NCBI GenBank assembly: GCA_015065425.1 | Contig: SVQH01000018.1 | Coordinates: forward strand, 1-63,870 | Source of the DNA: Oscillospiraceae bacterium | GTDB lineage: Bacteria; Bacillota; Clostridia; Oscillospirales; Acutalibacteraceae | Direction of reading: 5' to 3' | DNA: 63,870 bases | Part shown: positions 1 to 63,870 of the stretch, one piece after another | Position numbering within the stretch: position 1 is the first letter of the stretch | Layout of the letters: each line of letters starts with the position of its first letter | Notes under the pieces: generated by a model | What the model was told of the DNA's origin: nothing | Seen by the model: only the letters and a program-made list of their open reading frames with translations | The model's database searches: none | Position numbers and translations under genes: made by a program

Positions 1-237
1 ACGTTCAAACTTAACTTTTCCGTCGATGAGAGCGAAAAGTGTATCGTCAGAGCCCTTACCTACGTTGTTGCCGGGGTGGATGTGTGTTCCACGCTGACGA
101 ACGATGATGGTACCTGCATTAACGAACTGTCCGTCGCTTCTCTTTGTGCCGAGTCTCTTGGATTCGGAATCACGGCCGTTACGGGTTGAACCCATACCTT
201 TTTTATGAGCGAAAAGCTGAATGTTTATCTTAAGCAT
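1..237 (-). CDS. rpmA: 50S ribosomal protein L27 (partial, runs off the left edge)
   Basis: Seventy-nine codons are visible from the ATG at 237-235 to the window edge, so the C-terminus is missing. The protein is the late-assembling bacterial L27, whose N-terminal tail reaches the peptidyl-transferase centre. It starts [14 protein letters not shown], followed by the [15 protein letters not shown] and [15 protein letters not shown] blocks typical of L27. Residues 6-10 (IQLFA) form the Firmicutes pre-L27 extension removed by the Prp protease between Phe9 and Ala10; this processing is established for Staphylococcus aureus L27. The gene lies 3 bp downstream of prp in the rplU-prp-rpmA operon, so substrate and protease are made together. 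Confidence 0.97.
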
Positions 238-240
238 TAC

Positions 241-546
241 TTACACCTCCGTTGTAACTGTTACATAGTCGGGGTAATCTTTTGAGAGCTCTTCAAGATG
301 AAGAAGAAGACCTTTTATGATATCCCGAGCAGCACTGTTGCCGCTTGTTTCAAACTGTAAAAATCCGTCTTTCACTTTTGCGGTATCTTTTTCGCCGAGT
401 ATCTCGGTGATGGTATTGACTGCCATATATGCAGCAGAGGAAACTGCGGCACAAACGATGTCAGAACCTTCTTCCGAAAAACCTGAGTGACCCTTTATGG
501 TGAAAAATGCGGAATTTTCACGGATACAAAATGATGCTTTGACCAT
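241..546 (-). CDS. prp: Ribosomal-processing cysteine protease Prp (YsxB family)
   Basis: This 101-residue protein matches the Prp/YsxB family in size and position. The catalytic His sits in GHSGF (His20) and the catalytic Cys in SDIVCAAVS (Cys32), the usual spacing. Prp removes the N-terminal extension of L27, encoded by the next gene, and the cut is needed for functional ribosomes in species whose L27 carries it. The start codon overlaps the rplU stop by one base (TAATG), so translation is probably coupled. A second Prp homologue lies in the phage module at 49.2-49.6 kb. Confidence 0.95.
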   Translation of the reverse strand: MVKASFCIRENSAFFTIKGHSGFSEEGSDIVCAAVSSAAYMAVNTITEILGEKDTAKVKDGFLQFETSGNSAARDIIKGLLLHLEELSKDYPDYVTVTTEV

Positions 547-857
547 TATGCGTTGATAGCTGCGATTTCTACCTTAGTATAGGGCTGTCTGTGACCGAGC
601 TTTCTCTTCTCGTTCTTCTTGGGCTTGTAGGTCATAACAGTGATCTTCTTAGCCTTGCCGTTCTTAAGAACTTTTGCAGCTACTGTGGCACCTGCAACAT
701 AGGGTGCACCTACCTTGATTCCGTCATCACCTGCAACTGCGATTACTTTGTCAAATACAACCTCGCTGTCGCTTTCAACGTCAAGCTTTTCGATAAAAAC
801 AACGTCGCCTGCTTCTACCTTATACTGCTTACCGCCGGTTTCAATAATTGCGTACAT
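546..857 (-). CDS. rplU: 50S ribosomal protein L21
   Basis: The 103-residue protein starts [14 protein letters not shown] and carries the L21 core, including the basic FDKVIAV...[15 protein letters not shown] region and the conserved GHRQPYTKV near the C-terminus. It binds 23S rRNA and assembles early into the large subunit. The start at 857 is preferred over upstream in-frame codons because it gives the canonical N-terminus and has an AAAGGAG ribosome site just upstream. It is the first gene of the rplU-prp-rpmA operon, with a strong promoter and a structured leader upstream. Confidence 0.97.
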
Positions 858-930
858 TGAATCTTTCTCCTTTATAAGTCTCGCTATGCAAGGCGGGATG
901 AACCACTTGTAAGCCTTGAATATGCGGCTT
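858..930 (-). ncRNA. Candidate L21 leader (autoregulatory 5' UTR)
   Basis: About 70 nt separate the predicted transcription start from the rplU start codon. The transcript can form short stems (for example GCC...GGC around 905-930 and CCCGCC...GCGAG around 880-897) and ends in the ribosome site. Firmicutes rplU operons often carry an L21 leader motif here. The position fits, but I cannot confirm the consensus fold by eye. Confidence 0.4.
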
Positions 931-934
931 AGGT

Positions 935-963
935 ATGATACCATAACGGTGTCAATATGTCAA
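935..963 (-). promoter_or_regulatory. Sigma-A-type promoter of rplU-prp-rpmA
   Basis: On the minus strand the -35 box TTGACA (963-958) and -10 box TATCAT (940-935) are 17 bp apart. Transcription would start near 928 and run through the leader into rplU. Confidence 0.8.
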
Positions 964-1035
964 TAGCTTTTTAAATATTGCCTGTAAAACAACAATAAAT
1001 AAATATTACAAATCGTTAAAATATTAATATTTATC

Positions 1036-1064
1036 TTGTTTTTTTTCAATTCTGCATTTATAAT
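1036..1064 (+). promoter_or_regulatory. Promoter of the LCP-like gene and galE
   Basis: TTGTTT (1036-1041) and TATAAT (1059-1064) are 17 bp apart, shortly upstream of the ATG at 1093. The -35 box is weak and the -10 box perfect. Confidence 0.5.
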
Positions 1065-1092
1065 ATGTCAGTAAAGGTGTGAACAGCGTAAT

Positions 1093-1956
1093 ATGGGAAA
1101 AAAAGATGTTGTTAATTTTGCTCCCACGGGTGAAAAGAAAAGAAGACATATTCCCCGATATGTAAGTATCATTGTGATACTGTGTCTTGTGGCTTTTGTG
1201 GCTTCCGTGGTAGTTATACTTGCTGTAAATGATTTTGATATAGGAAAGGCACTCGGGGCAAGAGAGGTTGAAACAAGTGCCGATGAAACCACTTTGACAT
1301 CAGGTGAGAATATATCCCCTGAAACGGACGGTACGGTTTTTGAAGGCTCGGTAAATTTCCTGGTTCTGTGCTCCGATTCAAATGCTCTTACCTTCTGTCA
1401 GCTTGTAAGTGCGGATATTTCCGCCGGGAAAATTAAAATAAAACCGATACCTCTTGATTATAAGCTTGATATCGGTTCGGAAACGAAAAGTATAGGTGAA
1501 CTTTTCGGCAAGTCATCCTATAAAGACTTGTGCAGTGCATTTTTATCGAAAAATATTGAAGTTTCAAGGTATATTCATGTGACCGAGGATAATTTCAAGC
1601 GGCTTATGAGTAATCTCGGTCAGGTGCCCGTTGAAATTTCGGGAAGCTACGAATTCAATGTTGATGCGGTAAAGTACACTTTTGCACCGGGGATTCAGAA
1701 TATGACTTCCGATATGCTTCTGAAATATATGAAATATGCAACTGAAGGTGAAGCACTTCTTCGGCTTCAGGGCAATGCTTCAGCTGATATTTTCCGTCAG
1801 CATTTTACTGCAGACAATTTTTCAAAAGGCGATTCATTTTTTTCAATGCTCATAAATTTTGTGGACAGTAATATTACAGCTTTCGATTACACTGCTGCTA
1901 AAAGTGTGCTTGGAGCCATGCTTTCGGGCGATGTGCAGATAGCTGTTGTCAGTTGA
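1093..1956 (+). CDS. LytR-CpsA-Psr (LCP)-like membrane protein
   Basis: This 287-residue protein has a short basic cytoplasmic start, one membrane segment at about residues 22-45 (VSIIVILCLVAFVASVVVIL) and an extracellular domain. The domain resembles a divergent LCP fold: a FLVLCSDSN strand, an IKIKPIPLDYKLDI segment like the LCP SIPRD region, and a middle part with VPVEISGSYEFNVD resembling the LCP 'v.v..gv.id' motif. LCP enzymes attach secondary wall polymers to peptidoglycan. Several usual arginines of the active site are not obvious, so catalytic activity is uncertain. It lies 21 bp upstream of galE on the same strand, fitting a cell-envelope sugar role. Confidence 0.55.
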   Translation: MGKKDVVNFAPTGEKKRRHIPRYVSIIVILCLVAFVASVVVILAVNDFDIGKALGAREVETSADETTLTSGENISPETDGTVFEGSVNFLVLCSDSNALTFCQLVSADISAGKIKIKPIPLDYKLDIGSETKSIGELFGKSSYKDLCSAFLSKNIEVSRYIHVTEDNFKRLMSNLGQVPVEISGSYEFNVDAVKYTFAPGIQNMTSDMLLKYMKYATEGEALLRLQGNASADIFRQHFTADNFSKGDSFFSMLINFVDSNITAFDYTAAKSVLGAMLSGDVQIAVVS

Positions 1957-1977
1957 TTTTTTGAAAGGAGAATTTTT

Positions 1978-2994
1978 ATGGCAGTTCTTGTTACGGGCGG
2001 TGCCGGATACATCGGCTCCCAGACCTGTGTTCATCTTCTTGAAGCAGGTAAAGAAATAGTAGTTATTGACAATTTTTCAAATTCATCTCCTAAGTCTTCT
2101 CAGGCTGTAAGAGAGATTACAGGTAAGGATTTCCCCCTTATTGAGTGTGATATCAGAGACGAGGAAAAGCTTGATGAGGTTTTCTCTCAGTATGATATTG
2201 ATTCCGTTATTCATTTTGCAGGACTCAAGGCTGTAGGTGAGTCATGTCAGAAACCTCTTGAATACTACGATAATAATATCGGAGGAACAGTAAAGCTTCT
2301 TTCCGTTATGAGAAAGCATGGAGTAAAATGTATTGTTTTCTCATCTTCTGCAACCGTGTACGGTGAAAAGCATACGGCTCCTTTTAATGAAGAAATGGAA
2401 GCCGGCGGAACAACAAATCCCTACGGAACAACAAAACTCTTTATTGAGCAGATTCTTAAAGACCTTGCTGCATCTGACCCTGAATGGAGTGTTTCCCTGC
2501 TTCGTTATTTCAATCCTATCGGTGCACATATAAGCGGTAAGATAGGCGAAGCACCCAACGGTATACCCAATAATCTCATGCCCTATATTTCTCAGGTCGC
2601 AGTAGGTAAGCGTGAAAAACTCTCCGTTTTCGGTGATGACTATGATACACCTGACGGAACGGGTGTAAGAGACTATATCCATGTTGCTGACCTTGCAGAC
2701 GGTCATGTTGTCGCACTTGACAGAGCTCTCAGTGTAAAGGGCTGTGAGATATTCAATCTCGGCACAGGCAAGGGCGTAAGCGTTCTTGAACTTGTAAATG
2801 CTTTCCAAAAGGCAACAGGTGTAAAAGTACCTTATGTTATCACAGCACGTCGCCCCGGTGATATTGCAACCTCCTATGCTGACCCTTCCAAGGCAGAGAG
2901 AATACTTGGTTGGAAGGCAAAAAGAGACATTTTTGATGCCTGCCGTGACACATGGAACTGGCAGAAAAACAATCCCAACGGTTTTGATGACTGA
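1978..2994 (+). CDS. galE: UDP-glucose 4-epimerase
   Basis: This 338-residue protein has the family's usual length. It interconverts UDP-glucose and UDP-galactose using tightly bound NAD. The NAD-binding motif GGAGYIGS lies at the N-terminus, followed by FAGLKAVGES, the catalytic SSSATVYG, and the YxxxK pair in NPYGTTKLF. The C-terminal substrate region with RDYIHVADLADGH and a final DTWNWQ..NP is typical of GalE. A GAAAGGAG ribosome site precedes the ATG. It probably supplies UDP-galactose for the envelope and for galactose use, and is likely co-transcribed with the LCP-like gene. Confidence 0.95.
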   Translation: MAVLVTGGAGYIGSQTCVHLLEAGKEIVVIDNFSNSSPKSSQAVREITGKDFPLIECDIRDEEKLDEVFSQYDIDSVIHFAGLKAVGESCQKPLEYYDNNIGGTVKLLSVMRKHGVKCIVFSSSATVYGEKHTAPFNEEMEAGGTTNPYGTTKLFIEQILKDLAASDPEWSVSLLRYFNPIGAHISGKIGEAPNGIPNNLMPYISQVAVGKREKLSVFGDDYDTPDGTGVRDYIHVADLADGHVVALDRALSVKGCEIFNLGTGKGVSVLELVNAFQKATGVKVPYVITARRPGDIATSYADPSKAERILGWKAKRDIFDACRDTWNWQKNNPNGFDD

Positions 2995-3013
2995 TACGAA
3001 AAGGTGAAATATT

Positions 3014-4180
3014 TTGATAAGTCTTCTCACTAAAATTTTTGTCAAAGAGCAAAGTGACAGTGAAAAGCTTCGTCAGATATACGGAATGATATGTTCGGGT
3101 GCGGGAATAGCACTCAATATAATGCTGTTTGTAATTAAATTTGTAGCAGGCTCCCTTTCGGGAGCCATTTCCGTTACTGCCGATGCATTTAATAATCTGT
3201 CTGATTCAGGTTCTTCTCTTATTACAATGTTCGGCTTCCGTCTTGCGGCAAAAAAGCCTGATCCGGGTCATCCCTTCGGCCACGGAAGAATAGAATATCT
3301 TTCAGGTATTGCAGTTTCCATACTTATTGTTTTAATGGGCTTTGAGCTGCTTACCGGGTCTGTTGATAAAATAATGCATCCCGAAGTTCCCGAAACGGGA
3401 ATTCTCGTGTTTTCCATACTTGCCGTGAGTATATTTGTCAAGTTTTATATGTTCTTATACAACAGAAAATATGGAAAAATATGCAATTCGGCAGCAATGA
3501 AGGCAACTGCAACGGACTGTCTGTCTGACATGATATCCACAAGTGTTGTATTTGTTTCCATGCTTATTACCCGTTTTACCTCGGTTAATATAGATGCTTA
3601 CTGCGGTCTTGCCGTGGCTGCTTTTATTCTTTATGCAGGTCTTAAATCCGCTTATGAGACAATAGGACCGCTTCTCGGTCAGCCGCCCGAACCCGAGTTT
3701 GTTCAGCGGATTGAGGACATTGTATTGGCAGGTAAAAACGTTCTCGGTGTTCATGATCTGATTGTTCATGACTACGGCCCCGGAAGAAGGATAATTTCTC
3801 TGCATGCAGAGGTTCCTGCAAAGGGTGATATACTTGCCCTTCACGATGAAATAGATAATATTGAGAGGGATCTCGGTGAAAAACTGGGCTGTATTGCCGT
3901 GATTCACATGGATCCTGTTGAAACCGATAATGAAAATGTCAGAAAACTGAAGACGCTGTGTGAGAATGTCTGTAAGGACATATATTCAGAAATTAAGCTT
4001 CATGATTTCAGAATAGTGGAAGGTAATACACACACGAATATTATTTTTGATGTTGTAGTGCCTCACGGCTTCAGGCTTTCCGATGCCGAAATCAAGGCTG
4101 TCATTGAAGAAAAGGTAAAAAATCATGATAAGACTTTGTTTACCGTCGTAACGGTGGATAAGGATTTTTCACAGGCTTGA
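3014..4180 (+). CDS. Cation diffusion facilitator (CDF) transporter
   Basis: This 388-residue membrane protein belongs to the cation efflux family, which exports divalent metals such as Zn, Mn or Fe in exchange for protons. Metal-site residues are visible in the ADAFNNLSDSG helix, in HPFGHGR, and in the ATDCLSDMIST helix (D-x3-D). About six membrane segments cover the first 230 residues. The cytoplasmic C-terminal domain ends with ferredoxin-like repeats (VHDLIVHDYGPGR...SLHAEVP), and continues past the usual ~300 residues with a second similar module of about 80 residues, as in some clostridial CDFs. It starts with TTG at 3014 behind AAGGTG. Confidence 0.88.
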   Translation: MISLLTKIFVKEQSDSEKLRQIYGMICSGAGIALNIMLFVIKFVAGSLSGAISVTADAFNNLSDSGSSLITMFGFRLAAKKPDPGHPFGHGRIEYLSGIAVSILIVLMGFELLTGSVDKIMHPEVPETGILVFSILAVSIFVKFYMFLYNRKYGKICNSAAMKATATDCLSDMISTSVVFVSMLITRFTSVNIDAYCGLAVAAFILYAGLKSAYETIGPLLGQPPEPEFVQRIEDIVLAGKNVLGVHDLIVHDYGPGRRIISLHAEVPAKGDILALHDEIDNIERDLGEKLGCIAVIHMDPVETDNENVRKLKTLCENVCKDIYSEIKLHDFRIVEGNTHTNIIFDVVVPHGFRLSDAEIKAVIEEKVKNHDKTLFTVVTVDKDFSQA

Positions 4181-4230
4181 AAAAAGCACTGTAACTGTTC
4201 CCGCAAAAGGGAGGTTACAGTGCTTTTTGT
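4181..4230. terminator. Bidirectional rho-independent terminator
   Basis: AAAAAGCACTGTAAC pairs with GTTACAGTGCTTTTT around a GC-containing loop. It lies between the convergent CDF and trxB genes and has A/T runs on both sides, so it can serve both. Confidence 0.85.
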
Positions 4231-4235
4231 TTGAT

Positions 4236-5150
4236 TTATCCGATGGCTTTTATTGCCGCCAGGGCTGCTGCGGCACCGTCTGCTGCTGCTGTGGTTATCT
4301 GCCGTATTTCTTTGGTTCTGCAGTCACCTGCAACGAAAATACCGTCAATATCTGTTCTGCAGTTTTCACCTGCTTCTACATAGCCGTATTCATTGAGTTT
4401 TACGGTGTCTTTTATAAAATCCGTTGCGGGAACCAACCCTATTGCTACAAAGCAGCCGTCACAGGGGACGGTCTTTTCTTCTTCAGTTTCAGTGTTTCTT
4501 ATTTTTACTGCAGTAAGACTGTCTTCACCCTCAAAGCCCGTAACGACATAAGAACAGATGATTTCAACATTGTCTTTGGTTTTCAGTTCATTCTGAAGGG
4601 CCTCTTCACCCGTCAGGAAGGGGAGATTCTGTATAAGAGTTACTTTTTTACAGTTGGATGTGAGAAGAATTGCTTCCTGAAGTGCAGAGTTGCCGCCGCC
4701 TATCACGGTGACCTCCTGACCGTTATAGAATGCTCCGTCGCATACGGCACAAAAGGATATTCCGTTTCCGAGATATTTTTCTTCGCCTTCGGTGCCGAGA
4801 TGTCTGTGAGAAGCTCCTGTGGCTATTATTACTGCTTTTGCGAAAAAAGAACCGTTTTCCGTTATGACTTCTTTTGTCTCACCGTTTTTTATCCCGATGA
4901 CATTTTCCATTTCAAATTCAGTGCCCAGCTCAATGGCATGTTCAACCATTTTATCTGCAAGTTCTGTGCCCGTAAGAGCACCGAAGCCCGGGTAGTTTTC
5001 AATTTTCGGTGAAAATGTCACCTGTCCTCCGAAGACGCCTTTTTCTATGACAAGTACAGCTTTTTCGGCTCTTCTTGCGTATATTGCGGCGGTAAGTCCT
5101 GCAGGACCTGCACCTATTATTATAATGTCGTACATAGTATTTCCTTTCAA
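4236..5150 (-). CDS. trxB: Thioredoxin-disulfide reductase
   Basis: This 304-residue flavoprotein has the low-molecular-weight thioredoxin reductase layout. There is an N-terminal FAD motif IGAGPAGLTAAIYAR, an NADPH domain with the redox-active CAVC pair (CAVCDGAFYNG), the NADPH motif VIGGGNSALQEA, and the C-terminal FAD motif GIFVAGDCRTKEIRQ. It passes electrons from NADPH to thioredoxin in the cytoplasm. It lies 6 bp downstream of a GPH transporter gene on the same strand. No thioredoxin gene is present nearby. Confidence 0.95.
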   Translation of the reverse strand: MKGNTMYDIIIIGAGPAGLTAAIYARRAEKAVLVIEKGVFGGQVTFSPKIENYPGFGALTGTELADKMVEHAIELGTEFEMENVIGIKNGETKEVITENGSFFAKAVIIATGASHRHLGTEGEEKYLGNGISFCAVCDGAFYNGQEVTVIGGGNSALQEAILLTSNCKKVTLIQNLPFLTGEEALQNELKTKDNVEIICSYVVTGFEGEDSLTAVKIRNTETEEEKTVPCDGCFVAIGLVPATDFIKDTVKLNEYGYVEAGENCRTDIDGIFVAGDCRTKEIRQITTAAADGAAAALAAIKAIG

Positions 5151-5156
5151 TTTATA

Positions 5157-6620
5157 TCAGTTTGCGGTGGAAACAAGTTCGTTTCTTCTTTCAGCTAAGT
5201 CCTTGTACATCTTTTCTCTTTTTTCCTTTGTAAGGGGCCATAAGAATTTGGGGATAACTCCCAATGCTCCCGATATGGTGGGAACTGCACTGCACAGGGC
5301 AAAAAGCCAGAATTTTGTTTTGTTGCTCTGAGTGCCTATTTTTATACCCTGTACATAGCCTATGTTTTTGAGAATGATGCTTCTTACGGAGTTCATGAGA
5401 GAGCTTTGTATTTTAAGAACAAGACTCTTTGCGACGGAAGTTGTTGCTTCCATTCTGTAGCCGTTTTTCCATTCGCAGAAGTCCATGGCTTCGTTCCAGA
5501 GGTCGCTGTTTATAACTTTATTTACACCGAAGGACCATTTGTAGAACCATTCTCTGATACCTACCGCTACTACCATGGGAATCATTTTTGTATAATTGCG
5601 GTTTATCATACCGAAAAGGAAGAAGCCGAGAGAAAGTATGTCGCCGTATATATCTGCACCTACCCATAAAGCCTTTGATGAGAAGTGTTTTCTTAAAAAC
5701 GGTATGAACCCGTAAGAGATACTACCGTTGAGTGAAGAGGGGATATTTGCAATGGTTATAAGCGAATATGAACCGAAAACGTCAATGAAATAGTTGCTTT
5801 CACTGGTGCTTACGGAGAAGCCGCCGAGGAAATCTGAAAGACACATGAGAAGAACGGGGTAGTTTGTAAAAATAGCTCTGAGTCCTTCTTTTATGCTGGG
5901 TCTTTCTATGGACTGAGGAACTCTTTCTTTTGATTGGAAGAAATAATAAAGAGTAAGTCCCGAGGATATCACGGAGCAGCCTGCACCGAAGGTAAGAAAT
6001 GCAGTGCTGAGCTTCATACCTATCTTTTCATTAACGATAAGGTCATATAATGCACCGAAAATGTATCTCGGAAGGTCTTCGCCAAGATAGCCCGAGAAAA
6101 GCTCTGCAAGAGTAATAAGCCGCACTCGTTCATTGGGATTCGGTGTTGTGGTTGACATATATCCGCCTTTTGCAAGATTCATTGCCGTACTTGCCGTTTC
6201 CTGAATTATTGTAAAAGCGAAATAAAATATGAGTTTCGGTACATGTGTTCCCGATGTTCCCGGGAAAAACAAAGGTATCATCCAGTAAAGTGCACCGAGA
6301 AGGGTAAGAGGAACCTGAAGTCCGATGAGATACGGACGGAATTTTCCGAGCCTTGTTCTTGTGTTATCCACAAGGGAGCCAAGAAGAATGTCGTTGATTG
6401 TGTCCCATGCACTTGTGAAAATATTTACTACTGCAGATACGGTAAAGTCGACTTTTACCACGTCCCAGATATATCTTTCCTGGAATGAGTTGATGTTGAA
6501 AGTATTTGAAACATCGTTGAGAACATAGGCAACGGATTCTTTGACGCCTACATAGTTGAAATTTTCGTAGACATTTACCTGTTTGGTTTGGAGGCTGCTT
6601 GTATTTTCTTTTTTATCCAT
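5157..6620 (-). CDS. GPH-type (MFS) sugar:cation symporter, paralogue 1
   Basis: This 487-residue protein has about 12 membrane segments and resembles the glycoside-pentoside-hexuronide:cation symporter (MelB-like) family. The signature WDTINDILLGSLVDNTRTR-LGKFRPY is the family's TM2-TM3 Asp motif and loop. The N-terminal soluble part (about 45 residues) is unusually long, and the C-terminus ends in a basic KEKREKMYKDLAERRNEL helix. The start has a GGAGGTC ribosome site. It is followed by trxB. Three more GPH-like proteins occur in this window at 35.0, 38.9 and 62.0 kb. The substrate cannot be named. Confidence 0.75.
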   Translation of the reverse strand: MDKKENTSSLQTKQVNVYENFNYVGVKESVAYVLNDVSNTFNINSFQERYIWDVVKVDFTVSAVVNIFTSAWDTINDILLGSLVDNTRTRLGKFRPYLIGLQVPLTLLGALYWMIPLFFPGTSGTHVPKLIFYFAFTIIQETASTAMNLAKGGYMSTTTPNPNERVRLITLAELFSGYLGEDLPRYIFGALYDLIVNEKIGMKLSTAFLTFGAGCSVISSGLTLYYFFQSKERVPQSIERPSIKEGLRAIFTNYPVLLMCLSDFLGGFSVSTSESNYFIDVFGSYSLITIANIPSSLNGSISYGFIPFLRKHFSSKALWVGADIYGDILSLGFFLFGMINRNYTKMIPMVVAVGIREWFYKWSFGVNKVINSDLWNEAMDFCEWKNGYRMEATTSVAKSLVLKIQSSLMNSVRSIILKNIGYVQGIKIGTQSNKTKFWLFALCSAVPTISGALGVIPKFLWPLTKEKREKMYKDLAERRNELVSTAN

Positions 6621-6633
6621 AATTATGACCTCC

Positions 6634-7929
6634 TTAATCCGTTACTGTGACGGTGCATTCTGCTGCAAGTAAGCCCTGAAGGGTTACGGCTGTTACAGTT
6701 GCCGTTCCGCTGTTTACTGCAGTTATTTCACCGCTTTCATTTATTTTTATAATATTTTCATCGGAAGATACCCATTTAACCGTTTTTACGGTTGCGTTAT
6801 CGGGCTTTACGTGAGCTGAAAGAGTGTATATATCACCCTTTTTAAGACTGATTGACTCATCTGAAAGCTTTATGCTTTCCGTCTCATTTACGACAAATAC
6901 CGTACAGGTATCGGTGAAAGTTCTGCCGAGATACTGAAGTTCAACAGTAACAGTCTGAGGAGTCTCACTTATGCTTACGGCTTCAGCTTGACCGTTTTCA
7001 TCGACTGTGACAACAGTCTCGTCCGAGGAAATGAAGCGAAGGCTGTATTCATCCTCCGAAAGATCTTCTTCCGTAAATGGGGTTACTGATAAGGCTTCAT
7101 AGCCGTTTTTTCCGAGAGTTATGATATCCTGTTCTATCTCAATACCTGCATAGGAAAAATCATATTTTTCACTGAAACCGATTTTCATTGAAAGAGAAGA
7201 TGTTCCTATATCGGCGAGAGTATTCTGAAATGCAACTGTAGATGTATAATCATAGCTTCTGAATATTTCAAGAGAAATTATGCGTGAAGTGTCTGCATTG
7301 AACAAGTATGTATAAGTAACAACGCTTGGAATGAGTTTTTTGTTGAGTGTTGAAAAAACTTCCTTGTTGTCGGAGATGAATGTGTTTATTGACTTTGTGT
7401 CTTTACCCGTAAAGTACATATTCTTGAATACTTCATTGAATATGAGCTTTATTTCAAGTTTTCCGTCTGTGATTTCCGAGGAAAATTCCGACGGTATGCT
7501 TCCCGGCAGTATATCATATATACCGTCTGCATCTTCACCGTATTTTATTGTAACGGGCTCGTAAAGAGAAGAAAACTTAGAATTGAAGGAAGATGATGCA
7601 AATGAGAGTATTTCTTCAAGGCTTTTGTTGTCACAGACTATTTCTTCGATACTGACATCAGTATAGCCGCTGTATTTCAGAATTTTGCTGTCAACGGCAG
7701 TTCTCAGCAGCTCTTCTGCCTTTTCCGATGCCTCATGTGTATTTCCCGGGGCACTTGTTATTGCCGATTCTGAGGGGTGCAGAAAAGAATAGTCAACGGT
7801 ATTCTGTTCCCCTGCATTTTTTGCAGTAAAATAAATTGCGATGCTTGAAGCCAGTATTACGACTATGGGAAGAATTCCTGTAAGAATGATGAGACTTTTT
7901 ACGCTCAGCTTTTTTTCCGAGGTCTTCAT
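6634..7929 (-). CDS. Membrane-anchored protein with bacterial Ig-like (Big_2) domains
   Basis: This 431-residue protein has an N-terminal membrane anchor (about residues 12-35, SLIILTGILPIVVILASSIA) with no clear cleavage site. An unrecognised region of about 220 residues follows, then two Big_2-type domains. The last is clear: ESIKLSDESISLKKGDIYTL, KWVSSDENIIKINESGEITA, and NSGTATVTAVT. Big_2 domains act as surface spacers or adhesive modules. The ATG overlaps the preceding gene's stop by 4 bp (ATGA), so it is co-translated with the zinc-ribbon membrane protein. Confidence 0.75.
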   Translation of the reverse strand: MKTSEKKLSVKSLIILTGILPIVVILASSIAIYFTAKNAGEQNTVDYSFLHPSESAITSAPGNTHEASEKAEELLRTAVDSKILKYSGYTDVSIEEIVCDNKSLEEILSFASSSFNSKFSSLYEPVTIKYGEDADGIYDILPGSIPSEFSSEITDGKLEIKLIFNEVFKNMYFTGKDTKSINTFISDNKEVFSTLNKKLIPSVVTYTYLFNADTSRIISLEIFRSYDYTSTVAFQNTLADIGTSSLSMKIGFSEKYDFSYAGIEIEQDIITLGKNGYEALSVTPFTEEDLSEDEYSLRFISSDETVVTVDENGQAEAVSISETPQTVTVELQYLGRTFTDTCTVFVVNETESIKLSDESISLKKGDIYTLSAHVKPDNATVKTVKWVSSDENIIKINESGEITAVNSGTATVTAVTLQGLLAAECTVTVTD

Positions 7930-8798
7930 TTTTTCTTCCCTCCGTTTCTTGCGGTTTTTTTTCTGACCGGTTTTTTATCCTCTTTTTTGTCTGTTGTCTT
8001 TTTGTCTTCTTCAACAATGGGAAGGGGTAGCTCATCAAGAGTTATTTCGCCGTCTTTGAGCTTTCTTTTTATTTCAAGGCGTTTTGCATCTGCTTTACTT
8101 ATTTCCGCTGCGGGCGGAGCTTTATATATCATTATGTTGACAATGCTGAAGGCAGCAAGTATAATCATGCAAAGTACAGAACCGTACATGGCGGTTGCTG
8201 TTATAAATTCATAATGTACTGCCTGAGATACGGCAATGAAGGATATTACAGTGTTCACGGCAGCAAAAATCGCACCGATTATCCCCGTTATATACATCAT
8301 CTTTGCCGTTTTTCTGATGTTTATAAAAGAAAGAATGAGCATTACCAGAGATGCAATTATGCTGAGGGCACTCAAAAGCAGAAGCACGAATGAAATGAGA
8401 GTGACGATGAAAAGTTCTTTTCCCTCTCCGAGTCCGGGGAAGGAACCGAGAACAGAGAAAAAGGAATCGCTGATGATTGAATATATGCCTATTGCACCTG
8501 CTGAGATTTTGTATTCCCACCAGGGGAAAGACAGTTTCAGTTCAAATACGGGCAGAATAAGAGATACTGCTGACAATAAAAGCAGTATTATCCTTATTAC
8601 GGGAAGTTTTCCTTTGATGAATGCCGCTTTTATTTTTGCAACAAGAATTCTTGCTGAAGTGAATTCCAGTTCAGTCTTTTTTGCATCCCTTGCAAGGTCT
8701 TCCTCTTGGGTATAATACATGATGTGTACGCCGCATTTTTTACAATTCGGTGCAAGGTCGAATCGGTTTATGGGAGTACCGCACTTCGGACAGTTCAA
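7926..8798 (-). CDS. Zinc-ribbon membrane protein of unknown function
   Basis: This 290-residue protein starts with TTG at 8798 behind a GGTGG ribosome site. Its N-terminus is a zinc ribbon: MNCPKCGTPI (CxxC) and NCKKCG (CxxC) within 25 residues. A cytoplasmic stretch and about five membrane helices follow (residues ~68-225). The C-terminal 60 residues are highly charged and Lys-rich (KKTTDKKEDKKPVRKKTARN). I do not recognise a function. Similar zinc-ribbon-plus-membrane proteins are common in gut Clostridia. It overlaps the Big_2 protein gene and probably works with it at the membrane. Confidence 0.7.
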   Translation of the reverse strand: MNCPKCGTPINRFDLAPNCKKCGVHIMYYTQEEDLARDAKKTELEFTSARILVAKIKAAFIKGKLPVIRIILLLLSAVSLILPVFELKLSFPWWEYKISAGAIGIYSIISDSFFSVLGSFPGLGEGKELFIVTLISFVLLLLSALSIIASLVMLILSFINIRKTAKMMYITGIIGAIFAAVNTVISFIAVSQAVHYEFITATAMYGSVLCMIILAAFSIVNIMIYKAPPAAEISKADAKRLEIKRKLKDGEITLDELPLPIVEEDKKTTDKKEDKKPVRKKTARNGGKKK

Positions 8799-8918
8799 AA
8801 TACCACCGCCTTAAATTATAGATATTTATATTTTAATAAAAAACACAATTTATTTCAATACAGATTATCTTCCGAAAATTTTATCACACTTTTGTTTATT
8901 ATATATAATAAATATCAT

Positions 8919-8947
8919 TTGACATAAGGCTTAAAGAATGCTATTGT
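8919..8947 (+). promoter_or_regulatory. Promoter of the 62-residue protein
   Basis: TTGACA (8919-8924) and TATTGT (8942-8947) are 17 bp apart, about 35 bp upstream of the ATG at 8982. Confidence 0.7.
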
Positions 8948-8981
8948 TGTATTGTAATAATAAAATTCAGGAGGAATTTTT

Positions 8982-9170
8982 ATGGATATCCTTTGTGCAG
9001 GCGGTCATACGGATGAGATTTTTGACGGATACTGTGACAGATGCGGGGCAGATCTTGTTCTTGATGATATGCTTTACCCTTCGGTGCCTTCAGGACCTGT
9101 GGGAATTATAGATATGATAAAACGCTTTTTTGAAAGTATAATTGCTTTTATTAAAAAACTTTTCAGTTAA
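8982..9170 (+). CDS. Small zinc-ribbon protein with amphipathic C-terminal helix
   Basis: This 62-residue protein is a real gene by context: a TTGACA promoter, an AGGAGG ribosome site and a terminator directly after it. The N-terminal half holds a possible zinc knuckle (ILCAGGHTDEIFDGYCDRCG: Cys, His, CxxC). The C-terminal 22 residues form a hydrophobic/basic amphipathic helix (MIKRFFESIIAFIKKLFS). The helix is strikingly like the tails of the large secreted proteins in this window (see findings). There is no signal peptide. It may be a membrane-surface peptide, but the function is unknown. Confidence 0.7.
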   Translation: MDILCAGGHTDEIFDGYCDRCGADLVLDDMLYPSVPSGPVGIIDMIKRFFESIIAFIKKLFS

Positions 9171-9179
9171 ATTCATGGA

Positions 9180-9216
9180 ACCCGACGGAATGCATTTTTC
9201 TGTCGGGTCCCTTTAA
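9180..9216 (+). terminator. Terminator after the 62-residue gene
   Basis: ACCCGACGGA pairs with TCTGTCGGGT (one G-U pair), followed by a short CCCTTTAAT tract. The T-tract is weak. Confidence 0.65.
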
Positions 9217-9221
9217 TGGTC

Positions 9222-9250
9222 TTGATAAATTGTTTTCTGTGATGTAAAAT
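9222..9250 (+). promoter_or_regulatory. Promoter of the yfbR-M42-GNAT-radical SAM operon
   Basis: TTGATA (9222-9227) and TAAAAT (9245-9250) are 17 bp apart, just upstream of the ATG at 9279. Confidence 0.6.
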
Positions 9251-9278
9251 ATGTGTTATCAACCACAGGAGAAGAATT

Positions 9279-9869
9279 ATGGGAAGTCATTTTTTTGCGT
9301 TATTTTCAAGAATGAAATATATTGACCGCTGGTCACTTATGAGAAATACCGATACGGAGTCACTGAGTCAGCACAGCCTCGATGTGGCTGCCATAGCCCA
9401 TGCACTTGCAGTTATCGGCAACAAGAGGCTGGGGAAAAGCTATGATGCAGGTAAAATAGCTCTTATCGGTATTTATCACGATATGCCTGAAATTATAACG
9501 GGAGATATGCCGACACCCGTGAAATATCACAATTCAGAAATCAGGGAAGCTTTCGGAAGTATTGAAAAAGCGGCTCAGAAAACACTTCTGAATACTCTGC
9601 CTGAGGACGTCAGAAGTGAGTATGACGGACTTATAAGACCCGATGAAAAAAGCGAAGAATACCGTCTTGTGAAAGCGGCAGATAAAATATCGGCTCTTCT
9701 CAAGTGCTTACTTGAACAGAGAAGCGGTAATACGGAGTTTATCAAGGCAAGAGAAGCAACGGAAAAATCTCTTCATGACATGAAATGTGAAGAAGCCGAG
9801 ATGTTTCTCTCAGAATATCTCGAAAGCTACGGAATGGTGCTTGATACCGTTCTCAGTACGGAGGAATAA
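9279..9869 (+). CDS. yfbR: HD-domain 5'-deoxynucleotidase (YfbR-like)
   Basis: This 196-residue protein aligns along its whole length with the E. coli YfbR family: SHFFALFSRMKYIDRW at the start, then RNTDTESLSQHSLDVA, YHDMPEIITGDMPTPVKY and LVKAADKISALLKC. The metal ligands are the His of QHSLDV, the HD pair of YHDM and the Asp of KAADK. The enzyme dephosphorylates deoxynucleoside 5'-monophosphates, helping to balance nucleotide pools. An AGGAGAAG ribosome site precedes the ATG. It is the first gene of a run of five with overlaps or tiny gaps. Confidence 0.9.
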   Translation: MGSHFFALFSRMKYIDRWSLMRNTDTESLSQHSLDVAAIAHALAVIGNKRLGKSYDAGKIALIGIYHDMPEIITGDMPTPVKYHNSEIREAFGSIEKAAQKTLLNTLPEDVRSEYDGLIRPDEKSEEYRLVKAADKISALLKCLLEQRSGNTEFIKAREATEKSLHDMKCEEAEMFLSEYLESYGMVLDTVLSTEE

Positions 9870-10885
9870 TGATGGATACAATAGATATTCTTAAAAAAAT
9901 ATGTGAAGCACCTTATGAGCATACCTTTGACAGTCCGACACTTAAGGTTATTGAAGAAATGATGCTTCCTTTATCGGAAAAGACAGAAACGGATGCTTTG
10001 GGAAATCTTATCTGTTCCGTAAAAAGTGAAGGTGAAAATCACATTGTATTGAGTGCTCACATGGACAAAATAGGTATGGTCATAACGGGTATTGATGAAA
10101 AGACGGGGATGCTGAGATTCGGGAAATCAGGCGGAATTGACATGAGAACTCTTGCTGCTGCAAGGGTGCGTGTTATCGGTAAAAAGATGGTTTGCGGCTG
10201 TGTCACAAGTACTCCGCCGCATCTTTCAAGAGGAAGCAGAAATACTGCTCCCACAGCCGATGACCTTTATATAGATTGCGGATTGAGTTATGACGAAATA
10301 AAAAGTATTGTCAGTGTCGGTGACAGAGCAGAGTATCTTTCTCCCGTTTGTGAGTTGCTTGGAGGAAAACTCACGGGTGCATACATGGATAATTCCGCAG
10401 GCTGCACGGCTGTTATCAGAGCTTGTGAGCTGCTTAAAGTGCATGGGGCAAAAAACAGGATAACTGCTGTGTTTACCACAAGGGAGGAAATCGGAAAAGG
10501 AGGAGCTCTTGCCGCATTTACAAGACTTCAGCCTGATATGGCACTTATTACCGATGTTTCCTTCGGCTCAGCTCCCGGAATTCCAAAAGAGAGCTCATCA
10601 CCTCTTTCAAGCGGAGCAATGATATGTTTTTCACCCATACTTCAGAAGGAAGTCTCTCTTATGCTTACGGATGTTGCCGAAAAAAACGGTATAGCTTATA
10701 CGGTCGAAGTTATGGGGGCGAGAACTGCAACGGACAGTGATGTTGCAGTAAATGCAGGGAAGGGTACGAAAACAGGACTTGTTTCGGTGCCCCTTCTCAA
10801 TATGCATACACCTGTTGAAACTCTCGACATAAAAGATGTTGAGGCAGTTGCCGCAGTACTTTTTAATGCTTCAAGGGGGGAATAA
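9869..10885 (+). CDS. M42 family metallopeptidase (glutamyl aminopeptidase-like), first copy
   Basis: This 338-residue protein has the M42 zinc aminopeptidase pattern: VLSAHMDKIG (His, Asp), AYMDNSAGC (bridging Asp), FTTREEIGKGG (catalytic Glu pair), LITDVSF (Asp) and NMHTPVE (His). M42 enzymes form large tetrahedral complexes that trim peptides in the cytoplasm. The gene starts at the yfbR stop (TAATGATG), so the two are coupled. A second M42 gene follows one base after its stop. The two copies are diverged, so they may form a mixed complex or split substrates. Confidence 0.88.
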   Translation: MMDTIDILKKICEAPYEHTFDSPTLKVIEEMMLPLSEKTETDALGNLICSVKSEGENHIVLSAHMDKIGMVITGIDEKTGMLRFGKSGGIDMRTLAAARVRVIGKKMVCGCVTSTPPHLSRGSRNTAPTADDLYIDCGLSYDEIKSIVSVGDRAEYLSPVCELLGGKLTGAYMDNSAGCTAVIRACELLKVHGAKNRITAVFTTREEIGKGGALAAFTRLQPDMALITDVSFGSAPGIPKESSSPLSSGAMICFSPILQKEVSLMLTDVAEKNGIAYTVEVMGARTATDSDVAVNAGKGTKTGLVSVPLLNMHTPVETLDIKDVEAVAAVLFNASRGE

Positions 10886-10886
10886 T

Positions 10887-11897
10887 ATGTTTACGCTGAT
10901 AAAAGAGCTTTGTAATCTGAACGGAACATCGGGAAGAGAAGACAGAATAAGAGAGTATATAATTGAAAAAACAGGCGACAATGAATATATTGTTGACCCT
11001 CTCGGAAACCTTATTGTTCATGTAAAAGGAAAACAAAGAGCAAAGAACAAGGTCGCAGTGTGTGCCCACATGGATGAGGTCGGTTTTATCGCAACTTATA
11101 TAACAGATGACGGTCTTATAAAATTTGATACGGTAGGCGGAATCATGCCTGCTGTCATGTCGGGAAGAAAGATAATTTTTGAAAACGGCACAAGGGGAGT
11201 CATAGGAAGTAAGCCTGTGCATCTCAGCAGTGAGGAAGAAAAAAATACACTTCTCAGCGAGGATAAATTATTTATTGATATCGGTGCTTGTGATAAAAAC
11301 GAAGCAATGAAATATGTTTTTCCCGGTGATACGGCAGTTTTTGAAGCCGATTTTTTGGATACGGGCAGTAAAATAATCTCAAAAGCCCTTGATGACAGGG
11401 TTGGATGTTCAATTATGCTGAAAATCCTTGAGGATGTCCCCGAATTTGACTGTGACCTTATTTTCTCTGTTCAGGAAGAGGTAGGGACAAGAGGTGCAGG
11501 TTGTGCCGTCAACAGGATAAGCCCTGATTTTGCCATAGTTCTCGAATCAACCACTGCCGCAGATGTTGCAGGTGTTCCCGATGATAAAAGAGTGTGTGTT
11601 CAGGGTGAGGGGGCAGTAATATCATTTATGGATAATTCCACCTTGTATGACAAGGAACTGTTCGGGAAAATGCTTGAGCTCGGAAAAGAAAAAGGAATAA
11701 AGGTTCAGGTTAAAAGTGTTGTTGCGGGAGGTAATGACTCCGGAATAATACATAAAAGTGCCGGTGGGGTACGTACTGCCGCAATAAGTGCTCCTTGCAG
11801 ATATATACATTCACAATCCAATCTTCTTGAAAAAGGGGATATAGAAGCCTGTTATATGCTTGCAAAAGCTTTGACGGAGTATCTCTGCAATGCTTAA
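10887..11897 (+). CDS. M42 family metallopeptidase, second copy
   Basis: This 336-residue protein starts at the ATG at 10887 with a GGGGGAAT ribosome site; a longer in-frame start inside the upstream gene is unlikely. The M42 residues are present: VCAHMDEVGF, SKALDDRVGC, SVQEEVGTRG, IVLESTT and CRYIHSQ. The nucleation-domain glycine-rich segment GNDSGIIHKSAGG is typical of bacterial M42 peptidases. It is encoded right after its paralogue, and its last codons overlap the GNAT gene. Confidence 0.9.
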   Translation: MFTLIKELCNLNGTSGREDRIREYIIEKTGDNEYIVDPLGNLIVHVKGKQRAKNKVAVCAHMDEVGFIATYITDDGLIKFDTVGGIMPAVMSGRKIIFENGTRGVIGSKPVHLSSEEEKNTLLSEDKLFIDIGACDKNEAMKYVFPGDTAVFEADFLDTGSKIISKALDDRVGCSIMLKILEDVPEFDCDLIFSVQEEVGTRGAGCAVNRISPDFAIVLESTTAADVAGVPDDKRVCVQGEGAVISFMDNSTLYDKELFGKMLELGKEKGIKVQVKSVVAGGNDSGIIHKSAGGVRTAAISAPCRYIHSQSNLLEKGDIEACYMLAKALTEYLCNA

Positions 11898-12552
11898 GTT
11901 CGTGAAAGCAACGGATGAGGATGTTTTTATTCTCAAAGACCTTTGCCGTGACACACCTGAGGGGGCAGAGGCTTATACCTTTCTCACATTATACCCGTCG
12001 GATGTAACGGAGGCTTTTTTCTGCGGGAAAGATGAAAACGGAGTTATTAAAAGTGTTGTTTTTGATAACGGAGATGAAAATATCAGGGTGACGGGTGACG
12101 GTGATATTCCTTTTATGTCTTTTCAGCCGAAATGTCTTATGATATATGACAAGCATGAATGTCCGTCTTTTTCGGCAGAAAGAATTGACGGCAGGGAAAT
12201 AATGGAGATTTATAAACTTATTTCGGGGAAAAACAGCCTGTCCTTTGACGATGAAAGACGGTATGTAATGCGGCTTCGCTGTGTGAATTCCTCTCTCGGT
12301 GCCGTTTTCGGAATATATGAAAAGGGAGAACTTGTTTCTGTTTCCTGTGTGAGTGCCGAAAATGAGAAATATGCATTGATATCGGAAGTATTTACCCGTG
12401 AGGATAAAAGAAACAAGGGATATGCACGACACTGTGTTGATGCCGGTATAAATTATTCACTGAGCAAGGGGAAGATACCTTTTCTCAGATGTGAAGAAAA
12501 AATGTGTGAATATTATAAAAAAGCAGGTTTTTCATATTATGGAAAAATGTAA
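11890..12552 (+). CDS. GNAT family N-acetyltransferase
   Basis: This 220-residue protein has a weakly conserved N-terminal half and a GNAT C-terminal half. The acetyl-CoA motif lies in EVFTREDKRNKGYARHCVD (R/K-x-x-G-x-A), followed by the usual FLRCEEKMCEYYKKAGFSYYG end. The substrate is unknown. The start overlaps the M42 stop by 8 bp and the end overlaps the radical SAM gene by 14 bp, so it is embedded in the operon. Confidence 0.8.
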   Translation: MLKFVKATDEDVFILKDLCRDTPEGAEAYTFLTLYPSDVTEAFFCGKDENGVIKSVVFDNGDENIRVTGDGDIPFMSFQPKCLMIYDKHECPSFSAERIDGREIMEIYKLISGKNSLSFDDERRYVMRLRCVNSSLGAVFGIYEKGELVSVSCVSAENEKYALISEVFTREDKRNKGYARHCVDAGINYSLSKGKIPFLRCEEKMCEYYKKAGFSYYGKM

Positions 12553-13414
12553 TCTGTGTCCGAGAAACTGTAATGCCGACAGAGAAAACAGTGTAGGCTT
12601 TTGCAAAGTAAGCGGAAAAATAAGCCTCGGCAGAGCAGGACTTCATTTCTGGGAGGAGCCTTGTATCTCGGGAACGGGCGGTTCGGGTACCGTGTTCTTT
12701 TCTGGTTGCAATATGGGCTGCGTCTTTTGCCAGAATATGCTATTATCAAGAGGCAGAATAAAAAAAGAAATTAGTGTAAAAAGACTTCGCGAAATATTTT
12801 ATGAACTGATAGATGACGGAGCGGATAATATAAATCTTGTGACTCCTTCTCATTTCGTTTCTGAAATTGTGAAGGCTTTGTCAGAGGAAAAACTTCCCGT
12901 TCCCGTGGTTTATAATACATCTTCTTATGAAAAAACGGAAACTCTCAGGAGACTTGAGGGTCTTGTCGATATATATATTCCTGACCTGAAATATATCGAC
13001 GACGGTTTAGCTGAAGCTCTGTCATCTGCCGTGGGATATTCTTCATTCGCTGTGCCTGCAATACATGAGATGATAAGACAGACCGGAAAGCCGGTTTTCG
13101 ATGAAGACGATATGCTTTTAAGAGGCGTTATAATAAGACACCTTGTACTTCCCGGGTACATTGAAAATACTTATGATGTTATTGACAAGGTAAGTGATGA
13201 ATTCGGTGACAGTGTACTGTTTTCCCTGATGAGTCAATATACACCGCCTGCAGAAAAACTGAAATATCCTTCTCTCAACAGGAGGCTTTCTGAGGAAGAA
13301 TATGAAAGTGCAGTGAATTATATGTATCTTTCGGGGATAGAAAACGGTTTTGTGCAGGAGCTTTCCTCCGCTAAAGAAGAATACACCCCCGACTTTGATT
13401 TGTCGGGAGTGTAA
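12539..13414 (+). CDS. Radical SAM protein, PflX-like
   Basis: This 291-residue protein begins MEKCNLCPRNCNADRE and continues with GFCKVSGK, LHFWEEPCISGTGGSG and the radical SAM motif SGCNMGCVFCQN (CxxxCxxC, binding a 4Fe-4S cluster). This combination matches the PflX group, annotated as putative pyruvate formate-lyase activating enzymes though their true substrate is unproven. The extra N-terminal cysteines may bind another metal centre. The ATG at 12539 is preferred because it gives the canonical N-terminus. It is the last gene of the yfbR operon. Confidence 0.85.
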   Translation: MEKCNLCPRNCNADRENSVGFCKVSGKISLGRAGLHFWEEPCISGTGGSGTVFFSGCNMGCVFCQNMLLSRGRIKKEISVKRLREIFYELIDDGADNINLVTPSHFVSEIVKALSEEKLPVPVVYNTSSYEKTETLRRLEGLVDIYIPDLKYIDDGLAEALSSAVGYSSFAVPAIHEMIRQTGKPVFDEDDMLLRGVIIRHLVLPGYIENTYDVIDKVSDEFGDSVLFSLMSQYTPPAEKLKYPSLNRRLSEEEYESAVNYMYLSGIENGFVQELSSAKEEYTPDFDLSGV

Positions 13415-13417
13415 TTA

Positions 13418-14791
13418 TCAGTAAACAGCTATGTGGGATATTACGGGATTTACCCGTGAATCCGTCACTGTTATCCTGACGGCATTCGTTGAGGTATGTC
13501 TCAGGCGGATTATCTTTTTATATCCTACGGTAGTTCCCGAATAAAGATGCTTCCATCCTTTTCCGTGCTGACATTCGACAGTAAAACTTTCGATGCGTTG
13601 GCTGAAAAGGATGTTTTCTTTTATCACAAGCATCCGTATCTTCCGTGTTTCGGGAAACTCAATATTTATTATTGCAGTGTTGTCTCCCTCATCGGTGGCA
13701 AAATAAGTGTCATAAGAATCTGTTTTCATCATATCTGCCGTGTGCCCTTCTTTACATTTCGGAGATGAAAATTCTGCATCTTCTGAAAGGCACCTGCTGA
13801 AATCTTCTTTCAGTTTTTTTCCGAGAGAACTGAGCCTTTTTACATCGTTTTCCGAAAAGAGCCCTCTTGTATCGGGAGGAATGTTGAGAAGAAGTGTACA
13901 GTTGCCTCCGACACTTCTGTAATATATATCCGTAAGTGTTTTAAGTGAACGGACCTTGGTGTTTTCGTTTTTGTGATAAAACCAGCCGGGTCTTATGGAG
14001 GTGTCAACTTCTGCCGCTTTCCATATCATTTCGGATGCCCTTTTCATGATGTCTCTGCTTCCGAGGTCTTTGTCGGTTTCCGAGGGACGGCTTTCGTCAG
14101 GGAAGGCACCTGCAACTACGCTCCACTCGCTCTCTCTTGTGTCGCCTGCTTCGTTTCCGCACCAACGCACATCGGGACCTGAGACGGAAATACAAGCATC
14201 AGGCTGAAGCCGTCTTACTGTGTCATAATATCTTTCCCAGTCATATACCTGTTTTTTGCCGTTGGGTCCTTCTCCGCAGGCACCGTCAAACCATACCGAA
14301 AACAGTTCCCCGTAATTTGTGAGAAGCTCGGTAAGCTGATTGCAGTAATAGTCGTCATAAGGTTTTCCCTGACCGTAAAGGGGGCAGTTCCTGTCCCATG
14401 GTGAGAGGTATATTCCGAATTTTATTCCGCCTTTTCTGCAAGCCTCGGCAGCTTCTTTTACAATGTCGCCGTTTCCGTTTTTGTAGGGTGAGTTTTTTAT
14501 ACTGTGCTGAGTATATTCTGAAGGCCACAGACAAAAACCGTCATGGTGCTTTGCCGTCAATATGAGACCCGTCATCCCCGCAGATTTTACCGCTTCGACC
14601 CATTGGGTGCAATCAAGCTGTGTGGGATTGAAAATTTCGGGAGATTCACTGCCGTCTCCCCATTCCATGTCGGTAAATGTGTTAACAGTAAAATGCACAA
14701 ATGCATAAAATTCCATTTGCTGATGCTTTAACTGGCGGGAAGAGGGGGTTATATTTACAAGTTTTTTATCAAAATCAAGATCTATGTACAT
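13418..14791 (-). CDS. Alpha-L-fucosidase, GH29
   Basis: This 457-residue protein is a GH29 alpha-L-fucosidase. The catalytic domain covers about residues 15-330: FYAFVHFTVNTFTDMEWGDG, LTAKHHDGFCLW, the nucleophile Asp in FSVWFDGACG, and the SGPDVRWCGNEAGD region. The C-terminal 110 residues look like a beta-sandwich. No signal peptide is seen, so it probably acts in the cytoplasm or on imported oligosaccharides. Its layout resembles subfamily B (alpha-1,3/1,4-fucosidases), which is inference. Host mucin or milk glycans are likely substrates. Confidence 0.9.
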   Translation of the reverse strand: MYIDLDFDKKLVNITPSSRQLKHQQMEFYAFVHFTVNTFTDMEWGDGSESPEIFNPTQLDCTQWVEAVKSAGMTGLILTAKHHDGFCLWPSEYTQHSIKNSPYKNGNGDIVKEAAEACRKGGIKFGIYLSPWDRNCPLYGQGKPYDDYYCNQLTELLTNYGELFSVWFDGACGEGPNGKKQVYDWERYYDTVRRLQPDACISVSGPDVRWCGNEAGDTRESEWSVVAGAFPDESRPSETDKDLGSRDIMKRASEMIWKAAEVDTSIRPGWFYHKNENTKVRSLKTLTDIYYRSVGGNCTLLLNIPPDTRGLFSENDVKRLSSLGKKLKEDFSRCLSEDAEFSSPKCKEGHTADMMKTDSYDTYFATDEGDNTAIINIEFPETRKIRMLVIKENILFSQRIESFTVECQHGKGWKHLYSGTTVGYKKIIRLRHTSTNAVRITVTDSRVNPVISHIAVY

Positions 14792-14850
14792 TTTCTTTCT
14801 CCTGCTGTGAATAGATATTCATAAATCATTGAAAAATTTTCATTTTTAAT

Positions 14851-14879
14851 ATTTTACACAATGCGAAATGTTTTTGCAA
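14851..14879 (-). promoter_or_regulatory. Promoter of the GH29 fucosidase gene
   Basis: On the minus strand TTGCAA (14879-14874) and TAAAAT (14856-14851) are 17 bp apart. Confidence 0.55.
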
Positions 14880-14932
14880 TAATCTTGGGCAAAGTTTACA
14901 GAAAATCCATTTTTATTTTATATGCACGCAGA

Positions 14933-14961
14933 TTGACATTTTTGCTTATTTGAAGTATAAT
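14933..14961 (+). promoter_or_regulatory. Promoter of the secreted protein at 15.0 kb
   Basis: A perfect consensus: TTGACA (14933-14938), a 17-bp spacer and TATAAT (14956-14961), about 30 bp upstream of the AGGAGG ribosome site. Confidence 0.9.
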
Positions 14962-14997
14962 TGTATCGGTATATTATATTCTTTAGGAGGAATTTCC

Positions 14998-16254
14998 ATG
15001 AAAAAGACATTAAGCGTTTTTCTTGCTGTGCTCATGACCGTATTTTGTCTTGTTCCCGCTTTTGCGGCGGAAGGCGATGAAATTGAAGCTCCCGACAGCA
15101 GTGAGAGCACCGTTAAACACACAGTTACTTTCCAGGCTCCTTCATTTGAATTTGAAGGCGGATATCTTTATGCTGTTTCGGTTGACGGAGAAATTCAGTA
15201 TGAACCGGATGAAAACGGTGAATATGTTTTCTTTGACGGTCGTTATATGCTTCCCTCGAACATTGTTCATGAAGAAGATGTTCCCGATGAAAGATTCAGC
15301 CCCGTTCAGTATACGGGTTCTGTTGAGGTAGCTTACGGTGAAACAGTTGCTTTCAAGGTTGTAACGTCAGAAAAGTATAATGTTCATACTGCCGCTGTTT
15401 TCATTAACGGAGAACCTGCAAGGCTCAACGCTCAGGATGAATATACTGTTTATGTTGACAGAGATCTTCTTATAAATGTCGCAGAATATGATGCAAACGG
15501 ACAGCCGGCACTTCTCAGAAATCATTTCAACGTACAGCTTACTTCAGGTGACGGTTATAAAGTAAAGACGCTTAAAAATGAAAACTATAACGTAGTTTAT
15601 TACGGTGACAGTTTTTATTTCAGAGTGCATATTTCAAAAGGATATTCTGCCTCAGGTATCAAGGTCAGTGTTCAGAGAGGTAAAAATAATGACCTCAGTG
15701 AATTTATCGGTGAAGATTTTGATATAATAGGTGAAATCATGGGTACAAACGAGGCTCTTACCTCTTACGGTATCGATGAGGACGGCTGCCGTCTTTACAG
15801 AATAGACAACATAACCACAGACTGTAAGATAATTGTTTCCGGTGTTCAGGAAGAAGCCTCTGCGGGTATCATGTCTTTCCTTAAGAGAATTTTAAGACTC
15901 ATTCTTAATTTCTTCGGAATACATCTTGATTTCCTTGATTCCATTACAGCTTATTACAGCGTTAATATTGATGCTTCTCAGACTGACGGTGTTACCTACA
16001 CTGTTATACGTTCTTCAAGTGATGAACTTTCTCCCAATACATTCAATGTTACCGGCGGTGACGGTATTACCATCGTTGTTACAAAGAAAGATTTCTTACA
16101 GGACGTAAATGTTATGTGGACTCCCGGAAATGAGCTGGGTACTTATCAGACAGAGTGGATCACTGACTTCAATACTGTTACGGGTGAAGTTACTTACAGT
16201 GCAGTCTATAATATTGATAATATCTCAGCTGACACCAGAATAGTAATTTCCTGA
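14998..16254 (+). CDS. Secreted protein with repeated beta-domains and an internal amphipathic helix
   Basis: This 418-residue protein starts at the ATG at 14998, which has an AGGAGGAA ribosome site. A signal peptide covers about residues 1-24 (KKTLSVFLAVLMTVFCLVPAFAA). Two related domains of roughly 110-120 residues follow. Each has a 'YG-x-F-x-F-x-V' strand pair, then an 'x-V-x-V-NG' type strand and an 'I-x-V-x-V/G' end. Next comes an amphipathic hydrophobic helix (nt ~15871-15930, MSFLKRILRLILNFFGIHL) and a third beta-rich part. No known enzyme motif, LPXTG or transmembrane anchor is visible. The domain-plus-helix unit recurs in the secreted proteins at 19.1 and 27.6 kb. Confidence 0.75.
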   Translation: MKKTLSVFLAVLMTVFCLVPAFAAEGDEIEAPDSSESTVKHTVTFQAPSFEFEGGYLYAVSVDGEIQYEPDENGEYVFFDGRYMLPSNIVHEEDVPDERFSPVQYTGSVEVAYGETVAFKVVTSEKYNVHTAAVFINGEPARLNAQDEYTVYVDRDLLINVAEYDANGQPALLRNHFNVQLTSGDGYKVKTLKNENYNVVYYGDSFYFRVHISKGYSASGIKVSVQRGKNNDLSEFIGEDFDIIGEIMGTNEALTSYGIDEDGCRLYRIDNITTDCKIIVSGVQEEASAGIMSFLKRILRLILNFFGIHLDFLDSITAYYSVNIDASQTDGVTYTVIRSSSDELSPNTFNVTGGDGITIVVTKKDFLQDVNVMWTPGNELGTYQTEWITDFNTVTGEVTYSAVYNIDNISADTRIVIS

Positions 16255-16263
16255 TTTGTGTCG

Positions 16264-16302
16264 GGGTTGCCGTTTTATATGTAAATGCGGCAACCCTTTT
16301 TG
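16264..16302 (+). terminator. Rho-independent terminator
   Basis: GGGTTGCCG pairs with CGGCAACCC, followed by TTTTT. It ends the secreted-protein gene just before the esterase gene. Confidence 0.85.
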
Positions 16303-16325
16303 CTTTTATAAAAGGAGTGTTTGTA

Positions 16326-17231
16326 ATGTGGGAAAAAATAGTTGCGTTTTTTCTGTCAATAATTGCTTTTATTGCATCACTTTTCGGTGTTGATATAAAT
16401 ATGGGAAGTGAATATGTTTATTATAACCTTGCATACGGAAAACATGACAGACAGGTTATGGACCTGTGTCTCCCCGAAAACAATGACGGGGAAGTGGGGC
16501 TTGTTCTTATGATACACGGCGGAGCATGGATATCAGGGGATAAGGAAGGATACAGCAGTGCTTTAAAGACAGTATGTAATGAGTTGGGTTATGCTTCTGC
16601 TGCAATAAACTACCGTTATCTCGGAGATGGTGTTACTCTTCACGATATAACGGATGATATTGAGGCAGCACTTACCGTAATTAAAGCAAAAGGTGCTGAG
16701 AAGGGAATAAATATTAATAAGGTACTTCTTACGGGAGGTTCTGCAGGTGCACATCTTTCAATGTTCTATGCATATTCGAGAGCTGCTTCTTCACCCATTA
16801 CCCCTGTTGCAGTAGTAAGTGATTGCGGACCTACTGACCTTACAGATGAGAATTTTTATATTGATAGCGGACTCGGAGATGAGGAGGCTATTGCATACCT
16901 TTTGTCTCTTTGCATCGGAAAAGAGTTTTCCTTTTCAGACAGAGCAAAGTTTGTTGAAGAGATCAAAGCTGTTTCACCCTTATATTATGTCAATGAGAAT
17001 ACAGTTCCGACTGTAATCAATCACGGTCAGAAGGACGATATTGTGCCATATTCCAATGCCCTTTCCATTGTTGAAAAATTTGAGGAATACGGTGTGACTT
17101 ATGATTTCAACAGCTATCCCAATTCGGGACACGGGCTTGACAGTGACCCGGAGAATAAAAAGATTGCAGATGAACTTATTTACAGATACATAAAGACATA
17201 TCTCGGTGAAGAAGCCACTGCCAAATGGTAA
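16326..17231 (+). CDS. Alpha/beta hydrolase (esterase) with N-terminal hydrophobic helix
   Basis: This 301-residue protein is an acyl-hydrolase of the alpha/beta fold. The oxyanion motif is MIHGGAW, the nucleophile Ser lies in LTGGSAGAHLS, the Asp probably in GQKDDIVPY and the His in NSGHGLD. The fold resembles carbohydrate esterases of the BD-FAE type. The first 24 residues (MWEKIVAFFLSIIAFIASLF) form a hydrophobic helix similar to the aromatic tails of other proteins here; it may be a signal anchor. The ATG at 16326 is chosen for its spacing to AAAAGGAG. It may deacylate glycans processed by the neighbouring glycosidases. Confidence 0.85.
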   Translation: MWEKIVAFFLSIIAFIASLFGVDINMGSEYVYYNLAYGKHDRQVMDLCLPENNDGEVGLVLMIHGGAWISGDKEGYSSALKTVCNELGYASAAINYRYLGDGVTLHDITDDIEAALTVIKAKGAEKGININKVLLTGGSAGAHLSMFYAYSRAASSPITPVAVVSDCGPTDLTDENFYIDSGLGDEEAIAYLLSLCIGKEFSFSDRAKFVEEIKAVSPLYYVNENTVPTVINHGQKDDIVPYSNALSIVEKFEEYGVTYDFNSYPNSGHGLDSDPENKKIADELIYRYIKTYLGEEATAKW

Positions 17232-17256
17232 TACTGCCGCAGGAAAAATAAAAAAC

Positions 17257-17304
17257 AACAAGGTTTAAGTTAACGCGAAAAGGGTAAACTTAAACCTTGT
17301 TTTC
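17257..17304. terminator. Bidirectional terminator
   Basis: AACAAGGTTTAAGTT pairs perfectly with AACTTAAACCTTGTT; A-rich and T-rich flanks allow use by both the esterase gene and the convergent DUF4091 gene. Confidence 0.85.
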
Positions 17305-17321
17305 AGTTTTTCAGGAATTTA

Positions 17322-18935
17322 TTATTTTAATAAACCATTGAGTTTTTCTCTGAAAGAAAGGAATTTTTCAGGGTCGAGAGGATAATTGGTGAAATTGATG
17401 TCACCGAGTTCATTTTTTATGAAGTCAAGTGCATATTCTCTTGAATACCTGTTTTCGAGAGCTTTAAGTGCGGATATATCCTGAATTGAGTCATAAAATA
17501 CCTTTTGTCTCAGTGAGGGAAGCGGAGTGCCGTCTTTCCCGGGATACACAACATAGGAGTCACCGGAGGGGAAGGAGCCGCCTGCGTCGGTTTCAGTGAA
17601 GGGATCTATTTCTCTTACGGAGTATTGTGCATAGTAGAAATTGAAGCCCCACTGTAAAAATCCCACACAGTTGTACTTGTAAAGAAGAGTACCCAGGATA
17701 CGGTTTTTTATGGAGGGCATAGAGAAAAAGCGGTTGGGAAGCTCGTTTCTGTACTGACCGCAACAGTAATATGTCCAGAGCTTCGGAACATTTCCCTTGA
17801 AAGCTTCAATATTTCCTTCTTCCGGAACGGGAGTGCCGATAAGTCCCTCTTTATAGAAATCATAATCTGAAAGTGCATCTATATGCTCGAAGGCACTGAA
17901 ATACTTTCTTACTGCATCGGATGCTTTTTTGTAATGACTGATATCATCAAGTGAGGGTTCGTCTGAGCAATGTACGAAGCATATATTTGTAATGCCCTTT
18001 TTGTCGGTGTATTCCTTGAGTGCTTTTCCTAATTGGGACAGGAAATTCATATAAGCATTACCTGTAGCCTTTGTTTCCCAGCCGAATATTCTTATATAAC
18101 CTTTTCCTGTTTCTGCCATTATTTTCGGTGCGTGTTTGGCTCCCCATTGGGTAAACAGATGGGAGAGCTCAAAATATTTTACACCGTTTTTGAGACACAT
18201 ATCCACCCAGCGGTCAAGAAGGGTAAAATCGAATTCGTACACATAGTTTCTGCCTCTTTTTACTCCGACTAACTGTACAGTGGGACGTTCACCGCCTACC
18301 TGTGTGTCAAGAGGGGGCGTGAACAGAGGGGTAAGAATGCAGTTGACACCGTGGGATACGGCATTTTTTATGAAATTTTCAGTGATTTCCCAGTATTCTT
18401 CACTGAAAACCGGCACTTTATAGTAAGATGCGAGACAGTCCGAATGGAACCAGTTTATATGCATAAGGTCCTGTTCGGGAAGTGAAGTTTTATATACTGT
18501 CAGAGGAAATTCAAGAACATTTTCCTGTTTTCCGTTATTGACATTAAAGGCTATTTTGTAAAGCTTCGGTGCAAGAGTTCTGCTGTCAATGTTTATCCAT
18601 AATGCCCTTGTATTACCTTTCTTCAGTTCCAGTGTTCCTGAGAAAACATCAAGAAGGTCGGGGTAATATCCGGGGTTTCCGTCTTTTTCAAGAAGAATAT
18701 CTCCGCAGTTTTCTTTATCTATGGGAGTGCGTGAATAGATTTCCTTTACTTCGTATATGACTGCGGCATCAAAATCGGTTTTGACCGTAACGGTACAGTC
18801 CTCTTCGCTGCGGAAAAGAAGCTGAAAATTTCCTTTTTCACCCGAAAGAAGGGAAAGTCCTTCGTAAGAACAGTTTACGGGAGAATCGGAAAATACTTTT
18901 ACAAGTGATGAACAAAAAGCGGTTTTTATATTCAT
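17322..18935 (-). CDS. DUF4091 domain protein (putative glycoside hydrolase)
   Basis: This 537-residue protein has an N-terminal beta-sandwich (about residues 1-140) and a TIM-barrel-like middle with the WFHSDCLASYY, GVNCILTPLFTPPLD and YFELSHLFTQWGAKHAP segments. A DUF4091-type C-terminal part contains WTYYCCGQYRNELPNRF, GFLQWGFNFYYA and a final DSIQDISALKALE. DUF4091 proteins are found in polysaccharide-use loci and are thought to be glycosidases. The acid residue may lie in HCSDEPS. No signal peptide is seen, so it is likely cytoplasmic. Confidence 0.8.
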   Translation of the reverse strand: MNIKTAFCSSLVKVFSDSPVNCSYEGLSLLSGEKGNFQLLFRSEEDCTVTVKTDFDAAVIYEVKEIYSRTPIDKENCGDILLEKDGNPGYYPDLLDVFSGTLELKKGNTRALWINIDSRTLAPKLYKIAFNVNNGKQENVLEFPLTVYKTSLPEQDLMHINWFHSDCLASYYKVPVFSEEYWEITENFIKNAVSHGVNCILTPLFTPPLDTQVGGERPTVQLVGVKRGRNYVYEFDFTLLDRWVDMCLKNGVKYFELSHLFTQWGAKHAPKIMAETGKGYIRIFGWETKATGNAYMNFLSQLGKALKEYTDKKGITNICFVHCSDEPSLDDISHYKKASDAVRKYFSAFEHIDALSDYDFYKEGLIGTPVPEEGNIEAFKGNVPKLWTYYCCGQYRNELPNRFFSMPSIKNRILGTLLYKYNCVGFLQWGFNFYYAQYSVREIDPFTETDAGGSFPSGDSYVVYPGKDGTPLPSLRQKVFYDSIQDISALKALENRYSREYALDFIKNELGDINFTNYPLDPEKFLSFREKLNGLLK

Positions 18936-19068
18936 TTGTGTTCTCCTTTGTCATGTTGTTAATAAAATAATAACATCAGGACAAAAAATATTCAATATTA
19001 AACAGTAAATTGCACAAAAAATACGATTAAAATTTTCATTAACTTCATTTGGTGCAGGTGTAAATGTG

Positions 19069-19097
19069 TTGACATCTGAGTTATTTTATTATATAAT
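19069..19097 (+). promoter_or_regulatory. Promoter of the secreted protein at 19.1 kb
   Basis: A perfect consensus: TTGACA (19069-19074), a 17-bp spacer and TATAAT (19092-19097), followed by an AGGAGG ribosome site near 19133. Confidence 0.9.
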
Positions 19098-19145
19098 CAT
19101 AGTGCATATATGGACTTTGTCCGAAATTAACAGGAGGCAAAAATA

Positions 19146-20288
19146 ATGAAAAAGACTTTAGCAGTAATCCTCAGCGTAATAATGCTTCTCGGATGCTTAC
19201 CTTTTGCCGTAAGTGCAGCAGAAACAATTACTTATTCCGCAAGTGCAAACTTTACTAAATCGGATGAATTTGTTTCCGGAAATACCTATATTGTTCCTGA
19301 CGGTGTTACCATGACAGTTCCTTCAACTCTTACTCTCTATGTTCCTACAGGAGCTATCCTTAAGGTTGAAGAAGGCGGAAAGCTTAATGTTCTCGGCAGC
19401 ATGATCGTTATGGATAACGGTGCTCTTGAGGTTAAAGGTTTCCTTTACGGTGCTTCAAACATTACCGTAAACGGTCAGGGTACAGCTATGGCTGAACTTC
19501 GTTTCCCCGCACTTGACACAACATCCGGTCTTGTTGATGCTAACGGTAAAGCAAGAATTAATGTTTCCTATGGTTCTTCAAGCGAAGGTAACATCTATGA
19601 AGACCTTCAGGGTAACGTTAGTTGGAACAATGTAAGCACAGCAGGTGCAACCGTTATGGCACCCATTAATCAGTACATCTACATCAAGGCTGAAATCGTT
19701 GAACCCGAACCTCCTTATGATAAGTTTGATGATGCTCTCATGAATGTTTATTTCAACGGTGTCGGTGTTCCCTTTACTCAGGGTTCACATCACACACTTC
19801 TTACTACATCCGGTGACATCAGCTATTCAAAGTGGGTAAATGATAACTATTTCCTTAATACATTCAACATTTATCTTCCCACAGGTGAAGGCTATACAGT
19901 ATACGGTCGTGAAGGTGAACAGAGTGCTGACGGCGAGACTGTAAAGCTTAAGTACGGTCAGTCTTTCTCCTTCAAGGTAGAAATTGATCCCGAATACGAT
20001 ATGTCCGCTTACGAAGTATATGTATATAACGGATACGGCTGGACAGACCTTGATACATCCACACTTCTCAAGGATATTGCTCCCGCAAAGGCTGATGATT
20101 ACGGCTACTACCATATTGATGAAATTAAAGGCGAACACACCATCTATGTTGTCGGTGTTGTTAAGAATGAGACACTTCTTATGGTAGGGGACATTCTTGA
20201 CCTTGTAAGAAACATCTTTGAAATGATTATGGGATTCTTTAATGAGTTGATGGCATTTTTCGGTCTTTCCTTCGGTCAGGATGCATAA
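19146..20288 (+). CDS. Secreted protein with beta-domain and C-terminal amphipathic helix
   Basis: This 380-residue protein has a clear signal peptide (KKTLAVILSVIMLLGCLPFAVSAAE). A beta-helix-like or adhesin-like region follows (residues ~30-180), with VPDGVTMTVPSTLTLYVPTG and KLNVLGSMIVMDNG-type turns. After it comes a domain of about 150 residues with the YGQSFSFKVEIDPEYD, YEVYVYNGYG and YYHIDEIKGEHTIYVVGV pattern shared with the proteins at 15.0 and 27.6 kb. The final 35 residues are a hydrophobic helix rich in Phe and Met (ILDLVRNIFEMIMGFFNEL). No enzymatic motif is visible. It has its own strong promoter and a terminator, so it is probably abundant. Confidence 0.78.
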   Translation: MKKTLAVILSVIMLLGCLPFAVSAAETITYSASANFTKSDEFVSGNTYIVPDGVTMTVPSTLTLYVPTGAILKVEEGGKLNVLGSMIVMDNGALEVKGFLYGASNITVNGQGTAMAELRFPALDTTSGLVDANGKARINVSYGSSSEGNIYEDLQGNVSWNNVSTAGATVMAPINQYIYIKAEIVEPEPPYDKFDDALMNVYFNGVGVPFTQGSHHTLLTTSGDISYSKWVNDNYFLNTFNIYLPTGEGYTVYGREGEQSADGETVKLKYGQSFSFKVEIDPEYDMSAYEVYVYNGYGWTDLDTSTLLKDIAPAKADDYGYYHIDEIKGEHTIYVVGVVKNETLLMVGDILDLVRNIFEMIMGFFNELMAFFGLSFGQDA

Positions 20289-20311
20289 TAAAACAAATTA
20301 AATCGTAAATT

Positions 20312-20346
20312 AAAGACCGGCAGGAATCCATTGCCGGTCTTTTTTT
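20312..20346 (+). terminator. Rho-independent terminator
   Basis: AAAGACCGGCA pairs with TGCCGGTCTTT and is followed by a T-run. It lies directly after the secreted-protein gene. Confidence 0.9.
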
Positions 20347-20364
20347 CAAAGAGGAGAGTAAGTT

Positions 20365-21609
20365 ATGGATGAGTTTTTGAAAGATCAGATAATAAACAGT
20401 ATAAAATATCTTCCTACAAATATTGTAAAATCATATTTCAAGAAAACTTCTTCCGAGGAAACACGGGCATTCCGTGAAAAATACGGTTTTATTAGAGGTG
20501 TTTCAAGTGCCGATGAGGGATATGAGCTTCTTAAAGGAGCCAATATCGGTTGGGTCAGAGAATCTCTTCCTGCCCCTTTTATGGAAGACGGAAGTGTTAA
20601 CGAGAGATACACTGCATTCAAGGAAAGGTGTAAGCGTTATGCTCAGCACGGAATCAAAGTTATGGGAATTACTCCTCTCCCCAACGAATATCTCCGTCAC
20701 GGAATTGATATGAGAAAACCCGGCGGTGAAGAGAAACTCCGTGAGGTGTCAAGGTTTATTATTGAGGATGTAAAAGATATAGTAGGCGGTCTTCAGATTG
20801 CAAATGAACTGGGAATGCCGCGTTTTATGATTCCGTACAACATGGAAGAATGTATAAAATTTCTCGGAATCCAGATGGAGGAGATGTATCCTCTTAGAGG
20901 GAATTGTATCATAGGATATAATTCGGCAGGTCCTCAGGTTGACCTTCATCTCGGTATGAAGCCTTATCTTAAATATTGTGATTATGTGGGGATGGACATG
21001 TATCTCGGCTGTTTCTTCTCACTTCCCGGTTTTGCATGGATGTTTGATATTATGGTAAGATATCTCTGGGCATTTACGGGAAAACCCATACTTATGCAGG
21101 AATTCGGTTACATAGGCGGCGGAAAGCCTAAGACAAAAAAAGAAAAACTGGCAATTTTGAAGTCCTACGGTTTCAATGATGAGAAGGACGCCAAAAAGGA
21201 TATAATGAAATTTGTTGATGCTCTTCCCGAGCATTTCAGGAATCATGTAAGATTTGTCTGCGGGGATGATAAGCAGGTTACGACAGACTTTATGTTTGCA
21301 GGTGACATGACCAATCATCTTTATAAAGAGCTTCCGAAAATTACGGTTATTCCCGGAATGCCGCACACACCTGAAGGACAGGCAAAGTTTTTTGATAAGG
21401 TTATAAAGCGTCTTTATAAGCTTGATTTTATGTGCGGAACGATAATTTACTGTTACACGGATTTCCCTCACTGCGGATATTGCGGACAGACAGATTGTCC
21501 CACCGAGACTTTATGGGGACTTGTTGATATAAACAAAAAGCCGAAGCCTTCATATTATGCAGTAAAAGAGCAGTTCGGTAAAATTATTGAAGCCGAAAAG
21601 TCAAAATAA
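20365..21609 (+). CDS. Putative TIM-barrel glycosidase (clan GH-A-like)
   Basis: This 414-residue protein looks like a TIM barrel with clan GH-A spacing. The likely acid/base Glu follows Asn in LQIANELGMP, and the likely nucleophile Glu is in ILMQEFGYIGGG. Barrel strands such as ANIGWVRESLP, GIKVMGITPLP, YVGMDMYLG and CGTIIYCYTDFPHCG fit the order. I cannot assign a GH family. There is no signal peptide, so it is cytoplasmic. It starts with an AGAGGAG site 19 bp after a terminator, which may leak. Confidence 0.65.
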   Translation: MDEFLKDQIINSIKYLPTNIVKSYFKKTSSEETRAFREKYGFIRGVSSADEGYELLKGANIGWVRESLPAPFMEDGSVNERYTAFKERCKRYAQHGIKVMGITPLPNEYLRHGIDMRKPGGEEKLREVSRFIIEDVKDIVGGLQIANELGMPRFMIPYNMEECIKFLGIQMEEMYPLRGNCIIGYNSAGPQVDLHLGMKPYLKYCDYVGMDMYLGCFFSLPGFAWMFDIMVRYLWAFTGKPILMQEFGYIGGGKPKTKKEKLAILKSYGFNDEKDAKKDIMKFVDALPEHFRNHVRFVCGDDKQVTTDFMFAGDMTNHLYKELPKITVIPGMPHTPEGQAKFFDKVIKRLYKLDFMCGTIIYCYTDFPHCGYCGQTDCPTETLWGLVDINKKPKPSYYAVKEQFGKIIEAEKSK

Positions 21610-21617
21610 TTCAGAGC

Positions 21618-21653
21618 ACCTCTCAGTAAATCAAGCTGAGAGGTCTCTTTTTT
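21618..21653 (+). terminator. Rho-independent terminator
   Basis: ACCTCTCAG pairs with CTGAGAGGT, followed by CTCTTTTTT. Confidence 0.85.
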
Positions 21654-21676
21654 CTTGTATGTCATATAAATTAATA

Positions 21677-21705
21677 TTTACTTTTATACTTTCTTGTTAT
21701 ATAAT
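21677..21705 (+). promoter_or_regulatory. Promoter of gltX
   Basis: TTTACT (21677-21682) and TATAAT (21700-21705) are 17 bp apart, upstream of the gltX start. No T-box is visible in the short leader. Confidence 0.6.
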
Positions 21706-21740
21706 ATCTCCGTATATTCTAAAATAAAGGAATGAAGAAA

Positions 21741-23393
21741 ATGACAGATAATGAAAGACTTGCGGAACTTCTGTTTCCCCATATAACGAAAACACCGGCA
21801 GATTATGAAGAGATGTATCCTTTAAGAAATCTTTCCGAAGGTGCAAAGGTTACAAGATTTGCACCCAGTCCAACGGGATATATGCACATCGGTAACATGT
21901 TCTCATGTCTTATAGACCGCCTTGCTGCGGCAACTCCTGACAGTGTTTTTTATCTCAGAATTGAAGACACCGACAAAAAAAGAGAGGTACATGATGCCAT
22001 TGATAAGATAATAGAAGGTCTTTCAGCTTTCGGTATTGCTCCTACAGAAGGAATTACGGGTAAAGAGACTGAAAAAGGTGCTTACGGACCTTACAAGCAG
22101 AGCCACAGAAAAGATATTTATCAGTGCTTTGCAAAAGACCTTGTTCTTAAAGGTTATGCGTATCCCTGTTTCTGTACTGAGGAAGAGCTTTCCTCTCTTC
22201 GCGAAAATCAGGAAAAAGAAGGTGCAAATCCCGGATATTACGGAAAATATGCAGCGTGCCGCAATCTTACCGCAGATGAACAGGAAGAAAAGATAAAAGC
22301 AGGTATTCCTTATACCGTAAGACTTCGTTCTGACGGAGATGAAAATAAGAAGATAATAGTTGAAGACCAGATAAAGGGAAAAATTGAAATGCCCGAAAAC
22401 GTTCAGGACCTGGTTCTTCTCAAAACTGACGGTATTCCCACATATCATTTCGCTCATGCAGTTGACGACCATCTTATGAGAACCACCCATGTTGTAAGAG
22501 GTGACGAGTGGATATCTTCACTTCCCCTGCATATCCAGCTTTTCAAGCTTTTAGGTTATAAGCCTCCGAAGTTTGCACATATCTCTCCTATAATGAAGCT
22601 TGATGACGGAAATAAGAGAAAGCTTTCAAAGCGTAAAGACCCTGAGGCTTCTGTCAGCTTTTATGTTGAACAGGGCTTCCCGGCAGACGGTGTTATTGAG
22701 TATCTTATGACCCTTGCAAACTCAAACTTTGAGGACTGGAGAAAGGCAAATCCCACTGCGGATAAATATTCATTCCCCTTCTCCTTCAAGAAAATGAGTT
22801 CCTCGGGTGCACTTTTTGATATACTTAAACTCAACGATATTTGTAAGAATGTTATCTCTCTTATGTCTGCTCAAGAAGTTTATGACAATACCGTATCATG
22901 GGCAAAGGAATTTGACAGTGAGCTTTATGAACTTTTCACTGCAGACCCCTCTTATGCAAAGACGATACTCAACATTGACCGTGAAACTCCCAAACCCCGT
23001 AAGGATATAATCAGCTGGTCGGATGTAAAGGGCTATGTCTCATATTTCTATGACAGTCTTTATAATAATGAGGCTTCTCTTCCCGAAAACATCAACGCGG
23101 AAGATGCAAAAGCTGTTATCGATGCGTATAAAAATGTTTTTGCTGAAACTGATGATAAGGATACGTGGTTCGGTAAAATTAAAGAGCTTTGCGAACCTCT
23201 CGGATTTACTCCCAATGTCAAGGAATATAAAAAGAATCCTGAAGCCTTCAAGGGTCATGTAGGTGATGTGTCAACCGTTATCCGTGTTGCTGTTACCGGC
23301 AGAACAAACACTCCTGATCTTCATGCAATTCTTGCTTCTCTCGGAAAAGAAAGAGTATTCGCAAGACTTGATGAATTCAAAAGCAAAATATAA
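21741..23393 (+). CDS. gltX: Glutamate-tRNA ligase
   Basis: This class I synthetase of 550 residues charges tRNA-Glu. The ATP motif reads HIGN (SPTGYMHIGNMFS), a variant of HIGH common in clostridial GluRS of this length. The KMSKS-like loop is KRKLSKRKD. FLRIEDTDKKRE, PCFCTEEELSSLRE and the GDEWISSLPLHIQL block are characteristic. Two in-frame ATGs exist: 21732 lies one base after AAAGG, whereas 21741 has normal spacing and is preferred. glnS follows after a 12-bp palindrome, so the two synthetases form one unit. Confidence 0.93.
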   Translation: MTDNERLAELLFPHITKTPADYEEMYPLRNLSEGAKVTRFAPSPTGYMHIGNMFSCLIDRLAAATPDSVFYLRIEDTDKKREVHDAIDKIIEGLSAFGIAPTEGITGKETEKGAYGPYKQSHRKDIYQCFAKDLVLKGYAYPCFCTEEELSSLRENQEKEGANPGYYGKYAACRNLTADEQEEKIKAGIPYTVRLRSDGDENKKIIVEDQIKGKIEMPENVQDLVLLKTDGIPTYHFAHAVDDHLMRTTHVVRGDEWISSLPLHIQLFKLLGYKPPKFAHISPIMKLDDGNKRKLSKRKDPEASVSFYVEQGFPADGVIEYLMTLANSNFEDWRKANPTADKYSFPFSFKKMSSSGALFDILKLNDICKNVISLMSAQEVYDNTVSWAKEFDSELYELFTADPSYAKTILNIDRETPKPRKDIISWSDVKGYVSYFYDSLYNNEASLPENINAEDAKAVIDAYKNVFAETDDKDTWFGKIKELCEPLGFTPNVKEYKKNPEAFKGHVGDVSTVIRVAVTGRTNTPDLHAILASLGKERVFARLDEFKSKI

Positions 23394-23421
23394 ATCATAA
23401 TTTATAACGTAAATTATGATT
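23393..23421 (+). promoter_or_regulatory. Perfect 12-bp palindrome between gltX and glnS
   Basis: AATCATAATTTA (23393-23404) and TAAATTATGATT (23410-23421) form a hairpin with a TAACG loop. The stem begins at the last base of the gltX stop codon. AT-rich and without a T-run, it is more likely an mRNA processing or stability element, or an operator, than a terminator. Confidence 0.6.
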
Positions 23422-23440
23422 CAACGAAAGGACTTTTACA

Positions 23441-25105
23441 ATGGCTGAAATTGAAAACAATGGTCTTAACGGCAATTTTATACATGATTTTATTGATGAG
23501 GATTTAGCTTCGGGGGTTAATACCCGTGTGCAGACCCGTTTTCCTCCGGAACCTAACGGATATCTTCACATCGGTCATGCAAAGGCTATATGCATTGACT
23601 TTTCAACTGCTGAAAAATACGGCGGTATCTGCAATCTCAGACTTGATGACACAAATCCCTCAAAGGAAGATGTGGAATATGTTGAGTCTATAAAAGAAGA
23701 TATAGAATGGCTCGGTTTCAAGTGGGAAAACGTTTACTATGCATCTGAATATTTTGATTTTCTTTATGAGTGTGCAATAAAGCTTATCAAAGACGGCAAG
23801 GCTTATGTTGATGACCTTACTGCAGAGGAAATGCGTGAGTATAGAGGTACTCTTACAGAACCCGGAAAAAACAGCCCGTACAGGGACAGAAGCATTGAAG
23901 AAAATCTCAGACTTTTTTCTGAAATGACAGAAGGAAAGTATGCGGACGGAGAAAAGGTGCTTCGTGCAAAAATAGATATGGCTTCTCCCAATATGAATAT
24001 GCGTGACCCTGTAATGTACAGAATTATGCATGTTTCCCATCATCAGACGGGTGATAAGTGGTGTGTGTACCCCATGTACGATTTCGCCCATCCTCTTTCA
24101 GATGCAAGAGAAAATGTAACCTATTCTCTGTGTTCTCTTGAATTTGAAAATCACAGACCCCTTTATGACTGGTTTGTAAAAGAAATAGGCTTTAAGGAGC
24201 CTCCGAGACAGATAGAGTTTGCCCGTCTTAACCTTACCCACTGTCTTACAAGCAAGAGAAGAAATATCGCTCTTGTAAAGGATAAGATGGTAAGCGGCTG
24301 GGATGACCCCAGAATGGCTACTATCTGCGGTATGAGAAGAAGAGGTTATCCTGCAAAAGCTATCAGAGCTTTTATTGAAAAGGTCGGTGTCTCAAAGGCT
24401 TACAGTGTTGTTGATTATGCACTTCTTGAAAGCTGCGTAAGAGATGAACTCAATGCTAATGCCCTCAGAGCCATGGCTGTTCTTGAACCTCTTAAGGTTA
24501 TTGTTGACAATTATCCCGAAGGACAGACGGAGACACTTCTTGTTGACCGTCATCCCGATCATCCTGAAATGGGTAAATCCGAGGTTACCTTCGGAAGAGA
24601 AATATATATTGAGAAAAATGACTTCATGATAGACCCTCCCAAGAAGTATTTCAGAATGTTCCCCGGAAATGAAGTACGTTTCAAGGGTGCATATTTCCTT
24701 ACCTGTACTTCTTATGAAACAGATGAAAACGGGGACGTTACTTGTATTCACTGTACTTATGACCCCGAAACCCGCGGCGGAGATTCTCCTGACGGAAGAA
24801 AGGTCAAGGGTACTATTCACTGGGCAGGTCCCGATTCATTGAAGGCAGAAGTCCGTCTTTATGACAAGCTTTTTGAAGTTGAAGACCCTGCTTCAATTCC
24901 CGATGAAGAATTTGTTTCTGCTATCAATAAGGATTCTCTTATTATTCTTAAGGATTGCCTTGTTGAACCTTCACTTAAAGATGCAAAGCCCGGGGAATCC
25001 TTCCAGTTTATCCGTGACGGTTATTTCGCCGTAGACCCCGATTCAAGCGAAAACGGGCTTGTTTTCAACAGAACGGTGCAGCTCAATTCATCTTATAAGA
25101 AATAA
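23441..25105 (+). CDS. glnS: Glutamine-tRNA ligase
   Basis: This 554-residue class I synthetase starts the core with RFPPEPNGYLHIGHAKAI (HIGH) and has LRLDDTNPSKED. Further blocks are SPYRDRSIEENL, YDFAHPLSDA, CSLEFENHRPLYDWF and the KMSKS equivalent LTSKRRN. The C-terminal beta-barrel region (EKNDFMIDPPKKYFRMFPGNEVRFK) binds the tRNA anticodon. It is the same length as E. coli GlnRS (554). GlnRS implies direct Gln-tRNA charging. An AAAGGAC ribosome site precedes the ATG. Confidence 0.95.
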   Translation: MAEIENNGLNGNFIHDFIDEDLASGVNTRVQTRFPPEPNGYLHIGHAKAICIDFSTAEKYGGICNLRLDDTNPSKEDVEYVESIKEDIEWLGFKWENVYYASEYFDFLYECAIKLIKDGKAYVDDLTAEEMREYRGTLTEPGKNSPYRDRSIEENLRLFSEMTEGKYADGEKVLRAKIDMASPNMNMRDPVMYRIMHVSHHQTGDKWCVYPMYDFAHPLSDARENVTYSLCSLEFENHRPLYDWFVKEIGFKEPPRQIEFARLNLTHCLTSKRRNIALVKDKMVSGWDDPRMATICGMRRRGYPAKAIRAFIEKVGVSKAYSVVDYALLESCVRDELNANALRAMAVLEPLKVIVDNYPEGQTETLLVDRHPDHPEMGKSEVTFGREIYIEKNDFMIDPPKKYFRMFPGNEVRFKGAYFLTCTSYETDENGDVTCIHCTYDPETRGGDSPDGRKVKGTIHWAGPDSLKAEVRLYDKLFEVEDPASIPDEEFVSAINKDSLIILKDCLVEPSLKDAKPGESFQFIRDGYFAVDPDSSENGLVFNRTVQLNSSYKK

Positions 25106-25117
25106 GGAGAGATACCT

Positions 25118-25768
25118 ATGAAACTACTTCACAGAATACTCACTCCCGTACTTACAGTGCTTATTTTTCCTGCAGTGATATTTCTGCCTATGTTCAGAAT
25201 AGTGATTTCATCAGGACTTTTGTCGGGAGAAACAAAGGTGAATCTTCTCGATAACTTCGGACTCAGCGAATTTATAAGCATTAAAGACATATATTTGCTT
25301 TATAAAAACGGTGCTTCGGAATCTGCAGATACACTTAAAATGCTGTGGGAAGCTTTTGCCGATGATAAAAAAGAGGAAATTCTCAGTATGCTTCCCAGTT
25401 ACCATTGGGTGATTGCATTTCTTGTATTCTTTGTCATTGTGCTCCTTATTTCTGTTGCTCTTATCGTTGTGTCTGCCGCTACAAAGAAGCCGGGAGCTTC
25501 CGTTCTTCTTTCCCTTGGCGGTATCGTATCGGCTCTTATTATGAATGCCTGTTTTAATGCTTTTGCAAGTCCCTTTGTTAACGGTGAAATAAGTCTTAAC
25601 AGTATTCTCGGTAATACAAATCAGCTGCTCGGTGCTCTTCTCGGAAATGCATTGACCTTTGATTACATGAAGCTGGGAATTGCCTATACTGCCATAATTC
25701 TGATTTTTGTATGCACTATGATAATAAGTATTTGTGCATACATGGAAAAAAAGAACGGGGAAAAGTGA
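25118..25768 (+). CDS. Membrane protein of unknown function
   Basis: This 216-residue protein has an N-terminal membrane segment (residues ~8-28), an extracytoplasmic loop of about 70 residues, and three further membrane helices (about 93-118, 126-148 and 185-208). It ends in a basic tail (MEKKNGEK). No conserved motif is recognised. It lies 12 bp after glnS with an AAGGAG ribosome site and one base before the next gene, so it is probably co-transcribed with both. Confidence 0.65.
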   Translation: MKLLHRILTPVLTVLIFPAVIFLPMFRIVISSGLLSGETKVNLLDNFGLSEFISIKDIYLLYKNGASESADTLKMLWEAFADDKKEEILSMLPSYHWVIAFLVFFVIVLLISVALIVVSAATKKPGASVLLSLGGIVSALIMNACFNAFASPFVNGEISLNSILGNTNQLLGALLGNALTFDYMKLGIAYTAIILIFVCTMIISICAYMEKKNGEK

Positions 25769-25769
25769 T

Positions 25770-26669
25770 ATGAAATCTCTTTACAAAGTGTTCGGAAAGT
25801 TCTGGGATGGAGTTAAAGTCGGTGATGATAAACTTCATGCTACACAGGTACTTCCCGAAGGAATAAAAGAAATTACGGATATTCCCTATAAAAACAGCGG
25901 AAGCATATATCACCTTCTCGATGTATATTATCCTGAAGATGTAAAGGGAAAACTTCCTGTAATTGTAGATATTCACGGCGGCGGCTGGATGTATGCAACA
26001 AAAGACCTCAATAAGATATATTGTCAGTATCTTGCAAAAAGGGGCTTTGTGGTATTTAATCTCAGCTACAGACTTGTTCCGGAGGTTACGGTTCCGGAGC
26101 AGTTGAGAGATGTGGCAGAAGCACTTGTAAAGATAAATGAACTTATGGATGTATATCCCTGTGACAGGAATAATGTTATGCTTACGGGAGATTCTGCAGG
26201 CGGTCAGCTGGCATCTTTTACGGCTGCAATTTCACGCTCGGAATATTTAAGAGAGCAGTTTGATACCGTAAATCACGGTATGGATTTTTCCTGTCTTACT
26301 CTTACTTCTCCCGTTGCCTTCATGAATGAAGGACTTCCCATGGGATTTTATTGCCGTATGATGTGGGGGGAGAAGGGTATGAGAAGAAGCATGAAGAGAT
26401 TTATGAACATTGACGAGCTTCTCAATGAAACAGAATCTTTTCCGCCTACATTTCTTGTTACAAGCTCAGGCGATTTTATGGCACTTAAGCAGACAAGAAA
26501 GCTTTATAAACTGATGCTTATGAAGGGAGTTTATGCAAAACTGCTTGATTTTCCGAAGTTTGAGGGTAAAGACCTTCCTCATGTCTTCGGAGTGCTTGAA
26601 CCCTATTCAAAGGCAGGTACTGTATACATAGACAGAATGTGTGAATTTTTCAGAGAACATAAGAGGTAA
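25770..26669 (+). CDS. Alpha/beta hydrolase (HSL-like esterase)
   Basis: This 299-residue protein has the hormone-sensitive-lipase-like pattern: oxyanion HGGGW in VDIHGGGWMYATKD, nucleophile Ser in LTGDSAGGQLA, and a likely His in LPHVFG. The ATG at 25770 begins MKSLYKVFGKFW; a longer in-frame start overlaps the upstream gene and is unlikely. No signal peptide is seen. The natural substrate is unknown. Confidence 0.85.
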   Translation: MKSLYKVFGKFWDGVKVGDDKLHATQVLPEGIKEITDIPYKNSGSIYHLLDVYYPEDVKGKLPVIVDIHGGGWMYATKDLNKIYCQYLAKRGFVVFNLSYRLVPEVTVPEQLRDVAEALVKINELMDVYPCDRNNVMLTGDSAGGQLASFTAAISRSEYLREQFDTVNHGMDFSCLTLTSPVAFMNEGLPMGFYCRMMWGEKGMRRSMKRFMNIDELLNETESFPPTFLVTSSGDFMALKQTRKLYKLMLMKGVYAKLLDFPKFEGKDLPHVFGVLEPYSKAGTVYIDRMCEFFREHKR

Positions 26670-26673
26670 TATT

Positions 26674-27078
26674 ATGGCTAATGAAATAATCAAAGATCTT
26701 GGTTTTCATCATATTGCTCTCAGATGCAAGGATATTGAAAAAAGTCTTAAGATGTATTCTGCATTGGGACTTAAGGAAAAGGCACGCTGGGGTGAGGGTG
26801 AAAAGCTTATTGTTATGCTCGGTATCGGTGACGGCGGGATAATAGAATTTTTTGCCGATGGCGGAGAAAAATATGCCGAGGAGGGTAAGTGGCAACATTT
26901 TGCAATGACAACTGCAGATGTTGAGGGTGCTTATGAAAAAGCACTTACTGCAGGCTTTACTTCTCTTACTCCTCCGAAAACTGTGCCACTTGAATCGGTT
27001 CCCGAAAAAATGAGTATAAAAGTTGCTTTTGTAAAAGGCCCTGACGGAGAGCAGGTAGAATTTTTCTGTCAGGTGTGA
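26674..27078 (+). CDS. VOC (glyoxalase/bleomycin-resistance fold) family protein
   Basis: This 134-residue protein has the two beta-alpha-beta-beta-beta halves of the VOC superfamily: GFHHIALRCKDIEKSLKMYSALG at the start, GIIEFF in the middle, WQHFAMTTADVEGAYEKA in the second half, and KGPDGEQVEFFCQV at the end. Two His and two Glu residues could bind a metal. The activity (lyase, isomerase or dioxygenase) cannot be assigned. The start at 26674 follows AAGAGGTAAT. Confidence 0.8.
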   Translation: MANEIIKDLGFHHIALRCKDIEKSLKMYSALGLKEKARWGEGEKLIVMLGIGDGGIIEFFADGGEKYAEEGKWQHFAMTTADVEGAYEKALTAGFTSLTPPKTVPLESVPEKMSIKVAFVKGPDGEQVEFFCQV

Positions 27079-27154
27079 AATAATTTCCGTCGCACTCACG
27101 GGCGGTTTTTGCGTATCAGGACTATGTAAAACACAGAAATTTTAATTTGAGCAT

Positions 27155-27215
27155 AAAATGCCGAAATCGGAACAAATTTCTTCTTTCAGAAATAATATTC
27201 CGATTTCGGTATTTT
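27155..27215. terminator. Long hairpin terminator
   Basis: AAAATGCCGAAATCGGAA (27155-27172) pairs with TTCCGATTTCGGTATTTT (27198-27215) with one G-U pair. T-rich sequence follows on plus. It may terminate the VOC gene and, read on minus, the relic gene beside it. Confidence 0.7.
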
Positions 27216-27217
27216 GT

Positions 27218-27310
27218 TTAGTTTTGATTGTTTTCGTTGTGAAATCTGTTTATGACAGCTTCCACCTGTTTTATCAGTTCTTCCTTGTCGGGGGTAAAAT
27301 GACTGCTGTC
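27218..27310 (-). pseudogene. Relic C-terminus of a lost minus-strand gene
   Basis: Read on minus, 30 sense codons end in a TAA at 27220-27218, right at the hairpin. They encode a protein-like tail (HFTPDKEELIKQVEAVIN, then NRFHNENNQN), and an in-frame stop lies just upstream. No start or ribosome site is present. It looks like the 3' remnant of a deleted gene that kept its terminator. The parent gene cannot be identified. Confidence 0.35.
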
Positions 27311-27395
27311 TTAGAATTGTAATTGTTTTTATGAATTGCATAAAAACGGGAGCGAAAATTTGTTTATATTTCGGGTGATTTTTTCTTTTATTTTA

Positions 27396-27424
27396 TTGAA
27401 TTAATACACCGTAAATGATAAAAT
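27396..27424 (+). promoter_or_regulatory. Promoter of the giant repeat protein, with a long leader
   Basis: TTGAAT (27396-27401) and TAAAAT (27419-27424) are 17 bp apart. The leader of about 175 nt contains CTGCCG/GCGGC repeats near 27503-27536 that can pair. The ribosome site is AAAAGGAG. Confidence 0.55.
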
Positions 27425-27608
27425 TAATATAACTATAAATATATCTTTTTATAGAAGAAAGAAGCGGAAAGCAGATAAATTGTTTTGAGGATAATTATTT
27501 CTGCCGAATGCAGAGGCGGTCAGATTCTGCGGCGGAAGAGGTTTTCCCGGAATTTATTTTTGGTTTTCGGCTTCAAGAAATTTATTTTTTAAAAGGAGAT
27601 GTGAGAAA

Positions 27609-30600
27609 ATGAATAAGTTAAAGAAGTCTTTAAGTGTACTCTTAACTTTAGTAATGCTCTTCACAACATTTTGTTTCTTTCCTCTTGATTTAGGTGCGAT
27701 AGAAGCCGATGCAGCTATTGCCGGTATTAAGATAGTTGTTCCCGAAACGATTTATCTTACTCCCTCTACAGGTGCATCAACTACAGGTCAGTATTATGTA
27801 AATAACAATGCGGACGGTTCTGTAAAAACGGCTTATGATACAACGGCTTCTGTTTCCGTTACATATCCCGGTGCAACACTTAAAAGTGTAAGTGCCGCAA
27901 CAACGGCTGCTGCAAATATCGGTGCTATTACAGGTCTTAACGGTACGACACTTGGTTCAAGTGCAGTAACTGCTTCTTCTGCAATCACGCTCGGTGCAGG
28001 ACTTAATGCAGGCGGTACCGCTCTCGTTGAATGGACTTTTGTATTCGATGTAAACGGACAGACAAGAACACATTACGCATATTCAGTGGCGTATTCGCCT
28101 TGGTATCAGCCCGTAGGTGCTGCGGCAAAGGCTAAAGGTGCATATCATAACACTTTCGCCAGCTCCATTCTTTGGGTATCGGGTGTTCACGGTTATTCCG
28201 ACGGTGACAGCAACAGCAGATGGTATATCCAGACTGCTAATTTTATACCCATGCTCGGTACAATTAAAAATCCCGGCAATAACAATCCCGATACAAACTG
28301 GATTCAGTCAGGCAGCAACGGACTTTCTCCTACTATAAACTATCAGAGTGTAGAAGCCGGCGGTACAAAATACCACGCCCGTGCAAACTCAATCAGCCCT
28401 ACGGCTAATCTTACGGTTGATACCAGCCGTTACAATAACTTTAATCAGATTCCTAACTTCAGTGTAGGTTTTATGGTTACAGACCGTGAAAACGCTAACG
28501 AAGGTCCTAACTGGTATGTTTCAGATTTCACAAATCAAACAAGCAGTTACTACAACGGAACTGCTACCGGAAGCAGTGAGTATTCCGGTGACTTCAACAG
28601 TGCAGGCACCCAGTTCTCATCCGGTAATGATAGCAGCACCGGTATTAAATATAACGGAACATGGAATAAGGCTATAAGCGGTACAGCAAGTTTTCGAATT
28701 AAATCAGCTGTAAAGACTAAGACAAACAAAGTAATTGACTCAACTGCATGGAACAATAACTTTGTTAACATCAGTGTTACCGGTGCTAATAAGAGTACAC
28801 TTCGTACCAAAGTTATGGAAGGTACTTCTTATGCAAAAGAAAACTATACGGCTGATACATGGAATACTTATTATTCTGCACTCAAAGCTGCTGCTACAAA
28901 TCTTGGTAATCCCGCAAGTGCAACTGTAGATACTTCCGCTCTTACAAAAGCTGAAAGTGAACTTATGACAACTGCATATTTTAATGCTAACGGCGGTTCA
29001 CTTGGCACAACTCCTTCATCGGTACCGTTTACTATCGGCAGTGCTTCTTCCGTTGCATTCCCTCAGTCTACACTTATTTCAGCATATCCTGTAACAAGAA
29101 CAGGATATACATTCCTCGGTTGGGCAAAGGATAAGAATGCAACATCTGCTCCCGACAGCCTTGCTGTAGGTTTTAATGAGACCGTATATGCTGTATGGCA
29201 GGCTAACAGTTATGATGTTGCTTTTGACAATCTTCTCACAGTAAAAAATTGGTCAAAGAATCCCAATAATGCAACAATATCTTTTAATGACGATTATTCT
29301 GTAATTACGCTCACTTCAAAGGACGGTGCGGGTGAGGGCACATCCGAATCCCCTGAATTTTCCGTAACTGCAGGTAAGCAGTATAAGATTGATATTGATT
29401 TTGAGGGTAATAACTGGGATATATACATTTTCTTCCGTAATGCCACTACCGGCGGAACCGGTATAGAATTTGCGGATAATGCAACACGCAGATACTCTTC
29501 AAACGGTTCTACGGGTGTTGACCCCGAAAATGCTGTATTTACAGCTCCTGCAGGTGCTACAAAAGCAGTTATTCGTCTTGATGCCAACGGTTCAAATAAC
29601 ACTGTTAAATTCAAGAATGTTCGTGTGTATGAAGCAGGTTCCGGCTCTGACGGTGCTTCTTATAAGCCTGTTACTGCATATAAGTATGACTCAACATACG
29701 GTAATGCACTTCCCACACCCGCAAAGACAGGTTATGTGTTCAAGGGTTGGGTAGATGAAAACGGAAATGCAATAGCAGCCGATGCAAAGGTTGATTTTAC
29801 AGTAACAAAGCACCTTTATTCAACTTGGGAAATCGGAAAGTATACCATTACCTTTGATACAGACGGCGGCAGTGCGGTTTCTACCATAACAGGAAATTAC
29901 GGCTCTGCAGTTACAGCTCCTGCCAATCCCACAAAAGAAGGCCACACCTTTGCAGGCTGGGACAGAGAGATTCCCTCGACTATACCCGCTGAAAATATTA
30001 CAATCAAGGCAAAGTGGAATGTAAATCAGTACACAATCACCTTTGATACAGACGGCGGCAGTGCAGTCAATCCCATAACACAGGATTTCGGAACAACAGT
30101 CACAGCTCCCACAGCTCCCACGAAGGAAGGCTATACATTTGCAGGCTGGGAAAATCTCCCCGCAACAATGCCCTCTTCAAATATAACAGTCAAGGCAAAG
30201 TGGACAGTTAATCAGTACACAATTACATTTGACACAGACGGCGGCAGTGCTATAACTCCCATAACACAGGACTACGGTACTCCAGTTACGGCTCCCGTAG
30301 CTCCCACCAAGGAAGGTTATACATTCGCAGGCTGGAGCGTTGAAGTTCCCGGAACAATGCCCGCTGAAAATATTACGATCAAGGCAAAGTGGAATGTAAA
30401 TTCTTATACTATTACCTTTGACACAGACGGCGGTAGTGCTATAACTCCCATAACACAGGACTACGGTACTGCAGTTACGGCTCCCGCAGCTCCCACAAAG
30501 GAAGGCTACACATTCGCAGGTTGGAGCGTTGAAGTTCCCGGAATAATGCCCGCTGAAAATATCACAATCAAGGCAAAGTGGAATATAAATCAGTACACAA

Positions 30601-33600
30601 TTACCTTCAACTCAGACGGTGGCAGTGCAGTATCTCCCATAACACAGGACTATAATACTGCAGTTACGGCTCCTACTGCTCCCACCAAGGAAGGCTACAC
30701 ATTCGCAGGCTGGGAAAATCTTCCCGCAACAATGCCCGCAGAAAATATCACAGTTAAGGCAATCTGGACTGTAAATCAGTACACAATTACCTTCAACTCA
30801 AACGGCGGCAGTGCAGTAGCTCCCATAACACAGGATTTCGGAACTGCAGTTACAGCTCCTACTGCTCCCACAATGACCGGTTATACATTCGTAAGCTGGG
30901 CTCCCGCACTTCCCGAAACTATGCCTGCTGAGAATATAACCCTCACTGCACAGTGGACAATTAATCTCTATGATGTAACATTCAAGTTCTTTGATGAGAA
31001 CGGAACGGAGATTATTGTTGAGAGAACCGATGTTCCTCACGGAACAGCATTTTCTGCACTTCAGCTTCCCACAGCAACTGAAGGTTTTATAAATACTTAT
31101 TATAACGGTGCTGTGATCGCACCCGAAGAAAATACACATCACTATATTTTCTCAGCTTGGGAAAATGCAGTTGAAAATATAACCGAAAATGTTACATTTA
31201 CAGCTGTTTATACAGAAGAAACCCATGATTATTTCGAGAATGGCTCACAGAACGCGACTTGTACCCAAACCGGAATTGAAGCAAAGGCTTGTGATTGCGG
31301 ATACAGCTACAGCAAGATTACCCCCGTTCTCGGTCATGACTGGAAGGAAACAGGCAGAACAGAAAACTGCACAACAGCAGGAACAGTAGATTACAAGTGT
31401 TCCAGATGCTCCGAAACAAAGCAGGAAAGTATTCCCGCTGTCGGACATGATGCAAGCGGTGAATGGAAGGTAACAACTCCCGCCTCCTGCACCGAAAAGG
31501 GTATTGAATCCCACTATTGTGCAAGATGCGGCGAAGTTTACGAGACAAGAGATATTGATGCACTCGGTCATAAATTCTCCGATATTGTTGCTGAAACAGT
31601 TCCCTCTTGTACGGAAGTAGGTTATGAGGCTTACAAGACCTGTACTGTATGTAAGCTTTACTTTGCCTCTGAATCTGATGTTTACAGCACTGAAGGTACA
31701 GCAGATCTTTCAGCCTTTGAAATTTCCGCAGCCGGACACAAGACTGTTCTTGTAGAAGCTGTCGCACCTGAGTGTGAAAAAGACGGAAATATTGCATATT
31801 ATAAGTGCTCTGTTTGTGAACTTCTTTTTGAAGATGAACTTGCAACAAAGGAAATCACAGAAGATGATACAGTTGATCCCGCAACGGGTCACGATTATGA
31901 GGCTGTTGTAACACCTCCCAATTGTATAGATGGCGGTTTTACAACTTACACCTGTAAGAATGACTCCTCACATACTTATGTTGATGACAGAGTACCTGCT
32001 ACAGGTCACGACTACACAGGCGAATGGGTAGAGACAAAGGCTCCTGATTGTACAAATACAGGTATTGAAACTCTTTACTGTGCAGTTTGTAAAGTTGAAA
32101 TTGATTCAAGAGTAGTTGATGCTCTCGGTCATGATTATGAAGAAGTTGTAACTCCTCCTAATTGTACTGATAAAGGCTATACTACATACACCTGTCACTG
32201 CGGTGACACTTATGTTGCAGATTATGTAGATGCTCTCGGTCATACCGAAGCTAAGAAGCAGGAAATTATTAGAGAGGCAACCTGTACCGTAGTCGGTGAC
32301 TATTGGGATATCACATATTGTTCAGTATGTAATATTGAGCTCAACAGAGTTCAGGTTACAGGACAGACACTTCCTCATACTTATGCAGAACAGATTATCG
32401 ATGAAGCTCATCTCAAAGAAGCCGCAACCTGCGTGAAGTATGCAGTTTATTACTATGACTGTGCATACTGTACGGCAAACGCAAAGAATGATGCAGGAAA
32501 TCCCGCAACATTTGAATATGTTGACGGCGGATATGATGCAGATAAGCATATCGGTTCGACTACAACTGCTGATGAGGATTTCGTAGCAGGAACTTGTGTA
32601 AAAGAAAGCACTTGGAATGAAGTTACCCGTTGTGCTGACTGTAATGCTATCATCACATCTGTTCCCAATAAGGGCGACAAGGATGAAAACAAGCATGTCG
32701 GTGAGACGGAGGTCAAAAAAGAAAATGTTGTCGTAGGTACTTGTACATCTGTTGAAACATGGAATGACGTGACATACTGTCTTGATTGTGAAAAGGCAAT
32801 TAAGACCGAAGCTAAGAGCGGCGAAAAGAATCCTGCAAACCACTCCACAACAGAAACTGTTCTTAAAGATGACAAGGCAGCTACCTGCTGTGAAAAGGGT
32901 TACACAGGCGATTTGCACTGTGCCGATTGTGATGCTATAGTAACTTACGGTGAAGAAATCACTGAAAATAAGGATAATCACGCAGGCGGAACAAGAGTTG
33001 AAAAGGAAAATGTTGTTCCCGGTACTTGTGTTGCTCCCGAAGCATGGAATGATGTAACATACTGTCTCGGCTGCGGTGATAAACTCGGTACTGTAGCTCG
33101 TACAGGTGAAATCGACGAAGAAAACCACACAGGTGAAACAAGAATCGAAAAGATAAACGAAGTAGCAGGCACTTGTGCAGCAGCTGCTACCTGGACTGAG
33201 ATTACATACTGTGTTGACTGCGGTAAAGAAATCAGCCGTGAAAACAAGACAGGCGAAAAGGATGCCGCTAACCACACAGGCGAAACCTATATTGAAAAGA
33301 TAAACGAAGCAGCAGGCACTTGTAAAACAGCTGCTACATGGACAGAGGTTACTTACTGTAAGGGTTGTGATGTTGAGCTTGATCGTGAAGATAAGACAGG
33401 TGAAACTGACCCCGAAAATCACACAGGTGAAACTTACATCAAGGCTGAAAACATTGTTCCCGGCACTTGTGTAAGTGTAAAGACATGGGATGAAGTAACA
33501 TATTGCTCCGGTTGTGATGCTAAGCTCGGAACAGTCGCAAAGACAGGCGACAAGGACGAAAACAATCATACCGGTACAGCTGATAAGGTGGTAGGTTATA

Positions 33601-34862
33601 TCGCTCCCACCTGTAAGACTGAAGGTTACACAGGCGATACACACTACAGTTGCTGTGATAAGCTTTACGAGGTAGGTACCGCTATTCCCACAGTAGCTCA
33701 TACTGAGGGTACACCTGTTCGTGAAAATGAAATTCCTGCAACCGAAACAGAAGACGGAAGCTATGAAAGCGTTGTTTACTGTACTGTTTGCGGTAAAGAG
33801 CTTTCAAGAGAAACAGTGGCTTTAAGACTTGAAAGAACAATTACCTTCATAATGAAGGATAAGACAGTTGAAGTCAAAGCATTTAACGGAGATACAGTAT
33901 CACTTCCCGATGTTGCTGACTTCACAGGCACTAACGGATTTATCCATAAGTTCAAGAGCTGGGATAAGGCTGTAACAGTTGTAAACGGTGATGCAACCTA
34001 TACCGCAATTTATACAGAGCCTGCTGACTGGTCTGACCTTGATGCACTCGAAGAGGTGCTCAATGATGTTCTTGAAGGCGGTCTTGCAGATGACGGCGTT
34101 CTGGAAGCAAACAAGGCAAAGATAGAAGAAGTTCTTAAACAGATTGAAACAATCAACAAGGAAAGAAATACACTCGACAAGTCCGAACAGGGCAGAGTAG
34201 ATTTTGTTGTTGGCAATATTGGCGACCTTATCGATATTATCTATCCCGATGCAGGTTCTACCATTGTAATTGAAGGCTCATCTATTGCTTATGTAGGAAC
34301 AATTCTTGACCTTAAGGCTGTAAAGATGCCTCTCGGTACGGTTCTTAATGATGCAACATGGGTATCTTCCGATGACAGCATTGTATTCTTCTCAAACGGT
34401 AAGCTTTATGCTATCGGTACCGGTACAGTAACACTTACAGCAACAAGAGGAATACTTCAGGCTTCAAAGGTTGTTACAATTATTGAAGGCGGAAATGTAA
34501 GAGGTATTAACTTCACATCCATCAATAATACCCACTTTATTATTGAAGACTATGCTTCTGTTTATAATTCATCAGTAATTTACTGGTCAGATGACACCGA
34601 CCTTCGTTTCAGAATAAGAGTATATCAGAGCTTCATGTTTGACGATTACATTGTATATATAAACGGTGTAGAAGCCAAAGAAAATGCTGAAGGTTATTAT
34701 GTAATACCCGCAGGCTCAGGTGATGCAAAGGTTACCGTTGCAGGTATTATGGCAGACGACGACTCAGGAAACGGTGAAGTTGTAACCAAGTGGTCATTCT
34801 GGGAATGGCTTCTCAGCATCTTCAGAAAAATAGCAGATTTCTTTAAAGGACTTTTCTCATAA
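27609..34862 (+). CDS. Giant secreted repeat protein (2417 aa; InlB-type and Cys/His repeats)
   Basis: Domain order, with approximate residues: signal peptide 1-40; unknown beta domain 40-380; a helical FIVAR-like segment near 390-455; one InlB B-type repeat; a carbohydrate-binding-like beta-sandwich near 535-675; six near-identical InlB/Listeria-Bacteroides repeats of about 63 residues and one diverged copy (~745-1200). About 19 units of a C...CxxC...(G)H motif follow (~1205-2075). Then come another InlB-like unit, a helical segment, a Big_2-like domain, and the beta-domain with amphipathic tail (FWEWLLSIFRKIADFFKGLF) shared with the secreted proteins at 15.0 and 19.1 kb. No LPXTG motif is present. 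It is probably a surface adhesin. The unusual Cys/His array may bind zinc. Confidence 0.8.
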   Translation: MNKLKKSLSVLLTLVMLFTTFCFFPLDLGAIEADAAIAGIKIVVPETIYLTPSTGASTTGQYYVNNNADGSVKTAYDTTASVSVTYPGATLKSVSAATTAAANIGAITGLNGTTLGSSAVTASSAITLGAGLNAGGTALVEWTFVFDVNGQTRTHYAYSVAYSPWYQPVGAAAKAKGAYHNTFASSILWVSGVHGYSDGDSNSRWYIQTANFIPMLGTIKNPGNNNPDTNWIQSGSNGLSPTINYQSVEAGGTKYHARANSISPTANLTVDTSRYNNFNQIPNFSVGFMVTDRENANEGPNWYVSDFTNQTSSYYNGTATGSSEYSGDFNSAGTQFSSGNDSSTGIKYNGTWNKAISGTASFRIKSAVKTKTNKVIDSTAWNNNFVNISVTGANKSTLRTKVMEGTSYAKENYTADTWNTYYSALKAAATNLGNPASATVDTSALTKAESELMTTAYFNANGGSLGTTPSSVPFTIGSASSVAFPQSTLISAYPVTRTGYTFLGWAKDKNATSAPDSLAVGFNETVYAVWQANSYDVAFDNLLTVKNWSKNPNNATISFNDDYSVITLTSKDGAGEGTSESPEFSVTAGKQYKIDIDFEGNNWDIYIFFRNATTGGTGIEFADNATRRYSSNGSTGVDPENAVFTAPAGATKAVIRLDANGSNNTVKFKNVRVYEAGSGSDGASYKPVTAYKYDSTYGNALPTPAKTGYVFKGWVDENGNAIAADAKVDFTVTKHLYSTWEIGKYTITFDTDGGSAVSTITGNYGSAVTAPANPTKEGHTFAGWDREIPSTIPAENITIKAKWNVNQYTITFDTDGGSAVNPITQDFGTTVTAPTAPTKEGYTFAGWENLPATMPSSNITVKAKWTVNQYTITFDTDGGSAITPITQDYGTPVTAPVAPTKEGYTFAGWSVEVPGTMPAENITIKAKWNVNSYTITFDTDGGSAITPITQDYGTAVTAPAAPTKEGYTFAGWSVEVPGIMPAENITIKAKWNINQYTITFNSDGGSAVSPITQDYNTAVTAPTAPTKEGYTFAGWENLPATMPAENITVKAIWTVNQYTITFNSNGGSAVAPITQDFGTAVTAPTAPTMTGYTFVSWAPALPETMPAENITLTAQWTINLYDVTFKFFDENGTEIIVERTDVPHGTAFSALQLPTATEGFINTYYNGAVIAPEENTHHYIFSAWENAVENITENVTFTAVYTEETHDYFENGSQNATCTQTGIEAKACDCGYSYSKITPVLGHDWKETGRTENCTTAGTVDYKCSRCSETKQESIPAVGHDASGEWKVTTPASCTEKGIESHYCARCGEVYETRDIDALGHKFSDIVAETVPSCTEVGYEAYKTCTVCKLYFASESDVYSTEGTADLSAFEISAAGHKTVLVEAVAPECEKDGNIAYYKCSVCELLFEDELATKEITEDDTVDPATGHDYEAVVTPPNCIDGGFTTYTCKNDSSHTYVDDRVPATGHDYTGEWVETKAPDCTNTGIETLYCAVCKVEIDSRVVDALGHDYEEVVTPPNCTDKGYTTYTCHCGDTYVADYVDALGHTEAKKQEIIREATCTVVGDYWDITYCSVCNIELNRVQVTGQTLPHTYAEQIIDEAHLKEAATCVKYAVYYYDCAYCTANAKNDAGNPATFEYVDGGYDADKHIGSTTTADEDFVAGTCVKESTWNEVTRCADCNAIITSVPNKGDKDENKHVGETEVKKENVVVGTCTSVETWNDVTYCLDCEKAIKTEAKSGEKNPANHSTTETVLKDDKAATCCEKGYTGDLHCADCDAIVTYGEEITENKDNHAGGTRVEKENVVPGTCVAPEAWNDVTYCLGCGDKLGTVARTGEIDEENHTGETRIEKINEVAGTCAAAATWTEITYCVDCGKEISRENKTGEKDAANHTGETYIEKINEAAGTCKTAATWTEVTYCKGCDVELDREDKTGETDPENHTGETYIKAENIVPGTCVSVKTWDEVTYCSGCDAKLGTVAKTGDKDENNHTGTADKVVGYIAPTCKTEGYTGDTHYSCCDKLYEVGTAIPTVAHTEGTPVRENEIPATETEDGSYESVVYCTVCGKELSRETVALRLERTITFIMKDKTVEVKAFNGDTVSLPDVADFTGTNGFIHKFKSWDKAVTVVNGDATYTAIYTEPADWSDLDALEEVLNDVLEGGLADDGVLEANKAKIEEVLKQIETINKERNTLDKSEQGRVDFVVGNIGDLIDIIYPDAGSTIVIEGSSIAYVGTILDLKAVKMPLGTVLNDATWVSSDDSIVFFSNGKLYAIGTGTVTLTATRGILQASKVVTIIEGGNVRGINFTSINNTHFIIEDYASVYNSSVIYWSDDTDLRFRIRVYQSFMFDDYIVYINGVEAKENAEGYYVIPAGSGDAKVTVAGIMADDDSGNGEVVTKWSFWEWLLSIFRKIADFFKGLFS
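29840..30960 (+). repeat. Tandem InlB-type repeats, ~190-bp period
   Basis: Six consecutive units share the ITF(D/N)(T/S)(D/N)GGS start, the P(T)KEGYTFAGW middle and the PAENIT(I/V)KAKW end. They are also very similar at DNA level. The high identity suggests recent duplication or ongoing recombination. A seventh, diverged unit follows. Confidence 0.85.
31225..33835 (+). repeat. About 19 Cys/His repeat units (C-x~12-CxxC-x~12-H)
   Basis: Each unit of 30-45 residues has a Cys, usually after Thr or Ala, then a C-x-x-C pair and a His, often in LGHDY or NHTG. The last third uses a distinct subtype with TWxEVTYCxxC and (E/D)NHTGET. The ligand set (three Cys and one His) would suit a small zinc site, which is inference. 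Confidence 0.8.
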
Positions 34863-34866
34863 AATA

Positions 34867-34903
34867 ACAAAAAAACCTTCGCTCGGCCGAAGGTTTTTTG
34901 TTG
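34867..34903 (+). terminator. Rho-independent terminator of the giant gene
   Basis: AAAAAACCTTCG pairs with CGAAGGTTTTTT around a CTCGGC loop, 5 bp after the stop codon. Confidence 0.92.
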
Positions 34904-34939
34904 CTGAAAATACTTACGTTTTTTTGGTGTTTATTTACA

Positions 34940-34968
34940 TTTACAGGTTGTATAATGTGTGGTATAAT
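34940..34968 (+). promoter_or_regulatory. Promoter of GPH transporter 2
   Basis: TTTACA (34940-34945) and TATAAT (34963-34968) are 17 bp apart. A second TATAAT at 34951-34956 lies inside the spacer. Confidence 0.65.
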
Positions 34969-35019
34969 TTAGATAATTGATAAATAACTTGTTAACATTT
35001 TGTTAATCGGAGGCGTTTT

Positions 35020-36477
35020 ATGAAACCGTTTTTTCTTTTCTCAAAAGAAACAAAGGGTGAAGGCTATGTCCCGAATATTGAGATCTTTTCTTATGCATCA
35101 GGTCTTGCGGGGCAGAATCTTACATACAGTTATGTTTCCAACTGGCTTAGATATTTCTGTATAAACCTTTTACACATGGATACGGTAAAGGTAGGTGCGA
35201 TATTTTCAGCAAGTCATATCTGGGATGCCATAAATGACCCTGTTATAGGTGCCATTGTTGACAGAAGAAAATACAAGCCCTATATGAAGCTGCGGCCGTA
35301 TCTTGTGGCATTTCCACCGATAATAGGACTTATATCACTTGCGATGTTCTTTAATTTTGATATGACGGAAAATGCACGGATTGTATATCTATTACTGACG
35401 TACTTTGTTTTTGATTTTTTCTATTCATTCCAGGATGTCAGTTTATGGGGAATGATTCCCTTGTCATCGCCTCATTCGGATGAACGCTCCCGTGTTGCAC
35501 AGTGGGTGTCCATCGGTGCGGGTGCCGGCAGTGTCGTAGTCGGAGTTTTTCAGCAGATAAGAACAATGATGAATTCTGCGGGAATTTCAGATGAAAGAGT
35601 TTTCCTTATTTGTGCCGTGATTTTCTGTCTCGGCGGTGAGCTTATTTCCATGAGTGCTTACAGAATTAAAGAACGGGTTTCAATTCCTGCTCCTAAGGGA
35701 GAATCTCTTATACAGTCCCTTCTTGTTCTGAGACACAATCCTACATTGATACTTATAAGTCTTGCAAGATTTTCACAGGGACTTTCACCAAAAGTTCAGA
35801 ATGCATATTTCTTTGAAAACTGCGTAAGTCTCGGTTCTATGAACGGACAGAGTGCAGAGGTTCTATACGGTTTTTGCAGCGGTGTTCTCGGAACTCCCGT
35901 AATGTTCTTCGCGACTAAGGTTGCACAGAAGATAGGCGGTATGAAAAGAATTCTTCTGTCTTCTCAGATATTTGCTGCAGTTCTTCGTATAATTGCATAT
36001 TTCGTGGGATATAATACCATACCAAAATTCTTTATTATGACGGCACTTATGGCAGTTGTAAATCTTCCCGGACAGATGATGGATATTGCACACCGCTCAC
36101 TTACAAGTGACTCCATAGACGAAGTAGAGCTTAAAACAGGCCTTCGCACTGAGGGAATATCCTTCTCAATGCAGAATTTTACCACCAAGATGACCAGCGG
36201 TGCTGCGACAATGATTGAAGGAATTATACTGAAAGTGTTGGGATATGATTCAAATCTCAAAACCGAAGGACTTCCTCAGGGAGATAAATTCCTTAAATGG
36301 CAGTGGCCCATGTTTATGCTGGGACCCGTTGTCGGTGCAGTTTTATATCTCATTTTTATAAGCTTTATAAAAGACAACAAGGAACATAAAATGGAAGTTG
36401 AAAGACTTCTTAAGGAAAGACGTGAAAATGCTCTTGCCGGAGAGAAGCAAAAGAAAGAATCGTCAGTCAGCCGGTAA
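35020..36477 (+). CDS. GPH-type (MFS) sugar:cation symporter, paralogue 2
   Basis: This 485-residue, 12-helix protein resembles the GPH family: SHIWDAINDPVIGAIVDRRKY carries the TM2 Asp motif, followed by KLRPYLVAFPP. The C-terminus is a basic helix (EVERLLKERRENALAGEKQKKE). The first 15 residues (KPFFLFSKETKGEGYVPN) differ from the other copies. The substrate is unknown. It is transcribed alone, ending at a hairpin shared with the 5S gene. Confidence 0.75.
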   Translation: MKPFFLFSKETKGEGYVPNIEIFSYASGLAGQNLTYSYVSNWLRYFCINLLHMDTVKVGAIFSASHIWDAINDPVIGAIVDRRKYKPYMKLRPYLVAFPPIIGLISLAMFFNFDMTENARIVYLLLTYFVFDFFYSFQDVSLWGMIPLSSPHSDERSRVAQWVSIGAGAGSVVVGVFQQIRTMMNSAGISDERVFLICAVIFCLGGELISMSAYRIKERVSIPAPKGESLIQSLLVLRHNPTLILISLARFSQGLSPKVQNAYFFENCVSLGSMNGQSAEVLYGFCSGVLGTPVMFFATKVAQKIGGMKRILLSSQIFAAVLRIIAYFVGYNTIPKFFIMTALMAVVNLPGQMMDIAHRSLTSDSIDEVELKTGLRTEGISFSMQNFTTKMTSGAATMIEGIILKVLGYDSNLKTEGLPQGDKFLKWQWPMFMLGPVVGAVLYLIFISFIKDNKEHKMEVERLLKERRENALAGEKQKKESSVSR

Positions 36478-36496
36478 AAATAATTTATATTAAAAT

Positions 36497-36528
36497 ATCC
36501 TCCCTGCAGAAAATAATGCAGGGAGGAT
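36497..36528. terminator. Hairpin between GPH 2 and the 5S gene
   Basis: ATCCTCCCTGCA pairs perfectly with TGCAGGGAGGAT. It lies after the transporter stop (plus) and after the 5S 3' end (minus). AT-rich flanks suggest termination on both strands. Confidence 0.75.
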
Positions 36529-36577
36529 AAATATTTAAAAAGAAAAAGCAACCTGCTTATGTGCAGATTGCTCCATG

Positions 36578-36694
36578 TGTCGGCGACGACCTATTTTCCC
36601 GGGCGGCTGCCCGCCAAGTATTTTCGGCACGATTGAGCTTAACTACCGTGTTCGGGATGGGAACGGGTGGGACCTCAATGTTATAGACACCGAC
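36578..36694 (-). rRNA. rrf: 5S ribosomal RNA (stand-alone copy)
   Basis: The minus strand reads CCGGTGTCTATAAC or similar at its 5' end (near 36694), then the conserved CACCCGTTCCCATCCCGAA loop, CACGGTAGTTAAGCTC, and a GGCGGGCAGCCGCCCGGGAA arm, about 117 nt in all. No 16S or 23S lies beside it: the next gene upstream is a flavin reductase-like CDS. It has its own promoter. The exact ends are approximate. Confidence 0.92.
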
Positions 36695-36716
36695 TGTTGA
36701 AAGATAACTCTCTCGA

Positions 36717-36751
36717 ACAAGGGACATTATACTACAGCTAATGTCCCTTGT
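36717..36751. promoter_or_regulatory. Perfect 13-bp inverted repeat inside the 5S promoter
   Basis: ACAAGGGACATTA (36717-36729) and TAATGTCCCTTGT (36739-36751) flank a 9-bp centre. The repeat overlaps both the -35 and the -10 box of the 5S promoter. There is no T-run, so it looks like an operator rather than a terminator. Confidence 0.65.
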
Positions 36752-36754
36752 CAA
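36726..36754 (-). promoter_or_regulatory. Promoter of the 5S rRNA gene
   Basis: On minus, a perfect TTGACA (36754-36749), a 17-bp spacer and TATAAT (36731-36726). Confidence 0.85.
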
Positions 36755-36762
36755 GCACTTTT

Positions 36763-37269
36763 TTAATTTTTTTTCAGAACTGTGATAATTTCTCCCACAT
36801 ACATTCTGTGGTAGTCCTTCTTAGGATAATTTTTTGCATCAATGGTATCATCAATAAACCATTCGGGGGAGATGTCCCCTGCAGCTATCTTTTTGCAGAT
36901 GAAAACAAGCTCGGCTTCTTCGGGATATTTTACCCCGTTTTCATCGGAAAGAGTGAAGCCTGATTCTTTATATTTATCGCAATCCCGTCCGCTTTTTGAA
37001 CCAAAAACAGCCATTTTTTCATGATAACCTTCGGGCATTGTTGCAAGAGAAAAATATTCACCGTTTTCCATGAATTTATAAGTATATCTGCCGGGTCTTA
37101 CAAAGGCGAATACACAGGGTTTACTCCAGAGAACACCAACGCTGCCCCAGCTGACGGTCATGGAATTTGAGCCTTCACTGTCAGTGCCTGTAAGGATACC
37201 CCAGTTTTCTCCTATTGCTTTTACGGGTGAAAATTCCAGTTCTTCAATATTTATTTTTTCAAAAGACAT
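36763..37269 (-). CDS. Flavin reductase-like / flavoredoxin family protein
   Basis: This 168-residue protein resembles the FMN-binding flavin reductase-like family (flavoredoxin): LTGTDSEGSNSMTVSWGSVGVLWSKPCVFAFVRPGRYTY near the N-terminus matches the FMN-binding 'N.MT.sW' and 'R..R.Ty' pattern, and the end is YHRMYVGEII. It probably binds FMN and moves electrons in the cytoplasm. The gene stands alone, upstream of the 5S gene on the same strand, 9 bp from the promoter's -35 region. Confidence 0.8.
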   Translation of the reverse strand: MSFEKINIEELEFSPVKAIGENWGILTGTDSEGSNSMTVSWGSVGVLWSKPCVFAFVRPGRYTYKFMENGEYFSLATMPEGYHEKMAVFGSKSGRDCDKYKESGFTLSDENGVKYPEEAELVFICKKIAAGDISPEWFIDDTIDAKNYPKKDYHRMYVGEIITVLKKN

Positions 37270-37438
37270 AAATCTCTCTCCCTTTATCAGTTTAATATAA
37301 TTATATTAACACAAAGCATGAAAAATTTCAACCAACGAGAAAAAGGGGTTGTAAAAAAATTATAACTGTCTGTGAGCGTCCCTTAAAAATTATAAAAATT
37401 CATCACAAAACTATAATGATGCAAATTTACAAAAAAAA

Positions 37439-37478
37439 TGGGCATAAAACTACTTTTTGCAAGATAGTTTTATGCCCA
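37439..37478 (-). terminator. Terminator of the lipase gene
   Basis: TGGGCATAAAACTA pairs perfectly with TAGTTTTATGCCCA. Read on minus it is followed by eight T residues, downstream of the lipase stop. Confidence 0.88.
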
Positions 37479-37526
37479 CATTTTATGGGTTAGTTTTTTA
37501 CAGCTCTTTTCGTATTTTTTAAGAGA

Positions 37527-38612
37527 TTACAGACAGTTTATCATGTTAAGGTGCGTAAGATAAAGCTCTCTGACATCAGTATTTGTTTTGAAGAAGCCGC
37601 CCTGAAGGGACATGTGGTCTCCGCAATATGTGGGCATAATATTCCATATACCGGGAAGGACATTTCCTTCTTCATAATTTGTTGAAGGAGCGGAGGTGGG
37701 AGCCATTGCGGAAATTGTATTTACAAGACCGTCATTTTCAAGCCATTCTTCACCGAAAACATAACCGCCTGCGGTTGTTCCCGTATATTTTCCCATTTCA
37801 TCGGCACTGCTTCTGAACAGAATTTCCATATATTTGTTGTCAGACTTATAAGTACCGTCAGAAGTCTTCTTTGTAGCAGAGCAGGGAATTGAGAAATAAT
37901 ATGTATTTGCATCAGTGACCATTTCTTTGTTGAGAGCCATTGCATTGTCTATATACATATCATAAGCGGCACTGTCGCCTTCTGTGGGAGGAGCGGAATA
38001 AGCGGTTGTCCCGTTGTGGGGAGCAGCAAGAGAAGTAAGAGAATATATCCAATCAGCCTTACCGCCTGTAAAGAAGGGAGAGATTTCATCTTCGGGAGTA
38101 GCGTTTATTTCTGCTTCATTTCCTTTAGCCATAAGAGTTGCAAACATTCTTATGGTGGCACCGCCGAAGGAGTGTCCGAGAAGGTTTATCTTATTTTTAC
38201 TGTCAAAAGCGGGGATAAGTGCTTTACCTGTAAAGTCTTCACCGAATCTCTCATGTGAATGAGCTTCAGAGTGAGCTTTGCCGTAGTCTACTTTTGTGCC
38301 TGTCAGCTGTGCATACAGTTCACATGCTCTGTCCCAAGCACTGGAGGAGGGTGCAACGGAAGCACCGTAGCAGTTGAAGCCTTCTTTATCGAGCTTTGTA
38401 AGAAGCTCACCGCCGAACATACCCCAATAGGGCATTATCTTATACTGTGGATCTCTTTCGCCCCAGCCCATAAGACCGTGAACAAATACGTAAGAATAAT
38501 TGGTATTCCACTCATCTGAATCAATTTCAACATCGGTACAGGGGAAATAGATACCGAAGATTGAAAAGAAAGCAAGGACAAGTGAAACGGGAAAAGCAAC
38601 GATTTTAGCCAT
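37527..38612 (-). CDS. Secreted/anchored triacylglycerol lipase-like protein
   Basis: This 361-residue protein resembles the staphylococcal/Geobacillus (family I.5-type) lipases. It has YVFVHGLMGWGERD (oxyanion region), the nucleophile Ser in NLLGHSFGGAT, SLAAPHNGTT, and a late GDHMSLQGG with the probable catalytic His. The N-terminus (MAKIVAFPVSLVLAFFSIFG) is a hydrophobic signal or anchor. The start at 38612 has an AAAGGAG ribosome site; a longer in-frame start upstream is unlikely. It probably hydrolyses lipids outside the membrane. Confidence 0.82.
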   Translation of the reverse strand: MAKIVAFPVSLVLAFFSIFGIYFPCTDVEIDSDEWNTNYSYVFVHGLMGWGERDPQYKIMPYWGMFGGELLTKLDKEGFNCYGASVAPSSSAWDRACELYAQLTGTKVDYGKAHSEAHSHERFGEDFTGKALIPAFDSKNKINLLGHSFGGATIRMFATLMAKGNEAEINATPEDEISPFFTGGKADWIYSLTSLAAPHNGTTAYSAPPTEGDSAAYDMYIDNAMALNKEMVTDANTYYFSIPCSATKKTSDGTYKSDNKYMEILFRSSADEMGKYTGTTAGGYVFGEEWLENDGLVNTISAMAPTSAPSTNYEEGNVLPGIWNIMPTYCGDHMSLQGGFFKTNTDVRELYLTHLNMINCL

Positions 38613-38802
38613 AATTTTCTTCTCCTTTAATATTGATGGATATATTATAATATGCTTTTTCAGAATATTCAATAAAAGTTATAACATGTTAACATTTTAG
38701 AAACAAATATAAACGGGAGATAGTTTATTGGATAACAGTATTATTAAAAAGAAAGTGATAATTCGTTTGTTTTGCATCTTTTAAGTAAGTTTTTAAAGTA
38801 TA

Positions 38803-38831
38803 TTGACCCGACCGGAATATTAATATATAAT
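38803..38831 (+). promoter_or_regulatory. Promoter of GPH transporter 3 and traX-like gene
   Basis: TTGACC (38803-38808) and TATAAT (38826-38831) are 17 bp apart, upstream of the ATG at 38866. Confidence 0.7.
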
Positions 38832-38865
38832 TATTTCAAAGATTATTCTGAAAGGATCGGATGTT

Positions 38866-40323
38866 ATGGGTAAACTTAAGGAATTTACCGATAAAGTATG
38901 GTACGGCACCGGTGCAGTGGGACTCGATCTAAGTTACGGTATGTTTAACGGCAGATTGTCAAAATATCTTACCGATGTGCTTCATCTCAATACCAATTTT
39001 CTGTTGGGGCTTACTGCTGCGGCAAGAATTTGGGACGGTGTAAATGACCCTATGATGGGATCTATTGTTGATAATACCAACACAAAGTTCGGCAGATACC
39101 GTCCGTGGGTGGTTATCGGTTCAACGCTTAATGCTGTAGTTCTGTTTTTGCTGTTCTTTAATCCCGGCTTTAATACCGAGACCCCTTCATTGTGGCTTTA
39201 TGCTTATATTGCTGTTATGTATATTCTTTGGGGAATGACCAATACAACTGCCGATATTCCTTATTGGTCAATGGTTCCTTCTTTTACCACTGACCCCAAT
39301 GAGAGAAGTATTATTGCGACGATTGCCCGTGCTTTTTCGGGACTTGGTCAGGGTATTGTGCAGATAGGCTCCCCCATAATTCTTGATGCATTGGGAAGAG
39401 CTGTTATCAATTCTGAAGGTGAGACGACTACTGTCTGGACACAGTCGGGATACACCGTAACTGCAGTTGTGTGCAGTGTGTGTCTTGTACTTTTCTCTGT
39501 GGTTTCAATGAGCAGAGTGCGGGAAAATGTTGCTGTTGCACCTGCCGAAAAGTTTTCTTTCAAAAAAATATTCTCTGTTATCAAAGAGAATGACCAGTTG
39601 AGAGTATTTATGCTTTTTGCCATGCTTTCAAATGCCGGCTTTTACACGACTACAGGCGTGCTTGACTATTTCTTTGCGGCTGTTATGGAAAACACAAAGG
39701 CACAGTCTACCTTCAGCCTTTTCGGAACGGTAGGTTCAATTCTCGGTCTTGCGGTAATTCCTGTTATGATGAAGTTTACTTCCAGAAGAAGAACATATCA
39801 GTTTTCTCTTTTTACCGCCCTTTTCGGATATATCGGAATGTTTGTTTCAGGTCAGTTCCTTGTAAATACAATGCTTCTCAATATTTTCTATACCGTGACG
39901 CAGATAGGTACTGCATCTATGTTTATTTCTCAGACAGTCTTCCTTGCAGATGTTGTTGACTACGGTGAAGTGAAGATGGGTGTCAGAAGAGAATCTGTAA
40001 CCTTCTCCATGAAAGGTTTTCTTCAGAAGATGGCATATACTGCACAGACGGTCATTCTCTTTACTGCCCTCGGAATATCGGGATATAATTCTCTTACCCC
40101 CGACAGTATGGGAAATATCGTTTATACAAAGAGCGTCAAGCGTGCCATTTCTTCTGTTATGTATGTGATTCCCCCCATATTCTTTGTTCTTTCCATTTTA
40201 GTATTTACCACAAAGTTCAAGCTTCACGGTGAGTATATGGAAGATATAACGAAAAAGGTGGAAGAAGCAAGGCAGAAGAGGCTTGTTCTTGCAAACGAAA
40301 AGGCGGAAACTGTAAATGAGTGA
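38866..40323 (+). CDS. GPH-type (MFS) sugar:cation symporter, paralogue 3
   Basis: This 485-residue protein is the most canonical GPH member here. It has KVWYGTGAVGLDLSYGMF at the start and RIWDGVNDPMMGSIVDNTNT followed by KFGRYRPWVVIG (TM2-TM3 motif). LADVVDYGEVKMGVRRESVTFS is the late GPH signature. Twelve membrane helices are expected, with a basic C-terminal helix (EEARQKRLVLANEKAE). It takes up a sugar or glycoside with Na+ or H+; the substrate is unknown. Its stop overlaps the next gene by 8 bp. Confidence 0.85.
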   Translation: MGKLKEFTDKVWYGTGAVGLDLSYGMFNGRLSKYLTDVLHLNTNFLLGLTAAARIWDGVNDPMMGSIVDNTNTKFGRYRPWVVIGSTLNAVVLFLLFFNPGFNTETPSLWLYAYIAVMYILWGMTNTTADIPYWSMVPSFTTDPNERSIIATIARAFSGLGQGIVQIGSPIILDALGRAVINSEGETTTVWTQSGYTVTAVVCSVCLVLFSVVSMSRVRENVAVAPAEKFSFKKIFSVIKENDQLRVFMLFAMLSNAGFYTTTGVLDYFFAAVMENTKAQSTFSLFGTVGSILGLAVIPVMMKFTSRRRTYQFSLFTALFGYIGMFVSGQFLVNTMLLNIFYTVTQIGTASMFISQTVFLADVVDYGEVKMGVRRESVTFSMKGFLQKMAYTAQTVILFTALGISGYNSLTPDSMGNIVYTKSVKRAISSVMYVIPPIFFVLSILVFTTKFKLHGEYMEDITKKVEEARQKRLVLANEKAETVNE

Positions 40324-41098
40324 TATCAGCGGTTATTCTTCAGAAGTAAAAACAGCCTCCTTCCGGGGGCTGTCGGGTTCTGTCTTAAAAATGATAGCCA
40401 TGGCTGCAATGCTTACGGACCATATAAGTGTTGTTTTTTTCGGTCCCGATATGACGGTATTGAGACTTATAGGGCGTATGGCTTTTCCCATATTTGCTTA
40501 TCTTATAGGGGAGGGTGTAAGATATTCCAAGGATATAAAAAAATATGCTCTTAGACTTTTTATCTTTGCACTGATATCTGAAATACCTTATGATATGGCA
40601 TTTTCAGGTTCATTTTTCAGCTTTGAAAAACAGAATGTGTATTTTACACTCCTTGCAGGTCTTATATCAGTTGTGATACTCAGAAAACTTAAGGAGCACA
40701 AGCTCGGTTTTCTCGGTATTTTTACAACTGCTCTCGTTGCGGTTGTTCCTCTTGTCATTGCATCCGATTATGGTTTTATGGGTGTTGTTATCATAACTCT
40801 CTTTTATGTTTTCGGGGGAAGCGCAGGTTTTATAAGAGCAGGTGGCTTTTTACTGTGCTGTGCCGCAAGTTGCTTTGCAATAGTCCTGATATCTCCCGAT
40901 ATGATAGGTCTTGATATGATACCGTTCAGTATCCCCATTCCCGGAATTGTCAGTTCTCAGATATATTCCATTTTGGCTGTAATACCCCTTATGCTTTATA
41001 ACGGTGAAAAAGGCTTCAAGATGAACAGATATTTCTTCTACGCATTTTATCCTGTTCATATACTGATACTCGGTATTATTGGTATGTTTATTCTGTGA
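40316..41098 (+). CDS. TraX family membrane protein
   Basis: This 260-residue membrane protein carries the TraX-family opening: LKMIAMAAMLTDHISVVFFGPDM, then LIGRMAFPIFAYLIGEGVRYSKD and RLFIFALISEIPYDMAF. About eight membrane helices are predicted. The F-plasmid founder acetylates pilin, but chromosomal members are probably acyltransferases acting on surface polymers. The start overlaps the GPH gene by 8 bp, so the two are translated together. Confidence 0.85.
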   Translation: MSDISGYSSEVKTASFRGLSGSVLKMIAMAAMLTDHISVVFFGPDMTVLRLIGRMAFPIFAYLIGEGVRYSKDIKKYALRLFIFALISEIPYDMAFSGSFFSFEKQNVYFTLLAGLISVVILRKLKEHKLGFLGIFTTALVAVVPLVIASDYGFMGVVIITLFYVFGGSAGFIRAGGFLLCCAASCFAIVLISPDMIGLDMIPFSIPIPGIVSSQIYSILAVIPLMLYNGEKGFKMNRYFFYAFYPVHILILGIIGMFIL

Positions 41099-41100
41099 AA

Positions 41101-41140
41101 AGAAAAATCCTGTCTCGTGTGGACAGGACTTTTCTTTTCA
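41101..41140. terminator. Terminator between convergent genes
   Basis: AAATCCTGTC and GACAGGA form a stem (one mismatch further out) with A-rich and T-rich flanks, between the traX-like gene and the convergent epimerase gene. Confidence 0.75.
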
Positions 41141-42136
41141 CTTTTTTCCTTCATTTTCTGCTATCCATTTTAATGTGTCTTCAAGGCTTTCTCTGAGACT
41201 TCTTGGGGTGTAGCCCAGTTCTTTATGTGCTTTTTCATAAGAGAAATTACAGTTGGAGCAGAGTTTTCTTACGGCATATCGGGTGAATATGGGAGATTGT
41301 CCCGAAACCTTGTAGAATACTTCCATAACAGGGGCTGCTATATCAATAATACCTTTACCGAGTTTCATTTTCGGAGGTTTGTTGCCGCAAACTTCAGCAA
41401 GAAGTCTTATAAACTCATCAACGGTGCAGCTTTTGTTGCAGAGAAGGTAAACATCACCTGCTTCTCCCTTGTCACCTGCAAGAATCGTTCCTATTGCAAC
41501 GTCGCGGACATCAACGAAATTGTATGCACCGAAGGTCATGGTTATGGGGAAATTTCCCGAAGAGAACATTCTTATCATACTGCCGATGCTTGAAATTTTG
41601 AAATCATAAGGACCCATGCATGCACTGGGTTGGCATACCACTGTTTCAAGAATACCTTCTTCGTTGGCAGCGAGAACCTTTGCAGTTGCTTCAGCCTTTG
41701 TTTTTGCATAAGTGCCTTCAAGTTTATCGGGGTCGTATTCATATACTTCACGCATTATCTGATTGTCGGGAAGCGGAATGTATGTATCGACACTTGACAT
41801 GTATACCAGTCTTTTTACACCTGTTTCTTTACAGGCTTTGATAACATTTTCGGTACCCGTAACATTTACCTTGTAAACAAAGTCTTCATTTCCCGGTTTT
41901 ATTTCAACACAGCCTGCAACATGGTAAACGGTATCACACCCCTTAAAGGCTTCAAGAAGAGAGTCAAAGTCGGTAATATCTCCTTTTACTTTTGTGCAGG
42001 TCAGTCCGTCAAAATATCCCGGGTCTTTTCTGAGAAGGATGCGAACCTCTCTGTCATGGTAATTCTGCAATTCTTTAAGAATTGCGAAGCCTACGTGTCC
42101 GGTGGCACCTGTGAGACATACTGTTCTTTTTTTCAT
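41138..42136 (-). CDS. NAD(P)-dependent epimerase/dehydratase (extended SDR)
   Basis: This 332-residue protein is an extended short-chain dehydrogenase. The nucleotide motif is TGATGHVGFAIL (TGxxGxxG), followed by VYHVAGCVEI, the catalytic Ser in VYMSSVDTY, and YxxxK in GTYAKTKAEA. The substrate (a sugar nucleotide, dihydroflavonol-like molecule or other) is not clear. It is the last gene of a four-gene minus-strand operon, 20 bp after the hemolysin III-like gene. Confidence 0.85.
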   Translation of the reverse strand: MKKRTVCLTGATGHVGFAILKELQNYHDREVRILLRKDPGYFDGLTCTKVKGDITDFDSLLEAFKGCDTVYHVAGCVEIKPGNEDFVYKVNVTGTENVIKACKETGVKRLVYMSSVDTYIPLPDNQIMREVYEYDPDKLEGTYAKTKAEATAKVLAANEEGILETVVCQPSACMGPYDFKISSIGSMIRMFSSGNFPITMTFGAYNFVDVRDVAIGTILAGDKGEAGDVYLLCNKSCTVDEFIRLLAEVCGNKPPKMKLGKGIIDIAAPVMEVFYKVSGQSPIFTRYAVRKLCSNCNFSYEKAHKELGYTPRSLRESLEDTLKWIAENEGKK

Positions 42137-42156
42137 GTTTTACCTCCTGACTTTAT

Positions 42157-42822
42157 TTACAACAGCAAATAAGTATAATTATATATTCCATAGCAGTATA
42201 CTGCCAGACCGAATACTATAAAAACATGAAAAACGCTGTGTATATAGCGTTTTTTTGCCCCTATTCTCAGAAATACGCAACCTATGAGAAGTGCAGTGCT
42301 TCCTGTTATAAGAGAAAGGAAAGCACCAATGGGTAAATGGAAATACGAACCTGCACCGAGAAGCGAACAGAATGCTGACGAAAAAATGTAAAGCCCCATT
42401 CTGATTGCTTTGAAGCGTTCAAAATAAAATATTGTCAGAATAAGTCCTGTTATGACGCTTCCCCATGAAAAAATAAGCATAAGCACAGCCGCCAGGGCTG
42501 AACTGTGTTGAAAAACACTCGGAACACAGCCTGTTACCGTACCTGCCACTGCGAAAAATATTGCCGAGTGGTCAATAACCCTGAAAAGCCTTTTATATTT
42601 TTCTTTTTTAAGCGAGTGGTATATTACCGATGCTAAGAAGGTCATTGCTGTTCCCAATGCATAAAGGCAGGCACAGACAAGTGCAAAAGGATGTTCTTTG
42701 CACAAAGGTACGCACTTTACGAGAATAAAGACAGGAAGCAGAAGTCCTGTCGCATGGGTGATGACATTGAGTATTTCTTCGCCTTTTGTATATGAAACAA
42801 GTTCTATTCTTTCAGCTTTCAT
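42157..42822 (-). CDS. Hemolysin III / TrhA (PAQR-like) family membrane protein
   Basis: This 221-residue protein has seven predicted membrane helices and the TrhA/hemolysin III motifs: NVITHATGLLLPVF, SVIYHSL and RVIDHSAIFFAVAGTV, with three histidines that can bind zinc. The family is related to eukaryotic PAQR receptors and has been linked to membrane homeostasis; the name hemolysin is historical. The start at 42822 overlaps the glycerate kinase stop by 11 bp. Confidence 0.88.
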   Translation of the reverse strand: MKAERIELVSYTKGEEILNVITHATGLLLPVFILVKCVPLCKEHPFALVCACLYALGTAMTFLASVIYHSLKKEKYKRLFRVIDHSAIFFAVAGTVTGCVPSVFQHSSALAAVLMLIFSWGSVITGLILTIFYFERFKAIRMGLYIFSSAFCSLLGAGSYFHLPIGAFLSLITGSTALLIGCVFLRIGAKKRYIHSVFHVFIVFGLAVYCYGIYNYTYLLL

Positions 42823-44038
42823 AATTATCCGTAAGTATGACGGTGATATCATTTACATTTGTGCCTGTGGGACCTGTTGTGACTATGTCGCCTGAAGAGT
42901 GCAGTGCAAAATTAGAGTTATTCTCTGCAAGTTCTTTTTCGGGTGAAATGCCGCAGTTCAGCATTTTTTCATAGCTTGTGCCGTCAACGATGCCGCCTGC
43001 ATCATTCGTAGGACCGTCTGTACCGTCTGAGCCTGCACATATACAGGTTATTCCCTTTTTTCCGTGAAGGCTTATTGCAGCCTGAAGGGCCATTTCCTGA
43101 TTTCTTCCGCCTTTGCCGAAGCCTTTGACAGTTACGACACATTCGCCGCCGAAAACATAACAGTGCTTTCCCTTGGCTGACGGAATACTGTTTATTATCC
43201 TCTGTGCTTCCTTACGGGCTTCTCCCGTAATATTTCTTTCCATTGAATGAACGGTAAATCCCAGTTCAGCAGCCTTTTCCAGTGCCTTGTCACACAGCAG
43301 GTTTATGTCTCCTGCAAAAAAGTAACCGCCGTCATTTATTCTTATATCCTGTTTTTGTGTGAGTATGTTTATTATTTCAGTGGGGAAGTCATAAAGATAT
43401 TTTTTTGCAGTATCAAGAATGAACTTGTCGCTGTTTTCAGGTAAAACAGTGGGGCCTGATGCGATTACCGAAGGAGAATTTGATAAAACATCGGAAAGGG
43501 CAACCGTTATAACTTTTGCGGGGTATGCCGCATTTGCAAGAAGTCCGCCCTTTACAAGAGACAGTTTCTTTCTGATTGCATTAATTTCCGTGATATCGGC
43601 ACCTCTTGAAAGAAGCTTTCCCGTAATTTCTCTTTGCATTTCGGGAGATATCCTGCTTTTTTCAAAAAGAGCGGAGCCGCCTCCCGACAAAAGTACGATG
43701 AGAACATCATTTTCTGTAAGAGCGGAAGCAATTTCAAGTCCTTTTTCTGCCGCATTTATGCTGTTTTCATCACTTATGGGGTGAGCACTTTCTATTATTT
43801 CAAAATACGGTGAACAAAATCCCTCTGTATGATGATATTTTGTTACGAGAAGTCCTGCCGATATGCGTTTTCCGAAAAAATCTTCAGCAGCACGTGCCAT
43901 AGGTACGGCAGCTTTTCCTAATGATATCACGCTGACATTTTCTTTGATAGCAAGTTCAGAGAGAATTTTTTTTGTATTGAAATATGGGTCAGCCGCTTTT
44001 ATTGCGGCTTTTACTATTGTGAGTGCTTCGTTTCTCAT
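42812..44038 (-). CDS. Glycerate 2-kinase (MOFRL family)
   Basis: This 408-residue protein has the GckA/TtuD layout. There is an N-terminal DUF4147-like domain (VISLGKAAVPMARAAEDFFG, ESAHPISDENS, VLLSGGGSALFE) and a C-terminal MOFRL domain (CYVFGGECVVTVKG, GKGGRNQEMALQAA, CICAGSDGTDGPTNDAGGI). It phosphorylates D-glycerate to 2-phosphoglycerate for glycolysis. The start overlaps the upstream metallophosphoesterase gene by 4 bp. Confidence 0.92.
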   Translation of the reverse strand: MRNEALTIVKAAIKAADPYFNTKKILSELAIKENVSVISLGKAAVPMARAAEDFFGKRISAGLLVTKYHHTEGFCSPYFEIIESAHPISDENSINAAEKGLEIASALTENDVLIVLLSGGGSALFEKSRISPEMQREITGKLLSRGADITEINAIRKKLSLVKGGLLANAAYPAKVITVALSDVLSNSPSVIASGPTVLPENSDKFILDTAKKYLYDFPTEIINILTQKQDIRINDGGYFFAGDINLLCDKALEKAAELGFTVHSMERNITGEARKEAQRIINSIPSAKGKHCYVFGGECVVTVKGFGKGGRNQEMALQAAISLHGKKGITCICAGSDGTDGPTNDAGGIVDGTSYEKMLNCGISPEKELAENNSNFALHSSGDIVTTGPTGTNVNDITVILTDNYES

Positions 44039-45453
44039 AAGGCAATTACCGTATGTAAATTATCAGGCAAGGACGGATACATAAGTTCAGTTGTAAGAGA
44101 AGCTATTTCGTCTGTGGTGCGAAGTATTTTTTCTTTTTTATCTTTTTTAAGAGGTAATTTTTTTATTATACGGGAGGGGAGACTTCCCACACTGCAGACC
44201 ACTTTTCTTTCCGCTTCTTTTGCATCCTTTACCGCAAATGAACCGTCGAAAATGCTGAGGAAAACCTTTGTGACAAGGTCGAGAAGGGGCATTTTCCTGA
44301 TTTCCCTGAGTGCCTTTCTGTCGACTCCCTTCCCGAAGGTAAATATGTTTATAAGTCTGCCTGCACCGCCGCAGGTCATATTAAGAAGTCTTTTGCAGAT
44401 AAAACGGATTAAAGGATATAAAAGGTCATAGGAAGGAATTTTTATTCCGTTGGCACGAAGTCTTTCATAAAAGTCCCTTTTGTCGGTTTTTCCTGCTTCA
44501 AGAAGATTGAGAAGCACGCCTGTCGTATGCTTTTTCAGATATTCCGAAGAATATGTCTTGTCGTTATATGTAAATTCTTTCAGAAACTGCACATCTGCTT
44601 CCACATTTTCTCCGTCAAAGGTAAGGTATGTGACGGGAGAAGGGTAACCTGTGAGGGAACCGAGATTTATCTGTGTTATGGTATTTCCCTTTTCTGATGT
44701 GAACTGAGTTGTTCTTTGCATGTGGGAATGACCTGTTATCATAAGTCTCAGTCCGTTGTCGGCAAGTACAGATGCTGTTTCAAAATTGTCACCTATGGAC
44801 TGTCCCGAATTTACAAGTCTGCAGAAAGGATGCAGGAGAAGGTGATGCTCCATTGCAATTACCTTACATCCGTCTTTTTCGGCATCTTTAAGCATTTTTA
44901 CCATCCAGCTGAGATGTTCTTCACTGTAGCCTGATTTTCCGCCTTTTGCATCGCAGTCATCATGTACTGCAAGAAGCCTGAGGTTTTCAGAGACCTGAAA
45001 GCAAGCGGAAACAAGACCTATGGGAGTATTATACTCTGAAATACGGTCTTTTTCCCCGAAAATTTTGTAAAGTTCGGTAAGCTCGGGGGCAGTAAGTGTT
45101 TCAACGTCATTGAAAACTTCATTATCCTTGAACCTTCTGGGATTTCTGTCCGAGCACCAGTCATGAGTGGATGTAATAAGATACAGCTTTTTCTTTTCGC
45201 TGAGACGGGAAAATTTTTCAAAAACCTCTGTATGACTGACTTTTTCTCCGTCATTGGTAATATCACCTGCAATAAGTATTGCATCGGTGTCGCTGTCAAT
45301 TAATTTTTCAAAAACAGTGTCAATTATTGCACCTGTTTCCTTAAGGCATTTCTGGTCGCTGCCTTCTCTGAGTTCATAAGCTCTTCCCGAGTTCCCCAAT
45401 TTCTCGGAATAATGGTGAATGTCCGCCAGCAATGCAAGTTTCAACTTAGTCAT
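44035..45453 (-). CDS. Calcineurin-like metallophosphoesterase
   Basis: This 472-residue protein has the metallophosphoesterase motifs: LLADIHHYS (DxH), ILIAGDITNDGE (GDxxxDG-like), STHDW, VIAMEHHLLLH and MITGHSHMQR (GHxH). The C-terminal 200 residues are unassigned and helical. The substrate is unknown. The start at 45453 has a GGAGGTTT site. It is the first gene of the four-gene operon with glycerate kinase, TrhA-like and SDR genes. Confidence 0.85.
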   Translation of the reverse strand: MTKLKLALLADIHHYSEKLGNSGRAYELREGSDQKCLKETGAIIDTVFEKLIDSDTDAILIAGDITNDGEKVSHTEVFEKFSRLSEKKKLYLITSTHDWCSDRNPRRFKDNEVFNDVETLTAPELTELYKIFGEKDRISEYNTPIGLVSACFQVSENLRLLAVHDDCDAKGGKSGYSEEHLSWMVKMLKDAEKDGCKVIAMEHHLLLHPFCRLVNSGQSIGDNFETASVLADNGLRLMITGHSHMQRTTQFTSEKGNTITQINLGSLTGYPSPVTYLTFDGENVEADVQFLKEFTYNDKTYSSEYLKKHTTGVLLNLLEAGKTDKRDFYERLRANGIKIPSYDLLYPLIRFICKRLLNMTCGGAGRLINIFTFGKGVDRKALREIRKMPLLDLVTKVFLSIFDGSFAVKDAKEAERKVVCSVGSLPSRIIKKLPLKKDKKEKILRTTDEIASLTTELMYPSLPDNLHTVIAL

Positions 45454-45486
45454 AGAAACCTCCGTTATTTCACACATTGTGAATGA

Positions 45487-45515
45487 ATTATAAATGATTT
45501 ATGACCAAAAGTCAA
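45487..45515 (-). promoter_or_regulatory. Promoter of the metallophosphoesterase operon
   Basis: On minus, TTGACT (45515-45510) and TATAAT (45492-45487) are 17 bp apart. Confidence 0.7.
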
Positions 45516-45662
45516 ACAAAACGCTTTGGTATATTAAAAATTGACTATTTGACCAATCAGATTCAATGTTTTTATTCTATTTTAACATATAAAAGGCCAT
45601 TATACAACAAACAAATTAACTTAATATAAATAGAAGATTATAAGCGATATTTATTATCACAG

Positions 45663-45697
45663 GTCGGTAAACTGAGGTTTATCGGTCTTTTTTTTGT
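45663..45697 (+). terminator. Leader terminator/attenuator before the phage operon
   Basis: GGTCGGTAAAC pairs with GTTTATCGGTC (three G-U pairs) and is followed by eight or more T residues. It lies upstream of the first phage gene on the same strand, with no gene before it on that strand, so it would stop leader transcription unless overcome. Confidence 0.6.
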
Positions 45698-45701
45698 ATT
45701 T

Positions 45702-45730
45702 TTTCAAAAACGGTGAAAACAGGGGCGAAA
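45702..45730 (+). repeat. Phage non-coding repeat R1
   Basis: A 29-bp element matching R2 (47457-47485) at 25 of 29 positions, with an identical 15-bp core AAAACAGGGGCGAAA. It lies upstream of the TerS candidate. Confidence 0.75.
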
Positions 45731-45787
45731 TATTTTTTGTTTTTTTGTTAATATCCGAGGGAAAAGAAAGGAGGGATGAAAAATAAA

Positions 45788-46060
45788 ATGGCGAAAAATC
45801 AGAATTCTTCCCGTTCAAAAGGCAGCGAGGAATATCTTGATGCCTGTGCACAGCTTCTATGTAAGGCGGCATATAAAATGTGCAGGGAATATTTCGGAGT
45901 AGGTACAGCAAAAGAAAAATGTGACCCTAAACTGCTGAAGGAGGCGTGTTCTGCGGTAAAGGAGGCGGTTGCCGTAAGTTCTGCTCTCGGAAGCAGCAAG
46001 GACTCATCGGGAGACGAGATAAGAGTATTGTTTTCTTTGCCGGAGGAGTATACACAGTAG
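45788..46060 (+). CDS. Candidate terminase small subunit
   Basis: This 90-residue protein precedes the large terminase gene, where TerS is expected. It is mostly helical, with SEEYLDACAQLLCKAAYKMC and DPKLLKEACSAVKEAVAVSS segments, which would suit a small helical oligomer. No helix-turn-helix is certain. The AAAGGAGGG site lies 12 bp before ATG 45788 and directly abuts an earlier ATG (45776), so 45788 is chosen. The call rests mainly on position. Confidence 0.45.
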   Translation: MAKNQNSSRSKGSEEYLDACAQLLCKAAYKMCREYFGVGTAKEKCDPKLLKEACSAVKEAVAVSSALGSSKDSSGDEIRVLFSLPEEYTQ

Positions 46061-46083
46061 TACTGCAATAAGGAGGTAATAGC

Positions 46084-47451
46084 GTGAAGGAATTGGTACT
46101 GGGAGAGCCCAATGACAGGCAGAAGCTGTTTTTAGAGGATTCGCACAGATATATAGCTTTCGGAGGTGCCCGAGGCGGAGGGAAAAGCTGGGCTGTGAGA
46201 GTAAAAGCAGTTCTTTTAGCTTTCAGGTATCCCGGAATAAAGATAATGATAGTAAGAAGGACATATCCGGAACTTCGGGCAAATCACATCAATCCTCTGA
46301 GAGTTCTTCTGTCATCATTCGCTCAGTATAAAGACAGCACGAAGGAATTTTTGTTTCCTAACGGTTCTCTTATTATGTTCAGGCATTGTGCCACTCAATC
46401 TGATATTGACAAATATCAGGGTACGGAAGTGGATGTTTTGTTTCTTGACGAGGCGACACAGCTTACGGAAGAAGAATATGACCGATTCAAGGCATGTGTA
46501 AGAGGTGTCAATTCATTTCCGAAGCGAGTTTATCTTACCTGTAACCCCGGGGGAGTCGGGCATGGTTTTGTAAAGAGGCTTTTTATTGATAAGGCATATA
46601 AAGAAGGGGAAAATCCTGAGGATTATGTGTTTTATCAAAGTCTTGTCACGGATAATAAGGCACTTATGGAAGCAGACCCCGAATATATAAGACAGCTGGA
46701 GGCACTTCCTCCGAAACTGAAAAAAGCATGGCTTATGGGGGATTGGAACATATTTGACGGGCAGTTTTTTGAAGAATTCAGGGATATCCCGGAGCATTAC
46801 AATGACAGAAAATTTACTCATGTCATAGCACCGTTTGAGGTGCCTTCTGACTGGAGGATAGTAAGAAGTTTTGACTTCGGCTTCAGAAAGCCTTTTTCCT
46901 GTGACTGGTGGGCGATAGATTATGAAGGAAGGGCATATCTGATATTGCAGCTTTACGGATGTACAGATATCCCCAATGACGGGCTTAAATGGCCTCCTGA
47001 CAGGATTTTTTCTGAAATACACCGCATAGAAAACGAACACCGATGGCTTAAGGGAAAGTTCATAGACGGAGTTGCTGACCCGTCTATATGGGACGCATCA
47101 AGAGGAGAGGCAATAATCGAGTCTGCGGACAGACATCTTGTATATTTTGCAAAGGGAGACAATAAGCGTATTCCCGGATGGATGCAGTGTCATTACAGAC
47201 TGAGCTTCAATGAAGAAGGAAAACCGATGGTGTACTTTTTTAATACTTGTACTCATGCTGTAAGGACTCTTCCGCTTCTTCAGTTTTCAGACACAAATCC
47301 CGAAGACCTTAATACAGACAATGAGGATCATTTTGCTGATTCGTTCAGATATTTCTGTATGTCAAGACCCATAAAGCCTCTGAGTGTAAAAAGTAAGGAA
47401 ATTACGGGAGATGATCCGCTTGAACTTTATGCACCGTATTCTTACCGTTAA
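46084..47451 (+). CDS. terL: Terminase large subunit
   Basis: This 455-residue protein drives DNA packaging. The N-terminal ATPase has Walker A GGARGGGKSWAVR, the coupling/Walker B VDVLFLDEATQLTEEE, and TCNPGGVGH. The C-terminal RNase H-like nuclease has FDFGFRKPFSCDWW (Asp), FIDGVADPSIWDAS (Asp) and NEDHFADSFRYFC (Asp). The start is GTG at 46084 with an AAGGAGGT site. The length and motifs fit an intact protein. It is followed by the non-coding repeat R2 and the portal gene. Confidence 0.93.
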   Translation: MKELVLGEPNDRQKLFLEDSHRYIAFGGARGGGKSWAVRVKAVLLAFRYPGIKIMIVRRTYPELRANHINPLRVLLSSFAQYKDSTKEFLFPNGSLIMFRHCATQSDIDKYQGTEVDVLFLDEATQLTEEEYDRFKACVRGVNSFPKRVYLTCNPGGVGHGFVKRLFIDKAYKEGENPEDYVFYQSLVTDNKALMEADPEYIRQLEALPPKLKKAWLMGDWNIFDGQFFEEFRDIPEHYNDRKFTHVIAPFEVPSDWRIVRSFDFGFRKPFSCDWWAIDYEGRAYLILQLYGCTDIPNDGLKWPPDRIFSEIHRIENEHRWLKGKFIDGVADPSIWDASRGEAIIESADRHLVYFAKGDNKRIPGWMQCHYRLSFNEEGKPMVYFFNTCTHAVRTLPLLQFSDTNPEDLNTDNEDHFADSFRYFCMSRPIKPLSVKSKEITGDDPLELYAPYSYR

Positions 47452-47456
47452 AAAAA

Positions 47457-47485
47457 TTTCAAAAAGCGGCAAAACAGGGGCGAAA
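47457..47485 (+). repeat. Phage non-coding repeat R2
   Basis: Second copy of the 29-bp element, in the gap between terL and the portal gene. Its core AAAACAGGGGCGAAA is identical to that of R1. Confidence 0.75.
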
Positions 47486-47558
47486 AGAAAACGGACATTC
47501 TGATAATATTTCCTCAGCCCCGTAAGTCATGGGACAATATACCGAAAGGAGAAAATCG

Positions 47559-49259
47559 ATGGAGAAAAATAACCGTAATAAGACTGAAAAGAAACGAGAA
47601 GACTTTTCCGGAATGCGTAGGGCAGTTATCGGGGAAGAAGAGATAAGAGAGGCTGTAAAAACTCTTAAGAAATATAAGGCTGCGAAAACCAATCTTGATG
47701 AAAGAGTCATTGAGAATGAAAATTGGTTCAGAATGCGTCACTGGCAGCAGCTCAGACGCGGTGAGAATAAAAACAGAAAACAGTCAGGCTGGCTTTTTAA
47801 TTCTATTATGAACAAGCATGCAGACCTTATGGATTCAATTCCCGAGTGCTCAGTGCTTCCGAGAGAGGAGAACGACCGAAGGGAAGCGGACAGGCTGTCA
47901 GGTGTTCTTCCCGTGATACTTGAAAGAAATAACTGGATGACGGTTTACTCTGATGCGTCTTACAGTAAGCTCAAAACGGGAACTGCAGTGTACAGCGTTT
48001 TATGGGATTCCTCTGCAGACGGGGGAGTTGGTGAAATCAGTATTAACAATACTGATATTCTGAATATTTTCTGGGAACCCGGCATCAGGGATATACAGAA
48101 AAGCAGAAATATTTTCCATGTTGACCTTGCAGATAATGACATTCTTACAGAAGAATATCCCTTTCTTGAAGGAACGCTCGGAAATGATTCCGGTGAGATA
48201 TTCTCATATAACTATGATAACAATGTGGATACTTCGGGAAAGTCATGTGTTGTAGATTGGTATTACAAAAAGAAAAAAGGGAACAGAACACTTCTTCACT
48301 ACTGTAAATTTGTCAACACCACACTTTTGTATGCTTCGGAAAATGACCCTGCTTATCAGGACAGAGGCTGGTATGAACACGGAATGTACCCATTTGTTTT
48401 TGATGCACTTTTCAAGGAAGAAGGAACCCCCGTGGGCTTTGGGTTCATTGATATTATGAAGGATGCTCAGGAGGAAATCGATATTCTCGGAAACGAGATA
48501 ATAAGAAATGCAAGGCTCGGGGCAAGAAAGAGATACTTTACGAGGATAGACGGTGCTGTAAACGAAGAGGAATTTGCCGATTTCAACAGGGATTTCGTTC
48601 ATGTAAACGGATCGTCCATAGGAGAGGAATCCATAAGAGAAATAGGTTTTACTCCGCTGTCATCCGTGTATATAACGGTGCTTAATAATAAAATTGCAGA
48701 GCTTAAGGAGACCAGCGGGAACCGTGATTTTACTCAGGGCAGTACTGTTGGCGGTGTTACATCGGGTGTCGCCATAAATGCTTTGCAGGAAGCGGGAAAC
48801 AAGATATCCCGTGATATGATAAATGCCACATATAATGCATTTTCTCAGATATGCACCATTGCCATTGAGCTTATCAGACAGTTTTACACAATCCCCAGAA
48901 GCGTAAGAATATTGGGTTCTGACGGAGAATGGCAGTATTCACTTTACGACAACAGTGTACTTAAGGGGGTGCTGTCTGACAATGATTTCGGGCTTTTCCC
49001 CGAGCTTCGTGCCCCTGTTTTTGATGTAAAGGTCAAGGCACATAAGCAGAATGCTTTTTCACGCTCAATGCAGAACAGCGATGCTCTGAATTTTTACAGT
49101 ATGGGATTTTTTGACCCTGAAAAGGCTGTACAGTCACTTGCTTGTATGGAGCTTATGGATATTGAAAACAAAGAGAAAATAAAATCCGTTATCAGTAAGA
49201 ACCGAATGCAGTATGAAGGAGGCGGAGAATACGGTAAAGATAGACTTTTACGAGAATAA
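47559..49259 (+). CDS. Portal protein (P22-like podoviral type)
   Basis: This 566-residue protein follows terL in the portal position. It opens with a charged tail (KNNRNKTEKKREDF) and then NWFRMRHWQQLRRGENKNRKQSGWLFNSIMNKHADLMDS. Later segments include KDAQEEIDILGNEIIRNARLGARKRYF and VTSGVAINALQEAGNKISRDMINATYNAFSQ, typical of portals. The portal forms the 12-subunit ring through which DNA enters and leaves the capsid. ATG 47559 has an AAAGGAG site. The P22-like label rests on length and the neighbouring adaptor and stabilization genes. Confidence 0.82.
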   Translation: MEKNNRNKTEKKREDFSGMRRAVIGEEEIREAVKTLKKYKAAKTNLDERVIENENWFRMRHWQQLRRGENKNRKQSGWLFNSIMNKHADLMDSIPECSVLPREENDRREADRLSGVLPVILERNNWMTVYSDASYSKLKTGTAVYSVLWDSSADGGVGEISINNTDILNIFWEPGIRDIQKSRNIFHVDLADNDILTEEYPFLEGTLGNDSGEIFSYNYDNNVDTSGKSCVVDWYYKKKKGNRTLLHYCKFVNTTLLYASENDPAYQDRGWYEHGMYPFVFDALFKEEGTPVGFGFIDIMKDAQEEIDILGNEIIRNARLGARKRYFTRIDGAVNEEEFADFNRDFVHVNGSSIGEESIREIGFTPLSSVYITVLNNKIAELKETSGNRDFTQGSTVGGVTSGVAINALQEAGNKISRDMINATYNAFSQICTIAIELIRQFYTIPRSVRILGSDGEWQYSLYDNSVLKGVLSDNDFGLFPELRAPVFDVKVKAHKQNAFSRSMQNSDALNFYSMGFFDPEKAVQSLACMELMDIENKEKIKSVISKNRMQYEGGGEYGKDRLLRE

Positions 49260-49584
49260 AGATGAACTCGTTTTAAGTGTCTCGGGACATGCAGGTTATG
49301 CCGAGAAGGGCAAGGACATCGTTTGTGCAGGAGTATCTGCCCTGTGTCTTTTGCTGAAACTTGCAGTTGAGAGAGTTTCCGAATCTGAGGGAACGGGTCG
49401 TGTTATCTGCAATGTGGAGGACGGAGAATTCTATCTGAGCGTGAAGGAACTGTCGTTTATCTCTTGCTCAGAAGAACTGAGGACACTTTTTGGTGCATGT
49501 TTTGCAGGATTTTCGGCTATAGAAAAGCTTTATCCTGTCAATGTGCACACTCACAAGCTTTTAATCCCTTTAGGGACTGAATGA
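49213..49584 (+). CDS. Phage-encoded Prp-like cysteine protease (putative prohead protease)
   Basis: This protein of up to 123 residues belongs to the Prp family. His26 lies in SGHAGYAEKG and Cys38 in GKDIVCAGVS, the same spacing as in the host Prp at 0.24-0.55 kb. It sits between portal and scaffold, where capsid maturation proteases are usually encoded. The scaffold next to it carries the Prp site LQLFA at residues 6-10. The start is uncertain: ATG 49213 has no ribosome site. An AAGGAGG lies within the first codons and is ideally placed for an ACG at 49231, which aligns with the host Prp start. It overlaps the portal gene by 47 bp. Confidence 0.85.
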   Translation: MKEAENTVKIDFYENKDELVLSVSGHAGYAEKGKDIVCAGVSALCLLLKLAVERVSESEGTGRVICNVEDGEFYLSVKELSFISCSEELRTLFGACFAGFSAIEKLYPVNVHTHKLLIPLGTE

Positions 49585-49631
49585 TATGACACTTCGGAAA
49601 GACGATGAAAAATTAAAAGGAGACAGAGAAA

Positions 49632-50438
49632 ATGAAAACAGATGAATTGCAGCTTTTTGCAGATAATTCTGCAGAGGTATCATCACAGAACACCACAGAA
49701 ACAGCGAATTCGGAGCAGGAATCGGAAAATGGTGCCGATGAGGGGACAGATTCTTATGAAGCAGAATTTGAAGAGCTCATCAAAGGAAAGTATGCGGGGG
49801 CTTTTTCAAAACGAACTCAGGGGATTATAGACAAGCGCTTTGCAAAATTCAAGGGCTATGAAAAAACAGCAAAGGCCTGTGAGCCTTTACTTGAAATGAT
49901 AGGCGGGAAATTCCCCGATATTGATGCCTCGGATCACGGGAAGCTTGTTGAGGCTTTTCTCGGCTCTGCTTACGGAAATGAAGAAGACAAAGCTGCCACA
50001 GCCGAAAAAACAAAAAAAGAACCGTCACCGCTTCTCAGAGCAGCAAGAGTGATGCTTGAAAAAAAGGCGGCAAGAGAAGTAGCTGAGTATTTTGACAGAG
50101 AGCAGGAAAAGCTCAGGGAGATATACCCTTCATTTTCTCTCGAGAAGGAGCTGGGCGAATCAGAGGATTTCCGCAGACTTCTCAATTCCGGCGTATCCCT
50201 TCGCCGTGCATTTGAAACAGTAAATCTTGAAAAAATAATGGGACAGGCATTGAAATATGCCGCCATGTCTGCAGGAAAGAAAACTGCAGATGCCATTAAA
50301 AATTCCGTGCGTGTTTCTGAAAATCCCCTGAGAGACACAGCCTCATCGGTTCAGAAAACCGATGTGAACAGCCTTACTGAGAAAGAGATAATGAAAATAC
50401 TCTCTCAGGTAAGTAAAGGTGCAAAAATAACATTCTGA
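49632..50438 (+). CDS. Capsid scaffold protein with an N-terminal Prp cleavage site
   Basis: This 268-residue acidic, mostly helical protein lies between the protease and the major capsid gene, the usual scaffold place. Residues 6-10 are LQLFA, so MKTDELQLF would be removed by a Prp-type cut before Ala10. A Gln/Glu/Ser/Thr-rich linker follows, then charged helices (FSKRTQGIIDKRFAKFKGYEK, LREIYPSFSLEKELGE) and a C-terminal lysine-containing helix (LTEKEIMKILSQVSKGAKI) that may bind the capsid. AAAAGGAG precedes the ATG. Confidence 0.8.
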   Translation: MKTDELQLFADNSAEVSSQNTTETANSEQESENGADEGTDSYEAEFEELIKGKYAGAFSKRTQGIIDKRFAKFKGYEKTAKACEPLLEMIGGKFPDIDASDHGKLVEAFLGSAYGNEEDKAATAEKTKKEPSPLLRAARVMLEKKAAREVAEYFDREQEKLREIYPSFSLEKELGESEDFRRLLNSGVSLRRAFETVNLEKIMGQALKYAAMSAGKKTADAIKNSVRVSENPLRDTASSVQKTDVNSLTEKEIMKILSQVSKGAKITF

Positions 50439-50455
50439 TTAAAAGGAGACAATTT

Positions 50456-51739
50456 ATGAAATTCAACGAGATAACACTTACACATTTTTCAGCAGGAGAT
50501 GTGTTGAATTCAACACAGGGCACAGTGGAAAACGGTGCAGTTGCAAATCCTGATGCCCTTTCTGCCGAAATGAAAACCTTCTATGACAAGACACTCATTA
50601 CACTTGCAGGTGCAAATCTTATCCATGAACAGTTTGCACAGAAAAGACCCATTCCCAAGGGAGGCGGCAAGACCATTGAATTCAGAAAGTTTTCAAAGCT
50701 TCCCAAGGCATTAAAGCCTATTACGGAAGGAGTGACTCCTGCAGGCAACAAGCTCAGTGTATCTGCAGTTTCATGTACCGTGGATCAGTACGGTGATTAC
50801 ATTGAGCAGACAGATCTTCTGGAGCTTACCGCTATTGATAACACTATTGTTGAAGCCACAAAGGAACTGGCTTCACAGGCAGGACTTACACTTGATACTG
50901 TTGTAAGAAACGAGCTTATGGGCGGTACAAATGTAATGTATGCTCCTGAGGTTACAGACGGCAAGGAGACAGAGATACTCAGCCGTGCGGATATTACGAA
51001 AAACTGTAAGCTCCGTGTCAAGGACATCTTCAAGGCAGCAGCTCAGCTCAAAGCTGTGAATGCTCCTAAAATTGACGGCAGTTATGTAGCCATCATTCAT
51101 CCTTATGCTGCTTATGACCTTATGCAGGAAGCAGGTGAGCAGTGGATAGGTATCAGTAAATACGTAAATCCCGAAAACATTCTTAAGGGTGAAATAGGTA
51201 CTCTCGGCGGTGTCCGTTTTGTGGAAAGCACCGAGGCAAAAATTTACGGTCCCGAAAAAATCAGTGATGATATTTCAAGACTTACAGTAAAGACTGCGGT
51301 CACTTCCCAGAGTGCTAAGGTTGCTGTTGAAGAAGTGCTTACTGCGGGAACTTTCTCAAAGCCTGTGGCAGTTTATTGTGCAGGAGCGGAGAATACCGTT
51401 ACAGGTATCGAAAACAGCGGCGGTGTTTCATATCTTCTTCTCGGGACTGCCGTATCTTCTCTCAAAGCAGGTGATACCGTCTGCGGCAGAGGCGGCGGCA
51501 AGGACGGCACAGCAGTATTCTGTACACTTTTCCTTGGTGAAAACGCTTACGGTGTCACAGATATAGAAGGCGGCGGACTTGAACACATCGTAAAACAGAA
51601 GGGCTACGGCAATGACCCTCTTAATCAGAGAAGCTCTGTGGGCTGGAAGGCAACAAAGGTTGCAAAGAGACTTCTTGAGGAGTATATGCTCCGTGTTGAA
51701 TCAGGTTCCGAGTTTTCGATGACTTCTGAGACAAACTGA
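50456..51739 (+). CDS. Major capsid protein, N4-gp56 family
   Basis: This 427-residue HK97-fold-type capsid protein belongs to the N4-gp56 family: FYDKTLITLAGANLIHEQFAQKR, then PKGGGKTIEFRKFSKLPKALKPITEGVTP and VDQYGDYIEQTDLLELTAIDN. The middle has YVAIIHPYAAYDLM and GTLGGVRFVES. The N-terminus MKFNEITLTHFSAG contains LTHF-SA, resembling a Prp-type site; cutting after Phe11 is inference. An insertion-like domain covers about residues 285-375. The gene lies 17 bp after the scaffold stop, with an AAAAGGAG site. Confidence 0.9.
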   Translation: MKFNEITLTHFSAGDVLNSTQGTVENGAVANPDALSAEMKTFYDKTLITLAGANLIHEQFAQKRPIPKGGGKTIEFRKFSKLPKALKPITEGVTPAGNKLSVSAVSCTVDQYGDYIEQTDLLELTAIDNTIVEATKELASQAGLTLDTVVRNELMGGTNVMYAPEVTDGKETEILSRADITKNCKLRVKDIFKAAAQLKAVNAPKIDGSYVAIIHPYAAYDLMQEAGEQWIGISKYVNPENILKGEIGTLGGVRFVESTEAKIYGPEKISDDISRLTVKTAVTSQSAKVAVEEVLTAGTFSKPVAVYCAGAENTVTGIENSGGVSYLLLGTAVSSLKAGDTVCGRGGGKDGTAVFCTLFLGENAYGVTDIEGGGLEHIVKQKGYGNDPLNQRSSVGWKATKVAKRLLEEYMLRVESGSEFSMTSETN

Positions 51740-51765
51740 TATTTTTGATTTACAAAAAACTCTGC

Positions 51766-51790
51766 TCCGGAAAATATTTCGGAGCAGAGG
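51766..51790 (+). promoter_or_regulatory. Stem-loop after the major capsid gene
   Basis: CTCTGCTCCG and CGGAGCAGAG form a near-perfect hairpin with a short A/T loop, in the gap between the capsid gene and the next small gene. No T-run follows, so it is probably an mRNA processing or stability element rather than a full terminator. Confidence 0.7.
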
Positions 51791-51810
51791 AAAAGAAAAG
51801 GAGATTAATA

Positions 51811-52026
51811 ATGAAAAAAACGAAGGAAAACATGAGAACAGTATTTATTCCCAGACTTTCAAAAAATGACGACTCTCTTTTTGTTGCAGTAAACGGGAAA
51901 CGTATACTTGTAAAAAAGGGTGAAACTGTTGAGCTTCCCGCACCCTTTGCAGAGGTTATTGAAAATTCCGTAAAAGCGGGAGAACAGGCAGAGAATTTTA
52001 TTGCATCTGTGACAAATGTAAACTGA
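51811..52026 (+). CDS. Small phage protein of unknown function
   Basis: This 71-residue protein starts at ATG 51811 behind AAAAGGAG; the longer upstream in-frame ATG lies before the stem-loop and has no ribosome site. The sequence is beta-rich (TVFIPRLSKNDDSLFVAVNG, KRILVKKGETVELPAPFAEVI), and its VNGKRILVKKGETVELP resembles small virion proteins that follow capsid genes in gut phages. It may be a capsid or connector accessory protein. Confidence 0.65.
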   Translation: MKKTKENMRTVFIPRLSKNDDSLFVAVNGKRILVKKGETVELPAPFAEVIENSVKAGEQAENFIASVTNVN

Positions 52027-52041
52027 CGGGCAGGTGTTAAT

Positions 52042-52407
52042 ATGACGGTCAGAGAGATAATAAAAAAGGCAGACGAAGCATATCCTAATGTTTTTTCTTT
52101 TTCGCAGAAAGCCGGATGGCTTGAAGAGCTTGATAACAGGGTGTTTTCAGAGGTGTTTTCAAGATATGAGGACAGTGAAGAGAAATTTACGGGAGGGTAT
52201 TGTGAAGATGATGAAACAGAGCTTCTGATTGGTAAGCCATACGATGATATTTATATCAGATACCTTGTTATGAATTTCGATATTGTGAATTCAGATATGG
52301 TAAGGTATCAGAATTCTGCGGCACTTTTCAATTCACAGTATATTGCCTTCGGCAACTTCTATAACCGCACCCACAGGATTTCAAGTGCCGTAATAGACCC
52401 GCATTAA
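52042..52407 (+). CDS. Putative head-tail adaptor (P22 gp4-like position)
   Basis: This 121-residue helical protein opens with TVREIIKKADEAYPNVFS, then has WLEELDNRVFSEVFSRY and YDDIYIRYLVMNFDIVNSD, and ends with FNSQYIAFGNFYNRTHR. Its size and position between capsid and stabilization-type genes suit the adaptor that lengthens the portal channel. The sequence match is not strong enough to be certain. Confidence 0.6.
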   Translation: MTVREIIKKADEAYPNVFSFSQKAGWLEELDNRVFSEVFSRYEDSEEKFTGGYCEDDETELLIGKPYDDIYIRYLVMNFDIVNSDMVRYQNSAALFNSQYIAFGNFYNRTHRISSAVIDPH

Positions 52408-52419
52408 GGAGAGATATTT

Positions 52420-54303
52420 ATGTTGTATCCTGAATTACGCAAAGTAAAGGAAAAAATAAGCAGAACCGATGTTTTTACGGGGATAAAGGCAACGGGCAGG
52501 ATATCGGAAGGTAAATTCCGTGATATGGTAAACATTTCCTTTGATGAATTTCCGTGTATGAGAACAAGACGAAAAAGGGCAATATGGACAGGCAGAACTT
52601 CTCTTGAATCAGGTGCTGTGGATTATAACGGCGGAGAGCATATTTATTACGGTAAAGGAATTCTTGAGGCTGTATCTGTCGCAGGTAAGTTTCTTTTTTG
52701 TTCTGAAAAATACCTCTATGTAGACGGTAAGCGGCTGGGAGATATAGAACTTGACCGGTCTGTTGAAAAGCGGAGTATTATCGGTTTCGGAAGAAATTTG
52801 CTTGTTCTTCCCGAAGGCGTATATATTGAGTTTTCGGATGACGGAAAATATAAATACACCGATATGCACTCGGAGATAGTATTCTCTGATGTTTCTGTTT
52901 CTTTTTGCAACAGTGCTTATGAAGATGTTACCGTAAAAAACAAGTATCTTCCGCCTTTAGTTCCTTCGGTAGGAGACACTTATATCAGAAAAGAAAACGG
53001 AGAAATGTATCTTTGGGAGTATACTTCAGGCGGTACATGGGAGAAAAACGGCAGACTTTATGTAAACATCAGAGCGGAGGGTATCGGTGAAGGGTTCTAT
53101 GTCGGAGAAAAGATAAGTATAGCCGATGATATTTTTTCAGCAGAAAAAGGCAGTGTAGTTGATGCTTCAGATGACAGAATAACGGTGGATATTATTCTTG
53201 ATGAAGCTTCATCTGAACACGGTGAACTGAAGTTCAGAAAATATTTTCCTTTGATGGATTTTGCAGTTGAACACAATAACCGTATATGGGGCTGTCGTTA
53301 CGGAGAGGATATCGACGGAAATTTTGTCAATGAGATATATGCCTGTGCTCCCGGGAATCCTTTGAAATGGTATTGCTATGAGGGTACATCTATGGACAGC
53401 TTTGCTGCCACACTCGGCTGCAGCGGAGAGTTTACAGGTGCTTGTGTGCTGGGGAATGATGTGCTGTTTTTCAAAGAAGATTACCTGATAAGAGTAAGCG
53501 GAGATTCTCCTGCCACCTTTTCTGTCCAGACCGTCCCGTTTCAGGGTGTGGAAAAGGGAAGCAGCAAAAGTATCGTCCGTATAGCCGACCGTCTTTTTTA
53601 TAAGGGGAGAGAGGGTATCTGTGTTTTTGACGGTTCGTCACAGATGGTAATATCGCGTTCTCTGGGAGACGGGAAATTCAGCGACGTTATTGCAGGTGCC
53701 GTCAACGGTAAATACTATGCAGCAATGACAGACGGCAACGGCAAACGCAGTATTTATGTTTTTGACAGTGCTGTATCTTACTGGAGCAAGGAGAACTGTG
53801 CAGATATACGATATATGATAAATATGGGCGGTTGTCTGTTTTTTGTGGAGCTGACAGAAAGAGTTGATGATTATGCCAATTTGTACAGATTTGTTTTATG
53901 GGACGAAAAGAAGAAAAATGATGCACCTGATATACTTGGGGCTTTTCTTGAAAATTCCGATCATGTTTATGTAAGTGAGGACAGTGTGTCATGGTTTGTT
54001 GAAACAGGGGAAATAGGAGAAAACACACTTCCCGAAAGGCAGATTCTGAGAAGTATTCTGATAACAGCTTCGCTTGTTGATGAATCGGATATAAAAATAT
54101 TTATTTTGCCCGAGGGGGAAACTGAGTGGATAAGTCTCGGCATTATATCTTCAGCAAGGAACGGTGCATTCAGTGTGCCAGTAAATACACCCCCGTGTCA
54201 CAGTTATATCATCAGAATTGAGGGACAGGGGGAGTGTATGATTCATTCCATTGTCAGACGGAGTGAAATAACAAGTGAGGTGAAAAATATTGGCAGACGA
54301 TAG
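52420..54303 (+). CDS. DNA stabilization / tail hub protein (beta-propeller-like)
   Basis: This 627-residue protein begins LYPELRKVKEKISRTDVFTG and is rich in beta-strands with repeated blade-like segments such as FAVEHNNRIWGCRYG, NDVLFFKEDYLIRVSGD, VRIADRLFYKGREGICVFDG and NGKYYAAMTDGN. The pattern suits the beta-propeller tail proteins of podoviruses (P22 gp10-like or stabilization protein) that close the portal and carry the tail. It starts 12 bp after the adaptor gene with an AAGGAGAG site and overlaps a 48-residue ORF by 14 bp. Confidence 0.7.
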   Translation: MLYPELRKVKEKISRTDVFTGIKATGRISEGKFRDMVNISFDEFPCMRTRRKRAIWTGRTSLESGAVDYNGGEHIYYGKGILEAVSVAGKFLFCSEKYLYVDGKRLGDIELDRSVEKRSIIGFGRNLLVLPEGVYIEFSDDGKYKYTDMHSEIVFSDVSVSFCNSAYEDVTVKNKYLPPLVPSVGDTYIRKENGEMYLWEYTSGGTWEKNGRLYVNIRAEGIGEGFYVGEKISIADDIFSAEKGSVVDASDDRITVDIILDEASSEHGELKFRKYFPLMDFAVEHNNRIWGCRYGEDIDGNFVNEIYACAPGNPLKWYCYEGTSMDSFAATLGCSGEFTGACVLGNDVLFFKEDYLIRVSGDSPATFSVQTVPFQGVEKGSSKSIVRIADRLFYKGREGICVFDGSSQMVISRSLGDGKFSDVIAGAVNGKYYAAMTDGNGKRSIYVFDSAVSYWSKENCADIRYMINMGGCLFFVELTERVDDYANLYRFVLWDEKKKNDAPDILGAFLENSDHVYVSEDSVSWFVETGEIGENTLPERQILRSILITASLVDESDIKIFILPEGETEWISLGIISSARNGAFSVPVNTPPCHSYIIRIEGQGECMIHSIVRRSEITSEVKNIGRR

Positions 54304-54436
54304 GATGTACAAAAACACTGAGGATATTTACAGGCTTCTTTTGTCGCTTAAAAAGGAAATGAGTGAACTTACCGTACAGGTACGGGCTATGAGAAAAGAA
54401 ATGAAGGGAGATGATATTGGTGCAAAAAGTAAATAA
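54290..54436 (+). CDS. 48-residue coiled-coil phage protein
   Basis: A short ORF begins with TTG at 54290, 7 bp after a GAGGTG site, overlapping the upstream stop by 14 bp. It encodes MADDRMYKNTEDIYRLLLSL followed by a KKEMSELTVQVRAMRKEMKG helix, which forms heptads of a short coiled coil. It overlaps the next gene by some bases in another frame. The clear ribosome site and helical pattern support it; its function is unknown. Confidence 0.6.
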   Translation: MADDRMYKNTEDIYRLLLSLKKEMSELTVQVRAMRKEMKGDDIGAKSK

Positions 54437-55316
54437 GAAAAAAGCCGTTGAAGAGGCTTTAAGTGAGCTTTCAAAGAATAAGAGCACTTCAGACGGCAGT
54501 ATACAGGACAGTCGGGAGACAAGTTCCGGTTTTCTTGCTGCTGCAAAGGATGTGGTAAATAATGTTGCTGATGCGGTTTATTATCCCGTTACAGCACAGA
54601 AATATCTCAATAAGCTGATGGCAGAATCAGATTCATTCTCTTATGATATGAAAGCAGATCCTGTTTATAAGCAGTACCGTGATATGTATGAGAAAGAGAG
54701 TGAACTTGCGGCAAAGGATATTTTCGGTCTTGCCACAGCACTTACAGGAGGATACGGGAATTCTTATGCGGCTACGGCAGTTTCGGGAGTTGTCAGTGAT
54801 TATCTTAACAAACTTACGGAAAAGGGACAGCAGCTGCGTGATAATGCTTATGATGAACACCGTGACAAAATAAGCGATCTTTATGCTGCATATAAAGAGT
54901 ATGCCACCATTGCAGACAAAAAGTATGAACGACGGCAACAGGAAAATGCAGCAGAAAAGGCGGAGGAAAAGGCTGTAGCTCAGGCACTTAAAGACTTTGC
55001 CTTTGATGCTGCGGATGTCGGAGATTACAGTTTTCTTGAACAGCTGGGTATAAATACCGACAGCTTAAAGGAAAAAGATGCTCTTGAAAAGGCAGATCTT
55101 TTTGCAAAATACGGGGATTATTCGGGACTTGCGGCATCGGGAATTGATATTTCCAAACTGAATGAGGAGGAAAGTTATGAGCTTGCCCGTCTGTTTGCAG
55201 AATATGGAGATTACTCTCTTCTTAATCTCATTGGGGTTGATACGGACAACATTGAAACAAAGGATTATTATAACCGTTTGCTTCTGTGGGCAAGATATCT
55301 TAAGGCTTTAAGATGA
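54420..55316 (+). CDS. Internal virion (ejection-type) protein with GDYS repeats
   Basis: This protein of about 298 residues is helical, with an Ala-rich middle (ADAVYYPVTAQKYLNKLMAE, GYGNSYAATAVSGVVSDYLNK) and a charged coiled coil (KKYERRQQENAAEKAEEKAV). Its last third holds three units of about 33 residues with the pattern (A)xxGDYSxLxxxGIDxxxL. Its place before the lysis and fibre genes fits an internal or ejection protein. AAGGGAG lies 9 bp before GTG 54420; the upstream ATG 54411 is too close to it. Confidence 0.65.
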   Translation: MQKVNKKKAVEEALSELSKNKSTSDGSIQDSRETSSGFLAAAKDVVNNVADAVYYPVTAQKYLNKLMAESDSFSYDMKADPVYKQYRDMYEKESELAAKDIFGLATALTGGYGNSYAATAVSGVVSDYLNKLTEKGQQLRDNAYDEHRDKISDLYAAYKEYATIADKKYERRQQENAAEKAEEKAVAQALKDFAFDAADVGDYSFLEQLGINTDSLKEKDALEKADLFAKYGDYSGLAASGIDISKLNEEESYELARLFAEYGDYSLLNLIGVDTDNIETKDYYNRLLLWARYLKALR

Positions 55317-55855
55317 TAAAAATTTATATAAATGCGGCACACACCTCTTTTTCTCCGGGAGGTGTGTGGGGTGAAAGAACAGAGCATGAGGATATGCTGA
55401 AGTTTACGAGAATGCTTTCAATAGAGCTGGAAAGAGATCCCGATATTTCATGTAAGGTTTTTACGGGGGATCTCAGAAAAACGTTTACGGGGTATGATGT
55501 TGTGCTTTCATTTCACAGGGGGACAAATATTAAGAACAGTGAAAAACACGGGGCACAGGTATTTGTACAGGAGAATGCATCTGCAGATATACAGTATGAA
55601 GCGTTCAGATTGCTTGAAAGCATAAGCTCGGAAAAATATTTCAGAATGCTGGGTGTACATACAGCCACAAGTAAAAATATTCCTGCAAGTATCAATCATA
55701 CGGGTTGTGAGAGGACATTTCTGTTTCATATAGGCTTTATTGATTCACAAAGAGATAACAGATTGTTTGACAGCTGTTATGAGGAACTCGCACGGGAACT
55801 TTCGGAAAGAATAAAAGAAGTGTTTAAGGAGGAGAAAAATGAAGATAACACCTGA
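55313..55855 (+). CDS. Amidase_3-like protein with altered catalytic site
   Basis: This 180-residue protein resembles the N-acetylmuramoyl-L-alanine amidase_3 fold: NAAHTSFSPGGVWGE at the start (His10), a Glu in TEHED (24 or 26), VVLSFHRGTN (His68) and LFHIGFIDSQRDNRLFD. These give the three zinc-ligand positions. In active enzymes the last motif reads E-x-GF; here it is H-x-GF (His139), so the usual catalytic Glu is replaced. It may be an inactive, binding-only or structural version. It overlaps the genes on both sides. Confidence 0.6.
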   Translation: MIKIYINAAHTSFSPGGVWGERTEHEDMLKFTRMLSIELERDPDISCKVFTGDLRKTFTGYDVVLSFHRGTNIKNSEKHGAQVFVQENASADIQYEAFRLLESISSEKYFRMLGVHTATSKNIPASINHTGCERTFLFHIGFIDSQRDNRLFDSCYEELARELSERIKEVFKEEKNEDNT

Positions 55856-56705
55856 TTTTCAAAGACTTCATACGGGAGAAAACAAATCGCGGGTGATTCT
55901 TGTTGATATAAGTGACCTTCTTGTGAATGTTACAGCAAGACTTTCTTTTGTGACTCCCAGGGGAAGAATTTTTATAACAGATCCGCTGAAATTTACTGAT
56001 GATGTATGCAGGTACCGTATTCCCGACAATGTTCTTGACGGAAAGGGATTGCTTCTCGTTCAGCTGAGTGCATACGGAAATGATGACTATGTCATAAAAT
56101 CTCCCGTAGTTGAATTTCCTGTTTATTCTTCCGTAGATGATATGAGCTGTCCTGCGGTGAGTGAAGAAGGACTCAGAAGTCTTTCGGAACTGCTTGAAAT
56201 GGCAGAAAGTAAGCAGGATAAGCTTATTTTTGATGATGCTCCCGTAACAGGAAGTCTTAATCCTGTAACATCATCCGGTATAGCACAGGCCCTGAAGGAT
56301 ATCGCTGAAGAAATAAGTGCGGGAACTGATGGTTTTTCTCCTGTTGTTTCGGTTAATTATGTCGCCGGGGGACATGAAATTACGATTACCGATAAAGAAG
56401 GGGAGAAAATATTTATTGTTTATGACGGAGAAAAAGGTGAGAAGGGCGATAAGGGTGACAAGGGGGAAAACGGAGCAAACGGAGCCAAGGGCGACAGAGG
56501 CTCTGACGGTTATTCGCCCGTAAAAGGAATTGATTATTTTGACGGAGAGAAGGGAGAGCCGGGTATTCCCGGTGAGAAGGGGGACAAGGGAGATCCCGGG
56601 GAGGACGGTATCACACCTGTAAGGGGTGTCGATTACTGGACTGAAGCTGATAAGGCAGAGATAAAAAGCTATGTTGATGAAGTGATACTCGGAGGTGAGT
56701 GGTAA
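55839..56705 (+). CDS. BppU-type baseplate/receptor-binding protein with collagen-like repeat
   Basis: This 288-residue protein has an N-terminal BppU-like domain (KITPDFQRLHTGENKSRVI, RIPDNVLDGKGLLLVQLSAY, SPVVEFPVYSSVDDM). A short helix with a tail-fibre type motif follows (KQDKLIFDDAPVTGSLNPV, then TSSGIAQALKDI). A collagen-like Gly-x-y stretch lies at about residues 205-260 (GEKGEKGDKGDKG, then GEPGIPGEKGDKGDPG). It ends with GVDYWTEADKAEIKSYVDE. Trimeric Gly-x-y fibres serve as rigid stalks for receptor binding. It overlaps the LRR gene by one base. Confidence 0.82.
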   Translation: MKITPDFQRLHTGENKSRVILVDISDLLVNVTARLSFVTPRGRIFITDPLKFTDDVCRYRIPDNVLDGKGLLLVQLSAYGNDDYVIKSPVVEFPVYSSVDDMSCPAVSEEGLRSLSELLEMAESKQDKLIFDDAPVTGSLNPVTSSGIAQALKDIAEEISAGTDGFSPVVSVNYVAGGHEITITDKEGEKIFIVYDGEKGEKGDKGDKGENGANGAKGDRGSDGYSPVKGIDYFDGEKGEPGIPGEKGDKGDPGEDGITPVRGVDYWTEADKAEIKSYVDEVILGGEW

Positions 56706-57544
56706 TGAGTGTTCAGTCAAAAATGACAGCCATAGCATCGGGGCTGCGTACACTTTCGGGTACGGAAAACAAAATGGGTCTTGATGCCATGAATTCTCAT
56801 GTTGCAGATGCAAATGATACCGTTGATACCCAGACGGGGCTTATAAGTCAGATAAAATCGGCACTTCAGGGAAAAACTGCAGCGGGAGAAGGCAAACCCG
56901 GACAGGAGAAGGATTTCAATACAGAGAAAAACGGTGTGTTTACGGTAGAACCTGATGAGGGGTATGTACTTACAAAGGTCACTATGGCGGTAGATGTTCC
57001 TGAAGAAAAGCCTGAACAGACAAAAACAGTAGATATTACGAATAACGGAACTGTAAACATTGCCCCTGATGCAGGTAAAACACTTTCGGGGGTTACAGTG
57101 AACGTAAATGTCCCCACCGGCGGAGGCAGTGGCAGTGATGACGGAATGCTTGCCGCCGTTTTGTCAAGAACAGTGACTTCTCTGAATGTTCCTGCAGGAA
57201 CCGCAAAGCTTGGTCTTTATGCTCTGAGAAACTGTGATATGATGACGGCTGTTACTCTTCCCGAGGGACTCACTGCGATTGAAGGGTCGGCATTTTATAA
57301 CTGTACTTCTCTCGGAAATATTGAAATTCCTTCAACTGTAACACTTGTTGATTCACAGGTTTTTTATAACTGTACGGCTCTGAGCACTGTAACATTCAAG
57401 GGAAAACCGGCAACTATTTACTATAATGCATTTAACCGTTGTACGGCATTGACGGATATTTATGTGCCCTGGGCTGAAGGTGAGGTTGCAGAAGCACCCT
57501 GGGGTGCAACGTCAGCCAAAATTCATTACAATTCGGAGGTGTAA
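56705..57544 (+). CDS. Phage tail protein with BspA-type leucine-rich repeats
   Basis: This 279-residue protein has an N-terminal helical segment (VQSKMTAIASGLRTLSGTEN, LISQIKSALQGK), a middle beta domain (EKNGVFTVEPDEGYVLTKVT), and BspA-type LRR_5 repeats in the last third (MMTAVTLPEGLTAIEGSAF, LGNIEIPSTVTLVDSQVF, LSTVTFKGKPATIYYNAF). LRRs of this type bind surface proteins or glycans, so it is probably a receptor-binding or fibre component. ATG 56705 is 9 bp from GGAGG. Confidence 0.8.
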   Translation: MSVQSKMTAIASGLRTLSGTENKMGLDAMNSHVADANDTVDTQTGLISQIKSALQGKTAAGEGKPGQEKDFNTEKNGVFTVEPDEGYVLTKVTMAVDVPEEKPEQTKTVDITNNGTVNIAPDAGKTLSGVTVNVNVPTGGGSGSDDGMLAAVLSRTVTSLNVPAGTAKLGLYALRNCDMMTAVTLPEGLTAIEGSAFYNCTSLGNIEIPSTVTLVDSQVFYNCTALSTVTFKGKPATIYYNAFNRCTALTDIYVPWAEGEVAEAPWGATSAKIHYNSEV

Positions 57545-57547
57545 AAG

Positions 57548-59104
57548 GTGAGTAATATAAGCGACAACACGGAAGCTTTGCAGGATATTCTTGATGCCGT
57601 GAATGACCTTCCCGGAAGTGTATCCGATGACAGTCATACTCATGATGACAGATATTATACCGAAGGAGAGACGGATGCACTGCTTCTTATGAAAAGTGAC
57701 AAGAACCACGACCACGACGGAAGATATTATACCGATGATGAGACAGATTTGCTTCTTTTGAGTAAGAGTGATGTTACTCATTCTCATGATGAAACATATA
57801 ATACAAGGGAAGAAATAACTGCTCTTCTCTCGGGGAAAAGTGATGTGTCACATAAGCACAGTGAGTATGCAGATAAAACGGATATACCCACGGTCCCGTT
57901 AAATGTATCGGAATTTGCCAATGATGTGGGATATGTTAACTCGACCCTGATGAATGAGGCACTGTCCGTAAAGAGTGATATAGCTCATACTCACGGTGAA
58001 TATGCTCAAAAACAACATACTCACGATTATGCAGATAAAAAGCATGACCACTTATGTATAGTAAGTTTTCCGGGACCAATAACAGTATCAGGCTATTTGT
58101 CCTGTTCTATTGCAACTTCGCCAAGTTTTGAAAACAGTATTTATGGTGACGAGTTAAGAATAGAAGGTAATCAAAGTGCCGTTATAGCAAGTCACGGAGG
58201 TTATATTGCCAATGATTCTTATGAAGTCTGTTTATGTGCAAGCGAATTATGTGAAGCAACCGAAGATGCATTAAATGCTTTTGCAACAGGTCTTAAGACA
58301 AAAGTGAACGGACAAAATACTTTTGCAGCAGGCTATAAAAACACAGCCAATAACAATCAATTTGTAATAGGAAAAAACAGCAGGGAAGTGACAGGCTGTT
58401 CAGATACCGATGAACAAACGGATGATAGTTCCGTTTTTATAATCGGATACGGGACAGAACATACACCTGCAAATGCAATGAGAGTGACTTCATCAGGTAA
58501 ATGCATGGGAGCGAGTGCTTTTGTCGGAAGCGGTGCTGACTTTGCTGAGTACTTTGAATGGCTTGACGGAAATCCCGATAACGAGGACAGACGAGGCAGA
58601 ATAGTCACTCTTGACGGTGACAAAATAAGATTTGCTGTTTCTGAAGATGATTATATCTTAGGTGTTGTATCAGGCTCGGGCTGTTTTATCGGAAATTCAC
58701 AGAGTGAAGAATGGCAAGGAAAATATCTTAAGGATATATTCGGAGAAAATCTCACCCGGCAAGCGGAAGTACCTGAAAGTATTAAAGAAAAGAAAATACT
58801 TGTAGAAGATGAAAAGGGAGAAAGGGTTGAACAAACGATAACTGAAGTCATTCCTGCACACACAGTAACGCAGTTTATTGTCAATCCCGATTATGACCGT
58901 GAACAGGAATATGTAAGCCGTGAGTTCAGAAAAGAATGGTCTCCTGTAGGCTTCCACGGTCAGATAGTTGTAGCGGATGACGGAACTTGTCAGGTTAACT
59001 CATATTGTAAACCTTCAAAAAACGGTATCGGTACGGCAGCTGAAAGCGGTTTCAGAGTTATGGCAAGACTTGATGATACGCATATCAGGGTTCTTGTTAA
59101 ATAG
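57548..59104 (+). CDS. Tail fibre with His-rich repeats and peptidase_G2-type C-terminus
   Basis: This 518-residue protein starts with GTG behind GGAGGTG. The N-terminal 170 residues hold repeats of the form H-x-H-D-(D/G)-RYYT-(E/D)-x-E-T-D-x-LL, which in fibres coordinate metals along a trimer. Residues ~185-310 are a beta-rich domain encoded by DNA of different codon use. The C-terminal 200 residues match the peptidase_G2 (IMC, intramolecular chaperone/autocleavage) type: SGADFAEYFEWLDGNPDNED, GRIVTLDGDKIRFA, and EWSPVGFHGQIVV. Such domains assist trimer folding and are cut off. Confidence 0.8.
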   Translation: MSNISDNTEALQDILDAVNDLPGSVSDDSHTHDDRYYTEGETDALLLMKSDKNHDHDGRYYTDDETDLLLLSKSDVTHSHDETYNTREEITALLSGKSDVSHKHSEYADKTDIPTVPLNVSEFANDVGYVNSTLMNEALSVKSDIAHTHGEYAQKQHTHDYADKKHDHLCIVSFPGPITVSGYLSCSIATSPSFENSIYGDELRIEGNQSAVIASHGGYIANDSYEVCLCASELCEATEDALNAFATGLKTKVNGQNTFAAGYKNTANNNQFVIGKNSREVTGCSDTDEQTDDSSVFIIGYGTEHTPANAMRVTSSGKCMGASAFVGSGADFAEYFEWLDGNPDNEDRRGRIVTLDGDKIRFAVSEDDYILGVVSGSGCFIGNSQSEEWQGKYLKDIFGENLTRQAEVPESIKEKKILVEDEKGERVEQTITEVIPAHTVTQFIVNPDYDREQEYVSREFRKEWSPVGFHGQIVVADDGTCQVNSYCKPSKNGIGTAAESGFRVMARLDDTHIRVLVK

Positions 59105-59183
59105 GCGGTAACTGAAAAAGTATCACTTTTAAGTAAAAACATTTATATAAACCATCTTAATTTTAACAGAAACGAGGGAAAAT

Positions 59184-59978
59184 ATGGCATTTTTAATACC
59201 CGATAAAGTACGTACCGAGTACGGGCTTGAAATAAAAGAAAAGATCCTTCCCGCAGCATTGAAGCCGGACACAAAGCTTTCAAACGGAACGGGAAAGGTT
59301 GAGTACATAACCATTCATAACACAGATGATATCAATGAAGCGGCAGATACAAACGATGCTGAACAGTATGCAAGAGCCACATTCAACGGTAATATGGGCG
59401 GAGTGACGGTTCATTATTACATAGATGAAACGGATTGCTGGCAGATACTGAAAGAAGATGAGATAGGTTATCATGCAGCAGACGGCAAAACGGGTCCCGG
59501 GAACGGAACGAGCCTTGCCATTGAAATAATTATGGACGGTTCAGGCAGTAATGCTGATACTGCAGCAGAGAACAGAGGGGCAAAACTTGCCGCAATTCTT
59601 CTTTACAGACACGGCCTTAGTATCGACAGACTTGCAAACCATAATATATGGTACCCGAATAAATACTGTCCTGCATATATTCTTCCTCATTGGGATGAAT
59701 TCAAAAACAAGGTTGAGGCTTATCTTCTTGAGATAATTTCAACTGACAATAATATAAATGAGGGGGCGGGAAAAGTGGCTGACACAGACGATATTATTTA
59801 CAGAGTTCAGGTAGGTGCATTCAAAAACAAGGAAAACGCTGACAATTATGTAAAAACCTTAAAAGCGGCAGGCTTTGAGGCATTTACTGTTATTGCAGGT
59901 TATGTTGACGGAGACGGACAGATAACCTCTGCTGATGCAAGAACTGCTCTGAGGAAATCGGTAGGACTGGAGGAATAA
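59184..59978 (+). CDS. Endolysin: N-acetylmuramoyl-L-alanine amidase with SPOR-like tail
   Basis: This 264-residue lysin has an amidase_2 domain: VEYITIHNTDD (zinc His45), GGVTVHYYIDETDCWQIL, then GTSLAIEIIMDG and LANHNIWYPNKYCP (His153, Cys162). It cleaves the amide between muramic acid and the peptide. A linker and a SPOR-like repeat follow (IIYRVQVGAFKNKENADNYV, KTLKAAGFEAF), which in other proteins binds denuded glycan strands. The last 26 residues resemble half of a type I dockerin. Holin and XhlA-like genes follow, forming a lysis cassette. Confidence 0.9.
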   Translation: MAFLIPDKVRTEYGLEIKEKILPAALKPDTKLSNGTGKVEYITIHNTDDINEAADTNDAEQYARATFNGNMGGVTVHYYIDETDCWQILKEDEIGYHAADGKTGPGNGTSLAIEIIMDGSGSNADTAAENRGAKLAAILLYRHGLSIDRLANHNIWYPNKYCPAYILPHWDEFKNKVEAYLLEIISTDNNINEGAGKVADTDDIIYRVQVGAFKNKENADNYVKTLKAAGFEAFTVIAGYVDGDGQITSADARTALRKSVGLEE

Positions 59979-59980
59979 GG

Positions 59981-60181
59981 ATGTTGATGAAAGAAAGACT
60001 GAAGTCATGGGCAGTGTGGCTGTCCGTATTCGGTGCATTGGGGGTAATACTCAACGCATTCGGAGTATTTGAAAAGATAGGCATTGACAGTGCAACATTT
60101 GATGTTGTTGTAAATGCAGTGGGAAGTGTTCTTATAGCCTTCGGGATACTTAATAATCCTACGGATAAAACCGGCTTTTAA
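59981..60181 (+). CDS. Phage holin (phi LC3 type)
   Basis: This 66-residue protein has two membrane segments (about residues 10-30 and 38-55) and the family's closing motif LIAFGILNNPTDKTGF (compare G-x-x-x-(D/N)PTTKG in phi LC3 holins). It opens with charged MLMKERLKSWAVWL. It would form pores that let the amidase out. The gene starts 3 bp after the endolysin with a GGAGGAATAAGG site. Confidence 0.85.
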   Translation: MLMKERLKSWAVWLSVFGALGVILNAFGVFEKIGIDSATFDVVVNAVGSVLIAFGILNNPTDKTGF

Positions 60182-60193
60182 GGAGGATTTCTT

Positions 60194-60427
60194 ATGAGTG
60201 ATAATTGTCCTTGTGAGGCTGTGAGAGAACTGAAAACAATAGTTGAACGTCACGACAGGCAGCTGAATAAAGACCACACAGAGTTTGCCGAGATTCAGAA
60301 AGACCTTCAGTACATAAAAGAAAGTCTTGACAAAAAGAGCCGTCTTAATATGACGACTGTGACTGCTGTGATTCAGGCATTATGTACACTTGCCGTTATG
60401 ATTATTGCGGCAAAGCTGGGAGTGTAA
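60194..60427 (+). CDS. XhlA-like phage protein
   Basis: This 77-residue protein has a helical coiled-coil region (CEAVRELKTIVERHDRQL, EFAEIQKDLQYIKESLDKKS) and a C-terminal membrane segment (MTTVTAVIQALCTLAVMIIA). The layout is that of XhlA-type haemolysin/holin partner proteins. It lies 12 bp after the holin gene and is the last gene of the module, before the terminator at 60.5 kb. Confidence 0.78.
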   Translation: MSDNCPCEAVRELKTIVERHDRQLNKDHTEFAEIQKDLQYIKESLDKKSRLNMTTVTAVIQALCTLAVMIIAAKLGV

Positions 60428-60502
60428 TAAGAGTAATATAATAAATTTACGGTTTCAGTTTTCGGCAGATATATAACACTTTGTTATGTGTTGCAGTATA
60501 AA

Positions 60503-60536
60503 ACAAACCCGACTCGCTTTTCTGAGTCGGGTTTGT
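60503..60536. terminator. Bidirectional terminator at the phage module's right end
   Basis: ACAAACCCGACTC pairs perfectly with GAGTCGGGTTTGT. It separates the phage operon from the convergent LRR gene. A-rich and T-rich flanks let it work both ways. Confidence 0.9.
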
Positions 60537-60541
60537 TGTTA

Positions 60542-62020
60542 TCAGTCTGATATTCTTTGACTGCCGTATTCTACGGTAATACTTTTAAGTGTGTTAGGGT
60601 TATAAACAGGGATCCACTGGTCGCCTGTTTCTGTATTTTCCTTGAATGTATCCTTATCCGCAGCGACGTTTATTCTGTCAAGTCCCTTTATCTCACCGTT
60701 TTCAAGATAGCAGGTTTCCCAGAACGCATGATGTCCTATATATTTAACGGATTCGGGGATGTATACATAAGTCATTGCCTTGTTGTAACTGAATGCATCG
60801 GTGCCTATTTTTTCAAGGCCTTCAGGAAGAGAAATGTAATAAGCAAGATCCTTTACGGAGACATAATCAGTGTTTTCAACGGCAATCTCTGTTTTATATG
60901 TATAAAAATCCTTCATGTTAGGCATTTCAAAGAAAGCAAGATTATCAATAACCTTCAGATTTTCGGGAAGATATACCGTTGCAAGATTTGCATAATTAAA
61001 GCACAGCTCTCCTATTTTTGAAACCGTAGAGGGGACAGTGTATGTCATTACAAGAGTTTTGTATTCTTCAAATATTTCATTGTATATTTCCTCAGAAACG
61101 AGAGGCTCATTGTTTTCGTCAAGAGGAACACCCTGCCACAATTCCTTGGGATAGTTATACTTTTCTCTGAGATACTGGTCATGGTCACAGGGGTAACAGA
61201 TTACCTCTGTCTTGTCCTTATTGTATAAAACACCGTCTACATCGCAGTAATTCGGGTTGTTTTCATCTACAAAAATGGCTTTTAATGACCAGCATGAATA
61301 GAAAGCCTTTGCATCGATCTGAGTGACATTTTCACCGATGTATACGACCTTGAGATATCCGTCACAGTTGAAGGTATAGTCTTTAAGATGAGTGACAGGT
61401 TTTTCTTTATCTTCAACTATTTCAAAGTAGGGTTTAGGCACTGCGGAGAGAGCAGCTTTTTCATTTTCAGCTTTTACCTGTGCCGCCTGATATGCAAGAA
61501 ATTCTTCTTTAGAACTGAGATAATTCTTTTCTTCTTCAGACAGAGTAGTTTCTTCCTCGGTCAGCTCTTCTTCTGAGGTGCTTTCCTCAATGTTGGCAGT
61601 GGTATCTTCTTCTGCAGAAGTATTCTCTTCCGTTGTTGCTTCTTCAGAAGAGTTTTCTTCAGCAGTTGTGTCATATTTATCGGGATAAACTATGTCCATA
61701 ACATAGTTTATGTGTAATTCTTCTATGTATCCCGGATTGCTGAATTTTGAAAATTGATAGTTACCGTCATCAATTTCAGCAAAGGTGAAGGTGTCGCTCT
61801 GAAGAATCATCAATGAAAAATACATAGACAGTGAAACAGCAATGATTATAACAGCTATAAAAATTATCTTTTTGAGGGTATAGTGCTTATAGGGTTTGTT
61901 GATATGAGGTGCTGCCAGTCCTTCTATCTTATATGTATATATCTCATCCTCGGGGATATCGAGTATTATGTCTTCCTGAGGTAAGTTATTCATTTTCTTT
62001 TCTTTATCATTTTTACTCAT
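60542..62020 (-). CDS. Membrane-anchored leucine-rich repeat (BspA-type) protein
   Basis: This 492-residue protein has a cytoplasmic N-terminus (about 60 residues), one membrane helix (residues ~66-88, KIIFIAVIIIAVSLSMYFSL) and an extracellular part. The latter holds a Glu/Thr/Ser-rich linker (EEATTEENTSAEEDTTANIE) and BspA-type LRR_5 units (LKVVYIGENVTQIDAKAFYS, LATVYLPENLKVIDNLAF, MTYVYIPESVKYIGHHAF). It probably binds a surface ligand. The start at 62020 has an AAGGAGG site. It is followed by a GPH-like transporter gene on the same strand, 13 bp upstream. Confidence 0.82.
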   Translation of the reverse strand: MSKNDKEKKMNNLPQEDIILDIPEDEIYTYKIEGLAAPHINKPYKHYTLKKIIFIAVIIIAVSLSMYFSLMILQSDTFTFAEIDDGNYQFSKFSNPGYIEELHINYVMDIVYPDKYDTTAEENSSEEATTEENTSAEEDTTANIEESTSEEELTEEETTLSEEEKNYLSSKEEFLAYQAAQVKAENEKAALSAVPKPYFEIVEDKEKPVTHLKDYTFNCDGYLKVVYIGENVTQIDAKAFYSCWSLKAIFVDENNPNYCDVDGVLYNKDKTEVICYPCDHDQYLREKYNYPKELWQGVPLDENNEPLVSEEIYNEIFEEYKTLVMTYTVPSTVSKIGELCFNYANLATVYLPENLKVIDNLAFFEMPNMKDFYTYKTEIAVENTDYVSVKDLAYYISLPEGLEKIGTDAFSYNKAMTYVYIPESVKYIGHHAFWETCYLENGEIKGLDRINVAADKDTFKENTETGDQWIPVYNPNTLKSITVEYGSQRISD

Positions 62021-62033
62021 GATACTTTCCTCC

Positions 62034-63791
62034 TTAACCCGTATATCCGCCTGAAATATCCTCGCCTTGTTCTCTTGCCCTTTTTTCGGTGACTTCGGCA
62101 CGGCGTTTCAGTACCTGTATAACTTTGTTCTGTTTATTTGTGTCATAGTCCCAGAAGATATAGGGAATGGTCATAAGCAGGAAGCCTACAACGTCAATAA
62201 GCAGCGGAACTACAACGATTTTAAGTCTCGCTTCATCAAGGAAGAGAATATCCCAGTTGCTGTTGAAGCCGTATGAGAGAAGAAGAAGAGGAATTATAAG
62301 ACCTACAAACGATGTGATAGGTCCCGTGAACCATCCGAAAATACCTGAAAAGCTTTCAAGTCTTTCACCTGAAAGATACATCTGATAGTCATTGATTCGT
62401 ACATTCATATCGTGACCTGCAGAGGTCGGAACGGTTTTTGTCATTTCCATCAGGAACATAACAATACAGCAGACAGTACCGCAAATTACAAGATTATCAC
62501 CGCAGAACCATATAGCTGCAACAAGTGCACCGTTACCTGCAGCACGGGTCAACTGATAGAATATCATTATCTGTTTATAAGAGAACCTTTTTAAGAAATA
62601 GGGAGTTAAAAGATCCGGCGGAGTACCCGCAAAGGATATTACCAACTGAATTATTGAATAGGGAAGACCTGCAAGTCGGAATGTGTACAGGTAAAGAATG
62701 CTTGTGAATGCAAGCATTCCGTTTCCGAGTGAGTCCAGAAGTCCTACCATTGTATTTATCCAGCGGTATTTGTTATGTAAAACACCGAACATACCGTCCC
62801 AGAATTTGATGTTGACCTTTTTTTCGAGAGGCGGCTGAGGTATTCTTTCTTTTATTCTGCCTGCAAAGATCATGGTAAGAACTGCACAGAAAATGAAGGT
62901 TCCGGGAATTACCCAGCGGTAGAAATTGATATCTGCCCATTTATTTTTAAGAGTTCCCACTATAGCGGGAAGAATTAACGTCATAATGGTCTGCAGGAAG
63001 TGCGAAAGTTTTACGGGATAAGTTCTTACAAGAATTCTTTCATTCACATTGGGGGAGATGTTCTGTGTTGTGGTTTCAAGATTATTGGCAAATCCGAATA
63101 CGTTATAACAGGCAAACAGGAGGTTTGCAGCCCATACACGTGTGGAAACATCTGCGATTTCATATATGGGAAGCCAACCGATAAGTATTACCATTACACA
63201 CTTTGGGATGACATCCGAATAAAGAGAGTATTTGTAGCGTCCGTACTTGGGAATAAGCTTTTTTCGCCAGAAAATATTTCTTGCACCTACCCAGCCCGAG
63301 TATAAAAAGTGCGTACCGAATACTTTGAAGCATGCCGTTGCACTCATTCCTTCAAGGGAGTTCAGATAAATTATGAATTTACTGCCGGGATCAAACAGGG
63401 AAGATACATCAAACAGTATCAGAGACAGCCCGAATAAAGCCATACTTATGTAGACCGCATACAGCTTTTTTTCTGTTTTCCCGGGCAGGAATCCCAGATT
63501 GTCACATACGAACCACCATATAAGTGCCGTCACATATCCGAGGGGCATATTTATTATGCTTATAATTGAAAATGTGAGATACGGGAGGTTGTAATGATGC
63601 ATGATAAGAAAACATCCGGTTGCAAAGGTAATGTATTCAAGTACCTTTGATGCCGTATAGTTTGAGCCTACAGCAACAAAAATGTCCCTGTATTCTTTAT
63701 AAGGGACATATTTTCCTTCTGCAGGAGTGTTCCAGTGTGTTTTTACCTCGGTAAAGAAATTCCGGAAAGTTTCCTTGTTTACTTTAGCCAT
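62034..63791 (-). CDS. GPH-like (MFS) transporter, long paralogue 4
   Basis: This 585-residue membrane protein is about 100 residues longer than the other three. It has about 12 helices, a soluble N-terminal part of about 40 residues (NKETFRNFFTEVKTHWN) and a basic C-terminal tail (QVLKRRAEVTEKRAREQGED). Conserved MFS arginine-loop motifs are weaker, and the TM2 Asp motif is not obvious, so the family call is tentative. The upstream site is AAGGAGAT. The closely spaced LRR gene follows it, suggesting a functional pair. Confidence 0.6.
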   Translation of the reverse strand: MAKVNKETFRNFFTEVKTHWNTPAEGKYVPYKEYRDIFVAVGSNYTASKVLEYITFATGCFLIMHHYNLPYLTFSIISIINMPLGYVTALIWWFVCDNLGFLPGKTEKKLYAVYISMALFGLSLILFDVSSLFDPGSKFIIYLNSLEGMSATACFKVFGTHFLYSGWVGARNIFWRKKLIPKYGRYKYSLYSDVIPKCVMVILIGWLPIYEIADVSTRVWAANLLFACYNVFGFANNLETTTQNISPNVNERILVRTYPVKLSHFLQTIMTLILPAIVGTLKNKWADINFYRWVIPGTFIFCAVLTMIFAGRIKERIPQPPLEKKVNIKFWDGMFGVLHNKYRWINTMVGLLDSLGNGMLAFTSILYLYTFRLAGLPYSIIQLVISFAGTPPDLLTPYFLKRFSYKQIMIFYQLTRAAGNGALVAAIWFCGDNLVICGTVCCIVMFLMEMTKTVPTSAGHDMNVRINDYQMYLSGERLESFSGIFGWFTGPITSFVGLIIPLLLLSYGFNSNWDILFLDEARLKIVVVPLLIDVVGFLLMTIPYIFWDYDTNKQNKVIQVLKRRAEVTEKRAREQGEDISGGYTG

Positions 63792-63870
63792 AACACATCT
63801 CCTTTCTGTAATTGTTAATATAATATAATATTTTTACTCAAAATACAACAGATTTTTGATAAATAATATA

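Follow-up and report, generated by a model that had tools for sequence, protein, structure and literature searches.

The module of virion genes at 45.8–60.0 kb of the window, as we call the complete stretch of 63,870 nucleotides that was analysed, very probably encodes a cysteine protease of the Prp family whose dedicated task is to mature the heads of a podovirus-like particle. In bacteria, Prp normally trims ribosomal protein L27 and is hence studied as an antibiotic target. Our assignment was made from sequence comparison and modelling and draws on Prp family and fold, the catalytic His/Cys pair, the gene order and conserved sites in both proposed partners, and further on the absence of the capsid site from Prp-free copies in hosts with a short L27, on the likeness of sites within one locus and on fusions of Prp with the scaffold protein. 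From these features we infer cleavage, its timing and the module Prp rather than the host Prp as the acting enzyme. The module Prp would most likely cut the scaffold protein after Phe9 and the capsid protein after Phe11, and both proteins would thereby lose a short hydrophobic peptide from the N-terminus while the prohead assembles or shortly afterwards.

Table 1. Coordinates of the module genes, the predicted sites and the host genes used for comparison. Arrows mark predicted cuts.
Feature	Position	Strand	Basis
Host ribosomal protein L27, truncated at the window edge (comparison)	1..237	-	
Host's own ribosomal Prp (comparison)	241..546	-	PF04327 search, beside rpmA
Host ribosomal protein L21, presumed (comparison)	546..944	-	sequence likeness and position
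Putative terminase small subunit	45776..46060	+	position only, no family match
Terminase large subunit (TerL)	46084..47451	+	
Portal protein	47529..49259	+	PHROG 156
Module Prp, 123 aa, cysteine protease, proposed head-maturation protease	49213..49584	+	PF04327, PHROG 4478
Scaffold protein, proposed substrate	49632..50438	+	PHROG 13908; role by position and relatives
LQLF↓A site, scaffold residues 6–10, predicted cut after Phe9	49647..49661	+	
Major capsid protein, proposed substrate	50456..51739	+	PHROG 1357, PF25209
LTHF↓SA site, capsid residues 8–13, predicted cut after Phe11	50477..50494	+	
Small head-module protein	51745..52026	+	PHROG 15239
Small head-module protein	52042..52407	+	PHROG 12105
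Virion protein	52420..54303	+	PHROG 511
Module protein, conserved in genus	54411..55316	+	no family match
Endolysin-like protein	55313..55855	+	
Collagen-like tail fibre	55839..56705	+	
BspA-type leucine-rich repeat protein	56699..57544	+	
phi29-like pre-neck appendage with Peptidase_G2 domain	57548..59104	+	
Amidase endolysin (Amidase_2 and SPOR)	59184..59978	+	

The two Prp genes of the window

The module Prp gene lies between the genes for portal and scaffold, with the capsid gene next in line. The initial annotation had recognized a Prp homologue in this position by a histidine in SGHAGY and a cysteine in KDIVCAG; both motifs are present in the reading frame (His26 and Cys38), and the identification is borne out by a match to PF04327 (Peptidase_Prp; E 8e-16, 58.5 bits against a curated cut-off of 27) and by membership in PHROG 4478 ('peptidase'). 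Gly25, His26 and Cys38 are unchanged across 31 aligned Prps, and the protein is modelled in the Prp fold. The start of the relatives' Prps would map to position 49231 in the window, where the codon is ACG, so that translation of the window Prp may be weak or may start upstream.

The host's own prp gene, absent from the initial annotation, adjoins rpmA in the same window and is flanked by a reading frame that we take to be L21 by sequence likeness and position. It is this copy, and not the module Prp, that fills the gap between rplU and rpmA, the place of the ribosomal Prp. A search of the whole genome (assembly 95% complete) retrieved these two Prps and no third. Host L27 carries a classical N-terminal extension, in which IQLFA had already been noted at residues 6–10.

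Predicted cleavage sites and their distribution among relatives

The scaffold protein begins with MKTDELQLFA, which places LQLFA at residues 6–10, and the capsid protein begins with MKFNEITLTHFSA, with LTHFSA at residues 8–13; both elements had been pointed out earlier and were found in the translations as described. The motif alone is weak because its occurrence in the window is close to chance expectation (two occurrences of a degenerate DNA pattern versus 1.72 expected), and a motif search at the DNA level was rejected as evidence by itself. It is position and conservation that make the site significant. On a matrix trained solely on 18 published L27 sites, a score of at least 6 was reached by 61 of 99 capsid and 56 of 91 scaffold N-termini versus 2 of 264 control proteins. 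The window capsid site (TLTHFS; the score was taken from locus L003, whose protein is identical) attains only -1.5 on this matrix and is counted as a site because of the genus relatives and of a family matrix whose training set included many of the N-termini later scored with it.

Prp is encoded beside the capsid gene in 102 of 143 clusters of relatives and occupies there, as in the window, a head-operon position by portal, scaffold and capsid. All 102 Prp-bearing clusters have the capsid N-terminal site and 83 of 101 a scaffold site, the other 18 being without one by the rule used; the same rule found sites in 14 of 369 control N-termini. The sites also track the protease: in hosts with a short L27, the capsid site is present in 9/9 copies with their own Prp and in 0/7 copies without Prp, a comparison that comes down to about five versus four lineages, and as the clusters are related, P-values overstate their independence. 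Moreover, Prp and scaffold are fused in frame in eight related reading frames, with a site at the junction. The proposal of a dedicated Prp head protease, made in the initial annotation, gains strong support from the capsid sites (102/102 versus 0/7), the fusions and the hosts with a short L27 whose only Prps found adjoin the capsid gene.

Some loci deserve separate mention. In 14 clusters, Prp is encoded away from the capsid gene, at another place of the genome or contig, and 13 of these have a site in capsid or scaffold. L217, with a host Prp and no site, is an unexplained exception. L191 (genomes G067 and G301) and L207 (G070) have a site and no Prp was found in them; L27 is missing from these assemblies too, so that the rplU-prp-rpmA stretch may be unassembled and the counterexamples only apparent. 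The 45 kb viral contig L073 has neither Prp nor site, in line with the rule.

The substrates had also been said to mimic L27. This holds for the scaffold site of the window but not for the many related sites that have Asp or Gly after the cut (F↓D, F↓G), and related sites also occur where L27 has no extension. Scaffold and capsid sites of one locus tend to be alike. A caveat is that loci with an acidic P1' residue group together on the capsid tree (10 changes of state versus 17.6 when shuffled); besides, the scaffold site differs within three sister pairs, and in only one of these does the capsid site differ as well. Many F↓D loci share a short His-Cys loop of the NPG type; a single Prp residue specifying acidic P1' was considered and dropped because further F↓D loci carry quite different loops.

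Alternative roles for the module Prp

The module Prp belongs to the same family as the ribosomal enzyme and the host L27 has the classical extension, and one could therefore regard it as a spare L27-processing enzyme that aids ribosome assembly during particle production, the capsid and scaffold motifs being incidental. We consider this highly improbable, since host and module Prps form separate lineages and eight genomes with a short L27 retain both module Prp and capsid sites; the Prp-scaffold fusions and the absence of the capsid site from Prp-free copies in short-L27 hosts point in the same direction. In some of these hosts, the only Prps found adjoin the capsid gene, as judged with the Pfam model; a divergent Prp in G089 escaped this model.

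Staphylococcal phage 80alpha provides a precedent for trimming by the host ribosomal Prp, which would render the module Prp redundant. Host Prp cuts F↓A near the N-termini of the 80alpha scaffold and capsid proteins at an L27-like site (PMC5744158, PMC9405229). The module resembles 80alpha in its predicted Prp-type sites near both N-termini; the L27-like scaffold site of the window and the 13 of 14 clusters with sites and a Prp only away from the capsid gene fit the same explanation, and a host Prp with a matching L27 site could also cut the module sites. Unlike 80alpha, however, the module encodes a protease between portal and scaffold; among its relatives, protease and sites are present or absent together, sites can deviate from that of L27, and Prp can be fused to the scaffold. 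Trimming by the host enzyme with a redundant module Prp is unlikely, because purifying selection retains the module Prp, because capsid sites in hosts without a ribosomal Prp were found only where the module has Prp, and because many Prp-bearing loci have F↓D sites.

The N-terminal peptides could also be assembly or targeting signals that need no cut, with Prp acting on another protein. In 80alpha, an intact scaffold N-terminus is needed for viability and cleavage of neither capsid nor scaffold is (PMC5744158), and this agrees with such signals; but in most of the seven Prp-free copies the capsid protein, inspected by eye, starts roughly at the point where relatives would start once cut, and the fused reading frames bear the site at the protease-scaffold junction, which makes uncut signals very unlikely. 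Head maturation by the module Prp thus remains our preferred reading, although cleavage may be dispensable for the module, by analogy with 80alpha.

Nature of the module and relation to known systems

The module had been described as a phage module, which is an understatement, as it behaves like a vertically inherited, domesticated element. The capsid gene is present in 23 of 25 genus relatives (one as a fragment) and TerL in all 12 genus genomes that are at least 90% complete, and module distances follow those of rpoB, anchored by tblastn (Mantel r 0.68–0.79). Neither an integrase nor a replication gene was detected by Pfam or PHROG scans of most main reading frames at 35.0–63.8 kb of the window or among ten reading frames around the modules of two relatives; the scanned neighbours in all three look like host genes. 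The main TerL and capsid genes are on different contigs in G004, G009, G010, G018 and G020, where contig breaks are possible. An ordinary prophage is improbable, and because the module is passed on vertically, lies among host genes and showed neither integrase nor replication genes in the scans, we lean towards a gene-transfer-agent-like particle as its product rather than an ordinary temperate phage.

The module might still supply the structural genes of an active temperate phage specific to the genus, the remaining phage genes having been overlooked or being located at another place. Related viral contigs of 30–50 kb exist, and G014 carries a second, different copy. On the other hand, the scanned neighbours look like host genes, and a mobile prophage would not usually be almost fixed in a genus and agree with rpoB; in another genus, the capsid gene is patchy (12 of 60 genomes, 12 of 36 near-complete ones). 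We regard such a phage as a minor possibility. A decayed remnant with no present function is less probable still: the lack of integrase and replication genes among the scanned neighbours and the unusual ACG codon would be in keeping with it, but reading frames are open throughout the module, dN/dS across module genes is 0.04–0.43 in close pairs where computable, and neither the occurrence of TerL nor the agreement with rpoB suggests decay.

In lambda C/Nu3, protease and scaffold share one reading frame, and the protease folds of lambda and P2 are unrelated to Prp. The protease of Streptococcus phage Cp-1, encoded by the phage itself, is said to trim the capsid protein. By profile, Cp-1 orf13 is a distant Prp (E 2.7e-7) and presumably the published Cp-1 protease, which has been placed in clan CR (PMC9405229). 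It is a separate gene in a different genome plan, and no LQxFA site was seen within residues 1–75 of the Cp-1 capsid protein. The eight fused Prp relatives resemble lambda C/Nu3 and P2, for which a protease-scaffold fusion is described in PMC6893505; in the window, the two are separate genes. In Enterococcus phage phiFL3A and Oenococcus phage phiS13, a Prp gene ('peptidase', DUF464) follows the portal gene as in the module, with matching sites in scaffold and capsid; these proteins do not match the profiles used for the module, and the annotation states no head-protease role for Prp. FpGTA, a podovirus-like gene-transfer-agent-like element found throughout the gut Clostridia genus Faecalibacterium, shares with the module a TerS candidate without recognized domain, TerL, portal, scaffold, capsid and lysis genes (PMC12946183). 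The likeness is one of gene content, the module being known from its genes alone, and the word 'protease' is absent from the main text of that paper, whereas the module has Prp. The literature searched contained no report of phage-encoded Prps with corresponding sites in the cognate scaffold and capsid proteins, and a prior mention is possible.

Tentatively, the whole genus, whose members are Clostridia of rumen and hindgut, might possess the module as a fixed and functional gene transfer agent. The specificity of its Prp head protease would then evolve along with the two substrates, independently of the ribosome, and the ribosomal Prp with the L27 extension might descend, as one of several branches, from a more ancient system for the maturation of phage heads. 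Our analysis indicates that Prps from phages and from phage-derived elements, which form a large family, have a different job, head maturation, with predictable substrates. This role may help to explain the occurrence of Prp in some bacteria that lack a long L27, and the enzyme-substrate pairs form a natural series for the study of changes in protease specificity. The vertically inherited module is a further candidate gene transfer agent from bacteria of rumen and hindgut; its particle proteins and their cut sites lend themselves to a search by mass spectrometry.

Head genes of the window and a module-borne Prp

The initial annotation had described a phage module with its own Prp-type protease and L27-like sites, and the motifs it quoted lie at the positions it reported. 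TerL, portal, Prp, scaffold and capsid genes form one operon-like run (see table). The window further encodes the Prp and L27 of the host itself, and a genome search returned two Prps, the host copy and the module copy, and no third. By itself, the motif occurs in the window at a frequency no lower than chance. Where relatives start Prp, the window has ACG, with an in-frame ATG upstream, as does L003, a metagenomic contig with identical capsid protein; ATG or GTG is present there in 19/19 other genus loci examined (18 genomes). The ACG follows a GGAGG by 8 nt (49213-49236), and the ATG lies upstream of that GGAGG.

Features of the window
Feature	Coordinates	Remarks
2417-aa protein	27609-34862	Listeria-Bacteroides repeats; likely a surface protein
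TraX-family protein	40316-41098	metabolic genes on either side
TerL	46084-47451	first in the TerL-to-capsid run
Portal	47529-49259	same run as TerL
Prp-family protease	49213-49584	between portal and scaffold
Scaffold	49632-50438	follows Prp in the run
Major capsid protein	50456-51739	last in the TerL-to-capsid run
Pre-neck appendage protein	57548-59104	phi29-like; self-cleaving Peptidase_G2 domain, possibly a second maturation cleavage in the module
Amidase lysin	59184-59978	C-terminal dockerin-like stretch, by eye

The relative G021 has as its module lysin a GH25 lysozyme carrying a dockerin domain (L133:5517-6395, minus strand).

Prp and predicted cleavage sites among capsid relatives

Capsid relatives came from IMG/VR (best 80 of 146), from GTDB genomes (best 80 of 88), from same-genus and same-order genomes, and from two phage contigs in GenBank; L003 stands in for the window's module. 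Of 251 loci, 250 could be used, giving 143 clusters (capsid identity between clusters below 90%). Clusters were termed Prp-bearing when Prp was fused to the scaffold or its gene preceded the capsid gene by no more than about 5 kb. By this definition 102/143 clusters are Prp-bearing, with a capsid site in 102/102 and a scaffold site in 83/101 (one cluster had no scaffold call). The same family matrix called a site in 14/369 control N-termini (TerL 2/86, portal 1/109, g7 7/104, g8 4/70). As this matrix was trained on many of the sites it scores, the figures from an independent matrix, built from the 18 L27 sites in table 2 of PMC9405229, matter: it found a site in 61/99 capsid and 56/91 scaffold N-termini versus 2/264 controls, and in 70/102 and 63/101, respectively, within the Prp-bearing group.

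Fourteen clusters have Prp elsewhere in the genome or contig (capsid site in nine, scaffold site in ten, neither in one, L217), and 12 have too little upstream sequence (capsid site 12/12). Two clusters hold an assembly without L27, one having both sites, that of L206, in which the genomes of other members hold Prp, and one a scaffold site only. Among the remaining six (fragments, unchecked, or no Prp found; capsid site 4/6), the genome of L353 has Prps elsewhere, and neither Prp nor site was found in L073 and L355.

In eight genomes L27 is short, starting with MAHKKG, no L27-linked Prp was found and Prp adjoins the capsid gene: G284 (two copies), G348, G396, G246, G178, G283, G089 and G205 (one copy). 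All nine capsid N-termini carry a site, that of G283 (genome 68% complete) being weak (score 5.1). The G089 Prp was missed by the Pfam model and that of G205 fell below its cut-off; both align to a profile built in this analysis, with His and Cys kept. Seven further copies in short-L27 hosts have no Prp in the module, namely those of G057, G059, G061, G336, G379 and G415, without Prp by Pfam search, and the second copy of G205, without Prp adjoining the capsid gene; the capsid site is found in 0/7. Completeness is 97-98% for G057, G336, G379, G415 and G205, and the G061 contig offers only 904 bases upstream. A scaffold stretch of one such module (L212), SCLRRFWE, exceeds the threshold; its Phe is followed by neither a small nor an acidic residue. 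Since nine versus seven copies correspond to about five versus four lineages, little weight should be given to an exact P-value.

In seven genomes, eight distinct ORFs encode Prp and scaffold domains, in that order, in a single frame, and the junction carries a Prp-type site; in several, an internal start with an adjacent ribosome-binding site is also present, and in L312 there is none. Both domains also share a single ORF in two phage contigs from GenBank.

The scaffold and capsid sites of one locus are more alike than under chance pairing (266 identities versus 210.1 +/- 6.3; 0/5000; 68 two-site loci, kinship ignored). An acidic after-cut residue (Asp/Glu in scaffold, Asp/Glu/Asn in capsid) occurs in both proteins in 15 cases, in scaffold only in six, in capsid only in two and in neither in 60, again ignoring kinship. 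On the capsid tree, each protein requires about ten parsimony changes, fewer than the 17.6 obtained for capsid with shuffled labels, so relatives share the acidic state; of three sister pairs differing in scaffold state, capsid differs in one.

Phages phiS13 and phiFL3A (portal, Prp, minor head, scaffold, capsid) carry sites in scaffold as well as capsid. In fecal phage contig MT835606, three proteins encoded close to Prp have sites; the third, beside scaffold and capsid, starts with an LQLFA site (L361:7673 onward). Orf13 of Cp-1 is a distant Prp, and no LQxFA site was seen at the N-terminus of the Cp-1 capsid protein. Close relatives of the module Prp are rare among named phages, as tblastn matched eight of 50,697 GenBank phage records.

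Inheritance and proposed role of the module

The capsid gene is present in 23/25 same-genus relatives (as just a fragment, at the end of a contig, in G020) and in 0/10 genomes from other genera of the family in the same sample; in a wider order sample 60/394 genomes matched, some of them of the family. TerL occurs in 21/26 genus genomes and in 12/12 of those at least 90% complete, and 21/25 genus relatives have at least two Prps. For eight module genes, pairwise distances are correlated with rpoB distances (r 0.68-0.79, n 14-20, 0/2000 permutations; no rpoB match was obtained in the window's assembly), dN/dS for close pairs is 0.04-0.43 where computable, scanned neighbours resemble host genes, and the left or right flank is common to some genomes and not to others. 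On these grounds we favour a domesticated particle cluster, to which FpGTA, a gene-transfer-agent-like element of Faecalibacterium, as described in PMC12946183, is the closest published case. G014 (L135, L164) holds a second, different module copy followed by a 2346-aa protein; the 31.7-kb viral contig L007 encodes a capsid protein whose N-terminus is the same, so true phages of this family may exist alongside the fixed copy.

We propose that Prp would trim N-terminal peptides of scaffold and capsid in the prohead. Because in 80alpha, a Staphylococcus phage whose scaffold and capsid are trimmed by host Prp, the scaffold peptide is described as essential and its removal as dispensable (PMC5744158), by analogy the peptide may have a part in assembly, and cleavage may only finish the process.
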